A stretch of 64,000 bases of DNA, taken from Malania oleifera. Lineage: Eukaryota > Streptophyta > Magnoliopsida > Santalales > Ximeniaceae. Below, one piece after another: positions 1 to 64,000 of this stretch (positions are counted from its first letter, which is position 1; each line of letters opens with the position of its first letter). The DNA is taken from the NCBI RefSeq assembly GCF_029873635.1, contig NC_080422.1:2026001-2090000 (forward strand), read 5' to 3'. The position numbers and the translations under genes are program-made. Below the pieces are notes generated by a model. The model was not told where the DNA came from. It saw only the letters and a program-made list of their open reading frames with translations, and did no database searches.

Positions 1-832
1 TAGATAGATCCTAGTATGGAATCTCAACACCCCATCATTGGAGATATTTAAATTCGGCTTTAAACCATCCTGAACCCCTTCCATAACCTCTACTAGCTCT
101 ACGTCTTCCTTCTGAGTTCTGATCCTTTCCCGTAAAGTCAGCTGCACTGCCAGGCTAGAAATGAATGCCTGATGATTTCCTTTCACTAACTCTACGCCTA
201 ACCTTTCTAGGTCCATCATGATCTGATGTTGTACAACAACTTCTAACACCGATGCATTTACTAACTTCCAACTCAAAGCATCAACTACCACATTAGCTTT
301 TCCTGGATAGGAACTAATGATACATTCGTAGTCCTTTATTAGCTCCAACCATCTCCTCTGCCTCATATTCAAGTCCTTCTGGGAGAAAAAGTACTTAAGA
401 CTTTTATGATCAGTAAAAATCTCGCACCTTTCACTATATAGGTAGCGCCTCCAGATCTTCAATGCATACACTACCGCTGCTAATTTCATATCATGTGTTG
501 GGTAGTTCTTCTCGTACTCCTTGAGTTGACAAGAAGCATAAGCAATTACCTTTCCCTATTATATTAGAACACACCCGAGACCTTTCTTAGAGGTGTCACT
601 GTAGATAACAAATCCACCATCGCCAGGCAAAATGGTCAGAATTGGAGCAGTAACCAACCACTGCTTCAGTTCCTGAAAACTCTGCTCGCACTCATCAATC
701 CATTCAAACTTTATGTTCTTCCTTATGAATCGTGTTAATGGACCTGATAGTCTGGAGAACCTTGCTATGAACCGTCGGTAGTACTGCAATACCCAGAAAA
801 CTCCTGACCTCCTGAATATTCTTCGGTTTCAT
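1..832 (-). pseudogene. Element A RNase H domain (broken)
   Basis: The minus strand encodes the gypsy RNase H segment that follows reverse transcriptase. The stretch 559-789 reads as the start of the domain (SDTSKKGLG near its end, matching the usual SDAS..GLG). The stretch 1-555 continues in other frames with [17 protein letters not shown] and [10 protein letters not shown], which are standard for this family. Stops and frame changes separate the pieces (for example just before 555), so it cannot make a complete enzyme. The integrase that should follow lies outside the window. Confidence 0.8.
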
Positions 833-1432
833 CTAGTTCACTACCGCTTGTACCTTACTTAGGTCCACTAATACCCCTTCCTTGGACACTACATACCCAA
901 AAAATGTCATTTGCTCTAACCAGAACTCACACTTCTTAAATTTCGCGAATAGCTTCTTCTCCCTGAGTACCTGAAGTACCAACCTTAAATGAACTGCATG
1001 CTCCTCGGGACTCCTCGAATAACACAGGATGTCGTTAATGAAAACGACCACAAATTGATCTAAATACTCGTAGAACACCCTGTTCATCAAGTCCATAAAT
1101 GCTATAGGAGCATTGGTCAATCCGAAAGGCATAACCAAAAATTCATAGTGGTCATAGCTAGTCCGAAATGCAATCTTCGGTACGTCCTCCGATTTCACCT
1201 TTAGCTGGTGATACCCGGATCGCAAATCGATCTTAGAGAAGACCTGTGTGCCCTGTAGCTAATTAAATAGATCATCAATTCTGGATAAGGAGTATTTATT
1301 CTTCACTGTCACCTTGTTAATCTCTCTGTAGTCGATGCACATCCTCATCGACCAATCCTTCTTCTTCACAAACAGTACCTGTGCTCCCCAAGGTGAAACA
1401 CTTGGTCAGATGTAACCCTTATTTAATAGCTC
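833..1432 (-). pseudogene. Element A reverse transcriptase (broken)
   Basis: Ty3/gypsy reverse transcriptase. Seen on the minus strand: [13 protein letters not shown] near 1345-1310, [15 protein letters not shown] near 1230, [17 protein letters not shown] near 1135-1085, and the catalytic box as [11 protein letters not shown] near 1045-1015. Active family members have F-I-D-D here, so the first catalytic aspartate has become asparagine. The thumb region follows ([16 protein letters not shown]). A stop lies in the stretch before 1225 (around 1262), and the join to RNase H at about 833 is also broken. This is not a working polymerase. Confidence 0.88.
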
Positions 1433-2330
1433 CTATAGTTGCTCCTCCAATTCCCTCAGTTCTACTGGAGCCATATGATACGGAGCTTTCGAAATCAATG
1501 ACGTGCCTAGAGTCAACACTATAGCGAACTCCACTCCATGATCAGGAGGAAATCCCGACAAGTCCTCTAGAAACACATCTAGGAACTCACTTACCACAGG
1601 AATCTCCTCTAGCTTAAGTTCTTCTCTCAACGTTTCTTTCACAAATGTCATATACCCCCGACATCCCTCAAGAAGTAACCTCCTTGCCTGAATAGCTAAA
1701 AGGATACGTGGTGTAGAACGCACACACGACCCTACAAACTTGAATTCCTGCTCCCCAGGAGGCCTGAATACTACCTCTCTCCTGTGGCAATCGATGCTGG
1801 CATAACTGGCTGCTAGCCAGTCCATGCCCAGAATGATATTGAAGTCGTGCATATCAAACACAATTAAACTGACTAGTAGTACTCTTCCCTGAATCTCTAC
1901 TAGAAAATCCGAATCACCCTACTACATATGACTACTAACCCTGATGGTGTTGCCACTGCTAACTCATCATCTAATAGTTGTGCCTCTAACCTACATAGTT
2001 TAATGAATCCACAGGAAATAAAGGAATGTGTTGCTCTTGAATCAAATAGTACCACAACTCTATTCGAAAACATATAAATATTACTTGTCACCAAATCTCC
2101 GGCATTCTTTGCGTTGCCAAGAGTTAGGGAATACACCCTCGCCTGGGTCATACCCCTCTGATATCTACCACGTGGTGCCTAAGCACCTCCCCGATATGGC
2201 TGCTGTGGGGGTGCGTTGCTCCCTGGCATGCCGAACTCACGTGCCATATGCCCTGGTCTGCCACACCGGTAGCAAACACCCAAACCCATCATGCACTTCC
2301 CAACATGCTGCTTGCCACAAGTAGGACAAG
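1433..2330 (-). pseudogene. Element A zinc knuckle, aspartic protease and RT lead-in (broken)
   Basis: Read on the minus strand from 2330 downwards. First comes a CCHC knuckle of the form CYRCGRPGHMARE in which the last cysteine is replaced by Phe (EFG in place of the usual DC). Next is the retropepsin segment VVLFDSRATHSFIS (about 2070-2030), where the family active site DSGATHS has become DSRATHS. Then come ILGMDWLAASYASIDC (about 1830-1790) and the tether FPPDHGVEFAI (about 1550-1520) that precedes RT. Stops at about 1899 and 2152 split the reading frame. The lost Gly of the DSG triad and the lost knuckle Cys argue against any activity. Confidence 0.85.
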
Positions 2331-2349
2331 CAAAGGAAGATGTGGTACC

Positions 2350-3094
2350 CTAAGATATACCACCACCAATCTCTCGCCGCTGGCCTTTGCCACCACCATA
2401 TTTCTTCCAAGTGCCCTGCCTCACACTTGAATAAGAACTGGAAGGTGTCGGTCTCTTCTTCGGATTCTGGACCTCTATGTCTTCCTGCAGGCTCTCCTCT
2501 GCCACAATGGCTTTATCCACCAAAGTAGCAAAGTCCTATATCTGTAGAATCATCGTCTGCTTCTGGATTTCCTTCTTCAGACCCCTCTCAAATTTCCAAG
2601 CTCTCCTGAGTCAGGATCATAAACTCCTCCATCTTCACATTCCTGATAGTGGCTAGAAAGTACCGCTCAAAGAACACCTCTCTAAAACGGCCCCATGTCA
2701 TCGCCACCTGTACCGGTCTTTGCTCCTCCAGCATCCTTACCGATTCCCACCATCTCTCGGCTTCTCCAGTCAACTTGAACATTGTATGGAGCACCTTCTG
2801 CGCATCCGTGCAATATAGAACAGCCAAAATCTTCTCGATCTCCTAAATCCAATTCTCTGCTCGGATTGGGTCTGTACTCCCTGCGAAGATAGAAGGCTTT
2901 AGTATGATGAACTGATCAATAAAACCTCCCAGCTCAGTAGTGGGACAGTCTCGGCCCTCAGAATTCTGCATAACCTCCGCCATAAATTACTGGACGAAGT
3001 TACGAAGTACCACCGTAGTATCACTGCCAACCTCATGGCCAGCCCCCTTACTGCTACTACCACTAGCATTCGCAGTATTATCCCTAGACTCCAT
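2350..3094 (-). pseudogene. Element A gag (broken)
   Basis: Capsid-type gag of the gypsy family. The probable start is the ATG at 3094 (MESRDNTANASGSSSKG), typical of Del/Tekay gag openings. The retrotransposon-gag core lies at about 2827-2590 and contains [16 protein letters not shown] and the motif [18 protein letters not shown]. At least two stops interrupt it (after about residue 34, and after SLEI near 2588), and the stretch before the knuckle is fragmentary. Four gag copies (A, B, D, F) can be compared in this window, and all share these landmarks. Confidence 0.82.
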
Positions 3095-3477
3095 CTTGAA
3101 GAGACAATTGAGAAAATTATTTAGAATCTTGGTACCCTACATATCGGCTACTACTACAATACTATAAGACTCATCTTAAAAAACCAACGTCCCTAATGAC
3201 CACATACTCAGCCAACCTAATACCCTCATTCTAACTCAAGTTCTGCCCCTCCACTTAAAAACAAAATCGTCAATGGATTGCCGCGATTTTCTAAACCCAT
3301 TGACTGATTTAGAAAAACACAGAAGTTCATCAATGGATTTCTGTCTCCGGGCTAATGAAGCAAATCTCAAAAGTCCTATCATACCCATTCCTATCCTTAT
3401 CCTACTCTGACACTTAACTCTGGTAATACTCTCTTAACCTCGTCTAACTAAGTCTAAAAGACCAAACAACCTGGTTA

Positions 3478-3490
3478 ACTCTAATACCAG
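3478..3490 (-). other. Primer-binding site of element A (initiator Met tRNA)
   Basis: The minus strand reads TGGTATTAGAG directly after the LTR end (with a 1-2 base gap). This differs by one base from the usual TGGTATCAGAG complement of the 3' end of initiator methionine tRNA. It fixes the LTR/internal boundary at 3491/3492. Confidence 0.75.
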
Positions 3491-3491
3491 C

Positions 3492-4054
3492 TGTAGCGCC
3501 TCGACCCTCTAGGTAGGCCTGGAGTGCCACTAAACATACATAAATACATCTCTTTGATACGATACATATACAACCCACCCAAATAAGGGAAAATCGGGTG
3601 TTCCATACTGAACTGCATAAACGTACATAGCAGAAAACATACATCATCTAATACTTACCAGAGTCTCTAACTATTTCTCATATACATCCATACATAACTG
3701 AAAACATAATCTGCTATATATACAATCCCCAAAAGAGACAGACATTATATAAAATCTCACCAGCTCTAACAAGGACTGTCTATTATCTAACTCTGTCTGA
3801 CAACACGCTAGGCTCGATCCCTCAGAGGACCTAAAACAACATGTATTCTAGGGTGAGACATCTCTCAGTAAGACAGATTATATTATCATTAGTGTGTGGC
3901 TAGCATGAGATTTCGTGTATACATATACTGCTAACATTTAAATACATTTAATTGGCATTCTAAAATTTGTATTGCTCTGCAAATCTAAAAATACATATTG
4001 TTGGCTATATAGCCCTTTCTATAGTAAATGTGCCCATATATGCCTAGAAGATAC
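3492..4054 (-). repeat. Element A 5' LTR, part 1
   Basis: Starts TGTAGCGCC on the plus strand and is cut at 4054 by element B. The 5 bases GATAC at 4050-4054 are the left copy of B's target-site duplication. It contains the segment 'agacatctctcagtaag...agtgtgtggc', which recurs in LTR C (15640-15690) and in the F LTR (48110-48150), so these are LTRs of related families. The rest of this LTR is at 23208-24808. Confidence 0.8.
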
Positions 4055-4330
4055 TATAGAGATCCAGAAATATGAATAATGAGAAAATAAAAGAAAAAGA
4101 GGTTTTGGCCGGATGTAGACCAAAATCGGCGGTGATTTTATGGGAAGCCAGAAAACTGGTGCCGATTTAATTTTTACTACAGGGCGGTTACGGATTAAAT
4201 AGTTAAAAATGGTGGGTTAAAAATCAAAATTGGCGACATTTTTGTGTGGGGCACAGAAAATCGTCGACGATTTTACATGCAAAAGCTATTTTAAAGGGGA
4301 ACTCAAGAGAAAATGTTTTTAAACATTTTA

Positions 4331-4372
<42 letters not shown>

Positions 4373-4709
4373 GGAAACCTCGGTCCTCCCTCATTCTCTA
4401 TAGAGTTCTAGCTCCGATAAAGCTTGGTTTGATGATCAGATTGTACCACGGTGCTCGTGGGAAGATTCTCTGCATCATAGTCGAAGCAGAATTTCAATTT
4501 GGGGTTCCGGGGCAACGTCCCAAAACCATGGTAAGTTGAGTATTTGGAGTTCAATGATTTATTTGGATTATTGGGAACCTAGGAAGTGTTTTATGAAAAT
4601 TATTTTGAGGTTTTGTTGAATGTTCTAGGAAATGGAAATTTTAGGCTTTTGAGTTGTGAATGCCACAGGCATAGGGATTGGTTGTTTGTGAGCATCTCGG
4701 TAAGCCAGG
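4055..4709 (+). repeat. Element B 5' LTR, part 1
   Basis: Aligns over its first 170 bases with the 3' LTR at 21957 (shared 'gagaaaataaaagaaaaaga' and 'ggttttggccggatgtagac'). Its first two bases are TA where the 3' LTR has TG. It contains a (TC)n tract at 4334-4371. It is interrupted at 4709/4710 by element E and resumes at 13171. Confidence 0.85.
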
Positions 4710-7061
4710 TGTTGACCTTATGGGTCATTCCCAGTTTTGATAATGAAAAATACTCTTAGTATTTAATGTTTTCCTAAGTTTGTGTGCAGGTTTATATTAG
4801 CAGATACATTGATAGCACATGAAATAAAGCATAAAGACCCTGAAGATCATTTATGTTGTAATTCGTTATTATTCATTTGGGTCTGTAATAGTAACATAGG
4901 AAAGGTCTATAATATTTAATGCATATCATGCATGTAGGTACTACAAAGCTCAAAAACCTTAGAACGACTCTAGGACCCTAGACATCACTTGAAAATCAAA
5001 TGACCTTAGACTTCGTCGACTGACGCCAGATTTTTTCAGTGTCCTAAAGAAGACCTAGACGAACCTTAGGACTCCCTATAGTTTATAAAAATATGCCCTA
5101 TAGTCTTAAACATTAATCATTATATGAATAGGGTTAATATACATAGGGAATAAGACCAAAATGCATTAAAAATGCATGTTCGGTCGACCGTACTTTCACA
5201 GTGTAAATCTGTCAGTCGATCGATTCGGTCAGCAGGTCAACAATTTGAATGTGGCTCGGTCGACCGAACAAGACCAGTTCAAAATTTCTAGTCGACCGAA
5301 CTCCCTGAGGTCAACACTTTGACCTTTCAGCTGACCGACCAGGAAAGTACTTCAATGCCCTAGTCGGCCGAAAGTCCTCGGGAGATGCCACAATTGTCTA
5401 GTCGACCAAACTTCTTAGTTCAAAGTGTCCCAGTTGACTAAACCGCACGAAAATGGAAAAATTGCCATGGAACCCTTAGTCCGGTCGACCAAACTCTCAG
5501 TTCAAATTTCTCTCGATCGACTGAACTTGATCACTTGGTCAACCGAACCCCGTGTCTAGTCAACCGATGCTCTCGGGTTGGACAATAATTTTTAGCGCGG
5601 TTAAATTTTTTGAACGATTGTATTAAAATGGTTTAAAACAATCCTAATAATACCATATATGTCCCCAATGGCTATAATTCTTCCCACTTCTATATGTAGC
5701 CTTTCATTTGCAAAATTAAGGTGTGATTAGGGTTTTACATTAGTGAAAAAAATTATCTGAAAATTTTAATTGCCCAAAATCTTCCCTACTTCCATATTCT
5801 TCATTCTCAAAGTTATATATTCTTCCATTGATCATTCTATTGCAAAACCCTTTTGAGAAAGAGTATTTTGAGTTGTTCCATATAGTTCCTACGTGCTTAT
5901 ACTCTTATATGCGTGCATTAATTTTTTATTTTAGTGAGAGTAAGCCTAGAGGTGTTCCCAGTGATTTAATTCATAAATTTATTTGTGGGAAACCTTCTTA
6001 AGCTTGTGAGTCTTTGCATTCTCATTGCAAGACTCAAAATCTTGTCTTGTATTGTGAAGAAAAATACTTTTGACAAAGCTTGTTTTTCAAAAATATCTCG
6101 TGCTTGAGCTTTTGAAAATCTTGTTTGAGATATTTGATTTTCATATTAAAGGTTAAGTAAGGATTTTTCCAACGATTTAATTTGATAAATCTTGTGTGGG
6201 AAAAATCCTATAGCTAAGTGGGTCTTTGTGTGTGCAAAAATCTTTTTACTAGATTATTTTTTAAATATCCCCTTGTGCTTGAATATTAAGAAAGTATTGT
6301 TTAGAGATATTTAGAATACCCTTGGTAGTAATCTTTGAAACCCTAAGCTTGTGATTGAGATATAGTGATACATAATTTCAAAGATTATTTTAAAATACAC
6401 TCTTGTGCTTGATTAGATAAAATCATTATTCTGAGTGTTGATTGCACACGTGGAGCACCGAACTTATAGTTTATACATTCTTGAGGTGCATTGATTGATT
6501 GATTATTTTGTGTTTAGTGGTACATAATTTGCTTAGTGTAAGAAGCGTATTTCCGTGTATGCAAAAATCTGTATTTCACATTTGTTGTATTCTAGGCATG
6601 GGCCTGAAGAGGGAGACTAGCCTCGATAAATAGTCCCGGGCAAGCTTAAACCCAGTTAGAAAAGTTAGGTGCACCATCTTGGTAAGGCGTGTTGGTTGAG
6701 GTCAGCCCCGTCAATTAACCTAGTTGTAACCGATATCGCTTCACCCGTTAAGTGAGTATTAGTGGAATCCTCAGGCTTGCAAGCTAAAGGCTGGGACGTA
6801 GGCAGTATTGGCCGAACCCCGATAACATATCGTGTGTGTATTTTATTTTTTTGTAATTTATTTACTGCACATGTATGTTATTCTTCAACTGTTGGTGAAT
6901 GTTGCGCATGATTTAAATTTCTGCATATTATATTTATCTGCGCATTTGGAATTCCATAGAAAGACCCTAGGTTGTGAAAAACTGCTGACATCTTATTTAA
7001 CCTAGGAATAAGTTTTAAAATTCCAATTCACCCCCCTCTTGGGAATACACCAAAACTAACA
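4710..7061 (+). repeat. Element E 5' LTR (2352 bp)
   Basis: TG...CA ends. Compared with the 3' LTR it contains an extra block of about 650 bp (about 5090-5745) packed with GGTCGACCGA-type palindromes (for example 5183, 5256, 5293, 5400, 5483). The downstream part from 5750 matches the 3' LTR closely. It includes a conserved tract near 6600-6830 (fragments such as 'atcttggtaaggcgtgttgg' and 'ccgaaccccgataacatatc') that also occurs in the solo LTRs at 41088 and, more loosely, 30402. Confidence 0.85.
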
Positions 7062-7116
7062 ATTGGTATCAAAGCCTCGTTGCACTAGACTTAAACGTTT
7101 TTGTAAAAAGATCGCA

Positions 7117-8259
7117 ATGGCTCAATTTAGTGTGTCCCCATTTGAAGAGGGACGATCACCTTCCAGTCCTCCATTGTTTTGAGGTGTTGATTACATTGCC
7201 TGGAAAATTAGAATGAGCACATTTATAAAATCATTAAATTGGAGGGCCTGGTAGGAGATTGTCAAAGGAATTTGTATGTTTGTAAATGAAAATGATACTA
7301 CTTTGATGCATGCAAATTCATATGCCATGGACATGTTATATCTTGCATTAGATTCTAATATTTTTGTTGAGTTTATGACATGTACAAGTGCTAAGGATAT
7401 CTGGGATAAACTCAAAAGGAAATATGGAGAGTCCTGGGAGAATGAGACCACCACTTAGGAAGTGGTAAATGACACGGTAGTTGCACTAACAGAACATGAG
7501 GTATATGATCCTATCTCAGCCTTTATAGATGATTCATTTGCTGAATTCTGTGATACATTTTATGCTGAATCATCTATTGAAAATAATGATAATTCTGTTG
7601 TTAATGCATGCGATGATTCCTGTGAAAAATTTTGTGATATAACTTGTAATGAATCATCTGCTAAATCTTGTGATATACTATCTTATTATAATTCATGCAC
7701 TGATTCAGGTAACAATTATTGTATTAAATTTTGTGATGAATTTTGTGCTGAATTGATTGATGAAAGCATGCCCACATATAGAAAACTAGAAAAAGCTTCA
7801 TCTAAACTATATAAGCTTCTAGGTAGGATACTTAAACATAAAATCTTCCTGAAAAATAAAAATAAAAAGGTGGTAAAACAAATAAAAGGATTGAAAGTTT
7901 TTCATACCACCTTAGAGAAGAAAAGCATGAAGAAAATACTGAAAATAATTTGCCAAAAGGAAGAAATGAGAGATGATAAACCCTCAGGTCTTAAAAAGAA
8001 ATTTTTTTTCAAAAAGGGTTCAAAGTCATTTAATAAATCTCATATAAACTTTTATTCCTCATCGAGCAAACATAAGATTAGTAAGTATAGCCTTTCACGA
8101 AAATTCAAATCTTGCTTACAACATAAAAGAAAAAGGCTCGGTGGGTTTAATTGTTTAGTTGGAGGTGCCGGAGGCTTAGAAAAGGAAATGAAATGGATAA
8201 TCATGAAAGAAAACTCCGTAAGATCTAAGGAAGATCAGAGTTCAATAGAAATTATATAA
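7117..8259 (+). pseudogene. Element E gag pseudogene
   Basis: Copia gag of the SIRE type, read from the ATG at 7117 (MAQFSVSPFEEGR). The whole 380-codon span is one reading frame with only three stops (TGA in LF*GVDY, TAG after RAW, TAG at 7456), all consistent with C-to-T or G-to-A decay. Recognisable gag landmarks are DYIAWKIRMSTFIKSLNW and CTSAKDIWDKLKRKYGES. The part after 7462 is unusual: first an acidic, Cys-rich segment (repeats like DDSCEKFCDITC), then a Lys-rich tail, where family members have linker and zinc knuckle. No CCHC knuckle is visible. Confidence 0.7.
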
Positions 8260-10632
8260 ATATTTTAATCTTCCCTTAGCTCCTAGGTTTAGGGGTTGTG
8301 ATGACTGTAGGCTTGAGAAGTGGTTAGTGCCTAAAATGAAAATTCTCAGTATATGTATTTACTATACACTATTGTCATACTAAGAATCATAAGATTAGCA
8401 AGCAAATTCAAAAATTGAATAAAATCCACTTCCAAATAGACTAGGCACCATTGCTAGGTAAATATTTCCAAATGCTTAACCCACAATCAAATATAATACT
8501 TTAAGTTAAGCCACTATTGTCCATTGCATATAAATGAGCTTTAGGGATCCATCATATTCTATATATATTTAACCCTAATCTCATTAGTCAAAACTTAGTC
8601 ATCACTCTAGGTGTAAGCAATGATAATAAATTCCATATCTATCTTGTGCTAATAATAAGTCATCCCTCTCACAATCAAAATTAAAGGCATCTACTAGGGG
8701 ATTCGTATTTTATTGTTGAATCAAATTATTCCCTTTGATCTTAAATTATAAATCCTCTAATTTTGGTTTATATCCTCCATAGGAAATATTTACCATACCT
8801 CAATCACATCAGGTAAAGATCTACCCTCTCATTGGTTCGTATTCTTGCTCCAAAATTGTGATCATATCTAAAGGATACATTCCAATCACCAAAGTGTGTC
8901 AGTTTTTTTTTTTTTATATATATCCTCCACAACGCTCTTTGCTCGAATAAGTTAGGACATATTCTTTAGAATGCTTATCTTGTGTAATGTCCTGCTTCTG
9001 AGTACTCTCCTGAACTTAAATAAAATTTTTGATCTTTAAGAGTATTCATTCTTCACTTCTCACACAAAGCTCTCAAACATTAAATCATATCCTTTAGAGC
9101 TTTACATGCTTAGAGATGATTTGAATGGCTAATATGATCGCCTAGGTCTCAATCTAGATGAATGTATAAAATTCAAGTAGACCTATGCATGTGCAATTTT
9201 AAGTCGAAAGCCATTCTAGCTTGGGCCTCTTGCACGTATTGAGATTCATAAGAAAAGAGGCAGACATAGGCGTAGTACACTTAAAGAAATATTCATTGTG
9301 ACTTTTTGGTCCAATAAGCCTAAAGCATTCATGCCAAGTCTAAATTCATTGAAAATCTTAATAACCTTGGCTAAAGAAAGTAGATAATTAAAAAAAGACA
9401 TAAATTGAATAAGTGCATAACTTAGGGGGAGCATTTCTCTTCATGAATATATATACATTAAATGCTCTCATGATTTTCATCTTTTATGCCCATATGCCTT
9501 CATATGAAAAGTACTGAATTCCTACTATTCATTATGCATTAAATGAATATATCTTCTCATGAATAGTTTATCTTTTGTATCATTTGTTGATTACACTACT
9601 AAATTGCATGCCTGTGTTGAAAGCCTCCTACATGGCGGATGCAATTGATGAGAATTGCATGTTGGTAGTGGATATAGGTTCTCTTGTGCCTTGAACTGAA
9701 ATATAAATTACTTGATTGAACCTATCAGGTACAGGTTTTATGGGAAAATGTCTGATTTACAAACGGCATGCTGTCGAAATTTCGACAAGAATTTTCCCAA
9801 AAGTAAAACCTTGTACATAGATGATTATGATAAAATTAATGTTAAAATTTTTTTGAAAGGATTAGTGAAAACTCAAATAGATAATTAAACTTCATCCTAG
9901 AATAATCATCAAACGTTTAGAAAGGCTCAGATCCATCCCTATAGGAAGCGCATAAATGATCCATATGCATCACTTTCGTCTACTGAATTATTGAGCCTCT
10001 TATGAAATCCCTGAACATTATATCCTGCGCTTGAAGTTTTATGGTTTGATATGGAATATTCTTGGGTCATGAACGTTATTGCATGCCTTAATATATACTC
10101 TCTGATGCATCTATGGTCTATAGGAACAACTATACTATTCAAGGGACAAATGTAATTGACAAATATTCAGTATAGTTGATTTTAAAGATGGATTGATGGC
10201 TTATACTACTAAGCATAATGAAATTAATCTTTGGTTAGTATAAGTAGTTAAAGAATCTAAGCACGTACTCAAATTGATAGGGGGAGCATCTAAACATGAA
10301 TTCCAATCTTGTTTTACTCACCAGCAATTTTGGCTTAGATAAGTTTGTTATTCACTGTGACACGTGCTCAATTGTGATGACCTTATTGAATATCTTAATT
10401 GAAAAGTATAATACTTAGCCACATGTTCTTTGTGTTTGTCATATGATCTTGCATGTGATTGACAAACTTTTAGGATCATTATGGTTGTGGTTTTCTGGTT
10501 ACATTTCAGTTTGTGTGCTTAATTAGCAAACCAGAAAAAAATTGTGCTTGCTTGTTTTGAATTAAAGTTTCTTTTTTTAGCAAGCATATGCCCCTAGTAT
10601 TTATTAAAAACTTTAAGGGGATATATTTTTAT

Positions 10633-10669
<37 letters not shown>

Positions 10670-11413
10670 CACATTTATGAAAGCAAGAATTGAACTTATA
10701 TAGAATATATTTTATGTCTTGCTTAGGTGTTTAAATGCCTTCATGACTTGTGCTTTCTCTGGATTAAAATTTTATGTCATGAAATCTCTTAAGGGTGTTG
10801 CATTGCATATCTAGTTCATTGATAATACATGAAATGCATATGAATTAGTTAGATCGTTTTTATGCTCAAACCTTCTATTTGGTATTATATGTCATGTGCT
10901 TTTAACTTAAATTTTTCACGAGTCTTATGATATGATTTAAATTGCTATGGTTTGTGGATAATTCTGGTCTAATTATATTTGTTATGTTCTTTGAACTTTT
11001 AAAATGACCAGTTATAAAGTTTGTGTGCTTAATTGTTATATTTCATACTTTATGAGGTTATCTCTGTCATTCATTTCGTATTGTATGGCTATTCATATCT
11101 CTTGGATGATTGAGTGTTATACCTCTGCTTATTATATTGATCATACTGGACTGTTTGAGTTGAGTCAATTATTGTAAATCATTTGTTGAGCTCAATCAGG
11201 TCATTTCTATACAGGTATTTTTGGGAAAATGCTCTATTTTCAAACGGCGTGCTGCCGAATTTTGTTAAAATTTTCCCAAACCATATCTTGTATATGAATA
11301 ATATTTTCCTCTTAAATGCCTATATATACTTAAATTTTTATCTAGGCCCTTTTTGTTATTACCAAAAGGGGGAGAAGTAGGCAAGTATTTGTCATCATCA
11401 AAAAGGGGGAGAT
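8260..11413 (+). other. Non-coding internal region of element E
   Basis: About 3.1 kb, AT-rich, with no frame resembling pol in either orientation. It holds two copies of a hairpin-forming motif with core CGGC(A/G)TGCTG (9739-9797 and 11222-11280), a (CA)n(TA)n tract at 10631-10674, and two successive purine tracts before the 3' LTR (11364-11376, 11399-11413). The region is as long as the missing pol would be, but I see no trace of one. Confidence 0.6.
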
Positions 11414-13150
11414 TGTTGACCCTATGGGTCATTCCCAGTTTTGATAATGACAAATACTCTTAGTATTTAATGTTTTCCTAAGTTTGTGTGCAGGTTTATA
11501 TTAGCAAACACATTGATGGCACATGAAATAAAGCATGAAGACCCTAAAGATCATTTATGTTGTAATTCGTTATTATTCATTTGGGTCTATAATAGTAACA
11601 TAGGAAATGTCTGTAATATTTAATGTATGTCATGCATGTAGGCATTACAAAACTCAAAGACCTTAAAATGACTCTAGGACCCTAGACATCACTTGAAAAT
11701 CAAATGACCTTAGATTTCGGTCAATCGACGCCAAATTTTTTCGGTGTCCTAAAGAAGACCTAGACTGACCTTAGGACTCCCTATAATTTAGATTAGCAAA
11801 AAACATTCTTTGAAAATTTTATTGCCCAAAATCTTCCCTATTTCCATATTCTTCATGCTCAAAGTCATATACTTTGCCATTGATCATTCTATTGCAAAAC
11901 CCTTTTGATAAAGAGTATTTTGAGTTATTCCATATAGTTCCTACGTGCTTATACTCTCATATAAGTGCATTGATTTTTTATTTTAGTGAGAGTAAGCCTA
12001 GAGGTGTTTCCAGTGATTTAATCCATAAATTCATTTGTGGGAAACCTTGTTAAGCTTGTGAGTCTTTGCATTCTCATTGCAAGACTCAAAAGCTTGTCCT
12101 GTGTTGTGAAGAAAAATATTTTTGACAAAACTTGTTTTTCAAAAATATCTTTTATGCTTGAGCTTTTGAAAATATTGTTTGAGATATTTGATTTTCATAT
12201 GGAAGGTTAAGCAAGGATTTTTCCAACGATTTAATTTGATAAATCTTGTGTGGGAAAAATCCTATAGCTAAGTGGGTCTTTGCATTGTTATTGCAAGACT
12301 CATTTGGGCTTGTATTTTGCATGTAAATTTTTTTTACTAGATTACTTTTAAAATATCTCCTTGTGCTTGAATATTGAGAAAGTATTGTTTAAAGATATTT
12401 AGAATACCCTTGGTAGTAATCTTTGAAACCCTAAGCTTGTGATTAAGATATAGTGATACATAGTTTCAAAGATTGTTCTAAAATACACTCTTGTGCTTGG
12501 TTAGATAAAGTCATTATTCTGAGTGTTGATTGCACACGTAGAGCACCGAGCTTATAGTTCGTACATTCTTGAGGTGCATTGATTGATTGATTATTTTGTG
12601 CTTAGTGGTAAATAATTTGCTTAGTGTAAGAAGCATATTTCCATGTACGCAAAAATTTGTATTTCACATTTGTTATATTCTGGGCACGGGTCTGAAGAAG
12701 GAGACTAGCCCTGGTAAATAGTCCCGGACTGGCTTAAACCCGATTAGGAAAGTTAGGCGCGCCATCTTGGTAAGGCGTGTTGGTTGAGGTCATCCCTGTT
12801 AATTGACCTAGTTGTAATCGGTTTCGCTCCATCCGTTAAGTAAGCATTAACGGATTCCTCAGGCTTACTAGCTAGAGGTGGGGATGTAGACAGTATTGGT
12901 CGAACCCCGATAACATATCGTGTGTGCATATTATTTTTTCATAATTTATTTACTGCACGTGTATGTTATTCTTCAATTGTTGGTGAATGCTGCGCATGAT
13001 TTAAATTTCCTCATATTATATTTATCTGCACATTTGGAATTCCATAGAAAGACCCTAGGTTGTGAAAAACTGCTAACATTTGGTTTAGCCTAGGAATAGG
13101 TTTTAAAATTTCAATTCACCTCCCCTCTTGGGAATACACCAAAGCTAACA
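11414..13150 (+). repeat. Element E 3' LTR (1737 bp, internally deleted)
   Basis: Matches the 5' LTR from its TGTTGACC start to about 11790 and from about 11810 onwards to CTAACA at 13150. The palindrome-rich block of the 5' LTR is missing at about 11790-11810. Twenty unexplained bases (13151-13170) follow before element B's LTR resumes. Confidence 0.85.
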
Positions 13151-13170
13151 ATTAAAAGGAATAAATTATG

Positions 13171-14841
13171 CCAGGTATTTTTGTGAAATACTGGTTGAAT
13201 TATATGTGAAACGAATTGTAGTATTTTCCCTGAAATTATTACAATATGATTAACAGATGAAAAGTTGTGTGGCATATGATTATATGAAAATGATGAAATA
13301 TATGGTATAACATGTGATTTGAAATATGGAAATGTTAATATGATTTCTCGAAAATAATGAAACGGGATAAATGGATGTATGGAAATGATTTTATGAAAAT
13401 AGTGAAAGTATAAAACACTGATATATGTGTATATAAAGAAATGTGGAAACATGTGAAATATGGAAATGGTTTTATAAAATAGAGGAAATATGAAATATTG
13501 ATATGTGCATACTGGAAATGATGAACATGTGAAATATAATATATTTTCGTATATATGTACACATTATTATGAGATGAAACAGGTATTGAAATACTGGGAA
13601 TGAAACAGTAGACAAATGTTAATCTACCGGGAATATTGAAATGTGAATATTGATATGTAAAAATATTGATTTGTGAATGATGAACGTGAATATTGGAAAT
13701 GTGAACATTGCAACATAACAACTACAATGAATATTGAAATAGGAAATGCTGATATAAGAAATGTGAAATGGTGGGAAAAAAAAAAAAAAAAACCTTGATG
13801 GATGGATATGGAAACCCTAGCGATGGGTTATGATATCGAGCACGGTACCGATGCTAGCAGATGAAAAGTGCAACCACACGGACTCGCGTGGTAATACAAA
13901 TGGGCCAGAGAAGGGTTGTATATTGCCCCCTGGATTTCGGACCAAGGTATGAGGCAAGCCATTCGTTACTATAGACAGGTATATGGTATTATTTGATCTA
14001 ACCAGGTTGGCCAACCGCGGTTAGATCCAGCTTTCAGATCGCACAACCCTGACCATGAGGGGAAGCATGGCGGGGAGAAAAATCCTTAGTGTAGCCATGG
14101 GTTATAGACACTGCATGAAATGGTTACTAAGGATACCCATTGGCTGGATAATGAAATAAAAGTGGCCATGAGTTACAGACACGACATGGTAATGGTTATC
14201 GAGGATACTCATGGACCGGATAAATGAAATATGAAAGAATAACGAAAAGGGGGGAATGAAAGAAAGATGCAAAAAGGTAAAATGAATGAAATTGGAAATG
14301 AGTTTAAAAGTTTATAAAAAGCTGTGTTTTATATCTATATGGCTATATGCACATATCGGTTATTTTCTCAAGTGATTAATGATTTGAAAGAATATGTATA
14401 TATTGTTGTAATTACACTCATATTGCCACACACTATCAATAACTTTTTCTGTCTTACTGAGATGTGTCTTACCCCAAGTATTAAACATTTTAGGAAACCA
14501 AGATCAAGCTAGAGATAGAGCTCCTAGATAGAGTGGAGCTGGTATCCTGACATAGAAGGTGAGTGTGTAAACTAGGGATGGATGATTCCCATAGATTTTT
14601 GTTATTTTGGGATGTATGTTGATGTATAAACTTCTGGATGGTTGATACTCTGGTATGTGTATTGGTTGTGGTCTATATATATTGTGACTTCCGTTGATAG
14701 GAATTCTAGTATGACTGTTTTATTCAGTACCCACCTCGAGTCGGGTCATGTTTAAATGGTGTCAGGGTGGTGACGTGGCCGATTTGTAATGCATGATAAT
14801 ATGTGTTTAAAAAAAATGGTATGAAAAATCGAGATGTTATA
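13171..14841 (+). repeat. Element B 5' LTR, part 2
   Basis: Continues the LTR begun at 4055. The segment 13827-14841 matches the 3' LTR at 22125-23202 (for example 'gatatcgagcacggtac' and 'aatggtgtca.g.cggtgacgtggcc'). The stretch 13171-13826 has no counterpart in the 3' LTR. It is rich in short degenerate repeats of the type 'gaaatatggaaatg' and carries an A17 tract near 13780. It ends ...GATGTTATA, directly followed by the primer-binding site. Confidence 0.8.
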
Positions 14842-14844
14842 ATT

Positions 14845-14856
14845 TGGTATCAAAGC
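14845..14856 (+). other. Primer-binding site of element B
   Basis: TGGTATCAAAGC, one base off the standard initiator-Met complement, three bases after the LTR end at 14841. The stretch 14857-15245 is the untranslated leader before gag; nothing else was recognised in it. Confidence 0.75.
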
Positions 14857-15245
14857 CTAGGTTACTATGTTATGCAAACTTTAGTAAATAGCGGCATACA
14901 ATACTAGAGTATATAAATGGATTTTGAGGAAAATAGAAAGTGAATAGAATGAGAAATGAGTCTGAGATTATTAAAGGATGAGATGAGAATTTAGAGTTCT
15001 ATCTTACAATCCGGAGACAGGAGTTCCATTGTTATTTCTGTGTTTTTCTTGAGGTGACGATTCTAGGAAAACCATGGATACTATTGTCGGTTCTTGTTTT
15101 TGAGTGGTAGGACTGAATCCTAAATGAGAACAGAGGATGATAAGATAAATGATTTTAGAAGGATGTTTTATTGACTTATAGTCTGATGAATGTATTGATT
15201 GTGTGATAGTGATGGAATTCTGAGACTGGCTGCTTCCTTTTTAGG

Positions 15246-18200
15246 ATGGACCCTAGAAATAGTGACATGAATGCTGGGGGTGATGGGGCAGGACCTTCCA
15301 GTATGGGGGGCAGAGTGTAACGACCTCAGAATTTCCATTTAACTATTTTACTTTTTTTTATAATAATAAATTACTCCAATATCTGTATGTAATGGGCACC
15401 CCTACGTAGCGGAAAACATAAATCACATAACTACATATACACATATAAACAAAACTAGAATTCAGAATTTTCAAACCATAGCTACATAATACATCTCTCT
15501 CTCTCTCGAGTGTCATCTACCCCAAAAATTCAAAACCTTGTCACAAACTTATCCTACAACCAGGGTAACCAAGTCAACTCTCTTTTCGCGAACCTGATCT
15601 GCTCGCCTAACTGCCTCACCTGAAAAGTAGTAAAGTAATATGGTGAGACGACGCTCAGTAAGTGGAAATATGCTATTACTAGTGTGTGGCGTCTGAGTCA
15701 TAAAACTATAATAATAGTATTTAAAACTGCATGATTTGGAAAATCTATAAAACACATGTATAGTAGCTTAAAACATTTGTATCATCTAATCTTTCTATCA
15801 TTCATACTGCTATATCATACTATATATGACAAAACCTGTAAAACTGTATACATATACATAACTATGTTCTTTCCCTGAGACTTTGTGTGTCATGATTTGA
15901 CCCCTCATGATAGAGTTGTGCGGCCCGTAGGCGAGACTTAACCTGGTCGGCCCTCCAGATAAGTCACTATACTCTACACTACCTCAGCCTGACCAAACTG
16001 CATACTCTCCTAGGCGCAGGACTGGATGCTACATCGTCAAACCAACCCCCTTAACCCAGCGAACTGGGGAGCTACAAACTCTCCAAGCACGGTTGACGGT
16101 ACTCACACACTATCTGAGATATGTGGTTACACTCTATCTGTATTAGCAACGGTACCGTGCTTCTGTAAACTGTATCTGTCTGTAATATTTCCACAGGGAT
16201 CTGATACTATATAAGTACATATATACATATCTTTGTTGTTTTCATCATGTTTCCAAAATAACCATAACACTAAAATTTTGTATTGTAATATCTGAATAAC
16301 TGTAGAATCTTGATGCTATACTGTATAATTTGTCTGTATACTTTATCTGTATAATATATCTTTATAAACTGTCTGTATAAACTGTTTGTATACTCTGGGT
16401 GTTATGACATTTTGGAAAATATGGCATTCTATAAATATTATTCATATTGATCTGAATAAACATCAGTATACAATCATACATACATCTATCTATGTAATCA
16501 TCTGAATAAAACTGTAAATATACATATATCTATCTGTGTAAAATCTTTAAATATCTGACTATATTTGTATATATTGTATAACTTGTTAAACTGAAAAACT
16601 ATATAAACTTCTATTTCAGGTAATATCTACTCAAGCCACACATACTTTAAAAAAACTCATGTTCTGTAAACTACATAATAACTGGTATACATGCGTATAC
16701 GTAAAATCTCCAAAAACATAATTAAATTTCCTAACATAGCATATTTCCCTTACTTAGTTTCTAAAAAACCCTCACTGAACTCTGGCCCTACACCCGCAGG
16801 GTTCTCCACTCAACACCCTGAAAACGACATTTCCCAGAACAAAACATCAGTATTTTCCTACATACAACATTTCTTATAACTGCAGGAAAAGCATATTCTA
16901 AATAAAATATCTTACCCTGAATTTGTGATGAATTTTAAACTGCTTCCACCGACGATCCGCTTCAGCAAACTAGCAGAGAACTTCGCCAAGAGCGTCATGG
17001 TGACTTCAGATCGTTAATCTGGTGTGATACGGGGTTGGGATCGAATAGAGAAGGAGAGGGGTGCGTTTTAGAGAGAGAGAAAGAGAGAGGGAGGGTTTGC
17101 GTTGAAAAATCCATAAAAAATCCATGTTTTCACTATTTATAGATCCGGATTCATCAACGAGGCACATTACCTCATTGACGAGTCCTGAACAAAGTTTGTT
17201 GACGAACCATCTCTCCTCGTCGAAGAATTTTAGATATTCTAAAACCCCCTCTCGGTATTTTCTCATCGACGAGGCCCCCTTATGCGCTCGTCGATGAACT
17301 CCCTGTGTTCATCGACAAGGCCCTGTGTAAATCTTCCCAGTTATTACACAGAGATTCCAACGCAGTACTGCACAATGTCACCCAGCAGGTAATGACTGAG
17401 ATGGCCATGAGTTTAGGGGATTTGAGTTGCACGATTGAGCAGTTTACGCATATGAGACCCCCATTCTTTGCTGGAGGAGTAGACCTAATAGTAGTTGAGA
17501 ATTGGGTCCAAGACATTGAAGACATGCTAGCAGTGCTCCCGTGTAAAGATGAACAGAAGGTGTCATTTGCAACATTCAAGTTGACCGGGGGACGCAAAAT
17601 GCTATTGGAGATCAGCGAGGTTGATTGAGGAGCAGAGACCGAATCCTGTGCCGGTGACAGGGAGTCAATTCAAGGAATTATTTTTTAAGCGATATTTCCT
17701 TGCTATCATCCGAAGCGTGAAGGCAGCAAAGTTCCTGCACTTGACTCAGGGGTAGATGGCGGTGCAGCAGTATGCAACCCGATTTATTGAGTTGTCCCAG
17801 TTTGCCCCATATTTGGCACCGGATGAGGAAAAGAAGGCGAGGAAGTTTGAGGATGACCTTAGACAGAATGTATTTGAGCAGGTCATTGGTTTCCGGGCCC
17901 AGACATTTGCAAAGGTTTTGGATAGGGCTGCAGTGATCGAGAGTGACATGTAGAGAGGCACCACAACTCAGAGTCAGGGGAAGAGGTCGGTACCTTCAGA
18001 GTTTCAGGTCGGGTCTAGCCAAAGGCGTTGGAGGAGGCAGGATAATAGAGGAGGATGGAGATCGGGGGGAGGAGATCGAGCAGGACAGGGTAGACAGATG
18101 TCTCCTCCTTATCCCATATGTTATAGAAGACACTCGGGAGAATGCCAGCTCAGGGAGACGGTCTGCTATAGGTGTTATCAGTCGGGAGATATGGCAAGGG

Positions 18201-18331
18201 ATTGTCATGCACCGCCGGCGACAGTGCCTGCTCTGAGACAGTATAGAGCAGGTCATCGGGCACCTCATGGTGGACAGAAAAGGAATATAGCCTTGACACA
18301 AGTTTATGCATTGACACCTAAAGATGCGTAG
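15246..18331 (+). pseudogene. Element B gag (split by solo LTR C, frameshifted)
   Basis: Starts at the ATG at 15246 (MDPRNSDMNAGGDGAG). The frame runs to 15315, is interrupted by solo LTR C, and continues in phase from 17354 when the LTR and one CAGAG copy are set aside. A frameshift near 17595 moves the gag core into another frame (KELFFKRYFLAIIRSVK near 17675-17725), and a TAG at 17754 splits it again. The part 17756-17953 contains ATRFIELSQFAPY. The knuckle near 18160-18205 reads CYRCYQSGDMARDC, so the zinc-binding His of CX2CX4HX4C has become Asp. A stop at 18329 ends this segment. Confidence 0.85.
15316..17348 (-). mobile_element. Solo LTR C (gypsy, reverse orientation) inside element B gag
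   Basis: A 2033-bp TG...CA unit with a perfect 5-bp duplication CAGAG at 15311-15315 and 17349-17353, and no internal coding sequence. Its sense strand is minus: the CGTCGACGA-type cluster (17150-17335) lies near its right end, as it does near the sense start of the A, F and 28796 LTRs. It probably arose by recombination between the two LTRs of a full element. The antisense frames in it are not genes. Confidence 0.9.
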
Positions 18332-19040
18332 GTGGTTGGAGATGTCGTGATAGGTACCGTCTCAATACCGTCATTTAAAGCTACTGCATTGTTTGATTCT
18401 GAGGCGACTCATTCCTTCATCACCCAAGAATTCATAAAATTGTGTGGGTTCAAAACTCAACAGTTGGGGGTTAGTTTGTCAATAGTTACGCCGGCAAGGA
18501 CTGTGGGGTTATGTGAAAAAGTACTTAGTAACTATCCAATGTGCATTTAGGGGAGATCTTTATTAGCTAATTTGGTAGTCTTGGATATGCATGGATTTGA
18601 GGTGATATTGGATATAGACTGGCTAGCTGCTCACTATGCCAGTATTGATTGTCATCAAAGGGAGGTGGTGTTCAGACCTCCAGGGGAACAGGAGTACAGG
18701 TTCGTGAGGTCTCATGTGCGTACCCCACCACAGTTGTTATCCGCCATTCAGGCGAAGCGATTGCTGCTAGAGGGTTGTCAGGGTTATGTGGCTTGTGTAA
18801 AGGCGGTCTAGAATGAGAGTTAAGGATTGAGGATATTCTAGTAGTGCAGGATTTTCTTGATGTTTTCCCCAAGGATTTGCTGGGACTACCTCCTAATCGA
18901 GAAGTATAGTTTTCTATTGATATAGTATCGGGGGCGGCGCCGATTTCGAAAGCGCCGTACATAATGACACTGGCAGAATTAAAGGAATTGAAGGACTAGT
19001 TGCAGGGATTGTTAGACAGGGGATTTATTCGACCTAGCGT
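18332..19040 (+). pseudogene. Element B aspartic protease and RT lead-in (broken)
   Basis: Retropepsin segment. ATALFDSEATHSFIT at about 18388-18422 is the family active-site region with DSG changed to DSE. GFEVILDIDWLAAHYASIDC follows near 18597-18650 (family usually ILGMDWL), then REVVFRPPGEQEYRFV. Stops at 18548 and 18809, plus several between 18811 and 19060, separate it from the RT. Confidence 0.85.
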
Positions 19041-19676
19041 GTCGCCCTAGGGAGCGCCAGTATTATTTGTGAAAAAGAAAGATGGGTCGATGAGAATGTG
19101 CATCGACTACCGTGAAATTAATAAAGTGACTATCAAGAATAAGTACCCGCTTCCCCACATCGATGATTTGTTTGATCAGCTTCAAGGGACACAGACTTTC
19201 TCAAAAATAGATTTACTGTCTGGGTATCATCAGGTAAAAGTCAGGGTGGATAATGTTCCAAAGACAGCGTTCAAGATTCGGTATAGCCACTACGAATTCC
19301 TAGTTATGTCGTTTGGGCTGACGAATGCTCCTGTAGTGTTTATGGATTTGATGAACATGGTCTTCCACCAGTATTTGGATTAGTTTGTGGTGGTATTCAT
19401 TAACAACATACTGGTATATTCAAAGAGCCCAGAGGAGCACAAGGAACATCTAAGGATAGTACTTCAAGTACTGAGGGAAAGGAAACTATTTGCGAAATTC
19501 AAGAAGTGTGAGTTTTGGCTAAAGCAGGTTAGCTTTCTTGGACATGTGATTTCCAGGGGTGGTATCTCAATAGACCTGAGTAACATTGAGGTGGTAGTAG
19601 ATCCGAAGAATGTGCAGGGAATCAGAAGTTTCCTGGGATTAGCTAGATACTACTGCAAGTTTGTAGATGGTTTCTA
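19041..19676 (+). pseudogene. Element B reverse transcriptase (broken)
   Basis: Gypsy RT in two open pieces, 19069-19383 and 19387-19677, in the same frame and separated by one TAG (at a Gln codon in relatives, ...QYLD*FVVVF). Seen: [40 protein letters not shown], and the catalytic box as [11 protein letters not shown], so both aspartates of F-I-D-D are asparagine. The thumb ([15 protein letters not shown]) and [13 protein letters not shown] at the RT/RNase H hinge are intact. The double D-to-N change makes this copy catalytically dead apart from the stops. Confidence 0.9.
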
Positions 19677-20160
19677 AATTGTTGGGTCCATTGACTAGTT
19701 TGACTAGGAAAGGGGTGAAATTTGAATGGTCTGATGATTGTGAGCAGAGCTTCTAGGAGTTGAAGTAGCGGTTCATCACTGCACCGATGTTGACGATTCC
19801 TTTAGGTGAAGAGAGTTTTGTGATTTATAGTGATGCATAACATAAAGGGCTTGAGTATGTTCTAATGCATCAAGGGAGAGTGATAGCTTATGCCTCACGA
19901 CAATTGAAAGAATATGAGAAGAATTACCCTACCCATGATTTGGAATTAGCAGCAGTGGTATCGCACTAAAAATTTGGCGGCATTATCTTTATGGGGGTAG
20001 GTGTGAAATTTTTACTGATCACAAGAGTTTGAAATACTTTTCACGTAGAAAGAATTGAACATGAGGTCGAGAAGATGGTTGGAGTTGATAAAGGATTACG
20101 ATTGCACCATCAGTTACTACTTGGGAAAGGCGAATGTGGTGGTTGATGACTTAAGCCAAA
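19677..20160 (+). pseudogene. Element B RNase H (broken)
   Basis: Directly follows the RT: SLTRKGVKFEWSDDCEQSF from about 19700, SDA near 19830, [20 protein letters not shown] near 19880-19935, DHKSLKYF near 20020-20040, then [19 protein letters not shown] near 20070-20122. It contains at least four stops (19755, 19767, 19838, 20047) and a frameshift near 19960, where ELAAVV jumps to another frame. Confidence 0.85.
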
Positions 20161-21671
20161 AGTCAGTGGGTGCATCAGTATTTGCAGTGGAGATCCAGCA
20201 TCCGATTCATATGGATCTGGAGAGATTAGGGATAGAACTCGTAAAGGGTGATCATCAGGAATTTATTGCTAACCTGGTGTTGCTACTGACTCTACTAGAA
20301 AGAATTAAATCAACACAGAGGAGTGATGCAGATCTGACAGAGCTGATAGAGAAAGTAAAAGATGGTCTAAAGGAGGATTTCAGTATCTCAGATGATGGAT
20401 CCTTGAGGTTCCGTACCAGGTTATGTGTTCCTGCCGATCTTGAGATTAAGAAAGTGATTTTGGAGGAAGCCCATCGATCCTTGTGTACGGTACACCCTGG
20501 TAGCACTAAAATGTACAGGGATCTTAGGCAATCTTTCTAGTGGAGCGGAATGAAAAGAGAGATTGTTGAATTTGTAGCACAATATTTGACATGCCAGCAG
20601 GTGAAAGCTGAGCATTAGAGACCAGCGAGGTCTTTGCAACCGTTGTATATTCCTAAGTGGAAGTGGGAGCATATAGCAATGGATTTCGTCACTATGTTAC
20701 CGCCAGCACTACATGGACAGGACACTATTTGGGTTGTAGTAGATCGACTTACGAAGACTACCCATTTCCTGCCTATTAGAGTTAACTACTCCTTAAACTG
20801 ATTGGTAGAGTTATACATTCAGGAGATAGTGAGAATGCATGACGTGCCAGTATCCATAGTTTCACATCGAGACCCACAGTTTACATCCCGTTTCTGGAGG
20901 AGTTTACAGGAGGCCATGGGTTCTCAGTTGTCGTTCAGTACCACATTTCATCCTTAGACAGATGAGCAGACTGAGAGAATGATACATATATTGGAGGATA
21001 TGTTGGGTGCATGTGTGCTGGACTTTGGAGGTAGTTGGTTATGGTTTATTCCACTGGTAGAGTTTGCGTACAATAACAGCTATCATACCAGCATTGGGAT
21101 GACACTATTTGAGGCATTGTATGGTAGGAAATGTCGATCCCCATTGTACTGGGATGAGATTGGGGAGCGACAGATATTGAGGCCAGAGCAGATACAGCAG
21201 ACTTAGGATAAAGTCAGACCCATCAGGGATAGGATCAGAATAGCGCAGAGTTGGCAGAAGAGTTATACAGATACTCATCGACGGGAATTAGAATTTGACA
21301 CTAGGGATCATGTGTTTCGGCAAGTGGCACCGTTGAAAGGAGTCATGCGTTTTGGGAGAAAGGGTAAATTAAACCCTAAGTATATTGGACCATTCCAGAA
21401 TCTTGAAAGAGTGGGTGCAGTTGCTTACAGGTTGGCATTACCGCTAGTTTTGTCGAGAATTCATAATGTATTCCATATTTCTATGTTGAAGAAATACGTC
21501 CTAGATCCCTCCCATGTGATCAGATATAAGGCACTAGAGTTCAATGATGCTTTGTCTTATGAAGAAGAGCTAGTGCATATTTTGGATTGGAAAGAACAAG
21601 AATTGCGTATGAGAAGCATACCGTTGGTAAAAGTTCTATGGCACAACCATGCAGTAGAGGAAGTTTCTTGA
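20161..21671 (+). pseudogene. Element B integrase with chromodomain-type C-terminus (broken)
   Basis: HHCC zinc finger region near 20465-20600 (ILEEAHRSLCTVHPGSTKM ... CQQ). The catalytic core starts with MDFVTMLPP near 20680. The second catalytic aspartate position reads SHRDPQF near 20862, where the family has SDRDPRF, so Asp has become His. The glutamate region is TDEQTERMIHILEDML near 20958-21005. FEALYGRKCRSPLYWDEIGE (21109-21168) and a C-terminal part at 21312-21671 (RIHNVFHISMLKKYV, IPLVKVLWHNHAVEE) identify a Del/Tekay-type chromovirus. Stops at 20538, 20618, 20799, 20956 and 21204 break it. Confidence 0.88.
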
Positions 21672-21956
21672 GAATTAGAGGAGCAGATGCGCCAGAGATA
21701 CCCACAACTGTTTGGTGGGAACTAGGGTTAAGATATGTGTTTTGAATTTGTATAGTATAGGTAGTATTTTGGTTTTAATGGTTTTGAGGAGAATTTTATT
21801 TCAATGGTTGTAATCTCCCAGGACCCTTTTTGTAACCATGGTATTCCTCCACCATAAGTGGGAGCAATTAATAAAATATTTCTGGTGTTGTCTTTTAAAA
21901 CTGGAAAGGTAAAGAATGACAAATTTTGAGGATGAAATTTTATAAGGAGAGGAGAA

Positions 21957-23202
21957 TGTAGAAATTCGAAAATATGAGTAATGAGAAAATAAAAGAAAAA
22001 GAGGTTTTGGCCGGATGTAGACCAAAATTGGCGGCGATTTTGTGGGAAGCCAGAAAATCGGCACCGATTTGCCTTTTACCACGAGGCGGTTACAGGTTAA
22101 ATAGTTAAAAATGGTGGGTTATGATATCGAGCACGGTACTGATGCTAGCGGATGAAAAGTGCAACCACACGGACTCACGGAGCGTGTGGCATGGTAGTAC
22201 AAATGGGCCAGAGAAGGGTTGTATATTGCCCCCCTGGATTTCAGACCAGGGTATGAGGCAGGTCATTTGTTACTACATGCAGGTATATGGTATTATTTGA
22301 TCTAACCAAGTCGGACAACCGCGATTAGATCTAGGCTTCAGGCCGTACAACCCTTACCATGAGGGGAAGCATGGCATGGAGAAAAATCATCAGGGCAGCC
22401 ATGGGTTACAGACACGGTGTAAAATGGTTACTGAGGATACCCATAGGCTGGATAGTGAAATGGAAGTGGCCATGAGTTACAAACACGACATGGTAATGGT
22501 TACCGAGGATACTCATGGGCCGGATAAATGAAATATGAAAGAATAATGAAAAGGGGGAAATGAAATAAAGATGAAAAAAATGGAAAATGAATGAAATTGG
22601 AAACGAGTTTAAAATTTTATAAAAAGCTATGTTTTATATCTATATGGCTATATGCACATATCGGTTATTTTCTTAAATGATTAATGATTTGAAAGAATTA
22701 TATATATATATTGTTGTAATTACACTCATATTGCCACACATTGTCAATAACTTATATATTGTTGTAATTACACTCATATTGCCACACATTGTCAATAACT
22801 TATTCCATCTTATTGAGATGTGTCTCACTCAAGTATTAAACATTTTAGGAAATCGAGATCGAGCTGGAGATAGAGCTCCCAGATAGAGTGGAGCTGATAC
22901 CCTGACATACAGGGTGAGTGTGTAAACTAGGGATGGATGATTCCCCTAGAGTTTTATTATTTTGGGATGTATGTTGATGTATAAACTTCTGGATGGTTGA
23001 TACTCTAGTATGTGCATTGGCTGTGGTGTGTATATATATATATTGTGACTTCCGCTGATAGGAATACTGGTATGACCGTTTTATCTAGTACCCACCTCGG
23101 GTCGGGTCATGTTTAAATGGTGTCAAGACGGTGACGTGGCCAATATGTAATGTATGATAATATGTGTTTAAAAAAAATGGTATGGAAAATCGGGGCGCTA
23201 TA
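21957..23202 (+). repeat. Element B 3' LTR (1246 bp, internally deleted)
   Basis: Starts TGTAGAAATTCG after the purine tract 'ataaggagaggagaa' and ends ...GCGCTATA, followed by the GATAC duplication. It skips from the equivalent of 4222 straight to the equivalent of 13827 in the 5' LTR, so about 1.1 kb is gone at about 22124. It contains a short tandem duplication ('ttgttgtaattacactcata' twice, 22711-22800) that is single in the 5' LTR (14403). Confidence 0.88.
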
Positions 23203-23207
23203 GATAC

Positions 23208-24808
23208 AACCTAGTCTATAGGACTAGCATCTTCACGCCATCACATATACGTGCGACATGCTTCCCCCCATGATGGGTTGTGCGGCTCGGAGGCTGGACC
23301 TAGCAAATAACCAACCGACTAATGCTAAGTCAAACATAAAGTAGTACGATGGTGCCTACTCAATCTGTACCGGAGGCTGAGTCATCTGGAATTATTCCAT
23401 TGGATGGGGCCCCAGAATCTCTCCTTCAGGGATTACTTTACCCAGGCCACCAGTCGTCTTTCCCATCCACACTCTATCTGAGCCGTGTGGTTGCACCCCT
23501 ACATACATATAGCTATGGTACCATGCTTTTACCATGAGATCTTCATAATAGGGCTCTACTATCATTTATGACAATTTACATCATATAAAACTGTAATCAT
23601 CATTCAATTCATAAAATAGTAACACAACACAATCTGTACATAATTCTGTGAAAACATTTGCTCTACTAGATACTTACTCAATAAAAACCGGCTTATCATA
23701 TATGTCATAATTGGCTTGGTAAAAACTGGCATTTCATAAACTCGGCATTCAATCATCACGTCTCATCTCTTGGCATATAGCCATCATATCTTATATCTCA
23801 ACTTATAGTTACATTTCAGTATTACACAAAATCTGCTCATTTAATGCCAATTAAAAACTATACTCATGCCACACAATGTTCATCTGGTAACTCATACATA
23901 ACTCATCTACTTTAGAACATAAATACTGTTGCTAAAACTGGGGTATGAATATCTCGAGGTCGTTATTTTACTAAATATAGATGTATAATTAAATACAGGA
24001 AAAATGGAGATAATCAACCCTACTGTATTTGGTTGGTTTTTAAATAAAACTATAGTTTGAAATAACAACTTTTCAACTGGTGAAAACGTTTAGAAAGACC
24101 AATATTATACTTTAAAAGATATGATACTTAAATTTAAACAATTGGTTTTGAAAAAGTCGATTAATCGAACCCTAGGTCCCAAAACCCTAGAAAAGTCATA
24201 AATCTTAATCTAAAAACCGTTTTAACATTTTATTTCGTTAGAACTCATAAACATAGCTAACATAATATAATCCCCTTACCTATTTCCTGAAAAACACTCG
24301 AGATGCTCGAAAATCGAACCCTAGCTCTTTCCCAAAATCAAGAATCCACTTCGCTAGACTTGTAGATATTCACTCCCTGATCCTCATGGTAACTTCCGAT
24401 CATTGAAACGGGCAACCAATGGTGAAAGATCGAAGAGAGAGAGAGAGTGTGGGCGCAGGCTTTAGAGATATATATATATATATATATATTTTGATTTCTT
24501 AACAATGAAGCAATTGAAAATCCATTTGTAGACCCCTTGACCCGGTCAAATTCGTCGATAAAAGGATGCCTTCGTCGATGAACCACATAAGGTCATTCGT
24601 CGAAGAAAGAAGGGCCTCATTGATGAACCCTAAGCCTGATATTTTTCGGATGTTCTGGACCTCTTCGTTGACGAAGCTCTGAATTTCGGCGATGAACCTC
24701 AACAAAGCCTTCGTTGACAATAATGAAAAATTCGTCGACGAAGCCTGCTAAAATCCCCCTTTTCCTTTCTTATTTAATTTCCTTATTTTCCTAGTTCAGG
24801 TCTCTACA
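23208..24808 (-). repeat. Element A 5' LTR, part 2
   Basis: Resumes the LTR broken at 4054 and ends ...CTCTACA at 24808. It carries a cluster of TTCGTCGACGAA-type palindromes at 24545-24745, close to the sense start of the LTR. It also has GA and TA dinucleotide tracts (24433-24450 and 24468-24489). Confidence 0.82.
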
Positions 24809-25851
24809 AGTTTTATCCCCTGGAGATCGGACCAGGGTTAGGCAGGCTATTCGTACTAAAGAAGGGTATATGGATTGTTTATTTTGATCTAATCTGGTAG
24901 GCCAATCGTGGTTTAGATCCAGCCTTTGAGCCGCACAACCTCGACCATAAGAGGAAGCATGGCGTGAAGAATATCCTCAGGTCAGTCATGAGTTATAGAT
25001 GTGCATGTATTGGTTACTGAGGATACTCATGTGTTAAATGATGAAATGGAAATGAAAGAGAAAAGAAAGAGTGTGAGTATAATAATATAAATAAATAAGG
25101 CGAAGTAAAACTCTTCGCTTGAGGGCTTAATGAGTAAGGTGAGTGTCCTGATAAGTATCAGTCGTAGCCATACCAAAGTTAATCGAACAGGGTTACAAAT
25201 GATATTAGAGTAGAGGGGAGCTACATGTATGGGTGTGTAACCTCCCTTATCCTCGAGAACTTTCCCTGTTAAATATGGGTTGCATGCAAATGAGTTGAAA
25301 AATGGAATTAAAGCATATAAAAGCTTGTGTTGTATATCTATATGATTATGAGAATAATTGGTATATTTTTCTTAGATGGTAATATCACTAAAATAAGAAT
25401 ATTATGATATAATAAAACTCTTACTACCACACACTATAAATAATTTTTTCCATCTTACTGAGATATGTCTCACCCAAATATCTAATATTTCAGGAAATCA
25501 AGAAAGACCAGGTGAGAGAGCTCCGAGATAGAGAGGAGTCGGTACCTTGATAGACAGGGTGAGTGGTATGAGCTAGGTATGGAAGATTCCCCTAGAGTTT
25601 ATGGTCAATTTTTGGGGATGTGTTGGTTATGTATATATATATATATGGATATTTAGTACTCTGGTTATTTGTATTCTGAATGGTTATAAACATTAACTTC
25701 CGCTGTTAGGATTGCTTGTATAACTGTTTACCCAATACCCGCTTCAGATCGGGTTATGTTTAAATGGTATCAGAGTTTTTGACATGGCAGATGTTTGATT
25801 TAATATTTATTAATTATTGGAAAAATATGGTATGAAAATTGGGGCGTCATA
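24809..25851 (+). repeat. Element D 5' LTR, 3' portion
   Basis: Matches element B's LTR from about 13930 to its end: 'ccctgga.atcggaccagggt', a cggttagatcc-like tract, 'accatgaggggaagcatggc'-like text, and an end of GGCGTCATA. A degenerate primer-binding site (TTGATATCAAAACC) follows at 25853-25866. The 5' part of this LTR must lie left of the window, because element A is inserted at 24808/24809. Confidence 0.8.
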
Positions 25852-26258
25852 GTTTGATATCAAAACCTAGGTTGCTAGGTTCTGCAGACTTTAGTAAACA
25901 GTGAAATACAATACTAGAGTATAAGAATGGATTGTGAGGAGAATAAGAGATGGGTAGATTGAGATATGAGTCAGTTGTTGTTAGAGGATGAGATTTGAAT
26001 TTAGGGTTCTATCTTGCGACTTGGAGGCAGGAGTTTTGTGGTTGTTTCTGTGATTTTCCTAGGGTGACAATTTTAGGAAAACCATGGATACTATCATTGA
26101 TTCTTGTTTTTGAGTGGCAGGACTAAATCTTAAATTGAAAAAATATAAGAATATTGGGGATGAATGACTATGGAGGAAAATTTTATGAGTTTAGTTTTTT
26201 GAGTATATTTAGTGATGTTAAGATGACAGAGTTATAAGATTGTTTTAATATTATCAGG

Positions 26259-26605
26259 ATGGATTCAGGAAGTAGTAGTGCACATGCTGGAGGTGATGAT
26301 GCAAGACCTTCCAGTATGGGTGGCGGAGACCCTGATGTAATGCTACTTAGCATCACCCAGCAGGTGATGGTGGAGATGGCTAGAGGTTTAGGGGAGCAGA
26401 GTTGCACGACTGAGTAGGTCACGCGCACGAGACCCCCGTCGTTCTTTGGAGGAGCTGACCCACTCGTGGCTGAGAATTGGGTCTAGGATATAGAGGACAT
26501 GTTGACAGTTCTTCCGTATACAGATGAGTAGAAGGTACTGTTTGCGACATTTAAGTTGACAAGGGAGGCAAAACGCTGGTGGAGATCAGCGAGACTACTG
26601 GAGGA
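26259..26605 (+). pseudogene. Element D gag, part 1 (interrupted by CACTA)
   Basis: ATG at 26259, protein beginning MDSGSSSAHAGGDDARPSS. The frame shows stops where relatives have Gln or Trp (after SCTTE, AENWV, YTDE) and the gag landmark LTREAKRWWRSARLLE just before the CACTA insertion. It continues at 44284: removing the CACTA and one copy of its GGA duplication restores the same frame. The 5' leader 25867-26258 is plain. Confidence 0.85.
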
Positions 26606-26880
26606 CACTACAAAAAATAAGGTTATTAGTGAATGATCAAACTGTGACTAATAATCATAAAACCGTTACTAATAGTATTAGTGATGAATTTATAAGTATT
26701 AGTGACGATTTTAAATTAGTTGCTATATCTGCCATTACTACTATCTATTAGTGACAAATTTTGAAACCGTCATTAAAACCACAATACCGTTACTATAAAT
26801 TTTATATTGGTGACGGTTTTGATCCTTCACTAATATCTATAGACAATTATTCAAACTGTCACTAATAATTTAAAATTAAT
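26606..26880. repeat. CACTA left terminus and subterminal repeats
   Basis: Terminal CACTACAAAAAATA followed by alternating direct and inverted copies of a motif of about 20 bp, TTAGTGACGGTTT / AAACCGTCACTAATA, at roughly 26640, 26690, 26745, 26805 and 26850. In En/Spm elements such motifs bind the transposon-encoded TNPA-type protein. Confidence 0.88.
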
Positions 26881-28654
26881 ATTTTTTTAATCATTAATTC
26901 TTGTGAAAATCTGTAATTACATTTTCGCATATTCAACATTAAACCATAATTATTAAAAATATTCATAAATTATTAAAAATTCTAATTCAAAATCAAATAC
27001 AAATATATTATACAAATTCAGAATGTTTTATACATGAATCTCATATGTTCGGATAACAAAAAAATATATATATAAAAAATAAAAATAAAAGCTACATCCA
27101 ATTGTAGTGTTTGACATTGTGTTGATATTGTGACAACCGCAAACCCTACAAATTAAGAATTATAAAAAAAAAATTAGTGTACGATTTTTGACCATATACG
27201 TACTATAAGTATCAATGATTTGATAGAAAAATAATAAAACATTCAGACAAAGTTAAAAAAAAAATACTATTTTAAATAGCTAAGTTTTATTAATTTTAAG
27301 AAATTTTGGCAGCATTTCTTCTATAAATAGGATATTTTCCATAAAGATATGTTCAAAAACTGGGTGTTTACACTAAACAGTTCACAATAATATAACCAGT
27401 AATTAATGAATTTTATGAGTGCACAAGATCTTCATATAATCAGCATTAAATGTAATGTGTTCATGCATCCCACAAACAATCTATATCAAACTATAGTTTT
27501 ATGAAAAAATAGAATGTGATGTTGATAATGGTTTACATGATTTCTTTAGTACTCAAAAACAACTATAATAACCAAATAATGCAAATGAGTCCATTATTGA
27601 TCGAATTTTCACTTAGCATATGCAAAAATAAATTTAGAGATGAAGTTTAAAATTCATTTAAACTTCACTCATCCTTTCAAAAATATTTTAACATTTAGCA
27701 CACTATAATCGTTCTCACAAATATGGTATATGACTTTGATTATTTGGGAAGAAATTTAAAAAATTTTGGGCAGCATGCCGTCAGTAAATAGAACATTTCC
27801 CAAACCTTCAAGTCACAAAAGCATGCAATTCAGAAGATTTTTACATCATACAGATGCTCAATGTGCTCAAGACAACCTTATAACTCAAAAATAAAGACAA
27901 TGATATGCATAGAAGTCCATAGGATTATGTTTTCAAAAATTCTAGAAGTTTTGAAAAAAATTTGCCAGCATTTCCCCTGTAAATAGGACATTCTTCATAG
28001 AGATGTGTTTTAAACCTAAGTGTTTACACTAAATAGTTCAGAATAATCCAACCAATAATGACTGCACCTTATAAGTGGTACAAAACCAAAAAAAAAGAAG
28101 TAAGCTTTGAAACATTATGACCTATTTAAATTTATACACACAAACACACACACACACACACATACACATACATACATACATACATACATACATACATAAA
28201 GATCTTTATTTTGACTAGATTTTATGCATGCTTTTGATCTTCGTTTCCCTAATTGGGTCTTAAGTTGGGAGTTTAATGTTGTTAGATCTTCAGTTAAGGA
28301 GTTGGGAGGCTCCTGTATTACTTGTAGGCTATAGTGTTTGGAAGATTTATTTGGGAGGAGGTTAAGAAAGCATTGGAATTTAACAAATTTTCGATAGCAT
28401 GCCTTCTGTAAATAGAACATTTCCCAAACCTGCAAGTCACAAAAGTTCTTCCTACGTTTAACTAAGCCAGCAGCAGTAGTACACAACCTAGGGTCTGTCT
28501 ACGCATATGTGAAATTGCAAGAAAAATAAATCAAGTCCTAACAGCACATGCAATACAATTTCAGTATCTCCAACAATTCGCAATTCAACATATAAATATA
28601 ATTAAACAAGCAACAAAACTACCAGCATGCAGTTCAAACTACGTTTTACATACC
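26881..28654. other. CACTA interior, AT-rich, no gene recognised
   Basis: No frame with recognisable homology. It contains a duplicated block of about 130 bp (27290-27420 and 27945-28075, both with 'gtgtttacactaaa.agttca'). Four copies of a 'ggcagcatgccgtctgtaaatagaacattt'-like motif lie at about 27300, 27770, 27960 and 28390. There is a (CA)n(CATA)n tract at 28135-28198. The minus-strand frame at 28115-28486 has no known relatives that I recognise and runs into the CA repeat. Confidence 0.5.
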
Positions 28655-28795
28655 TTCTAATGAGAGGAGCCACCTGCATCATCTGGTCGAGATTGGTGCA
28701 TCATTTGTTCTAATTGCGCTTAATTGCATATTCAAAATTGCTGCAAGTGTGACTTGAACGTTGGACACCTTGTCTTTCAAACTCTGGTTTTTCAC

Positions 28796-31700
28796 TGTAG
28801 TGACCCAGAGAAATTATAGTATTTAAATAATGAAAGAAGAGAAAAAAAAGGAAATTGTAACAGGGCCTCGTTGACGAACACAGGGGATTCGTCAACGAGA
28901 ACACATGAGGGGCTCGTCGATGAGGACGTGTCTCGTCAATGAGAAGATATCGAGAGGATATGTCACAATTCTGAATTTCGTCGATGAGAGGTAGGCATTC
29001 GTCGATGAATGTTCTTCTTGACCTCGTCGACGAAAGCTAGTGTATAAATATGCCTAAACTTCATTTTTGGCTGAAAATTCACACGCAGACTTTCCTTCTT
29101 TCTCCTCTTCGGTTCCCTACCCTTCTCTCTAAATTTCTAGGTTGGATTCTCGCTGGTTTGACGATCTGAGGCCACCACGACACTTCTGGAAGAGTTCTCT
29201 TCAAATATGTTGGGGTGGATCGTTGGTGGGGCTAGCTTGAATTCCATCCCAGATTTAGGGTAAGGCTTTTTATTCATTATTTGACTTTTATGCAGTCATA
29301 GGAATTGTAGCAGTCAGGAAAATACTAAAGTTTTGTTCTGGGAGATATCATTTTCAGGGTGTTGAATGGGGAACCCTGCGGGTGCAGGACTGATTATCTT
29401 AGGGGGATTTTAGGAATCAGGTAAGGGGATAAACTAAGTTAGTTGTTTTTATGAAAATGTATGTATAATCTTACAACATTTAATTTCCGAAAAGTAAATA
29501 TATATTAGCATTATGTTTGGGAAAATACTACTGTAAATGACGTTATGTTTTAAATATGTGTAATACCCATTTTGTGTGGCATGAGTAGAATTTATGATGG
29601 ATTACTGTTTCTGGGAAAATGTTAAATGATACAAAGTTTTACTATGATATATTGACGTACTTGCCGAGAGTTTTATATTGTATATCGGCGTACGGGCTGA
29701 GAGTTTTATGTAATATACCGGCGTACGGGCCGAGGATGTTCTCACATGATATGCCAGTGTATAGGTTGAGCCTTTTATATGATATGCCGGCGTACAAGCC
29801 AAGCCTTTTATTTGATATGTGATACGGCGTAAGGGCCGTGATTAATAAAATACAAAATACCGCCGTAAGGGCCGAAGATTTTCATATTATGCTATGAAAT
29901 GTGATATGATGATATTGATTTGACTATTATTATTATGGAATAACAATGTATCACAATTTGAAATATGTTATATGTTATCAGAACTTGGTTGGCTAGGTTT
30001 AGGCTTACACGAGCACGGTACCGTAGCTATGTGATCATGATCATCATGATGTTAGTGTTATCGCTGTCGTACGGGGCAGCGTGAGGATGGATAGTCGATG
30101 TGGTTTATTGAAGTGTTGGTGCCCCTGGTGTATGGACCAGGTCTGGCAGACCCATCGTACTTACAGACTTTTTCTTTTGACTTGGTAGTGGTCGGTCAAC
30201 CATTGTCAGGTCTCGCCTTCGGGCCATACAACCTAGTCATGTGGGGGTAAGACATGACACCAGCCAGCTAACCTTCCAGGGTTGTTTTGTATTATTATTA
30301 TATGAGATGAATTATGTTTATGGAAATCAAGTATGTTCTATCATGATATGATTATATATGTTTTTCCTAGATATGATGCAGACAGTTTCACTAAAAATGT
30401 TTGTTGGCCTTACGAGGCTTAAAATCTTCTTATTTTATTTTGATGCTAACAAACAAGTGGAATTTAACATATTTGTGTGAGTAATATTTTTTTAGGGCTC
30501 ATATATGAAAGCAAGGTTAAAGTGCCCACAAGGATTATATATGAGAAAGCAAAGGTCAAAGTGATAAAGCTCAAAATTTGAAAGCTTGAAGAAAAGATGG
30601 AAGCTTGAAGAAAGACAGGAATGAGTTGTTGAAAGCCAAGGAATACTAAAAGATCCAAAGAAAGGCAAAGTGATAAAGCTCAAAGAAGATGGAAGCTTGA
30701 AGAAACAAAACATGAAGACTTAAGAATGAGAAAAGTTTTAAGAGTTTTCATGTAAGTACTTTAAATGTTTAAAATATCGTTTGCAATATTTTGAAGCTCT
30801 TAGGTTAACATCTTGGACCTAAATACCTTTTAAAATATCTTTAAAATAATTTATAAAGTCAAAAATTATTTTAAAAGGGTTAGAATCATTTTTGGAATAA
30901 AAAGCACCAAAAAGGGGTTTTTCTATTTGCTGTCAATTTTGATATAGTCGTATTCAGGTGTATTTTTTACTATCAAAACTTCATTATTTTAAAAAGTGAT
31001 GAACATTAAAGTTTTAGTATTTTTTCTTAGTTTTCCTTTGACACCAATAACACCTAATTTGGAGTTATACATAAAAAGTTATGGTTAAAACACTGAAGGG
31101 GGGTCACTGCTGTCAGTCAACTGAACACTGTTCACGGGAGGGACTTCAGATGACTGAACAGATGACTTCGGTCGACTGAAGATTAAGTTCAGTCAACTGA
31201 AGATTTTTTGGACAGAATATACAGCAGGTAGTAGCAGTTCAGTTGGCTGAACTTATGACTTCAGTCAACTGAACACTGTTCAACGGGCAAAAAAATTTTT
31301 TCTCATGTTTTAAAATATAGCCGTTTGAGCTCTAAACTTTCTAAAATTTTGGGACACTCTCAAAGGAAACTTTTGCAACATGGAAACAGTTTGAAAGCCT
31401 ATAAATACATGATTTTGTAAATTAAAACATATCCAAGAATTGAAAAATCTGCTTGTAAAGCTGAAAGCACTCTTGTTCTTCCAAAAGCTCTCTTGCTCAC
31501 TCATTGCAAATCTATTTTGCCAAGAAATTCTGAAGTGCTAATTATTCCTCCTTTGAATTCCTACTTCTAATCCTCTTCTAAGAAGGATATTGGTGAATTC
31601 TACACTTGAGCTTCATGGTATTTCATATTGGTATTTTACATTCAAAGTATATAGTGCTGAAATTGTACTAACTTGCTCTTTGAGAGAGTATACTTGTATG

Positions 31701-33072
31701 CAAATCTTATCTTGTGTTTCTTATAGTTCTTTGACGTTCCAAGGGTCGTTTGGATCGTTGGCTAAGCAAGGGGACATTGCTTAGAGAGGCGGACTCTAGC
31801 CTATGTAAGGAGTGACCGAACAAGGGAATATCGTTTGGAGAAGGCGGGCTCTAGCCTTAACCAAGGAGTGTTGTAATCGGCGTTGTTTCACCTGTCAACG
31901 AAACTGAACTAGTGAATCCTTTGGTGGTTTGCCAAAGGCGAGGACGTAGGCTGGGTATAAGCCGAACCTCGTAAAAATCTCTGTCTCATTCTCTCTTTCT
32001 CTTACTCTTTATTTTCAGCATATTTAAATTGTGTGGATGGTTTAAAATTTGGGAATCATATAAACTACATATATTTGGAAAAACAAACAAACTTAAGGTT
32101 TAATTTTGATTTGGGTTGCGGAAACAGAAAGGGAGTACGTTGGTGACACCATATCTTGCGGAAACCTTACGGGAGTACGTTACTTGGTTAACATCCCAAA
32201 GATAAATTTACCAAGAGTTTATTTGAGTTCTAAATATTTGGAAAAAGTGATTTGATTCATCTATACAGGGCTTTACATCAGCAAGCATAAATTCTCATTC
32301 ATTATAGGGCTTGGTTCAAATTTGGCAAATATAAACAAACAACCATCTTGAATTGTTATATTACCAAAGTGTTGAATACTTTATATCTTGGTTTGGTTGT
32401 TTGTTGTTTGACTTATACTTGGAAAATAAATTGATTGAAGATTGCTTTTAATTGATTGGTTGTTTAATTAAGTTGTTGTGTGATTGGTGAAATTAAACAA
32501 ATAAGTTAAAGAATTGGTTAAGTGTTCAAAGAAGTTAAGGATTCTTAAAAGAAGTTAAAAGAAAGTTTTAAAAGCCAATTCACCCCCCCTCTTGGGAAGC
32601 TATTTCTAATTTCAATGTTTATATACTGTTATATGTACAACACGGAAATACTTATGTTGTCACACAATGGTATTAGTTTATTTTCCCTTACCGAGAGGTG
32701 TCTCACCCCGACTTACATGAACATTTCAGGAGCCCCAGATAGGAGAGCGGATAAAGCTCCACAGAGGTAGTTACAGCTGATCTACCCTCTCTGAAGGGTA
32801 AGTATTTTGATAGGGTCAGATAGATTTTGTGGGAAGTGACCCTGGGACTCTTTTATGTAATTGGGTTGGTGCATGTTCCTATAATGGATGTAGTAACTCT
32901 GGTATTGTGTTAAATGGTATTTTTGATTTATTTATGATATCCCGTTTCCTGCTCCTTAGGTATTGGAATGAGTGTTAGGTTACCCCTGGTACCTTCGGGT
33001 CCAGGTGGATTATCAATATCTATAATTATTATTGAAAAAAAAATTTATATAGAAATTAAGCAGGTTGTCACA
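28796..33072 (+). mobile_element. Solo LTR of the F-type gypsy family, itself carrying a nested Copia solo LTR
   Basis: Starts TGTAGTGACCC and ends AAGCAGGTTGTCACA. These ends match the minus-strand LTR of element F (49885 to 47723). Flanking pentamers TTCAC (28791-28795) and TCCAC (33073-33077) look like a duplication with one mismatch. Net length without the inner insertion is 2064 bp. A CGTCGACGA cluster lies at 28865-29035. A degenerate tandem repeat built on 'ggcgtacgggccgag' lies at 29655-29880, with the same repeat in F at 48700-48960. Confidence 0.88.
30402..32614 (+). mobile_element. Solo LTR, SIRE-like Copia family
   Basis: A 2213-bp TG...CA unit with a perfect 5-bp duplication ATGTT at 30397-30401 and 32615-32619. 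It starts TGTTGGCCTTACGAGG. Near its end it has the 'ccaattcaccccccctcttggga' signature shared with element E's LTRs (two bases here are Copia-typical spacing variants), and a region like E's 6600-6830 tract (31790-31980). A cluster of TCAGTCAACTGAA-type palindromes lies at 31105-31280. There are no coding domains. Confidence 0.88.
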
Positions 33073-33173
33073 TCCACTGTGACTTTAGACACTATGTCTT
33101 TCAATTGCTGGTTCTCCATTTCCATCATATGCATCTGCTGAACCATCTTCTACACTCGAGACTCGGCGTCTTC

Positions 33174-33269
33174 ACATTTGATTAGATCTCTCACAAGACC
33201 ACGAATATCACATCAAGCAGAGAAGTTCACAACACCCCAACATTCAATCTTTACTAGCTCCACTAGTTT
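33174..33269 (-). pseudogene. Captured AGO4-like exon, copy 1 (truncated, fused to transposase)
   Basis: The minus strand reads, after a TTTTAG acceptor, KLVELVKIECWGVVNFSA, then a TGA stop, then CDIRGLVRDLIKC. At that point it departs from the other copies and runs on as EDAESRV into the transposase coiled coil. The last residues KGI and the donor site present in copy 2 are missing, so the breakpoint of capture or rearrangement is at about 33174. Confidence 0.75.
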
Positions 33270-33617
33270 CTAAAACAAAACACAAAGCATTTTATCAGAT
33301 CAGTTGAACTCAGATCCTAACATCACAATGTTCAAGAAGAAGAAGAAGCACCTCATTATTGCGAGGAGGAGCCACCGTTTGTAAATTGGATATTTTCCCA
33401 TAAAACTTGTACCTAAAAACTGGTTGTTTTCGGTAAATAAATCATTTCAATCATGCAACAACCTAAATCCACTACTAGCATGCAATTCACAATACACTGC
33501 ATCAACAATGCGGTTGGCGTTCAACACAAGCATGTATTCTAGCTCACGAATTCTACAATTCATATAACATAATACTATCATCTCTAATATTGCAGAAAAC
33601 ATAATAATAAAACTTAC

Positions 33618-33731
33618 AATTCCTTTCATTTCTCCACATTTGCTTAGATCTCTCACAAGACCACGGATATCACATCAAGCTGAGAAGTTCACAACACCCC
33701 AATGTTCAGTCTTTACTGGCTCCACTAGTTT
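33618..33731 (-). pseudogene. Captured AGO4-like MID-domain exon, copy 2 (complete exon)
   Basis: A 114-bp, 38-codon exon on the minus strand, bounded by an acceptor TTTTAG and a donor GTAAGT. It reads KLVEPVKTEHWGVVNFSA, stop, then CDIRGLVRDLSKCGEMKGI. Argonautes of the AGO4/6/9 clade have at the start of the MID domain the block (K)K-VEP-K-E-W-VVNFSARCD, with a DL-K-G--KGI run after it; the match extends over almost the whole exon. The stop (TGA) stands where the family has Arg (CGA/AGA). Exons on either side of it in AGO4 were not found here, so only this exon with partial introns was captured. Confidence 0.8.
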
Positions 33732-34072
33732 CTAAAACAAAACTCAAAGCATTTTGTTAGATCAGTTGAACTCAGATCCTAACATCACAATGTACAAGAA
33801 GAAGCACCTTATTGTTGTGAGGAGGAGCCACCATCTGTAAATTGGACATTTTCCCATAAAACTTGTACCTGAAACCTGATTGTTTTTAGAAATAAAGCAT
33901 TTCAATCATGCAACAACCTAAATCCACTATCAGCATGCAATTCACAATATACTGCATCAACCATGCAGTTGGTGTTCAACACAAGCATGTATTCCAGCTC
34001 GCGAATTCTACAATTCATATAACATAATACCATTGTCTCTAATATTGCTGAAAAAATAATAATAAAACTTAG

Positions 34073-34186
34073 AATTCCTTTTATTTCTCCACATTTGATT
34101 AGATCTCTCACAAGACCACAGATATCATGTCAAGCTAAGAAGTTCACAACACCCCAACGTTTAATCTTTACTGGCTTTACTAGTTT
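34073..34186 (-). pseudogene. Captured AGO4-like exon, copy 3
   Basis: Also 114 bp, reading KLVKPVKIKRWGVVNFLA, stop, then HDICGLVRDLIKCGEIKGI. It has the same TGA position as copies 1 and 2. The 5' splice donor has changed from GTAAGT to CTAAGT. It carries more missense changes than copy 2, so it is the most decayed of the three. Confidence 0.78.
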
Positions 34187-34361
34187 CTAAAACAAAATGC
34201 AAAGCATTTTATCATATTAGTTGAACTCAGATCCTAACATCACAATGTACAAGAAGAAGCACCTTATTGTTGTGAGGAGGAGCCAGCATTTGTAAATTGG
34301 ACATTTTCCCATAAAACCTATACTTGAAACCTGGTTGTTTTCAGCAAATAAATCATTTCAA

Positions 34362-34615
34362 TGGGTGGCGCAGCAAAACGTGCCGGGAGCAACTACACAT
34401 CCTCAAGAGTCACCCTTGGTGCTCTCGCCTCATCCGAAATCCGTTTGTGCTCACTCAGGACCGCTTGACCCCTGGAAGAAGACTCTCCCCTTGGCAAGTC
34501 CTGGACCCTCTGCCACTTGGCAGCGTATCATGGTGAGTAGCCGTGCTTTGAGGCAGCTCGAGGCTTCATTCATGGAGGCATTGACTAGGAAAGACGAAAC
34601 CCTAAGATTTATGTT
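34362..34615. other. GC-rich island of unknown origin in the CACTA
   Basis: A sharply bounded GC-rich stretch in AT-rich surroundings, starting where tandem unit 3 is broken. The plus frame reads VAQQNVPGATTHPQESPLV and later RALRQLEASFMEALTRKDE, the last part plausibly helical. The opposite strand is also open at 34451-34633. I do not recognise it. Candidate explanations are a further captured exon or part of a CACTA-encoded protein. Confidence 0.4.
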
Positions 34616-36136
34616 GAAAATTTTTTTTTTCAAAGGGGCATACTTAACAATAACATTACGCGAAAATATTCACCCCTATTTATTAAAAAAGTTCAACATA
34701 AATTTAATTTTAAAACTCATTTACTAAATAAGTAAAGTATGTTAAAATTCGACTCGATTTGGACCAACTTGATTGTAATCTTACCTAACAAAAACATTAC
34801 GAGAAAATATTCAATTAATAGGCAGATGTATACAACTCACCCCTTTCATACCATTGGAGACATGTGTGGATGTGGTCAAGTGATCAACTATGGTCAACTC
34901 AAACATAGACATGCTATTTATGGTTCCAAGAACATTACTCATCTCATTTGGTGCTAATATAGTTATATACTTCAACATCTATTATCTCATATTTTGGAAA
35001 AGTTTTTAACAAAATTTTGACAGCATACCGACTGTAAAGTAAACATTTCCAAAAAAAATTTTTACATGAAAAAGAGTTTATATATAAGAGCATGCGAGAA
35101 CCTATATTCACTACCAGCATGCAATACACAAATCTGTATCAGCCATGCATAAGGCATATTAACAACCAGTATGGCAACTCAATCCAATATTTCACAAAAG
35201 ACGCAATATAATTTCAATAAGAGCAGAAAGTCTTAACACAACACTCATATGGTAAACAATACACTAATAAGAAAGGAATATACATTCAAATGGTGAAATA
35301 AACTCAAATTACAAACAATCAAATATATCAAGGTCGTAGATCTTTGATGCTGACCCTGCATCATTTGCACAAAAAAAAAAATCCTAAAATATGCTTTCTA
35401 AGATAAGGAGCAATGTCTATTGATGCAGTATTATACAAACTATCCAACGAGGTGGATTAATGCCTACAAACAACACATTGCTAGTTTGACAAAATAGGAG
35501 AACTAGAGAATAGATTTGGGACTACCATTCTAAAGCAAAAGCAGGGCACTCGATGCCAACCAATAAAAAAAACAACATATACAAAAACAGCACCTTCTAA
35601 ACCGCCAAAAATTACTAGCTCAAATTAATTACCCAAAAAAAATGTTGATAGAAAGCAGCGAAACTATCTAAAAAGTACAAAAAAACCAAAATCCAAAATC
35701 TCAACTAAATAAGTTCTCTTGAAGGACTTTAGACTGTAATTTTCTGCATATAAAACAAGAGGATTTTATTCGAGTCATTTGCTGAAAAAGGTAAGCTATC
35801 CATAGACTATCTAATCCAATCCATGGACAAATGGAACATATCAAAATTAAAGAAGGATCACAAACTACGAATATAAACACATTGGCATGATGTGTAAAAT
35901 ATATATTTGTAGGCCACTTGTTTAGACTGAGTGATGGGTGGTTTTACAGACCACTTGTTGGCCATTGCCCATTGATGATGATGAGATTACAAAAAATCAA
36001 ATATAAAATTCAATGCATATAAACTAGATTTTTTAAAAAAAATGGTATGATGTGTAAAATATGTGACTAGAATAAATTATTTTGTGAAAAAAAAAAATAT
36101 ATTTTTTACTTTTTAAGAATGAGATAAAATAGAACA
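34616..36136. other. CACTA interior, AT-rich, no gene recognised
   Basis: Contains a small duplication ('aacattacg.gaaaatattca' at 34656 and 34793), another copy of the GGCATGCTG-type motif (35010-35055), and a minus-strand tract near 35330-35370 whose translation (QMMQGQHQRST) resembles the transposase coiled coil. No intact frame of interest. Confidence 0.4.
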
Positions 36137-38997
36137 TGTAATAACCCAAAAAAAAATTAATTTTAAAAAAGTTAAGAGTAATTATTAATTAATTAATTTA
36201 TTAATTAAACATTATTAAATTAATTAAATAAAAAAATAATAGAAATTTTAAATATAAATTATTATGAATTAATTAACTAATTAAGTATTATTAAATATGA
36301 TGTATTAAATAAATAATATGATATACATATATATATATATATATATAATATAATATAATATAGTATTATTATGTTATATGTAAAGTAAGTAAAAGAAAAA
36401 AAAAGAAAAAAAGAAAGAAAGAAAGAAAGAAAGAAAGCTTGAAGCTTCAGAGAGAAGCTTCCTGCAAGCCGTCTCTTAGTCTCACGCTCTCCTTTCTCTG
36501 CCTCTTCGTCTCTGCTTCTCTCTCTCCCCTTATTTCTGAACGGATATTCGACCAATCGGGAAACGGAAGGTGCCTTTGGATTCCTAATTCTGCCACCAAC
36601 ATTTCTATTAGAGTGGATTTGTCGTGGGATCCTAGGGTAAGGCAAATTTTCCCTAATTTCTCAATTTCTCATTAAATCCGCTGTTGAATCGACGATCAGG
36701 CACCACCATGGGATCCTAGTCGTGATCGTCTTCATTTTGATATGAGTAAATTTCTAATTGGGGTTTTCTAGGCCCCACTCCAAAGTGAGAGTGAGATTTG
36801 AGAAATTTGGTAATTTAGCTATATTTAAGGGTATAATTATTTATTTGGTATTTAAGGGTCTAGGAAGTATTAAAATAATATTTTATTTATGCTTAATTTA
36901 ATGGAATTAGGATTTTTGATTTAGGGTCCGAGTGAGCGCCGCAGACATATTTTTGGGGTCCCTGTTGGCGTAGTTCAAGAAACTAGGTAAGAGAAAAAAT
37001 ATATATTAAATTGGAATTTTTATGAATTTAATGAAAAATAAATTGTGTTATATATACGTGTATATGTTTCGATACGAATTTAAAATGTCAACCATTTAAA
37101 TTATATTTTTTTGAATTTAGGGCTGTTTATTAGATATGTATATGCAAAAATGAACTGATAAAAGTGGAAAAATATTTTCAGGGTAATTATGCAAGGAATG
37201 AAAGGTATTTTCGGTATATAAACGTTAAATGTTGGTTGGCGTATTTTATAGGCAATGTATAAATTTTATTGCTAAACTGTGTGACATGAGATTCTGTGCA
37301 AATATATGTTAAATGTATGAGATGCAGGTTAAGTAAGTAATGCATTGTGAATAAAACATGATGTGGACTATGTTGCTTGTGTGTGTTAATGCAACCATGT
37401 AAACAGCTGAAAAATGTTGGGTAAAACAGTTGAAAGATATTGGGTAAAATAGCTGAAAGATGCTGAGTAAAAGTGGAAAAATATTTTCAGGGTAATTATG
37501 CAAGGAATGAAAGGTATTTTTGGTATATAAACGTTAAATGTTGGTTGGCGTATTTTATAGGCAATGTATAAATTTTATTGCTAAACTGTGTGACATGAGA
37601 TTCTGTATAAATATATGTTAAATGTATGAGATGCAAGTTAAGTAAGTAATGCATTGTGAATAAAACATGATATGGACTATGTTGCTTGTGTGTGTTAATG
37701 TAACCATGTAAATAGCTGAAAAATGCTGGGTAAAACAGCTGAAAGATATTGGGTAAAACAGCTGAAAGATATTGGGTAAATGTGTAACAACTGAAAAATG
37801 TTGGGTAAAACAGCTGAAAGATGTTGAGTAAATATATGATAGCTGAAAAATGCTGGGTAAAACAACTGAAAGATGCTGGGTAAAATAGCTGAAAGATGCT
37901 GGGTATGAAATGAAATGAAATGAAAAGGGAAATGAATTAAATGGAAATAAAATGTGAAATGTGAATAATGTAAAATGAGAAAGAGTCACTTAAAGTGAAA
38001 TGAAGTGAAATGTTAAAGTTATGAACATGAACATAGGTGAATGGTTAAACAATGACATAAAGAATAATGTATTATGGTATTAGCAGTATTTATGCTAGTA
38101 GAACATGTTACGTTCGGGCGAGACAAACTCTTTGCCCGAGGGCTTGCTGAGAAAGGCAAGTGCCCTGGTTGTATTAGGTGTAGTAGTAGGCTGCATAACG
38201 TACTAGGGTAGAGGGAAATTACTTGTATGGGCAGGTAGATTTCCCAATTCTTGGGAGCCTTCGCTAGTAAACTTTTGTATGAACTGTGTGAGTACGAGAT
38301 CAATTTATCACTTGAGGGCTTACTGAGTAAGGTGAGTGCCCTAGTATGCTTTAGCTGTGACCTTTGGGTTGCCTTAGTATCAGAGCAGATGGGTGCTACT
38401 TGTATGAGCGAGTAATTACCCCTATCCTTAGGTAATCTTGTGGGTTAAATCTTTTGCATGTGTTTGGTTAGGATCAGAGAATGATTTCAGAAATTATGTT
38501 AACGATTTTCAAATGTTAAATTTTATGTTGTTATATAAACTCATGTTAGCCACACACTATTTTAATATATTGTTTCTTCCCTTACTAAGATGTGTCTCAC
38601 CTGAATATAAATTTATCTTTTTCAGGATTTCTTCGAGATCGAGCTTAGAGAGCTCAAGGTTTTATAGCATTATTGGGAAATACGAAAAGAAAATGGTATA
38701 TTTCTATGTTAATTTTGGGGAATGTAAATATTTATGTTTTATGTCTTTATGTTTTAAGACAGTTGAGTAAGGAATGAATGTGAAAATACTGAAATGTTTT
38801 GGGAGTTATGTAGATTTATGAAAATGCAGGTGATGGATGATTTATTATGGATTATAGTTAGAATTAGTAAACTCTGGTATTATGTTATATGGAGAATATG
38901 TTTATATTTTCCGCTGCGTATATGTTGATTATGGATTATCAGAGATTTTATCAAATATAACACGTCAGACTCGGGTTTAAGGGTTCGAGGCGTTACA
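36137..38997 (+). mobile_element. Solo LTR (gypsy type) inside the CACTA
   Basis: A 2861-bp unit starting TGTAATAACCC and ending GGCGTTACA, flanked by GAACA (36132-36136) and GAACT (38998-39002), a duplication with one mismatch. It holds AT and GAAA tracts (36324-36350, 36395-36437) and a direct duplication of about 307 bp (37161-37400 against 37468-37707). There is an array of 'gctgaaagatgctgggtaaaa' units at 37405-37905, and 'gagggctt.ctgagtaagg.gagtgccct' segments (38135, 38320) also found in the D LTR (25115). No coding domains. Confidence 0.85.
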
Positions 38998-40821
38998 GAA
39001 CTTTCTTTAATTTAAATTAAATAAAATATATTTAAACACTTTATTTTCAATAAATTAAGATTTAGATCTAAAAAAAATGAAAATTTGTTAAGCTAAAAAT
39101 ATAAGTGTAATACTATAAATATTAAATAATGAAAGCATATCTTGAACGAAAAAAGGTAAAACAAATTAATCTTTTTCACATATTTTAAAACTATTGGTTC
39201 CCAAAAACTATTGTAAAGATCTAATGTCGAATAAATAATACTAACTAGCTGAGTTCTGCAAGATCAGTTATTGAAAAATAATTATAGGTGCAAAAAACTC
39301 TCAAAAACACAGAAGTCGGATTTATTTAACATTTAAAAATTCATCAATTAACCACTAAATGAATTAACAAATAAACAATTAAATAAATTTTATTAATATT
39401 ATTACAATGTATACGAGTAACAATAGTGTATTACGTCGAACTACATATGTACTTACTTGAGCCAAATTCATAACCATACACACCCAATGTTATGCATATT
39501 TGGCAGGTACTAGGTGCATTTTATGATTACGTATAGCATTGATATACAACTACACAACACTAATATTTTGTTAGTAAATGTAATATTACTATTTTTCTGA
39601 AAGTATCAAAACATGCACAACTACATTGCTTTTGACATAACTTACTCTACCCAAATTGAGTCTGCCAATATAGCATTAAGAAGTAAAGCTAAAAGAATTT
39701 GAAAGTAGAAGATGTTAAGGATTTTTTTTTTTTTAAAAAAAAAAAAACAAAGAAAATGCTAATGATAAAATTTTAGTTTTCTCCACCACAAACAGTGCAG
39801 AAGCTGCCATAAGTCATCAAAATGAGAAAAAAAAAATATCCAAAAATAAAACACATTAGCAGTCTAGAAAGGATAAAAAATAATAACACAATTGCAATGT
39901 ACCCACTAGGATTCATCAAACTAAGACCCAGTTCATCTAAGAGATCCTATGCAGCCTAGTCATGTCTTGCATAATCTAAAAGGTCCATTGTTTGGAAAAT
40001 CCTCTTATTTATTGACTCCTTAGGGAACACAGTCAATCTAACTTTGTAAGACGTAGTAGCAAGTAGGGAGATTAGCTTTAGAATTTGGATTGTTTATCAG
40101 TCAATTCCTAGATTCCTTGTCCCCAAACTTTGAATGAGTTTAGGGACAGTGGAACTAGCCGAACAATTCTAAATTGCAAGACTACACCCTGAAGTATTTG
40201 CACTAGGTTGTCATTAGGCATTTACATTTTTTTTATTTCATAGGATTTTTTTGAGTGTTTACTTAGTATACACACATAAATCTCAGCCCTAGATTTATTT
40301 AGCAACAAATGAACAGTGGGGAGGAATTAAAACCCTTGCACAGTGTCGCATTGGTTTGTCATGTATTTATCTCCAAGCCAAAAAATTAGCAAGAGTTTTC
40401 ACTATGCGGAAAACAAATTCCAGGACTAAATCCAACCAACAGGAAAAAGTTGCCCTATTCATTGTCCAACGAAAGAAATTTCACAATGCAGCTCTCTCAA
40501 TTTCCTACTCATCCCTTTTTCATGCCTCCAGAATCATATTTTCTCTACCAAGCCCAATTATTGAAACAAATGAAACCCATCAATTACATTAGGAAATATT
40601 TATTATCAAAGATATCAACGGAATACATCATAGAATCACCAAATTCCAAAATTAAACCTTCAAATTTTCTCACGATTTTAATAAAGAAAAATATAATGAA
40701 GCAATGCTCCCCCAATAAGATTGAAAAATAGAAATTGGGAACTTTCAAAGGTTACAAAAATAAAAAATGACATAAAATAAAGTTCATAAACCAAAAGCAA
40801 ATATGGGTATTAAAAATTTTA
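38998..40821. other. CACTA interior, no gene recognised
   Basis: AT-rich; no frame has recognisable homology. The two overlapping frames at 40356-40731 are of a length expected by chance and have no motif. This stretch may be intron or untranslated sequence of the transposon gene or of a captured gene. Confidence 0.4.
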
Positions 40822-41015
40822 CCTTGAAATGAATTTCTCAGAATTTTTCTTCCGAACGAAGGTGTGCTGAAGCCTGGGGCGATTTTCTAAAGAGAGATAG
40901 GTTTATAAGATTTTATGGATATGTGACGAAGAAAACCCATCATTTCTAGAGACTTTTTCGAAGGAAATCTTAGAACAGAAGGGGAAGCAATGGAGGAAAC
41001 ACATTCAACTGCCAT
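40822..41015 (-). pseudogene. Possible captured first exon (transit-peptide-like)
   Basis: The minus strand has an ATG at 41015 followed by MAVECVSSIASPSVLRFPSK, a Ser-rich, basic, acid-poor start typical of plastid-targeting peptides. The frame continues with one TAG after about 42 codons and ends at ATTTCAAG|GTAAAATTT, a good 5' splice donor at about 40822. It lies between the CACTA interior and the solo LTR at 41088. I do not know the parent gene. It could instead be the CACTA's own 5' exon. Confidence 0.3.
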
Positions 41016-41087
41016 TTTCTTTGGCTGAGCTCAACCCACATGGAAACACTGCTCTGGTTTTACAAGTTTTAAGAGATAGAGAGATAG

Positions 41088-43322
41088 TGATGACCTTATA
41101 GGTCACGCTCGGTTTTGATAATGACAAATACTCTTGTATTTGATGAATATTTAGTTCTTGTGCAGGTCTACATTAGTAAATACGTTGACGGCACGAAGAG
41201 AAAGTGAAGTTGAAGACCAAATCTCTTTTTGTAATGCATTTCATATCTATTTGGTCTGTAATAATAATTAGGATATTTGGTTTGTAATAAGCACACATAA
41301 CACATGCATGGTTTATTTTGTAAGCTCAAACCAAAAAGTGGCCATAGAATGACCTTAGGGCTTTCCTTTCGGTCGACCGACAATGGACTTTTTTGGTGTC
41401 TTGAAATTGGACCCCAAGTTACCCTAGGACACACAAATTTTCATATATACTTGTTAGGCACTTGAATAGGGCTTGTATGCTTCAAGATGGGACCGAAATG
41501 CACACTTTGTGCACTTTCGGTCGACCGGCCAACACAGTTCATTTTGGCCTGGTCGACCGAACCAGACCTGGGTCAACAGTTGACCAAGGTCCTGGTCGAC
41601 CGAACCAGACCTGGGTCAACAGTTGACCAAGGTCCTGGTCGACCGAACCATTGCAGTTCAAAAAGTCCCGGTCGACCGAAACCTCCCTGGGTCAACAGTT
41701 GACCAAGTACCTGGTCAACCGAACCAGGTAGTTCAAAAAGCTCTGGTCGACCGAAACCCTTAGGGTCAAAAGTTTGACCATCTGGTCGACTGAGACAGAA
41801 ATGAACTCCAACTACCTGGTCGACCAAGGGTCCTCGGGAAAATTCCCAACTGTCTAGTCGACCGAACCAGCCAGTTCAAAATGGCCTAGTCGACCGAACC
41901 TCGGAAAATTGAGAAATCACCCTCTCCTGGTCGACCGAGCCCTCAGTTCAAAAGTCCCCTGGTCGACCGAACCATATGAGACTTGATCGACCGAACCTAT
42001 TTTGGTCGATCGGACCTCTCGGGTTGCCCTGATTTTTACTGTAGTTAAATATCTTTTAAACATGGTTAAAATGGTTTAAGTGTCATTAAACTTTTTCAAT
42101 AATTCCTAATAGGTCCCCAACGGTCAAAAACTTTAGTATGTCTATATATACCCTTTCATTTGGGAGAATTAAGTATCGATTAGCAAATATATTCAAAAAT
42201 TCTCTCTCAAGCTAAATACATCCTACTTCTCATACTCTTGCAAAATCCACTCATACTTACTCTCTTCCATTGCCAAAAGCCTTTGTAAGTTGATTAAGTG
42301 ATTGTATTGATAAGTTTCCTCTCATTCTTTGATTGTTTGAATTGATTTTCTCGAGAGCATTACTTAAGTATTCTTAGGGGGCTTTTCTCATAAGCCTATC
42401 ATAAGAAGACTTTGCCAAGCTTCTGAGTATTGCATTTTAAGTTGCAATATCTTAGGAAGCTTTGTATTTGTTTTTGGTTTGCAAAAACATTTTCAAACTC
42501 ACTCAAATATCTTGTGAAATCTTTATTGAACTATTTGTGAAAAGATATTTGTGTTTGATACATTAGTCTTTGTGGCAATATTTATTCAAGTATATATCAT
42601 TTGCTGAATACAAAGATTATCTATTTTGCAATCCAAGCATATACATATTCATGTGATAGAGATATTCTACTGAGTGATATTCTTAAGGCTTGGTTGGTAT
42701 TCTGTGTGAACACATTTGATTGAAACATTTTGAAATACACAGACTGTTATTGATACTCTCGCGTACTCACTACACTGATAGAAAATATCGTTAAGAGTTG
42801 AACTAGTTAGACCACACTAAGCTTACATTTTAAATCATCTGTGGTGTTTGTGATTGTGCGCATTTTGGGTACAAATCTGTTTTACGTGAAAGCACCCTTA
42901 TATTGTACCATTTGATTGTATATCTGAGAGATTCCAAGCGTGGCCTGAGGGGGCGGTAATCCAACCCGGTAAGGATTGGTGTAAAGGTTGAGGGTAGCCT
43001 TGTGTTAATTTGACCTGGTTTGTATAGGTGCCGCTCCACCCGTTTAAGTAAGCAAGTTATTGTGATAATCCTTGTGCTGGTTAGCCAAGGTGGGGACATA
43101 GACAGTTGGCCGAACCTCGATAACATATCTGTGTGTCACCCTTCTCTTTACTGCTTTCTGGTGCTTATGTAATTGATTAAACTGCTTTATTTAATTTATG
43201 ATATTACTCACACTAGATTGACCATAGGATTGTGAACATACTGCTGTTAAGAGGAATACCTAGGGGAAAGATTTTAAAAATACCAATTCACCTCCCTTCT
43301 TGGAATCACGGTAAAGTTAACA
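41088..43322 (+). mobile_element. Solo LTR, SIRE-like Copia family (related to element E)
   Basis: Starts TGATGACCTTATAGGTC and ends AAAGTTAACA. It follows element E's LTR through 'gataatgacaaatactctt', the later 'ccgaacctcgataacatatc' tract and the 'caattcacctcccttcttgg' end. Flanking pentamers GATAG and AACAG do not match; the flanks are GA-rich and may have shifted. It carries the densest set of GGTCGACCGA palindromes in the window (41370-42010), including a 43-bp tandem unit. Confidence 0.8.
41540..41720 (+). repeat. Tandem 43-bp palindromic repeats in the LTR
   Basis: The units alternate CTGGTCGACCGAACCAG with GGGTCAACAGTTGACCAAGG. Two adjacent near-identical copies begin at about 41550 and 41593, with decayed copies after. 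Each half is itself palindromic (GGTCGACC and GGTCAACAGTTGACC). The open frames that span it (41487-41702 and its complement) only reflect the repeat. Confidence 0.85.
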
Positions 43323-44283
43323 AACAGAGAGAAAGAAACATAAGAGACGAAGAGAGATTGAGAGATGAAGAGACAGAGAGAGAGACTGGAGAGACAAAGA
43401 GAGATTGAGAGATTGAGAGATGAAGGGAAAAATAAGGAGGCTTGGAGGGAAAAGAATAACATTGGGGTATGCGCGTGCGGCTTGTCAATGTCAGACTATT
43501 AGTGAGGAATCCAAAAAATTTGTCACTAATAGTGTTTAATAATTTTTTTTTAAAAAAATAAAAGAAGTATTAGTCACGAATTTGGAACTGTCACTAATAA
43601 AAGGATAATAGTGACAAAAACCAAAATTCATCACTAAAACTATGAAATAAATTTTTTATTTTTATTTTTAAATAAAAGAAGTATTAATGAAGGTTCCCAA
43701 ATCTGTCACTAATAAGGGGATAATAGTGACAAATCATCAAATCCGTCACTAATACTATAAAGTAAATTTTTTTTAAGAATAAATACATATTAGTGACGGT
43801 TCCCAAATCCGTGACTAATAAGGGGATAATAGTAACGAATTATCAAATCTATCACTAATCCCTTAAAATAATTTTTTTTTAAAAATAAAAATAGTATTAG
43901 TAACGGTTCCTAAATCCGTCACTAGTAAGAGGCTAATAATAGTAGTATCAAATTCGTCACTAATACTCTGAAGTAATTTTTAAAAAAAATAAAAATAAAA
44001 GTAGTATTAGTGACGGTTCCCAAATCTGTCACTAATAATGGTCTAATAGTGACAAATCTTCAAATTCGTCACTAATACTCTGAAATAATTTTTTTAATCG
44101 TCACTAATAAGTGTCTACCGCAAAAATCGTCACTAATATTTTCCCGGAATAATTTCTACGTGAAAAATATTTTCCCGCGATATTTTTTGGGGGTTTAGTG
44201 ACGAAACTATTAGTGATGGAATTGAATTCGTCACTAATAATTTTGTCACTAAAAATCAGTTTTTTTTTTTTTTTTTTGTAGTG
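43323..44283. repeat. CACTA right terminus and subterminal repeats
   Basis: A GA-rich leader (43323-43440) is followed by at least ten copies of 'tagtgacggttcccaaatccgtcactaata', in both orientations, from 43490 to 44250, then a T-run and the terminus TTTTGTAGTG at 44283. The motif is the same as at the left end. Confidence 0.9.
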
Positions 44284-44467
44284 GGAGTAGAGACTTGATC
44301 CTGTAGCGGTGACGTGGAGCCGCTTCAAGGAGATCTTTTTCGAGAGATACTTCCTCACTACTGTTAGAAGTGTGAAGGCAGTAGAGTTCTTGCACTTGAC
44401 GCAGGGGCAAATGATGGTACAACAGTATGCAGGCAAATTAGTTGAGGTGTCCCACTTTGCCCCATAT
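44284..44467 (+). pseudogene. Element D gag, part 2 (3' side of the CACTA insertion)
   Basis: Continues D's gag in the frame broken at 26605: a TAG in place of the family Gln, then RLDPVAVTWSRFKEIFFERY, VKAVEFLHLTQGQMMVQQYA and VSHFAPY. It stops abruptly at about 44467, where minus-strand element F sequence begins. Element B has PDEEKKARKFEDDL next. Confidence 0.88.
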
Positions 44468-44999
44468 ACTAGATCTCCATAATCACCAATACTGATTCCC
44501 TGGACTTCTTGCTCAATGCATCAGCTACCACATTTGCTTTCCCTGAGTGATAACTGATTGTACAGTCAAAGTCTTTAATGAGTTCCAACCATCTTCTTTG
44601 CCTCATATTCAATTCCTTCTGCGTGAAAAAGTATTTCAAACTCTTATGGTCGAAGAAGATCTCATTTCGCTCGCCGTCCAGATAATGCCTCCAAATCTTC
44701 AACACGTGTACAACTGCAGCTAACTCAAGATCATGAGTAGGGTAGTTCTTTTCATATTCTTTCAACTGTCTGGACGCATACGTCACCACCCTGCCATGCT
44801 GCATCAATACACAGTCAAGTTCCTTCAAGGACGCATCACTATAGATAGTATAACCCTTACCCCCTGAAGGAATGATTAGTACTGACGCTGTGACTAGTCT
44901 CTGCTTCAATTCTTGAAAATTATGCTCATAGCTATCATCCCATTCAAATTTGGCATTCTTCTTAGTCAGTCGTGTCAAAGGCCTCGATAATGCCGAGAA
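44468..44999 (-). pseudogene. Element F RNase H, 3' end cut
   Basis: An open stretch of about 169 codons on the minus strand: [73 protein letters not shown], then a stop at 44469-44471, next to the junction. The DNA upstream (44978-45060) is in another frame, so the hinge between RT and RNase H is frameshifted. Confidence 0.88.
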
Positions 45000-45640
45000 T
45001 CCCTCAACGAAACAGTGGTAATACCCAACTAGCCCAAAAAATTCTTGATCTCCTAGACATTCCTCGGTCTAGCCCAATTCACTATGACCTCAACCTTACT
45101 AGGATCCACAGAAATATCGTCCCCAGATACAACATGCCCCAAGAACATGACCTTCTCAAGCCAGAATTCACATTTACTGAATTTGGCGAACAACTTCTTT
45201 TCCTAAAGCGTCTGCAGAACCTGTCTCAAGTGCGGTTCATGCTCCTCATAGCTCCTTGAATAGACCAGTACATCATCAATAAAAATAACAACAAACTAGT
45301 CTAAGTATTGGTGTAAGACTCTGTTCATCAAGTTCATAAATACCGTAAGAGCATTCGTCAAACCAAACGTCATAACAAGAAATTTGTAATGCCCGTACCT
45401 AGTCGTAAAGGTTGTTATCGAGATGTCTTCTACTTTCACTTTCACTTGATGATAGCCAAATCTGAGGTCAATCTTCGAATACACCCGTGTTCCCTGGAGC
45501 TGGTCAAACAAATTGTCGATACGGGGTAGAGGATATTTATTCTTGATTGTCACTTTATTAATCTCCCTATAGTCTCTACACATCCTCATAGACCCATCTT
45601 TCTTCTTCACAAATAAAACTGGAGCTCTTCACGGAGATAC
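45000..45640 (-). pseudogene. Element F reverse transcriptase (few lesions)
   Basis: Gypsy [15 protein letters not shown] near 45590-45550, [14 protein letters not shown] near 45470-45430, [12 protein letters not shown] near 45390-45350, then a stop (QYLD*, the same place as in element B), then [14 protein letters not shown] near 45290-45250. Here the two catalytic aspartates are intact, unlike in A and [16 protein letters not shown] follows near 45170-45130. A TAG and frame changes in the thumb and hinge break it. Confidence 0.88.
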
Positions 45641-46378
45641 ACTGGGACGTATGAAGCCCTTATCAAGTAGATCTTGCAACTGATTCTTCAATTCTACTAA
45701 CTCCGCTGGCGCCATCCGGTAAGGTACTTTAGAAATCGGAGTTGTACTTGGAAGTAGATTAATAGGAAAATCTACCTCATGATCGGGTGGCAAGCCTGGT
45801 AACTCATATGAGAAAACATCTATAAATTCCTTTACTACAGGCGTACTAGCAAGTTTCAATTCATTCTCTGACATCTCCTTCACAACTGCCACAAACCCCT
45901 GACAACCACTCAGCAGTAGTCTCTTGGCCTGGATAGCTGAAACTAGTTGAGGCGGGGATTGCACATGCGATCCTACAAACTTGAATTTCGCTTTCCCCGA
46001 AGGTCTGAATATCACTTCTCGTGCTCGACAATCTATGCTGCCAAAATTAGATGCTAACCAATCCATGCCGAATATAACATCAAACCCATGCATATCCAGC
46101 ACTATCAGATCAGCAGCCAGAATTTCCCCTTTAACATCAATTTAACAATCTCGGAGTACCTTACTACATCTGACTACAGACCTAGTCGGTGTAGACACCA
46201 ACAACTCAGTATTCAACAATTGTGTTTCTGCCCCACATAGTTTAACAAACCCCGAATACACGAATGAGTGCGTAGCTCCTAAATCAAACAATGCAATAAC
46301 TTTAAAAGAAAGCATAATAACCATACATGTCACCACGTCACCTGCCGTCTCAGCCTCACCCGGCGTTAGAGTAAACAC
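45629..46378 (-). pseudogene. Element F aspartic protease and RT lead-in
   Basis: Protease core: VIALFDLGATHSFVYSGFV near 46300-46240, where the DSG active site reads DLG. After a stop at about 46142 comes MLDMHGFDVIFGMDWLA near 46100-46050 and the tether GLPPDHEVDFPINLLP near 45800-45760. APYRMAPAEL-like text (VPYRMAPAELVELKNQL) leads into RT. The stretch 45629-46102 is one open run of 157 codons. Confidence 0.86.
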
Positions 46379-46379
46379 C

Positions 46380-47418
46380 CTGGTTGGAGTCGTATTCCTC
46401 TGTTGGCCCCTATGTGGCGCCTGATAACCTCCCTAGTATGGTCTAGGAGCTGGAACTGCATCTTATGGTGTAGGGCAGTCTCGCACCATGTGCCCCGATC
46501 TACTGCAGTGATAGCACACCACCCCTCATACTCGACACTCTCCCCAGTGTCTCCTCCCACAAGTCTGATAGACTAGAGGACCCTGCCCTACCTCACCTCG
46601 CGTCCTCCCGTCTCCTGCCTTCGCCCTCTGCCATGGTTACCTCTCCTCCACTGATTCTATCTAGGACCCTGCTGGTAGCCTGTAGATGCAGATCTCTTCC
46701 TCTGCCCCTGCTCCTCTACACTGAGACACTCACCAATCTCTGCCAAGGCTGTCCTGTCGACTAACTCAGCAAAGTCCTAGATTCACAACACCACCACCTG
46801 CTTGAATATATTCCGCCTCAAGCCTCTCTCAAACTGCCTCGCCTTCTTCACTTCATCAGGAACAATATACGGGGTGAAACGAGATAGCTCGATGAAACGT
46901 ACTGCATACTACTCGACGGATAGTTATCCCTGCTTCAGACTCAGGAACTCTTCTACTTTAACCTCCCTGACAGTAGCTGGAAAATATCTATCGAAGAACA
47001 ATTCTTTAAACCGGTCCCATTTCATGGCTATCAGAGTCACCCTCTGCTGCTCCAGCAGTCTCACCGCAGTCCACCACTTTTTGGCCTCTCCTGTCAGTCT
47101 ATAGGTGGCGAAAAGGATCCTCTGTTCCTTAGTACATTGCAATATATCCAAGACTTTTTCGATCTTCTGCATCCAATTCTCAGCAGCTGCATGATCAACT
47201 CCACCTGAGAATGTCGGAGGATTCATTTTTGTAAACTTCTCGATAGTGCACCCATGGCCAACTGACGGACCACCTTACTCCCTCGAGCTCCTAGCAATCT
47301 CAGCCATAACCCGTTGAGCCACGCTACATAATACTGCGTCAGAGTCGGTCCCAGCTGCACCTGATGGCCCTTCTCCATCACTGCCACTCGCATGGGCACT
47401 ACTTCCTTCTAGATCCAT
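46380..47418 (-). pseudogene. Element F gag with intact zinc knuckle
   Basis: ATG at 47418, protein opening [21 protein letters not shown] stop follows SSRE at about 47278. The gag core is at 47226-46924 (FSGGVDHAAAENWMQKIE, LTGEAKKWWTAVRLLEQQ, KELFFDRYFPATVREVK), then a stop. The knuckle near 46520-46470 reads CYHCSRSGHMVRDC, a complete CX2CX4HX4C. Several short frames in between show further damage. Confidence 0.86.
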
Positions 47419-47707
47419 CCTGAAAACAACAAACGCAACTTAGAAATCCTATCCTTATAATTTTACCCACCTATCCTCACCACTTATCTTAACATTTCCA
47501 ACTTATTTCTAATCCCTAGTCCTACATTCTAGGAACACAACCCGTCAATAGCTTACTATGGTTTTCCTAAAATCGTCACCCCAGGAAAAATAGAGAAACT
47601 ACCACAGAAGTCCTGCCTCTAGTCTGTAGAACAAAACCTTAAATCATTTCCTATACTCTAGTATTGTTTCCGCTGCATTTTAAAGTCTACAGAACCTAGC
47701 AACCTAG

Positions 47708-47720
47708 GCTCTGATACCAA
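47708..47720 (-). other. Primer-binding site of element F
   Basis: The minus strand reads TTGGTATCAGAGC immediately after the LTR end at 47723, an exact match to the standard initiator-Met tRNA site used by plant LTR retrotransposons. The leader 47419-47707 between it and gag has no other feature. Confidence 0.88.
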
Positions 47721-47722
47721 AC

Positions 47723-49885
47723 TGTGGTGACCTGCTTAATTTTAACAGACATTTTTTTTTTCATATTAAAATAAAATCAACATCACAAAATTCAGCAGAT
47801 CATAATCCACCTAGACCTGTGGGTACCAGGGATACATCAGAAACATATCATGGAAGCCTATGCAGCAGGAAACATAAATCATAAACACCTCATTATATCA
47901 TACATCACAATACCAGAGTTGCTACAATCACTGTATATATATATGTACACGATACACAACCCAAAAGATATCTAGGGTCATCCCACAAAATACAACCGGC
48001 CCTATCAAAACAATTACCCTTCTGGAACGGCAGACCAACTGTACTAGATCAACGGGGCCTTACCTGCTTTCCTATCAGGAGCTCCTGAAATGTTTATAAA
48101 ATTCGGGGTGAGACACCTCTTAGTAAGGGAAATAAACTAATACTAGTGTGTGGCAACATGAGTATTCCGTGTTATACGTATACCATATAGAACCTATTCA
48201 GTAAACTGTTATGTCAAATTTGGGAAAACATATATATCATCAAAACATGGCATAACATATTGTATTTTCACAATCATATTTCATCTCATAAAATATAATA
48301 CAAAAACATCCCTGGTAGGTTAGCTGAAGTTTGTCATGTATTAACCCCACATGACTAGGTTGTGTGGCCCGAAGGCGAGACCTGACAATGATTGGCCAAC
48401 CACTACCAAGTCAAAAGTACAGTCTATAAGTCTGATGGGTCTGCCAGACCTGGTCTGTACACCAGGGACCACATCGACCATCCAATATCACACCACTCCG
48501 TATAGCGGCGTTAACACAAATATCATGATCATGATGACCATGGACACATAGCAACGGTACCGTGTAAGTGCTAGCCTAGACCAATCCAACCAGGTTCTGA
48601 TATCATATAACATATATTGAAAATGTGATACATGCATATTTCATATCATTAATTATCAAATCAATTATATCATTTTGCATATATACGTATATCATGAAAA
48701 TCATCAGCCCGTATGCTGGTATTTTAAATTTTACAATAGCTCAGCCCGTACGCCGGCAAATCATATCTATAGCACAGCCCGTACGCTGACAAATCATTTA
48801 GATAGCTTGGCTCATACGCCGACAAATAATACACATAGCACAGTCCGTACGCTGGCAAATCATTTCCATAGCTTGGCCCGTACGTCGGCAAATCATACAC
48901 ATAGCTTTGCCTATACGCCGACAAACATATACAAAAATCTCAGCCCGTATGCCGGTTTTTCATTATAAAAATCCGTATCATATTCACATTCCCAGAAAAT
49001 AGTATTTCATAACAATTTCTACTCATGCCACACTAAACAGGTTTTTCATATATTTAACATACCATCATTTTCAACAATATTTTCCAAATATAAATCATGT
49101 ATAAATATATATTTATTTCCCTGAAATCAAATGCTATAATATTATACATACTTTCCATAAAAATACTAGTTCAGTTTATCCCCTTACCTGATTCTTGAAA
49201 AGCCCCTAAATCAAACACTCCTGCACCCACAAGGTTTCCCGTTCAACACCGTGAAAACAACATTTCTCAGAACTAAAGTTCAGTATTTCTACGCGTACTA
49301 CGCTTTCTACAACTATGAAAAAGCCAAATATTGAGTAGAAAGTCTTACCCAAGATTTGGGATGGTTTCCAACTCAGCCCGACTGACGATCCGCTCCGGTA
49401 GACTTGTAGAAAACTTTTTTAGGAGCATCGTGGTGGCTTCAGATCGTTGAACCGGCAGAAAATCAGCCCGAGATCTTAGAGAGAAGGGTAGGGAACCGAA
49501 GGGTAAGAGAGAGAGAAGTTATGCGCAGGAAATTGACTGAAAAATCACATTTAACCCTACTTTTACTGCGAGATTCGTCGACGAACTACGTCACCTCGTC
49601 GACGAGTCCTGTAGAAAGTTCGTCGATGAAATTCAACCCTCGTCGACGAATTCCAAGTTTCCACATATCCTCTCTCAGTATCTTCTCGTCGACAAATCCT
49701 GTCCTCGTTGATGAACTCCTCTTATACCCTCATCGATGAGTCCCCTGTGTTCGTCAACGAGGAGCTGAAAAATTTCTCGGGATTATCCCATCCAAAATGC
49801 AACATCGTCAACTGCCTCCTTCTGTTCCTGTTTCCATTTCCCTTTCTTTTATTATTTAAATACCATTATTTTTCGGGTCGTTACA
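47723..49885 (-). repeat. Element F 5' LTR (2163 bp)
   Basis: TGTGGTGACC on the plus strand at 47723 and ...GGGTCGTTACA at 49885, so the sense LTR runs TGTAACGACC...GGTCACCACA. A CGTCGACGA-type cluster lies at 49560-49770, near the sense start. A tandem repeat of about 33 bp ('agcccgtacgccggcaaatc') lies at 48705-48960. It matches the solo LTR at 28796-33072 over its length. Confidence 0.9.
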
Positions 49886-51552
49886 GGTATGGTGGCTTGA
49901 GTGTGTCTAAATGCTCTCTGTAGTATACTTCTCCACTTCCTTCACCCTTCTGCCCTCTGCAATTTAGCAGAGCTCCTCCAACTTCTAAGTGAGCTCTTGC
50001 TTCTCTATGCTCTGCTTTAGCAGAGTTTCTCTTTGCTCTCAGTTCTTACTTCTCAATTTGGTAAAGTATCTCTAATGCTCTCTTGCTCTCAATTTGGCAG
50101 GGTGCTTTTGCGCTCTCTGAGGTGTGCCTTTGCTACAGTGACACTCCCTAATTATAGGGAGTCTGAGGTTGCTTTTTGGCTCCAATTAACATAATTCCCC
50201 TCCATCTGGCAGGGAATAATTCCCTCCAACAACTCATATGTGATTTTTGCATTTCATTTCTTATTATTTTGGGCTTCGATTAACTGATTTTGTGCTTCTC
50301 GTGCACATGTGAACCTGGTGATCCAAGTGGCATTCTAGGAATGGAGGGCATGACATCTTATTATTTATGTGCTTTCACTTTTATTTTTTGTTTTCCTGCT
50401 TATGGGCTGATTCATGGTTCTTCCTTGTGCGCAGGTGACTTCGGGAGATCCAGGTGGCAACGGGAGAATGGAGGGCTTTGCGATCTTTGACTAGGTGGCG
50501 AACCAGGAATGGAGGGCAGGGAACTTTATCTTACTTTTTGTAATTTTTATACATTTTTGTATTATTTTCTATATGCTGATGTATGTACCCCTGGGTTTTC
50601 TTTCCTGCAACATTTATTTGTACCCGTATTTCCATTTCCCTGTACTTACTTATTGCGACTTGTATTTTATCTGTAACCCTTATTTCACATTCCCTCTATG
50701 TTTCCTACGTGTTTGTACCTCACACGTGCACACGTGTGCCCCTTACATGTAACATTCCCTAGCGTGCACCTCACTGTGCACATGCTTGTCACTGAATATA
50801 ACTTGTGATGTATTTTAATTTTGACTCCAGGGTTGACCAGTTTTGACCCCAAGAAAAATCTTAATAATAATGAATGACTTTGAGACCTTGATAAAATAAC
50901 CAGTTTTAAAATTAAAGACCCACTTTTAAAACGTAGGATATAAAAGCTCAATTTCAAATTGTGAAGGACTTAAGAAAATAATTTCAAGAAAGAAACTTAA
51001 TTTGCATCCTAATCGAAGCCAAAGACTAACCTTTAAAAACTTCAGAATTTGATTCGAAGAAATCAATTCCAATATTAACATCAAGGACTCATATTTATGG
51101 GATTTTATGACTTAAGACACAATACCTAGTCTAATTTGAGATTACGGGACTTCAACTAATGAGATTAATTTTGCAACTTAATTAAAAACACAACCTAACA
51201 ACTTGGTTTTGAAGATTTGACAGACCCTATTTCGCAAGACCCCGTTTTGAAAAGATTTTTGAGGAACTCGATTGACCGAAGTCAAAAGGACTCAATTTTA
51301 AAATTACGAGGACTTATTTCAGGAAACCTTATGAAAAGAGATTAATTCTGTGACTAAGGAAAACTATGCTAAGATTATATAAGCTGGGTTTTGAAATTAA
51401 AGGGACTTGGACTACCCAAAAAGACTCAATTTTTGGAAAGGAGAACTCGGGGTTTTAATTTTGAAAAAGGGGTCTATCCAGGACTAAACGTCAACCTTTA
51501 TTATGTCGGGTTTTCTCAGGAAAGGGACTTGATTAAAATTGGGGCGTCGACA
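49886..51552 (+). repeat. Probable LTR or LTR fragment of another retrotransposon
   Basis: From about 50139 (TGACACTCCC) to 51552 (...GGGGCGTCGACA) the sequence has the ends and composition of a Tat/Ogre-type gypsy LTR, but no primer-binding site follows and no matching duplication was found (TACAG against ATCCA). The 250 bp before it (49886-50138) are built of degenerate 'tttagcagag' / 'tctcaatttggcag' units. No coding sequence. Confidence 0.4.
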
Positions 51553-52849
51553 ATCCACATACCCAAATTTCTTATAATTGAATTCTCAACCCATTAATTC
51601 CACTTACTTTAACGTTTGTGTGCATAAATTTTGGATTTTAATCTTAAATATATTCAAATTTGAATAAAAATGATAAAATATAATATAAAATATACACAAA
51701 TCCAAATTTAGGAAACAAAATCTATCCTCCAACATAATACATTGGAGGAGAAAAAATTATATATATTCAAGGTTCAAAGATTTGAAATTTTGATTTTAAG
51801 TAAGATCTTGATATTGCATTTGGGAATAAAGGTTATCTTTTAAATTTAGATCCATTTAAATTTAGACAAAATAAAATATAAAAAAATTATATTAAGTTTG
51901 TTCTAAGTTCACACAAATTTAAAATTTAAAATTTAAAATTTAAATTTTATACTCCTAAGTACCATTTAATATTTTTTATTTTTATAACAATAACAACAAG
52001 CCTTAAGTCCATAAAGTGGAGCCGATTACATGAATCCTTATTTTTATCAATCACCCGATTGAAAGCATTTTTCTCTTGTAACTTGAGAGTAATTAAATTT
52101 TTCTGCAATACCTTGTTCCATATCATTGTACATTTACTCGTCTCTCTTTCAATACCGAAAATAAAAACTAACTTCCTCATCCTCATAAGTGTGCCACCAA
52201 GCCCGCGTTTCAAATGCGCAGACCATTTAAGTTGTCATTCTCTTATCTTATCTTCAATAAAATCTATGCCGATTTTATTTTACTTATTTTTACATTGCAC
52301 AATAATAATGTCTTCTAAATGTATTGTAATGATCATTAGAGCTTAACTTAAGATTTTCATATGAAATATCTCGGATTTAAATATTGAAATAAGGTGGAAG
52401 GGTAAACGTAATGGTAGATGGATTGTCAGTGTCTGATTATTTAGGTTATACTAAACTATATAACTCGAATCTAATAAAATAAATAAATTGCTAAATGAGG
52501 TCGTACAATCTTTTTAGTTTGTCTTTACATACTAAGCGAAAAAATTGGATTTTTTTAAAAAGAAAAGGAAAAGAAAAAGAAAAATGAGCAGAGCCGTAAG
52601 TAAGCTGGGGGTGGGGGCCGTAGTGGAAAAAAGTCATAGAACACAGAGGACTAGGAGGCCCACATAAATGTTGGCCCGGCCGGCCGGTTATGTTACGGCT
52701 GCTTTAAATGACATTCTCCGACTTTCTGGGTTCAGCTTTCGGCGCATTTCTTGGTTCATGCCATCTTGGAATTAAGACTTGCAACCACTTTATGATACAT
52801 ATATTACATGTGTAATAACTATCATAATTCTAATGGTATTAATTAATTA
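51553..52849. other. AT-rich intergenic DNA with a short non-LTR-like element
   Basis: No gene. At 51980-52350 the sequence 'aacaataacaacaagcctta' followed by 'gtggagccgattacatgaatcc' resembles the simple-repeat tail and conserved end of a widespread plant non-LTR element, in minus orientation; this is from memory of the motif only. A GC-rich spot with GGCCGGCCGG lies at 52675-52700. Confidence 0.4.
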
Positions 52850-53075
52850 TATATATATTTTTTGATAATTCGGAACTTCAATCACCATCGCGTCACTTTG
52901 AACAGTATGATGCGATACCAAATTTGGAGAAGGTGAAAGCCACCCACTCATTGACATTTCCCTGATAATTTATGAGCGTAATGCCTCAAGGGGAAATCGA
53001 ATCCGTAACCTTAGGGTAACCAAATTCATAAGTCACCTTACCACTTGACTTAGCTCGGCTGGACTTAATTAACTT
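52850..53075 (-). mobile_element. tRNA-derived SINE, copy 1
   Basis: The minus strand has a degenerate A box (gctaagtcaagtggtaag) and a B box (GGATTCGATTTCC), a body ending 'tactgttcaaagtgacgcga', and a tail 'aattatcaaaaaatatata'. The same body and tail occur in the copies at 55800 and 61972. The orientation follows from the tail. Confidence 0.75.
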
Positions 53076-54429
53076 TGTCATTATATCCCTTCAAAGTAAA
53101 CCAAGGAGACATTAAAGTTGATTATGAAATTCTAAAATTACTGAGGAGCATGCATTCATGCATGGAATTGCATAGACAACTCTCACATTTTTTTTTTTCA
53201 AAAGTAAATTGATTATTACTAATTTTTGTTATAATATCTTGCATTTATATTCATATTATATTTTTATTATTCAAGTTATATATTTTAATTGTTGTTTCAC
53301 TGAAGGACAAAAAGAAACTTGCACACAATTAAGTTTTTAATTTTGTTTCCAGTTCAAAAACAATACCCAATGTTTGAAGAGGTTTCAAATTTAGAGATTT
53401 AGATAAGATGTAATACAAAACATTATATTGACATTTGTTCAAATTCACTTAAATTTAAATCAATGGTTTGAAATTTATACTCACAAATGGAGTGTAATTG
53501 ACGAAATAGATTGTCGATTTCAATTGTCGATCCATTTTCAATTTTTTTTTGAATTTATGTTTTCTAATGGGTCTTTAAATATTTAGGCGAAACACTACAA
53601 TAACCTCACAATCACTTTTAAATTAATGATTGTTCATTTTGTAACTATGAAAATTAAATTTTTAATTCTGTCATTATTTTTAAAGCCTTCTAATAAGTAT
53701 TTTGAATTAAATAAAAATTAAAAATAATAATTGTACCGTATCATGATTAAAAAAAAAAAAACCTCTCTTTTTTTTCTACCTCCTTTTTCTTTATTTTCAA
53801 AACTCTTGTTTCAACCATACACTATATAAAATTGGCACATACTGCCTTCTACATTCCCTAACAAACAAGAGTGTTAATGGGTACAACATATAAAATGAGA
53901 TTTAATTATAAAAATTTTAAATTTTGAATCGATTGTGCATTCATATGGTTTGTAAATTTTGTAAATATAAGGAGAAAAATTATTGATTAAAAATCAAGCA
54001 TTTAAATTAATTTTTAAATTAATATATAGTAAAAATAGGCGCACAATTGAAATAATAATAATAACAGTACTAATAGCAATATACCTAACAAGTCTTGTTC
54101 CCTAATGCTCCGTTTAGAACTTGAAAAATATTACAAAAAAAAGAAAAGAAAAATATTAGGAATGTTTGGGTCATGGTAATATTCTAGTAATATGAAACAT
54201 ATCCATGTTTGGATCACAACAAAAATGAAATATCCCAACCATCCAACATTACCTTGCAGCCGGCGACTCCTCTCACTCTAGCGACCCGCACAAGGGCATG
54301 GTGGACTCTGACGATTGGGGAAGGAGGGAAATCTGTGAGGGAGGAGGGAAATCGGGTGATCGAGAGGGAATATTGGGGATATTGGGGATTTCAGCGCGAA
54401 GAAATAAAGACAGAAAGGAGGGTTTCTAA
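53076..54429. other. AT-rich intergenic DNA
   Basis: No gene recognised. It includes fragments of small inverted-repeat elements ('gaatttatgttttctaatgg', 53545). A denser GC stretch at 54250-54420, with a plus-strand open frame of 77 codons, directly precedes a CACTA terminus and is probably part of it. Confidence 0.4.
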
Positions 54430-54709
54430 GCAAGAGTTTTAGTGACAGTTTTTAAAAATCATCACTAATACCTAAAAAAATGTTGCTAATATTTTCCCGT
54501 AATAGTTTGAACGAAAAATTTAATATTAGTGACAATTTCATTTTCGTCACTAATAATGAGTCATTAGTGACAGTTAATAAATGCGTCGCTAATATGATGA
54601 CTACTAGTGACAAATTTAATTTTCGTCACTAATGACCCATTATTAATGATGAATTTTGCTTCGTCATTAATAATTTCGTTACTACAAATACCTTTGTTTT
54701 GTAGTTGTG
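54430..54709 (+). mobile_element. CACTA terminus (second, partial copy)
   Basis: Five or more copies of the same TTAGTGAC(A/G)..TTCGTCACTAAT subterminal motif as in the large CACTA, closing with TTTTGTAGTTGTG at 54709. The terminus has an extra base compared with TTTTGTAGTG. The other end was not found, so the copy is truncated or its left end has drifted. Confidence 0.7.
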
Positions 54710-54989
54710 AGAGATAATACACATTACATTGAAATCAAACTTTTTCTAAAATCTCCTAATTTAAGATCACAAGAGTTGTCCTAAATAACTTCTTGCTCAT
54801 ATATACATACAAGTTTTTGAAAAATTATTGAATTAGAAAGGACATCCCGTGAGCAGGCTCCCCGCTTTGAAAAATTATTGAATTATACTACCTAATAATC
54901 ACCTCACATTTGAAACAATTAATTAAATTCTTGAATTTTAAATAACTTTCAAAATTAAATTAGCTAATTTTTTTTTTAAAAAAAAAAAT

Positions 54990-55130
54990 CAGTTATGCTG
55001 TATTTGGAAGTATGAATTTTGGAATTCGAATTTAAATTTGGGTGGATTTAGATAAATTATAAAATTATTTTAAATTATATTTTATTTAAATCCAATTCAA
55101 ATTTATGTCCTCTTCAAATAGGATTATTAC
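54990..55130. repeat. Small inverted-repeat (MITE-like) element
   Basis: 'ctgtatttggaagtatgaat' at the left and 'ttcaaatttatgtcctcttcaaatagg' at the right are imperfect inverted repeats around an AT-rich centre. Similar text is at 51620-51700 and 61490-61605. The family is unknown to me. Confidence 0.45.
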
Positions 55131-55401
55131 TATTTTTTTGAAAAAAAAAAATTTATTAGCTTTCTAAAATCCTCCCAACCAAGAGCCTGCCTGTGATTTG
55201 ACTTGGGGCACTAATTAATTAAATTCTGCAGACCATATGTTTCTTCTTTACTTCTCCGAAGGAGGTGATAAACTAGTATGAAGAAACAGAGACACATGCA
55301 AGCACACATGGGAGTTCACAGACGGCATGCATGCATGCATGGACTGGTCCATCCATCGATCCATCCAAAGACTCACTGCTCTCTGGCTTATTTCCGTCTT
55401 C

Positions 55402-55438
<37 letters not shown>

Positions 55439-55799
55439 GTGAAACCATGACGAAGGCATATGCAGGAATTCAGAAGAAGTAAATTACCAGGTTTCAGAAA
55501 AGTCGGCAGCAAATTAAGAAAAGAGAGAAAAGGTCAAACCGATCACTCCTTGATTAATTTCATATATCCATCTGCATTGATGGAGAACATATATATATAT
55601 ATATATATATGAGCACATGCATTAACGAATCGCTGTTGACTTCTACCCATTCTGCGTATTTAAGATAGCCACATCTTGCAGAGGTGGGCATGTGGCATGG
55701 GTTTAGGCTCTCCCAAGCTAGCATAGGTTTTTTTGTCAGGCCATTTCATTAAATGAAATTTCGCGGATTATTGAGCTGTACCAGGATATATATTAATTA
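55131..55799. other. Intergenic DNA with simple repeats
   Basis: No gene. (TC)n at 55406-55434 and (AT)n at 55589-55610. Clustered GCATGCATGCATG at 55326-55341 and short CCATCCATCGATCCATCC repeats at 55349-55367. The overlapping minus-strand frames here only translate the TC repeat. Confidence 0.5.
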
Positions 55800-56025
55800 T
55801 CAACATATATACATATTGAAAATTTGGGTACTCTAGTCATCATCCATCGCGTCACTTTGGATACTATAGTGTGGCAACAAATCTGAAAAATAAAAATCAT
55901 CTGTCCATTGACGCACTTTTAGTAATTTATCCAGATAATTTCTTAAGGAATTGAACCCATGACCTTGGGTCCCTAAAGTCACAAATTGTTGTTTATCAGT
56001 GTTATTTTATTAGGTGGGAAAACTT
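55800..56025 (-). mobile_element. tRNA-derived SINE, copy 2 (diverged)
   Basis: On the minus strand: 'aggtcatgggttcaattcc' (B box) and 'agtatccaaagtgacgcgat' near the 3' end, both shared with copies 1 and 3. The A box region is not convincing, so the 5' end is truncated or decayed. Confidence 0.65.
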
Positions 56026-56289
56026 GATCAAGGATCATGATGTCTTTTCAAGAGAGCTTAATTTTTTCTTGCTACTTAAAGACCTCACTATTTTCTATGG
56101 TTGCCAGATGTATATGCATCATCATCATAAGTGTAAATGAAAAATTTGAAGTTGAGATGGTTGGTTTGAACATTTATGAGTGTTCTTAATTTTTTTTTTT
56201 TTTGTGTGTGAATGTAGATATTAATTTTATTAAGCAAAGAATTAATGATGTCCGAATAAGAGAAAAAGGGAGTAAAGTGAACAACGGCG

Positions 56290-56605
56290 AAGACACTACC
56301 TCTCTTGAGATTTGATAAAAAAAATACTGATCTTTCCTATGATTTTAAAAATTTTAAAGACTTCCCACGAGATTTTAAAATTTTCATGAACCTGTTATGA
56401 AATTTAACAAAAAGATAATAACTTTTCCTTATATTTTTATAAAGAAACAAATGTTTTGAGGGGTGTAATAAATGTCCTAAAATTCAAATTTGAGAGAAGA
56501 TTAGTGGGAATTCTGAAATCTCAAGGGAGGTCTGTGTGATTTTTAAAATCTCAAGGGAGGTTCTTATCTTTTTGTCAAATCTCGGTGAAGGTTAGCAACT
56601 TTTGC
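56290..56605. repeat. MITE-like element, family 'cctctcttgagattt'
   Basis: The left end 'cctctcttgagatttgataaa' is mirrored at the right end by 'tttttgtcaaatctcggtgaagg'. A second, decayed copy is at 62572-62752 in the lipase gene's first intron ('cctctcttaaagttt' to 'tattaaatttcaaag'). Confidence 0.55.
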
Positions 56606-56809
56606 CTGATCGATGAACAAATAAATAATCAAGGATGCACAATATACATACAACATTGCACTAGTACAATGAAGTAGAATTCGTATAGTATACGTGTAGT
56701 GTCCCTAGTAAAAAATAGTAGGCAATGTTGCTACTGCGTCCCCCTCCCCCTTTACCCTGCCTTAAAAATCCTCTCAGGCTTCCCATTTTAAAAGATTGTA
56801 ACTCTACCG

Positions 56810-57125
56810 GTATGTTTGGATCAAAATATTTTATTTGAAAAAAGAAAAGGAAATAAAAATAAGAAGAAAACTCACTTTTCATTATATTTTCTTTCTATAT
56901 AAAAGTTTATTAAAAATGAAAGATCGTTTTTATATGATTAGAAATTAAGAAAAACTAAATATTAATCATGTGTAAAGTCAAAGTTTTGTTCATGAATTTG
57001 GTATATTTTTCATTTTCTATCTTACTTAATTTCCTAGATAATCAAACATGAAAACGTGGATTTCTTGATATTTTTCTTTTCTTTTCCTAATATTTTTCGA
57101 GTTTCAAATGGAGTGTATCAGTCCT
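56810..57125. repeat. MITE-like element, family 'tgtttggatcaaa', copy 1
   Basis: Begins 'ggtatgtttggatcaaaata' and ends 'ttttcgagtttcaaatggag', imperfect inverted ends about 30-40 bp long around an AT-rich body. Copies with the same ends and body lie at 62363-62925 and 63615-63935, so the family has three copies around the lipase gene. Confidence 0.6.
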
Positions 57126-57808
57126 TATACTTGTTCTTAATGAATTGTGAGAAATTTTTTTCAAAAAAGAGAAAAAAACAAGAGTATAGTATTCGTGCAA
57201 TGCTCCTAAAAAAAAAATAGTAGGCAATGTTGTCTTATTGGGCTTTATTTCTTAAAAATAAGTTTCTTCCTTATTTTTCTTTCTTTTCCTTTTCCTTGAT
57301 CCAAACATATCTAAGGTATTAAATTAAACAATTGTGAAAAGACAAAAGAAGAAACACCATTGACAATTCTAGCTTATCATTAATAATGGTACCAACATGC
57401 ATGCTTTGTAAAAGCAATTAAAATAATGAACCATATACAGCTAGCGATAATAGACTACCAATAATATCTTAACGCCATTAACCAAACTCACGTACCTGCG
57501 GAAACTCACATTATAATAAGATAGGCGTATTCTACACTTCTAAGCCTTATTCACGTCACAGACCAAAGTCCCACGCCCAAACCACTTTGGAAACTTTCCC
57601 AAACATTAAATTGCAATGCCCCACACGCTTCAGCAAGACCATATCTATCAATCACGAGAATAATTAACATCCCAAAACATGGATTCCTATTCCGATCCCG
57701 AGTCCCGACATGAATGCGCAGGTGAATTGACATGTAACTATCCCAAACAAGGCCAAGATAAATTTCAGGAAGCTGAATGCAGTAGATTATTATTTACTTT
57801 CTGGTTAA
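57126..57808. other. 3' flank of the GDSL gene
   Basis: No further gene seen. The stretch 57480-57808 is less AT-rich and may include 3' untranslated sequence of the minus-strand lipase gene. I see no clean AATAAA signal on that strand. A piece of the 'gatccaaacat' MITE end occurs at 57290-57315. Confidence 0.4.
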
Positions 57809-58083
57809 TTACTTTGGGGGTTTGCCGGCGGCTGGCGGGGGGGTGTAGTGGTGGAGCTGGCGGAGGTTGATGGGATAGCAGAGGGGCTTGGGGCCGTCGA
57901 GGAGGTTGTCGGCAATGAGGCGATTGGCAGCTTCGGTGGGGTGGTAGGCGTCCCAGAACACATACTTGGATCTATCTTCACACACCACTGAGCTGTTCTT
58001 CTCTTCATCAGTAGTGTTCCCTTGGAAGCATATGAAGGGTGGGATGTACCCCCCGCAGCATGGATCGTCCGCATTCTCAAACC
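57809..58083 (-). CDS. GDSL lipase exon 5 (C-terminus, catalytic Asp-His)
   Basis: Begins with the second and third bases of a Gly codon after a CTAG acceptor. It encodes [28 protein letters not shown] (block V with DxxH) and CYPINLRQL, and ends in a Pro-rich tail with TAA at 57809. It completes the hydrolase; no lesions seen. Confidence 0.92.
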
Positions 58084-58100
58084 CTAGCACCCACCCACAT

Positions 58101-58160
<60 letters not shown>

Positions 58161-58238
58161 AATCTTGAGCTGATGAGTTATAGGGCTCATAAGTTCTTGG
58201 AAGAAACTAGGTTTTGAAGTTTGTTTGAATTAGTCATG

Positions 58239-58280
<42 letters not shown>

Positions 58281-61200
58281 TGCATTACAATGTCAAATTG
58301 AATGAGTCATGAGACATATGAACAGTTTTATAATAAGTAGAACCTATCTTTAGCTCTAAATATGACCATTTCAAAAATTTGTCGGTAAGGAGCACACACC
58401 TTGGGAATTATATTTTAGTGATGGAAGATTCGGACTTTTATGTTGAACAATTCAAGCTTGATTCTTGATGAGGGAAAAAGGAGGGTTGGGAGAAGAGAAG
58501 AGATTGAAATGGAATGAGAGATAAATTATCTATTACTCATTAAAGTTGCCTGTAGAGCCTAATTTTTAGTACATTAAATATATATAACATGAGTAGTCTT
58601 ATGAGTGTGACTTTTGTCTACGACATTATGAGGGATTGAAAGGAATAATCATGTGTTTTTTTTTTTTTTATTTATAATAGTTGTCCTATGTACTCAAATA
58701 AAATGCATTATTCTCGACTTGAGTGAAAACTATTGAACACGGGAAGAGTGGGACAAAGGGATTACGGTATTTTATTTGTACTTATTGTTAAATAGTGGAA
58801 TTAGTGACTTGATCTGATTCCAAGAAACAGATATGAGATATATATTGAGATAAAAGAGTAGGAACAAATACGGGACAAAGATGATCGATTTACATTTTTT
58901 GTATTAGTTTGACCTTATGGTTTCTCACGTGATTTTTAAAAAATATAAGGAATTATTTTATTTATGATTTTTTTATAACTTTTGTTAGTTTCTTGGGATT
59001 TTATGATGTTCTATGAGTAATTTTTGGGTAATTTTTAAAAATTTAAAACCTATTTTATTTTTCTTGAAGGGTTATAAATTTTTTTTTTAAGGATTTAAGA
59101 GTAAGATTAGCTATAATTAGCAAAAAATAATTTAATAGGGGAGTACCAAATTGAGGGTAACCACGGATGATGGACATGACAATATCGTAGGCGTTGGCGT
59201 AGACAAACACAACTCCGGGGCCCATCTCTCGGTTCAAGTCGTCCACCACGTGTCGCAATCTGGCGTTGTAGGCCCGGATGAAGTCATTGGCCTCCGACGA
59301 GCACTGGCCGCTGGGTAAGAGGCTGAGTGCCCTAACAAAGGGTATGCACCCCAAGGGTCCCACCCCCACCACCACCATTTTTCTGGCTCCCATCCCGTGC
59401 AGTCGCTTCACATACGCCATTGTACATTTACACCCACAAATAATTTCAAACATAATGCAATGATCGACTTTTAATGAATTAATTAAAGACAGGATAATTA
59501 ATTAATTAAGTTTCAGCATGCATTTTTATTTTATTTTATTTTATTTTTTCTAAAATACCCCCTTATTGCACATATTTGGAATTCAAATAAAATCATTAAC
59601 AAAATTGAAAGAAAATTATATAGGGGACTTCCCTCAATACGTGTCGTGTGTCTGTATTCTAAATATCACAAAATATTAATTCAATAAAAAAATTTTAAAA
59701 AAATATATAAAATTGACTACAAATAAACAAAGATGAGCAATATTAAAACGTCACCAATTCGAATACGATCGCACCATATGACACGAGCCCGTGATAATTA
59801 GAGGCGGAAAAACAGTTTAACAGGCTGGATTTGGGCGGGTCATAAACAGATCGATATTAAACGAGTTCGAGTTCGGGTTGACCCATTTATTAACGTGTGA
59901 CTACAATGTAAACCCAAACCCACCCGTTTAAAAAATATAATTTATTTATTTTAAATTTTTTTAAATATTTCATATATAATGACCTTTTTTTTTTAAAAAA
60001 AAAGAAAACACTCATTCATTTTATTTTTAAATGGGTCACCCAACCCGAACCCACCTAACCCATTTAATAAACGGGTCAGGTTCGGATTTATCTGTTTATA
60101 AACTGGTCAAATTGTATTAAACTCAAATCCGATTTAAACGTACGGGTAACGAGTCATCCATCAGATTTCGACCCATTTTGTTACCCCTAGTCATAATACA
60201 GACCCATGTGGCAGGACACCACCACTTGGTGCAGGTGTGTTGGATACCGGTGCCCTGCCACATGGGCCAGTATCATTTTTTATCACGGGCCCACATCACC
60301 CGGCATTCACACACACACACACACACACGTACTTAAAGTTTTTTGAATTGGAGAATGAGTAGGTTAAGGAGAGGGAGGTACCTTGAGTTGGAGGGTGAAA
60401 TTGGAGATCAAGTAATCTTGGAAAGTAGGAGGGGAAACCATGGTGTGTCTTGGAAGAAATGGAAGCGTCGGTTGGATGTAGTTCAGAATATCATTCGACC
60501 CAACCGTTAAAGAAAATATTGCTTTCTCCAAAAATCTCATCGTCCCATTCTCTCCCATTTTGCTCACTATGTATCTTCTACTCTGCTCGAAGTAATCCAC
60601 TTGCTCCCTCAACGGCACTCTCCCTATCTGCAATTAATCCATTTTGTTAATTAATTACTGAACTAACTAATTAACGAATTAATTACTCAATTAAAATATT
60701 AAGTTTGTTAGTAAAGAGGACATGCATTAGTACGTACGAAAAATGACCCCGTTTCGTCCAGGATCCCCGAACCTCCAGACGCGTAGTTGATTCCTCCCAC
60801 GGTGGCTTCAGCTTCAGAATTTGGGGCCAGGTACGGCGGAGTAAATGACTTCGCCCCTAGCGCTTCGTCTTATCATCATTTCAAAATTGCGTCCACCGAT
60901 TAGGAAAATTATATTTAAATCATTTCCTCTACTTAAAAATAACTTACTCGAGTTTCGAGACACCAGATGCTGATTTTCCATGACAATATAAAATACTCTA
61001 ACTTGACTCGACTGACTGGAAAATCTTAAACTCGAAACTTCACTTCAATTCGATCGATTTTATAATTGTTAAAGTCGAATTCAATTTGACTACAAGTTCG
61101 TAAAATTCGAGCTCAACACGATTGAGGTTGACTCGATCATAAATTAGTATTATTTATAATAAAACTAAAAACCTCCTTAGGCTTGAAACTCGATTCGATT

Positions 61201-62445
61201 ACTATTATTAAGCTTGAACTTGATTCGAACTCGAGCAGAATCGAGTTGAGTTAAGTTAGGAGACGAGTCGAGTCTACGTAGCTCATGAGTGCTCTTAACT
61301 CACCTACATCCCTAATCTTGAGTACCCATTTAAATACAAACTTGGTTTGTACAAAAAAAGAATTAGGATGTTCAAGTTGATGGGTCGTTCTAGAACTCGG
61401 GTTTTTTATTCTAGATCTACTCGTTATGGGTAATTAAGTGGAAAAATTTCAATGTAATTAGCTATATACTTGAAGAGTCCTTGGATTTCAATTTTGTATG
61501 TATTTGAAAATAATGTAACACAAAATTGCATTGAATTTTGTTTAAATCTGTCCAAATTTAAAAATTCAAAACTTGAAATCGATGCTCCTAAATGCAAGGT
61601 AATTAGGGTAATTATATTAATTAGTTGATCAATTTTTCTTTATTAATTACATTTCAGGATTAATAAGTACCTTGATTAGGATGTTAAGTTCAGGGTAGAG
61701 GAGTACTAAATGAATAATGACTGTATGTATTTGGGAGAAGTTACACACCGCACTTTATCGATAAATTGATTAAGTTAATTAATTAAGGAAAAGAAATTAA
61801 TTGACGGGCTGTGTATAATGATAACAATAAGAATAGTTTTGGATTTTTTATTTACTTGCTTGAAGGAGGGTAAAAATTAGAAGAAAATCCATCTCATCTT
61901 GTAAATAATAATAATAATAATAATTATTATTATTATTATTATTATTATTAATCATTCTTATTAATAATACTAAATGGGTTGGCTCAAGTGGTACAGACGA
62001 CTTGTGATCTTGGTGACCCGAAGTCATGGGTTCGATTCTCTTTTGAGAGTTTATCCCAGTGAACTATCAGGGGTACGTAAAGCCGCACCATAGTGTTCAA
62101 AGTGGCGGGAGTTCTCACGTTATCAAAAAATAATAATAATAATAATACTAAACACTTGTTATATTTTATTTGCATAAAACCATTTTTTTTATTCTTGCAA
62201 ATTGACCATCTTGGTTTTATTTATGAAAAAATAAAATAAAAATCAAAGCTATAGTTTAAGTTTAGATAAGAATTACAGTGCTAGATATCTAGAAAATAGT
62301 CCATCAGTTTTATCGCAAATTACAAATAACCTCCTTTGTTATTTTACAAAATGTAAATATTAGAGCTCGTTTTGATCAACATTTTGATTGGCAAAAAGAA
62401 AACAACGGAAAATAAGAAACAAACTTATTTTTCACTATATTTTTT

Positions 62446-62485
<40 letters not shown>

Positions 62486-63244
62486 TAAACACTATTAATT
62501 TTTTTTATTTTAAAATGATTAAAGTTAAATAAATAGATAGTGACTTTCCCAGAGGCATCGCAAAAAATAATAATAATGACCTCTCTTAAAGTTTCAAGAA
62601 ATTCAAAAACATTTTCTAAGATTTGCTAAAAACATACAAATCATAGGATAGGTCAATGATATTTTTAAAATGTTAAAGAAAGTTTATAATATTTTTAAAA
62701 TCTCATAAGAGGTATCTATCTTTTTATTAAATTTCAAAGAATGTGAGTATTTTTTACACTAAAATTTTTAAAAAATTAAATATAAATAATACATAAAATT
62801 ATATTTTTTATTCATTAATTTAGTATTAATTTTTATTTTTTTATCTTACTTTTCTCTCGATAACTAAATATTTTTAAAATTTTCTTTTCCTTCTCCAAAA
62901 TTTTTTAAGTTCCAAATAGGCACAAAAAAATAGATGAGAATATATATACAGGAAGTACCTAAAATATCAGAGATGGTTCGGCCATTGGTAAATCTGCCGG
63001 TGGGATTACCACCAGAGGGCGCAAAGTCAATGCCGTAAGGAGGGGAGTCGGCCCTGGATAGGGTTAGCAGATAGTCATTGTTGCCGGCGTCCACCAGCGA
63101 GTCCCCAAACACGAACGATGTGAAACCTCCACAGGCCACCACATGCAGCAACTGCAACCACACCGCCACCACACACACGGTTTCAATTATGAACGTCAAC
63201 CCACAACCCCATCCCCTCCACCGTCTCGCCGCCATCATCCCCAT
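57809..63244 (-). CDS. GDSL esterase/lipase (SGNH hydrolase), 5 exons
   Basis: Secreted plant GDSL lipase, about 398 residues. Exons on the minus strand: 63244-62959, 60868-60738, 60627-60382, 59405-59147 and 58083-57809. All introns are GT-AG and all exon phases join without adjustment. The start was chosen at the ATG 63244, which has a good context (AAAATGG); the ATG at 63268 is an in-frame alternative. Residues 10-40 form a hydrophobic signal peptide after a basic n-region. Block I is [13 protein letters not shown] (catalytic Ser about 49). Block II has NYASGGSG, block III is GSNDIL with the oxyanion Asn (about 184), and block V is [12 protein letters not shown] with Asp about 352 and His about 355. 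The closest relatives I know are the Arabidopsis At3g50400/At4g16230-type lipases. The C-terminus adds a Pro-rich tail ([11 protein letters not shown]). The substrate is unknown. Confidence 0.93.
58084..59146 (-). other. GDSL lipase intron 4, with simple repeats
   Basis: GTACTC...CTAG, 1063 bp. Contains (TA)n at 58104-58157 and (TTA)n at 58238-58276, either of which could vary in length between individuals. No other element recognised. Confidence 0.85.
59147..59405 (-). CDS. GDSL lipase exon 4
   Basis: 259 bp encoding [20 protein letters not shown] (block IV region, GxGPLGCxP), the variable loop, and [16 protein letters not shown]. It ends with one base of a Gly codon before GTACTC. Confidence 0.92.
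59406..60381 (-). other. GDSL lipase intron 3, with a hAT-like MITE
   Basis: 976 bp. Holds a MITE-like unit at about 59798-60190: 'tagaggcggaaaaac' at the left, 'gttacccctag' at the right, and an interior built of 'cgggt..acccgaacccaccc' type repeats, as in common plant hAT-type MITEs. Flanks 'tgataatt' and 'tcataata' are a possible 8-bp duplication with mismatches. (CA)n at 60308-60329. Confidence 0.65.
60382..60627 (-). CDS. GDSL lipase exon 3 (oxyanion block)
   Basis: 246 bp, phase 0 at both ends: [20 protein letters not shown] ... [20 protein letters not shown] (block III with GSND) ... [12 protein letters not shown]. Flanked by CAG acceptor and GTACC donor. Confidence 0.92.
60738..60868 (-). 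CDS. GDSL lipase exon 2 (too short for ORF calling)
   Basis: 131 bp; completes an Asp codon and then gives 43 residues: [15 protein letters not shown] ... [20 protein letters not shown] (block II). Acceptor ATAAG, donor GTACGT. The 110-bp intron 2 (60628-60737) follows. Confidence 0.9.
61972..62147 (+). mobile_element. tRNA-derived SINE, copy 3 (best preserved)
   Basis: A box TGGCTCAAGTGGT at about 61980 and B box GGGTTCGATTCTC at about 62029, spaced as in tRNA promoters, then 'agtgttcaaagtggcggga' and the tail 'ttatcaaaaaataataataat'. It stands sense + within the minus-strand lipase gene's first intron. Not a tRNA gene: no cloverleaf arms pair. Confidence 0.8.
62363..62925. repeat. MITE-like element, family 'tgtttggatcaaa', copy 2 (with nested MITE)
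   Basis: Begins 'gagctcgttttgatcaacat' and ends 'ttttttaagttccaaatag'. It is longer than copies 1 and 3 because a copy of the 'cctctcttgagattt' MITE (62572-62752) is inserted. Contains (TA)n at 62452-62480. Confidence 0.55.
62959..63244 (-). CDS. GDSL lipase exon 1 (signal peptide, catalytic Ser)
   Basis: Encodes the signal peptide ([15 protein letters not shown] then a long hydrophobic run to ACGG), block [17 protein letters not shown] and [13 protein letters not shown]. It ends with one base (G) before GTACTT at 62958. It could begin 8 codons earlier at the ATG 63268. Confidence 0.9.
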
Positions 63245-63313
63245 TTTCGCCAGTAACACCACGTGCATTAATTCTACCTTCACTACTAAATTATTACTGC
63301 TCAATATATGAAA

Positions 63314-63321
63314 TTATATAA
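63314..63321 (-). promoter_or_regulatory. Possible TATA box of the GDSL gene
   Basis: TTATATAA lies 70-77 bases upstream of the preferred ATG (63244) on the minus strand, and 46-53 upstream of the alternative ATG, a plausible spacing. AT-rich context makes chance matches common. Confidence 0.3.
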
Positions 63322-64000
63322 GCATATGCATATGTACGCTTGCATGTGAGAATATGGACATGCAGGTTGCGTGGGTGGGGGTGCTGGTTGCAGAGGCAGG
63401 TAAAGGTGAGTTTGAGAATTGAAAGAGTCTTGCTTGGATATGAATCATGAAGATGAATTATTGATTTCAAGGGGGTAGGTGTACGTGCTCTGCCTGCCTC
63501 GTCAGATATTGTAGCTAGCTGCAAGGACAGATAACTGCAATTTCATGCATCTCTGATCGATCTCTGCAAGCACTTGCATATGCATGTGCATGTTGCGGCT
63601 GATTTAACTTCACGTACTTCTTGTTGGGCTTGTTTACAAAGGATTTTGATCGGAAAAAGTAACGAAAAGGAAAGAAAATAAGAAGAAGAATATATATTTT
63701 TATTATATATTAAATACTACTAAAAGTAAAACTTTATTTTAATATAGTTAAAAATTAAGAAAAATTAAATATAAATAGCGTATAAATGATATTTTTATTC
63801 ATTTATTTGACATATATTTTTTTTATTTGTTATTTTCATTTTTCTTGATAACTAAACATAAAAAAGTGTGTTCTTTCATATTTCCTTTCCTTTCCTTGAG
63901 AATATTTAAGCTCTAAATAGACACTTTGTGTTTCAATCTAATTGAGCGCTCCTTGGAAAAATATCTACAGGATTACAACTTAATCAAGTTTGGGGGATGA
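63322..64000. other. Upstream region of the GDSL gene, with MITE copy 3
   Basis: No further gene. The 'tgtttggatcaaa' family is represented at 63615-63935 ('gcttgtttacaaaggatttt' to 'aatatttaagctctaaatag'). The interval 63322-63600 between this copy and the gene is the likely proximal promoter and contains several GCATGCA/TGCATGCA motifs (63541-63595). Confidence 0.5.

Follow-up and report, generated by a model that had tools for sequence, protein, structure and literature searches.

Why should a transposon carry a piece of its host's own silencing machinery, and why three times in a row? AGO4 is an effector of RNA-directed DNA methylation. The window analysed here is a stretch of 64,000 nucleotides from the genome of Malania oleifera. 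Read from its letters alone, it had been said to contain a CACTA transposon with three tandem copies of an AGO4 exon, and the original prediction went on to suggest that such an element might give rise to siRNA, or be a source of silencing in trans, against the host AGO4 gene. The answer that we consider probable as a whole is that a CACTA family captured pieces of AGO4 and spread them, with the roles for the array and for certain hairpins that are proposed below. Capture and spread in themselves are near certain; a small-RNA role of the pieces, as far as it can be judged from the letters, is possible. How transposons escape RNA-directed DNA methylation is described as poorly understood in the study of the best precedent, as outlined there (PMC3459959).

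The array occupies positions 33169-34362 of the window, on contig C6, and consists of three head-to-tail repeat units whose exons lie on the minus strand. The repeats start at 33169, 33631 and 34086, and repeats 2 and 3 are 93% and 90% identical to repeat 1 over 174 nt. About half of each unit is AGO4 and the remaining ~220 bp are CACTA-like. In unit 1 (33169-33361, minus strand) the AGO4 piece is shortened. It is 82.9% identical to host AGO4 over 193 columns with one 6-base gap, and its exon part (33174-33269) is cut about 18 nt short of the exon end and joined to a coiled-coil exon of the element. Units 2 (33582-33817) and 3 (34037-34272), on the same strand, each hold a 236-bp piece, respectively 89% and 84% identical without gaps to host C2:129163130-129163365, with exons at 33618-33731 and 34073-34186 and a TGA at codon 19 in both. 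The CACTA-like halves, also assigned to the minus strand, are the spacers at 33362-33581 (unit 1), 33818-34036 (unit 2) and 34273-34362 (unit 3, a partial half at which the array ends, as delimited by comparison of the repeats and the host). These halves are without AGO4 match and resemble other CACTA-like stretches of the window; the spacer of unit 1, for instance, is 72-90% identical in short stretches to 9599-9766 and 35090-35148.

Translation of exon copy 2 gives KLVEPVKTEHWGVVNFSA*CDIRGLVRDLSKCGEMKGI and that of copy 3 gives KLVKPVKIKRWGVVNFLA*HDICGLVRDLIKCGEIKGI, where the asterisk is a stop. The stop codon is common to all three copies in the window. Alignment to host AGO4 shows both splice sites intact in copy 2, and in copy 3 an intact acceptor together with a GT donor changed to CT. 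The original prediction had placed three copies at these positions, about 455-462 bp apart (462 and 455 bp as measured), had credited copies 2 and 3 with an acceptor and copy 2 with a donor, and had called all of them pseudogenes at the protein level. It was right on each point.

Is the exon really that of AGO4? A 41-residue stretch of copy 2 was compared with 5.8 billion proteins. When candidates were limited to roughly 500-1575 amino acids, Argonaute domains were present in all 77, and every specifically named one was AGO4, 4A or 4B. The best match was the Malania oleifera AGO4-like protein (85%, E 3.9e-12). Among shorter proteins there were two matches in 323 candidates, a 134-amino acid AGO4-like fragment and a 204-amino acid AGO4A of Camellia; no CACTA part was seen in either, and the idea of an annotated CACTA-AGO4 fusion protein was rejected. 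The searches of long and of short proteins thus both ended at AGO4, and neither an absence of Argonautes among the best hits nor a match confined to a CACTA-encoded protein was encountered. The 38-amino acid exon alone gave no match in Pfam or PDB, being probably too short a query.

The host AGO4 gene is at C2:129160755-129167049, where the individual matches to AGO4 protein are 88-100% identical, and its source exon, C2:129163216-129163329, encodes KLVEPVKIERWAVVNFSARCDIRGLVRDLIKCGEMKGI. At the DNA level the best unit aligns with this gene over 236 bp without a gap (E 6e-86), and the aligned span takes in 10 nt at the end of the exon before, an entire intron of 76 nt, the exon of 114 nt and then 36 nt of the intron that follows. 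Since the match spans introns, the source was genomic DNA and not messenger RNA. Codon 19 is CGA in the host and TGA in the array.

The carrier is a CACTA (En/Spm-type) element of 17,678 bp, including later nested insertions, on the minus strand at 26606-44283. Its termini are CACTACAAAAAATA and CACTACAAAAAAAA; among the pairs of CACTA ends in the window, the terminal bases at 26606 and 44283 agree at 13 of 14 positions and begin with CACTA. Reading of the flanks shows a GGA target-site duplication on both sides, at 26603-26605 on the left and at 44284-44286 on the right. Once joined, the flanks read as a retrotransposon gag in a single frame through the insertion site (RWWRSARLLEE*RLDPVAVTWSRFKEIFFERYF). 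In two relatives (C2_72361405 and C4_92917160) similarity ends exactly at 26606. Subterminal repeats of the TAGTGACGG type can be read by both ends of the element, those by the right end at 43490-44260. With CACTA termini, a 3-bp target-site duplication and a clean empty site, the carrier is what it had been taken for, a CACTA transposon.

The coiled-coil exon, read on the minus strand, is now in two parts. Its upstream part (33073-33165) is in frame with AGO4 copy 1 except for stops, and its continuation (28650-28794) lies beyond a later LTR-type insertion (28795-33072) that splits the exon and is foreign to the original element. This insertion is absent in relatives: 28199-28798 and 33073-35459 are contiguous in, e.g., C4_5893792, and a relative without the insertion reads LKDMVSNVTVENQSLKDKVPNVEATLATIL at the coiled-coil exon. 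Two more LTR-like insertions, judged by eye, lie inside the CACTA element at 36138-38998 and at about 41085-43310; one of the two has a 309-bp tandem repeat and the other short GGTCGACCGAACC-type repeats.

Scans of the three minus frames of 26605-44301, and of plus frames for 33060-42061 only, gave no Pfam transposase, so the window copy probably needs help to move. As far as scanned, it would be a non-autonomous element, such as the CACTA superfamily permits. It has host gene DNA between its termini, and the fragment occurs at several places, as in Pack-CACTA elements. The likeness to Pack-CACTA, as outlined in two reports (PMC8903248, PMC13317346), lies in non-autonomous CACTA-type ends around host gene DNA that has been relocated. 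The differences from what is outlined there are that the Malania piece forms tandem repeats inside the element at all 21 loci read, and that several segments of one silencing gene are dispersed.

One might instead suppose that the array is a duplicated host AGO4 exon, given that tandem exon duplications occur in genes as a matter of general knowledge, or else a repeat within a CACTA-encoded protein, with no capture at all. We give this next to no credence, since the array occupies a fixed position within sequence of the CACTA family, is found on many chromosomes and lies apart from the AGO4 gene, and the match extends into AGO4 introns. These two facts, the dispersed CACTA setting and the introns, refute it. 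Intron-bearing host AGO4 DNA in tandem units inside a CACTA element is captured and multiplied DNA, as the original prediction had it.

How far has the array travelled? Searching the genome with the DNA of unit 2 gave at least 161 matches when the best 40 of 3470 first-look candidates were scored; all genome match counts given here are lower bounds of this kind, from the best candidates scored, except for two pattern counts. The first of those, with a 26-mer of the array exon, finds 154 places within two mismatches (control, 0), and the 100 of these that were listed group into 62 clusters, each with matches on a single strand, spread over 13 contigs. Thirty excised array loci merge into 21 places, the window included, with 69 units in total and 2 to 9 units read per place, some arrays running off the end of the stretch read. 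There are 58 units with a whole exon; TGA stands at codon 19 in 51 of them, the AG acceptor is present in 53 and the GT donor in 54. The junction between AGO4 and the coiled-coil exon is the same in 10 of the 21 loci, including that of the window, and units are as alike within loci (identity 0.886, 52 pairs) as between loci (0.887, 938 pairs). The common junction and these near-equal identities suggest a single origin of the array, followed by its transposition.

The units have been decaying since. Divergence at codon positions 1, 2 and 3 is 8.8, 6.2 and 3.8% in 45 full units. Together with the nearly universal stop, this leaves no sign of an AGO4 protein made from the array. The AGO4 half of the unit, at 6.0% divergence, is hardly more conserved than the CACTA half, at 7.3%. 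In the same 45 units C has changed to T at 20.6% of CG, 17.9% of CHG and 6.0% of CHH sites. By its sequence context, such a pattern is a methylation-type mark, and we infer that it reflects RNA-directed methylation. These figures bear on the suggestion that an element with part of an essential gene inside it can be silenced only at a cost to the host, and for that reason persists longer. An epigenetic conflict or camouflage of this kind is discussed for captured plant fragments, in general terms, in PMC13317346 and PMC8978399. For the elements with the array we think it improbable: as transitions at CG and CHG are about three times those at CHH, these elements look heavily methylated and were seemingly not spared.

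AGO4 is also present in the genome in a second arrangement. Comparison of AGO4 protein with the genome gave, among the best 50 of 1209 candidates scored, many pieces of the last exon, mostly with 85-96% identity; in four, where the match continues further, it is 65-74%. Eighteen excised last-exon loci correspond to 16 distinct places. At 12 of these there are two inverted arms of about 300 bp, composed of the last exon and 3'UTR, which are 88-97% alike and separated by a spacer of 79 to 360 bp; the other four have a single arm. An example of a hairpin locus is C7:10333112-10333805. Further places were chosen by their flanks only (the best 40 of 4073 candidates were scored, and the sample was the first 23 rows less three already included). 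An AGO4 3' piece was found in 20 of 20, with both arms, some partial, in 16 and one arm in four. The second pattern count, made with a 27-mer for this lineage, stands at 241 matches when up to two mismatches are allowed (control, 0). Of these, the 100 that were listed make up 79 clusters, and each of the 21 clusters with multiple matches is a plus-minus pair. The computed fold of one hairpin locus has an energy of -638.2 kcal/mol, whereas 20 shuffled versions average -186.3. Such a fold-back from a silencing gene, in the manner of miR820, is thus found in the sister lineage and not in the window array, as 32400-35100 contains no inverted pair of 30 nt or more.

What carries the hairpins? At locus L069 the carrier begins with CACTACTAAAAATAAG at 814 and has terminal repeats, inner repeats and a coiled-coil exon in the order of the window element, at 67-88% identity; at this locus, the one read at length, no right end could be located for the element with the hairpin. 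At the other hairpin loci, the flanking sequence is similar to CACTA-like parts of the window. By resemblance, then, the hairpin carriers appear to be a related, CACTA-like lineage. Within the window, 9243-9870 is about 70-80% similar both to the hairpin flanks and to the CACTA half of the array, and is perhaps a piece of another CACTA-type element. Two loci, L024 and L028, have the AGO4 3' region in other arrangements. In L028 gene positions 8301-9295 and 8209-7631 are oppositely oriented, perhaps as an intermediate in hairpin formation.

Is the coding sequence of the hairpins maintained? An N:S of 66:51 (1.29, against 3.08 expected) in the first loci pointed to purifying selection on the coding arms. 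We rejected this, because those loci had been ranked by protein score; the 20 loci chosen by their flanks gave 176:55, or 3.2 against 3.33 expected, which is neutral. Hence nothing shows selection to keep the match to AGO4.

Two more parts of AGO4 are dispersed. Gene positions 3003-4782 form a third segment in three loci (L092, L093 and L030+L091). A stretch of host intron, 4113-4357, is missing from all three, and L031 has the same gap. This stretch is flanked by GAGAGTC repeats in the host; either it was inserted into host AGO4 after capture or the loci share one deletion. Parts of 5833-7389 (PIWI exons) form a fourth segment in five loci, L094-L098, and end at 7389 in four of them. This segment may explain many short PIWI matches in the genome. 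Two of the three loci with the third segment adjoin CACTA-type subterminal repeats; the five loci with the fourth showed no CACTA match in their short stretches. The carriers of both segments are less certain as CACTA elements. Outside the AGO4 gene, and with one paralogue match left out, there are at least 23 AGO4 matches of 85% or more among the best 50 of 1209 candidates. A GDSL esterase/lipase gene of the host served as control and gave no match of 75% or more outside its own locus among the best 104 of 200 candidates scored. Compared with this one control gene, AGO4 is unusually dispersed. The GDSL gene itself lies in the window at 57805-63313 on the minus strand, and one of its exons is 99% identical to a Malania protein.

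Could the pieces act on AGO4 through small RNAs? Silencing in trans requires exact matches. Of 91 24-mers in the host exon that gave rise to the array, 10 are found exactly in the window array and 23 in the 21 array loci. For the AGO4 3' target it is 82 of 275, in 38 hairpin-family loci (two places counted twice), and for one exon that was not captured, 0 of 214 in the AGO4-bearing loci analysed. The sequence therefore permits the role that had been suggested for the window array, that of a possible siRNA source or trans-silencer of AGO4, and the sisters with inverted repeats would be the better candidate source of small RNA.

The course of events that we favour is as follows. An ancestor of the CACTA family took up host AGO4 genomic DNA, introns included, and a 236-bp piece of it with about 220 bp of the element was duplicated head to tail. 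The array then travelled with the element to dozens of places, its exon nearly always with the CGA to TGA stop and drifting free of protein constraint. In a related CACTA-like lineage the last exon and 3'UTR, mostly as an inverted repeat, have reached scores of places. As to effects, the window array may for the most part be a methylated and decaying passenger, contributing no more than siRNA that matches one AGO4 exon. The sisters with inverted repeats, if transcribed, would produce double-stranded RNA of about 300 bp with exact 21-24-nt matches to AGO4 mRNA, and this could dampen the host's silencing effector, much as miR820 does with OsDRM2 in rice.

It may be, on the other hand, that the AGO4 pieces simply ride along with a CACTA family that does well, and that neither host nor element is affected by them. 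This is a serious contender, to which we would give slightly less than an even chance. The arrays are unconstrained and the hairpins neutral, and capture of fragments by CACTA elements and, separately, tandem arrays in them have been reported, as summarised in PMC8978399. It is less at ease with the dispersal of several distinct AGO4 segments, and with long inverted repeats in high copy number, which should be diced if they are transcribed.

The opposite possibility is that AGO4-bearing elements were favoured, because their small RNAs lower AGO4 and so weaken RNA-directed DNA methylation. Reasoning by analogy, it has a precedent in the miR820 of rice CACTA elements, as outlined in PMC3459959, and the long, near-perfect inverted repeats, their copy number and the exact 24-mers shared with AGO4 would all suit it; the want of protein-level or sequence constraint on arrays and hairpins does not. 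At 15 sites of the 3' end an A/T in host AGO4 stands against a C/G in the transposon consensus, and at 2 sites the reverse holds, compared with 64 and 51 sites for the other three captured parts combined (Fisher p = 0.015), which would fit methylation of a target. However, this signal is post hoc, has p = 0.31 when set against transversions, and may partly be produced by the greater depth of the arm consensus (31 sequences, versus 3-5 in two other segments). The last exon of host AGO4 has no CpG in 183 nt, yet among the 21 exons two more are likewise free of CpG, including an uncaptured one, and the CpG ratio is about equal for captured and uncaptured exons (0.386 versus 0.407). Methylation decay of the captured host exons was accordingly dropped as a candidate, the CpG ratio being no different and the 3' end offering a single weak post-hoc signal. 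On balance we regard selection for counter-silencing as doubtful. Equally to be kept apart from capture and spread is the stronger form of our own proposal, an RNA weapon that evolved independently of rice miR820 and is aimed at the RNA-directed DNA methylation effector, in which 21-24-nt RNAs from the hairpins would lower or methylate AGO4 with the arrays adding to the effect; judged on sequence features, this seems unlikely.

The precedent deserves a closer comparison. As outlined by Nosaka et al. 2012 (PMC3459959), rice CACTA elements carry pre-miR820, which resembles OsDRM2 in one exon and intron; OsDRM2 is lowered by miR820, and with less OsDRM2 various transposons are expressed more. Nipponbare has five miR820 copies and a BB genome at least 18. 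Common to that account and to Malania are a carrier of CACTA or, for the Malania hairpins, CACTA-like type, a fold-back similar to a host gene of RNA-directed DNA methylation, homology that extends into an intron, and multiplication with the element. In Malania, however, the gene is AGO4 and not OsDRM2, the window element has a tandem array, the sister fold-backs have arms of about 300 bp, the copy number is higher and the system is known from sequence alone.

Other parallels are partial. In Chenopodium, CACTA elements contain captured fragments as well as tandem arrays, but the arrays, as summarised in PMC8978399, are satellite DNA apart from the gene fragments, whereas the Malania units contain the fragment. 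Captured pieces can give siRNA that matches the donor, as in the reservoirs outlined for maize (PMC13317346). Those concern Helitrons, Pack-MULEs and Sireviruses, and here the donor is the silencing effector itself. Gene capture by CACTA elements and arrays inside them were thus already known separately, in what these reports set out (PMC8978399, PMC8903248, PMC13317346). Titles and abstract openings of the open-access literature yielded no report of AGO4 fragments in transposons, and in the literature searched miR820-OsDRM2 was the only case found of a small RNA made by a transposon against RNA-directed DNA methylation. If the proposed role is true, Malania would provide a further case after miR820, in an unrelated plant, with an Argonaute as the target and scores of dispersed copies. 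Even if the pieces are inert, one silencing gene has been captured and multiplied far beyond the single control gene tried.

Two further features of the window may be mentioned. Next to the array, 34365-34600 is GC-rich and has a plus-strand open frame (WVAQQNVPGATTHPQESPLVLSPHPK...RALRQLEASFMEALTRKDETLR) without a Pfam match. CACTA relatives share it, with 83% identity over a portion of its length in L070, and it is possibly another captured piece. Elsewhere, at 4710-7064 and 11414-13153, lie long repeats in direct orientation; the parts listed are 91-94% alike, and the repeats look like the LTRs of one retrotransposon.
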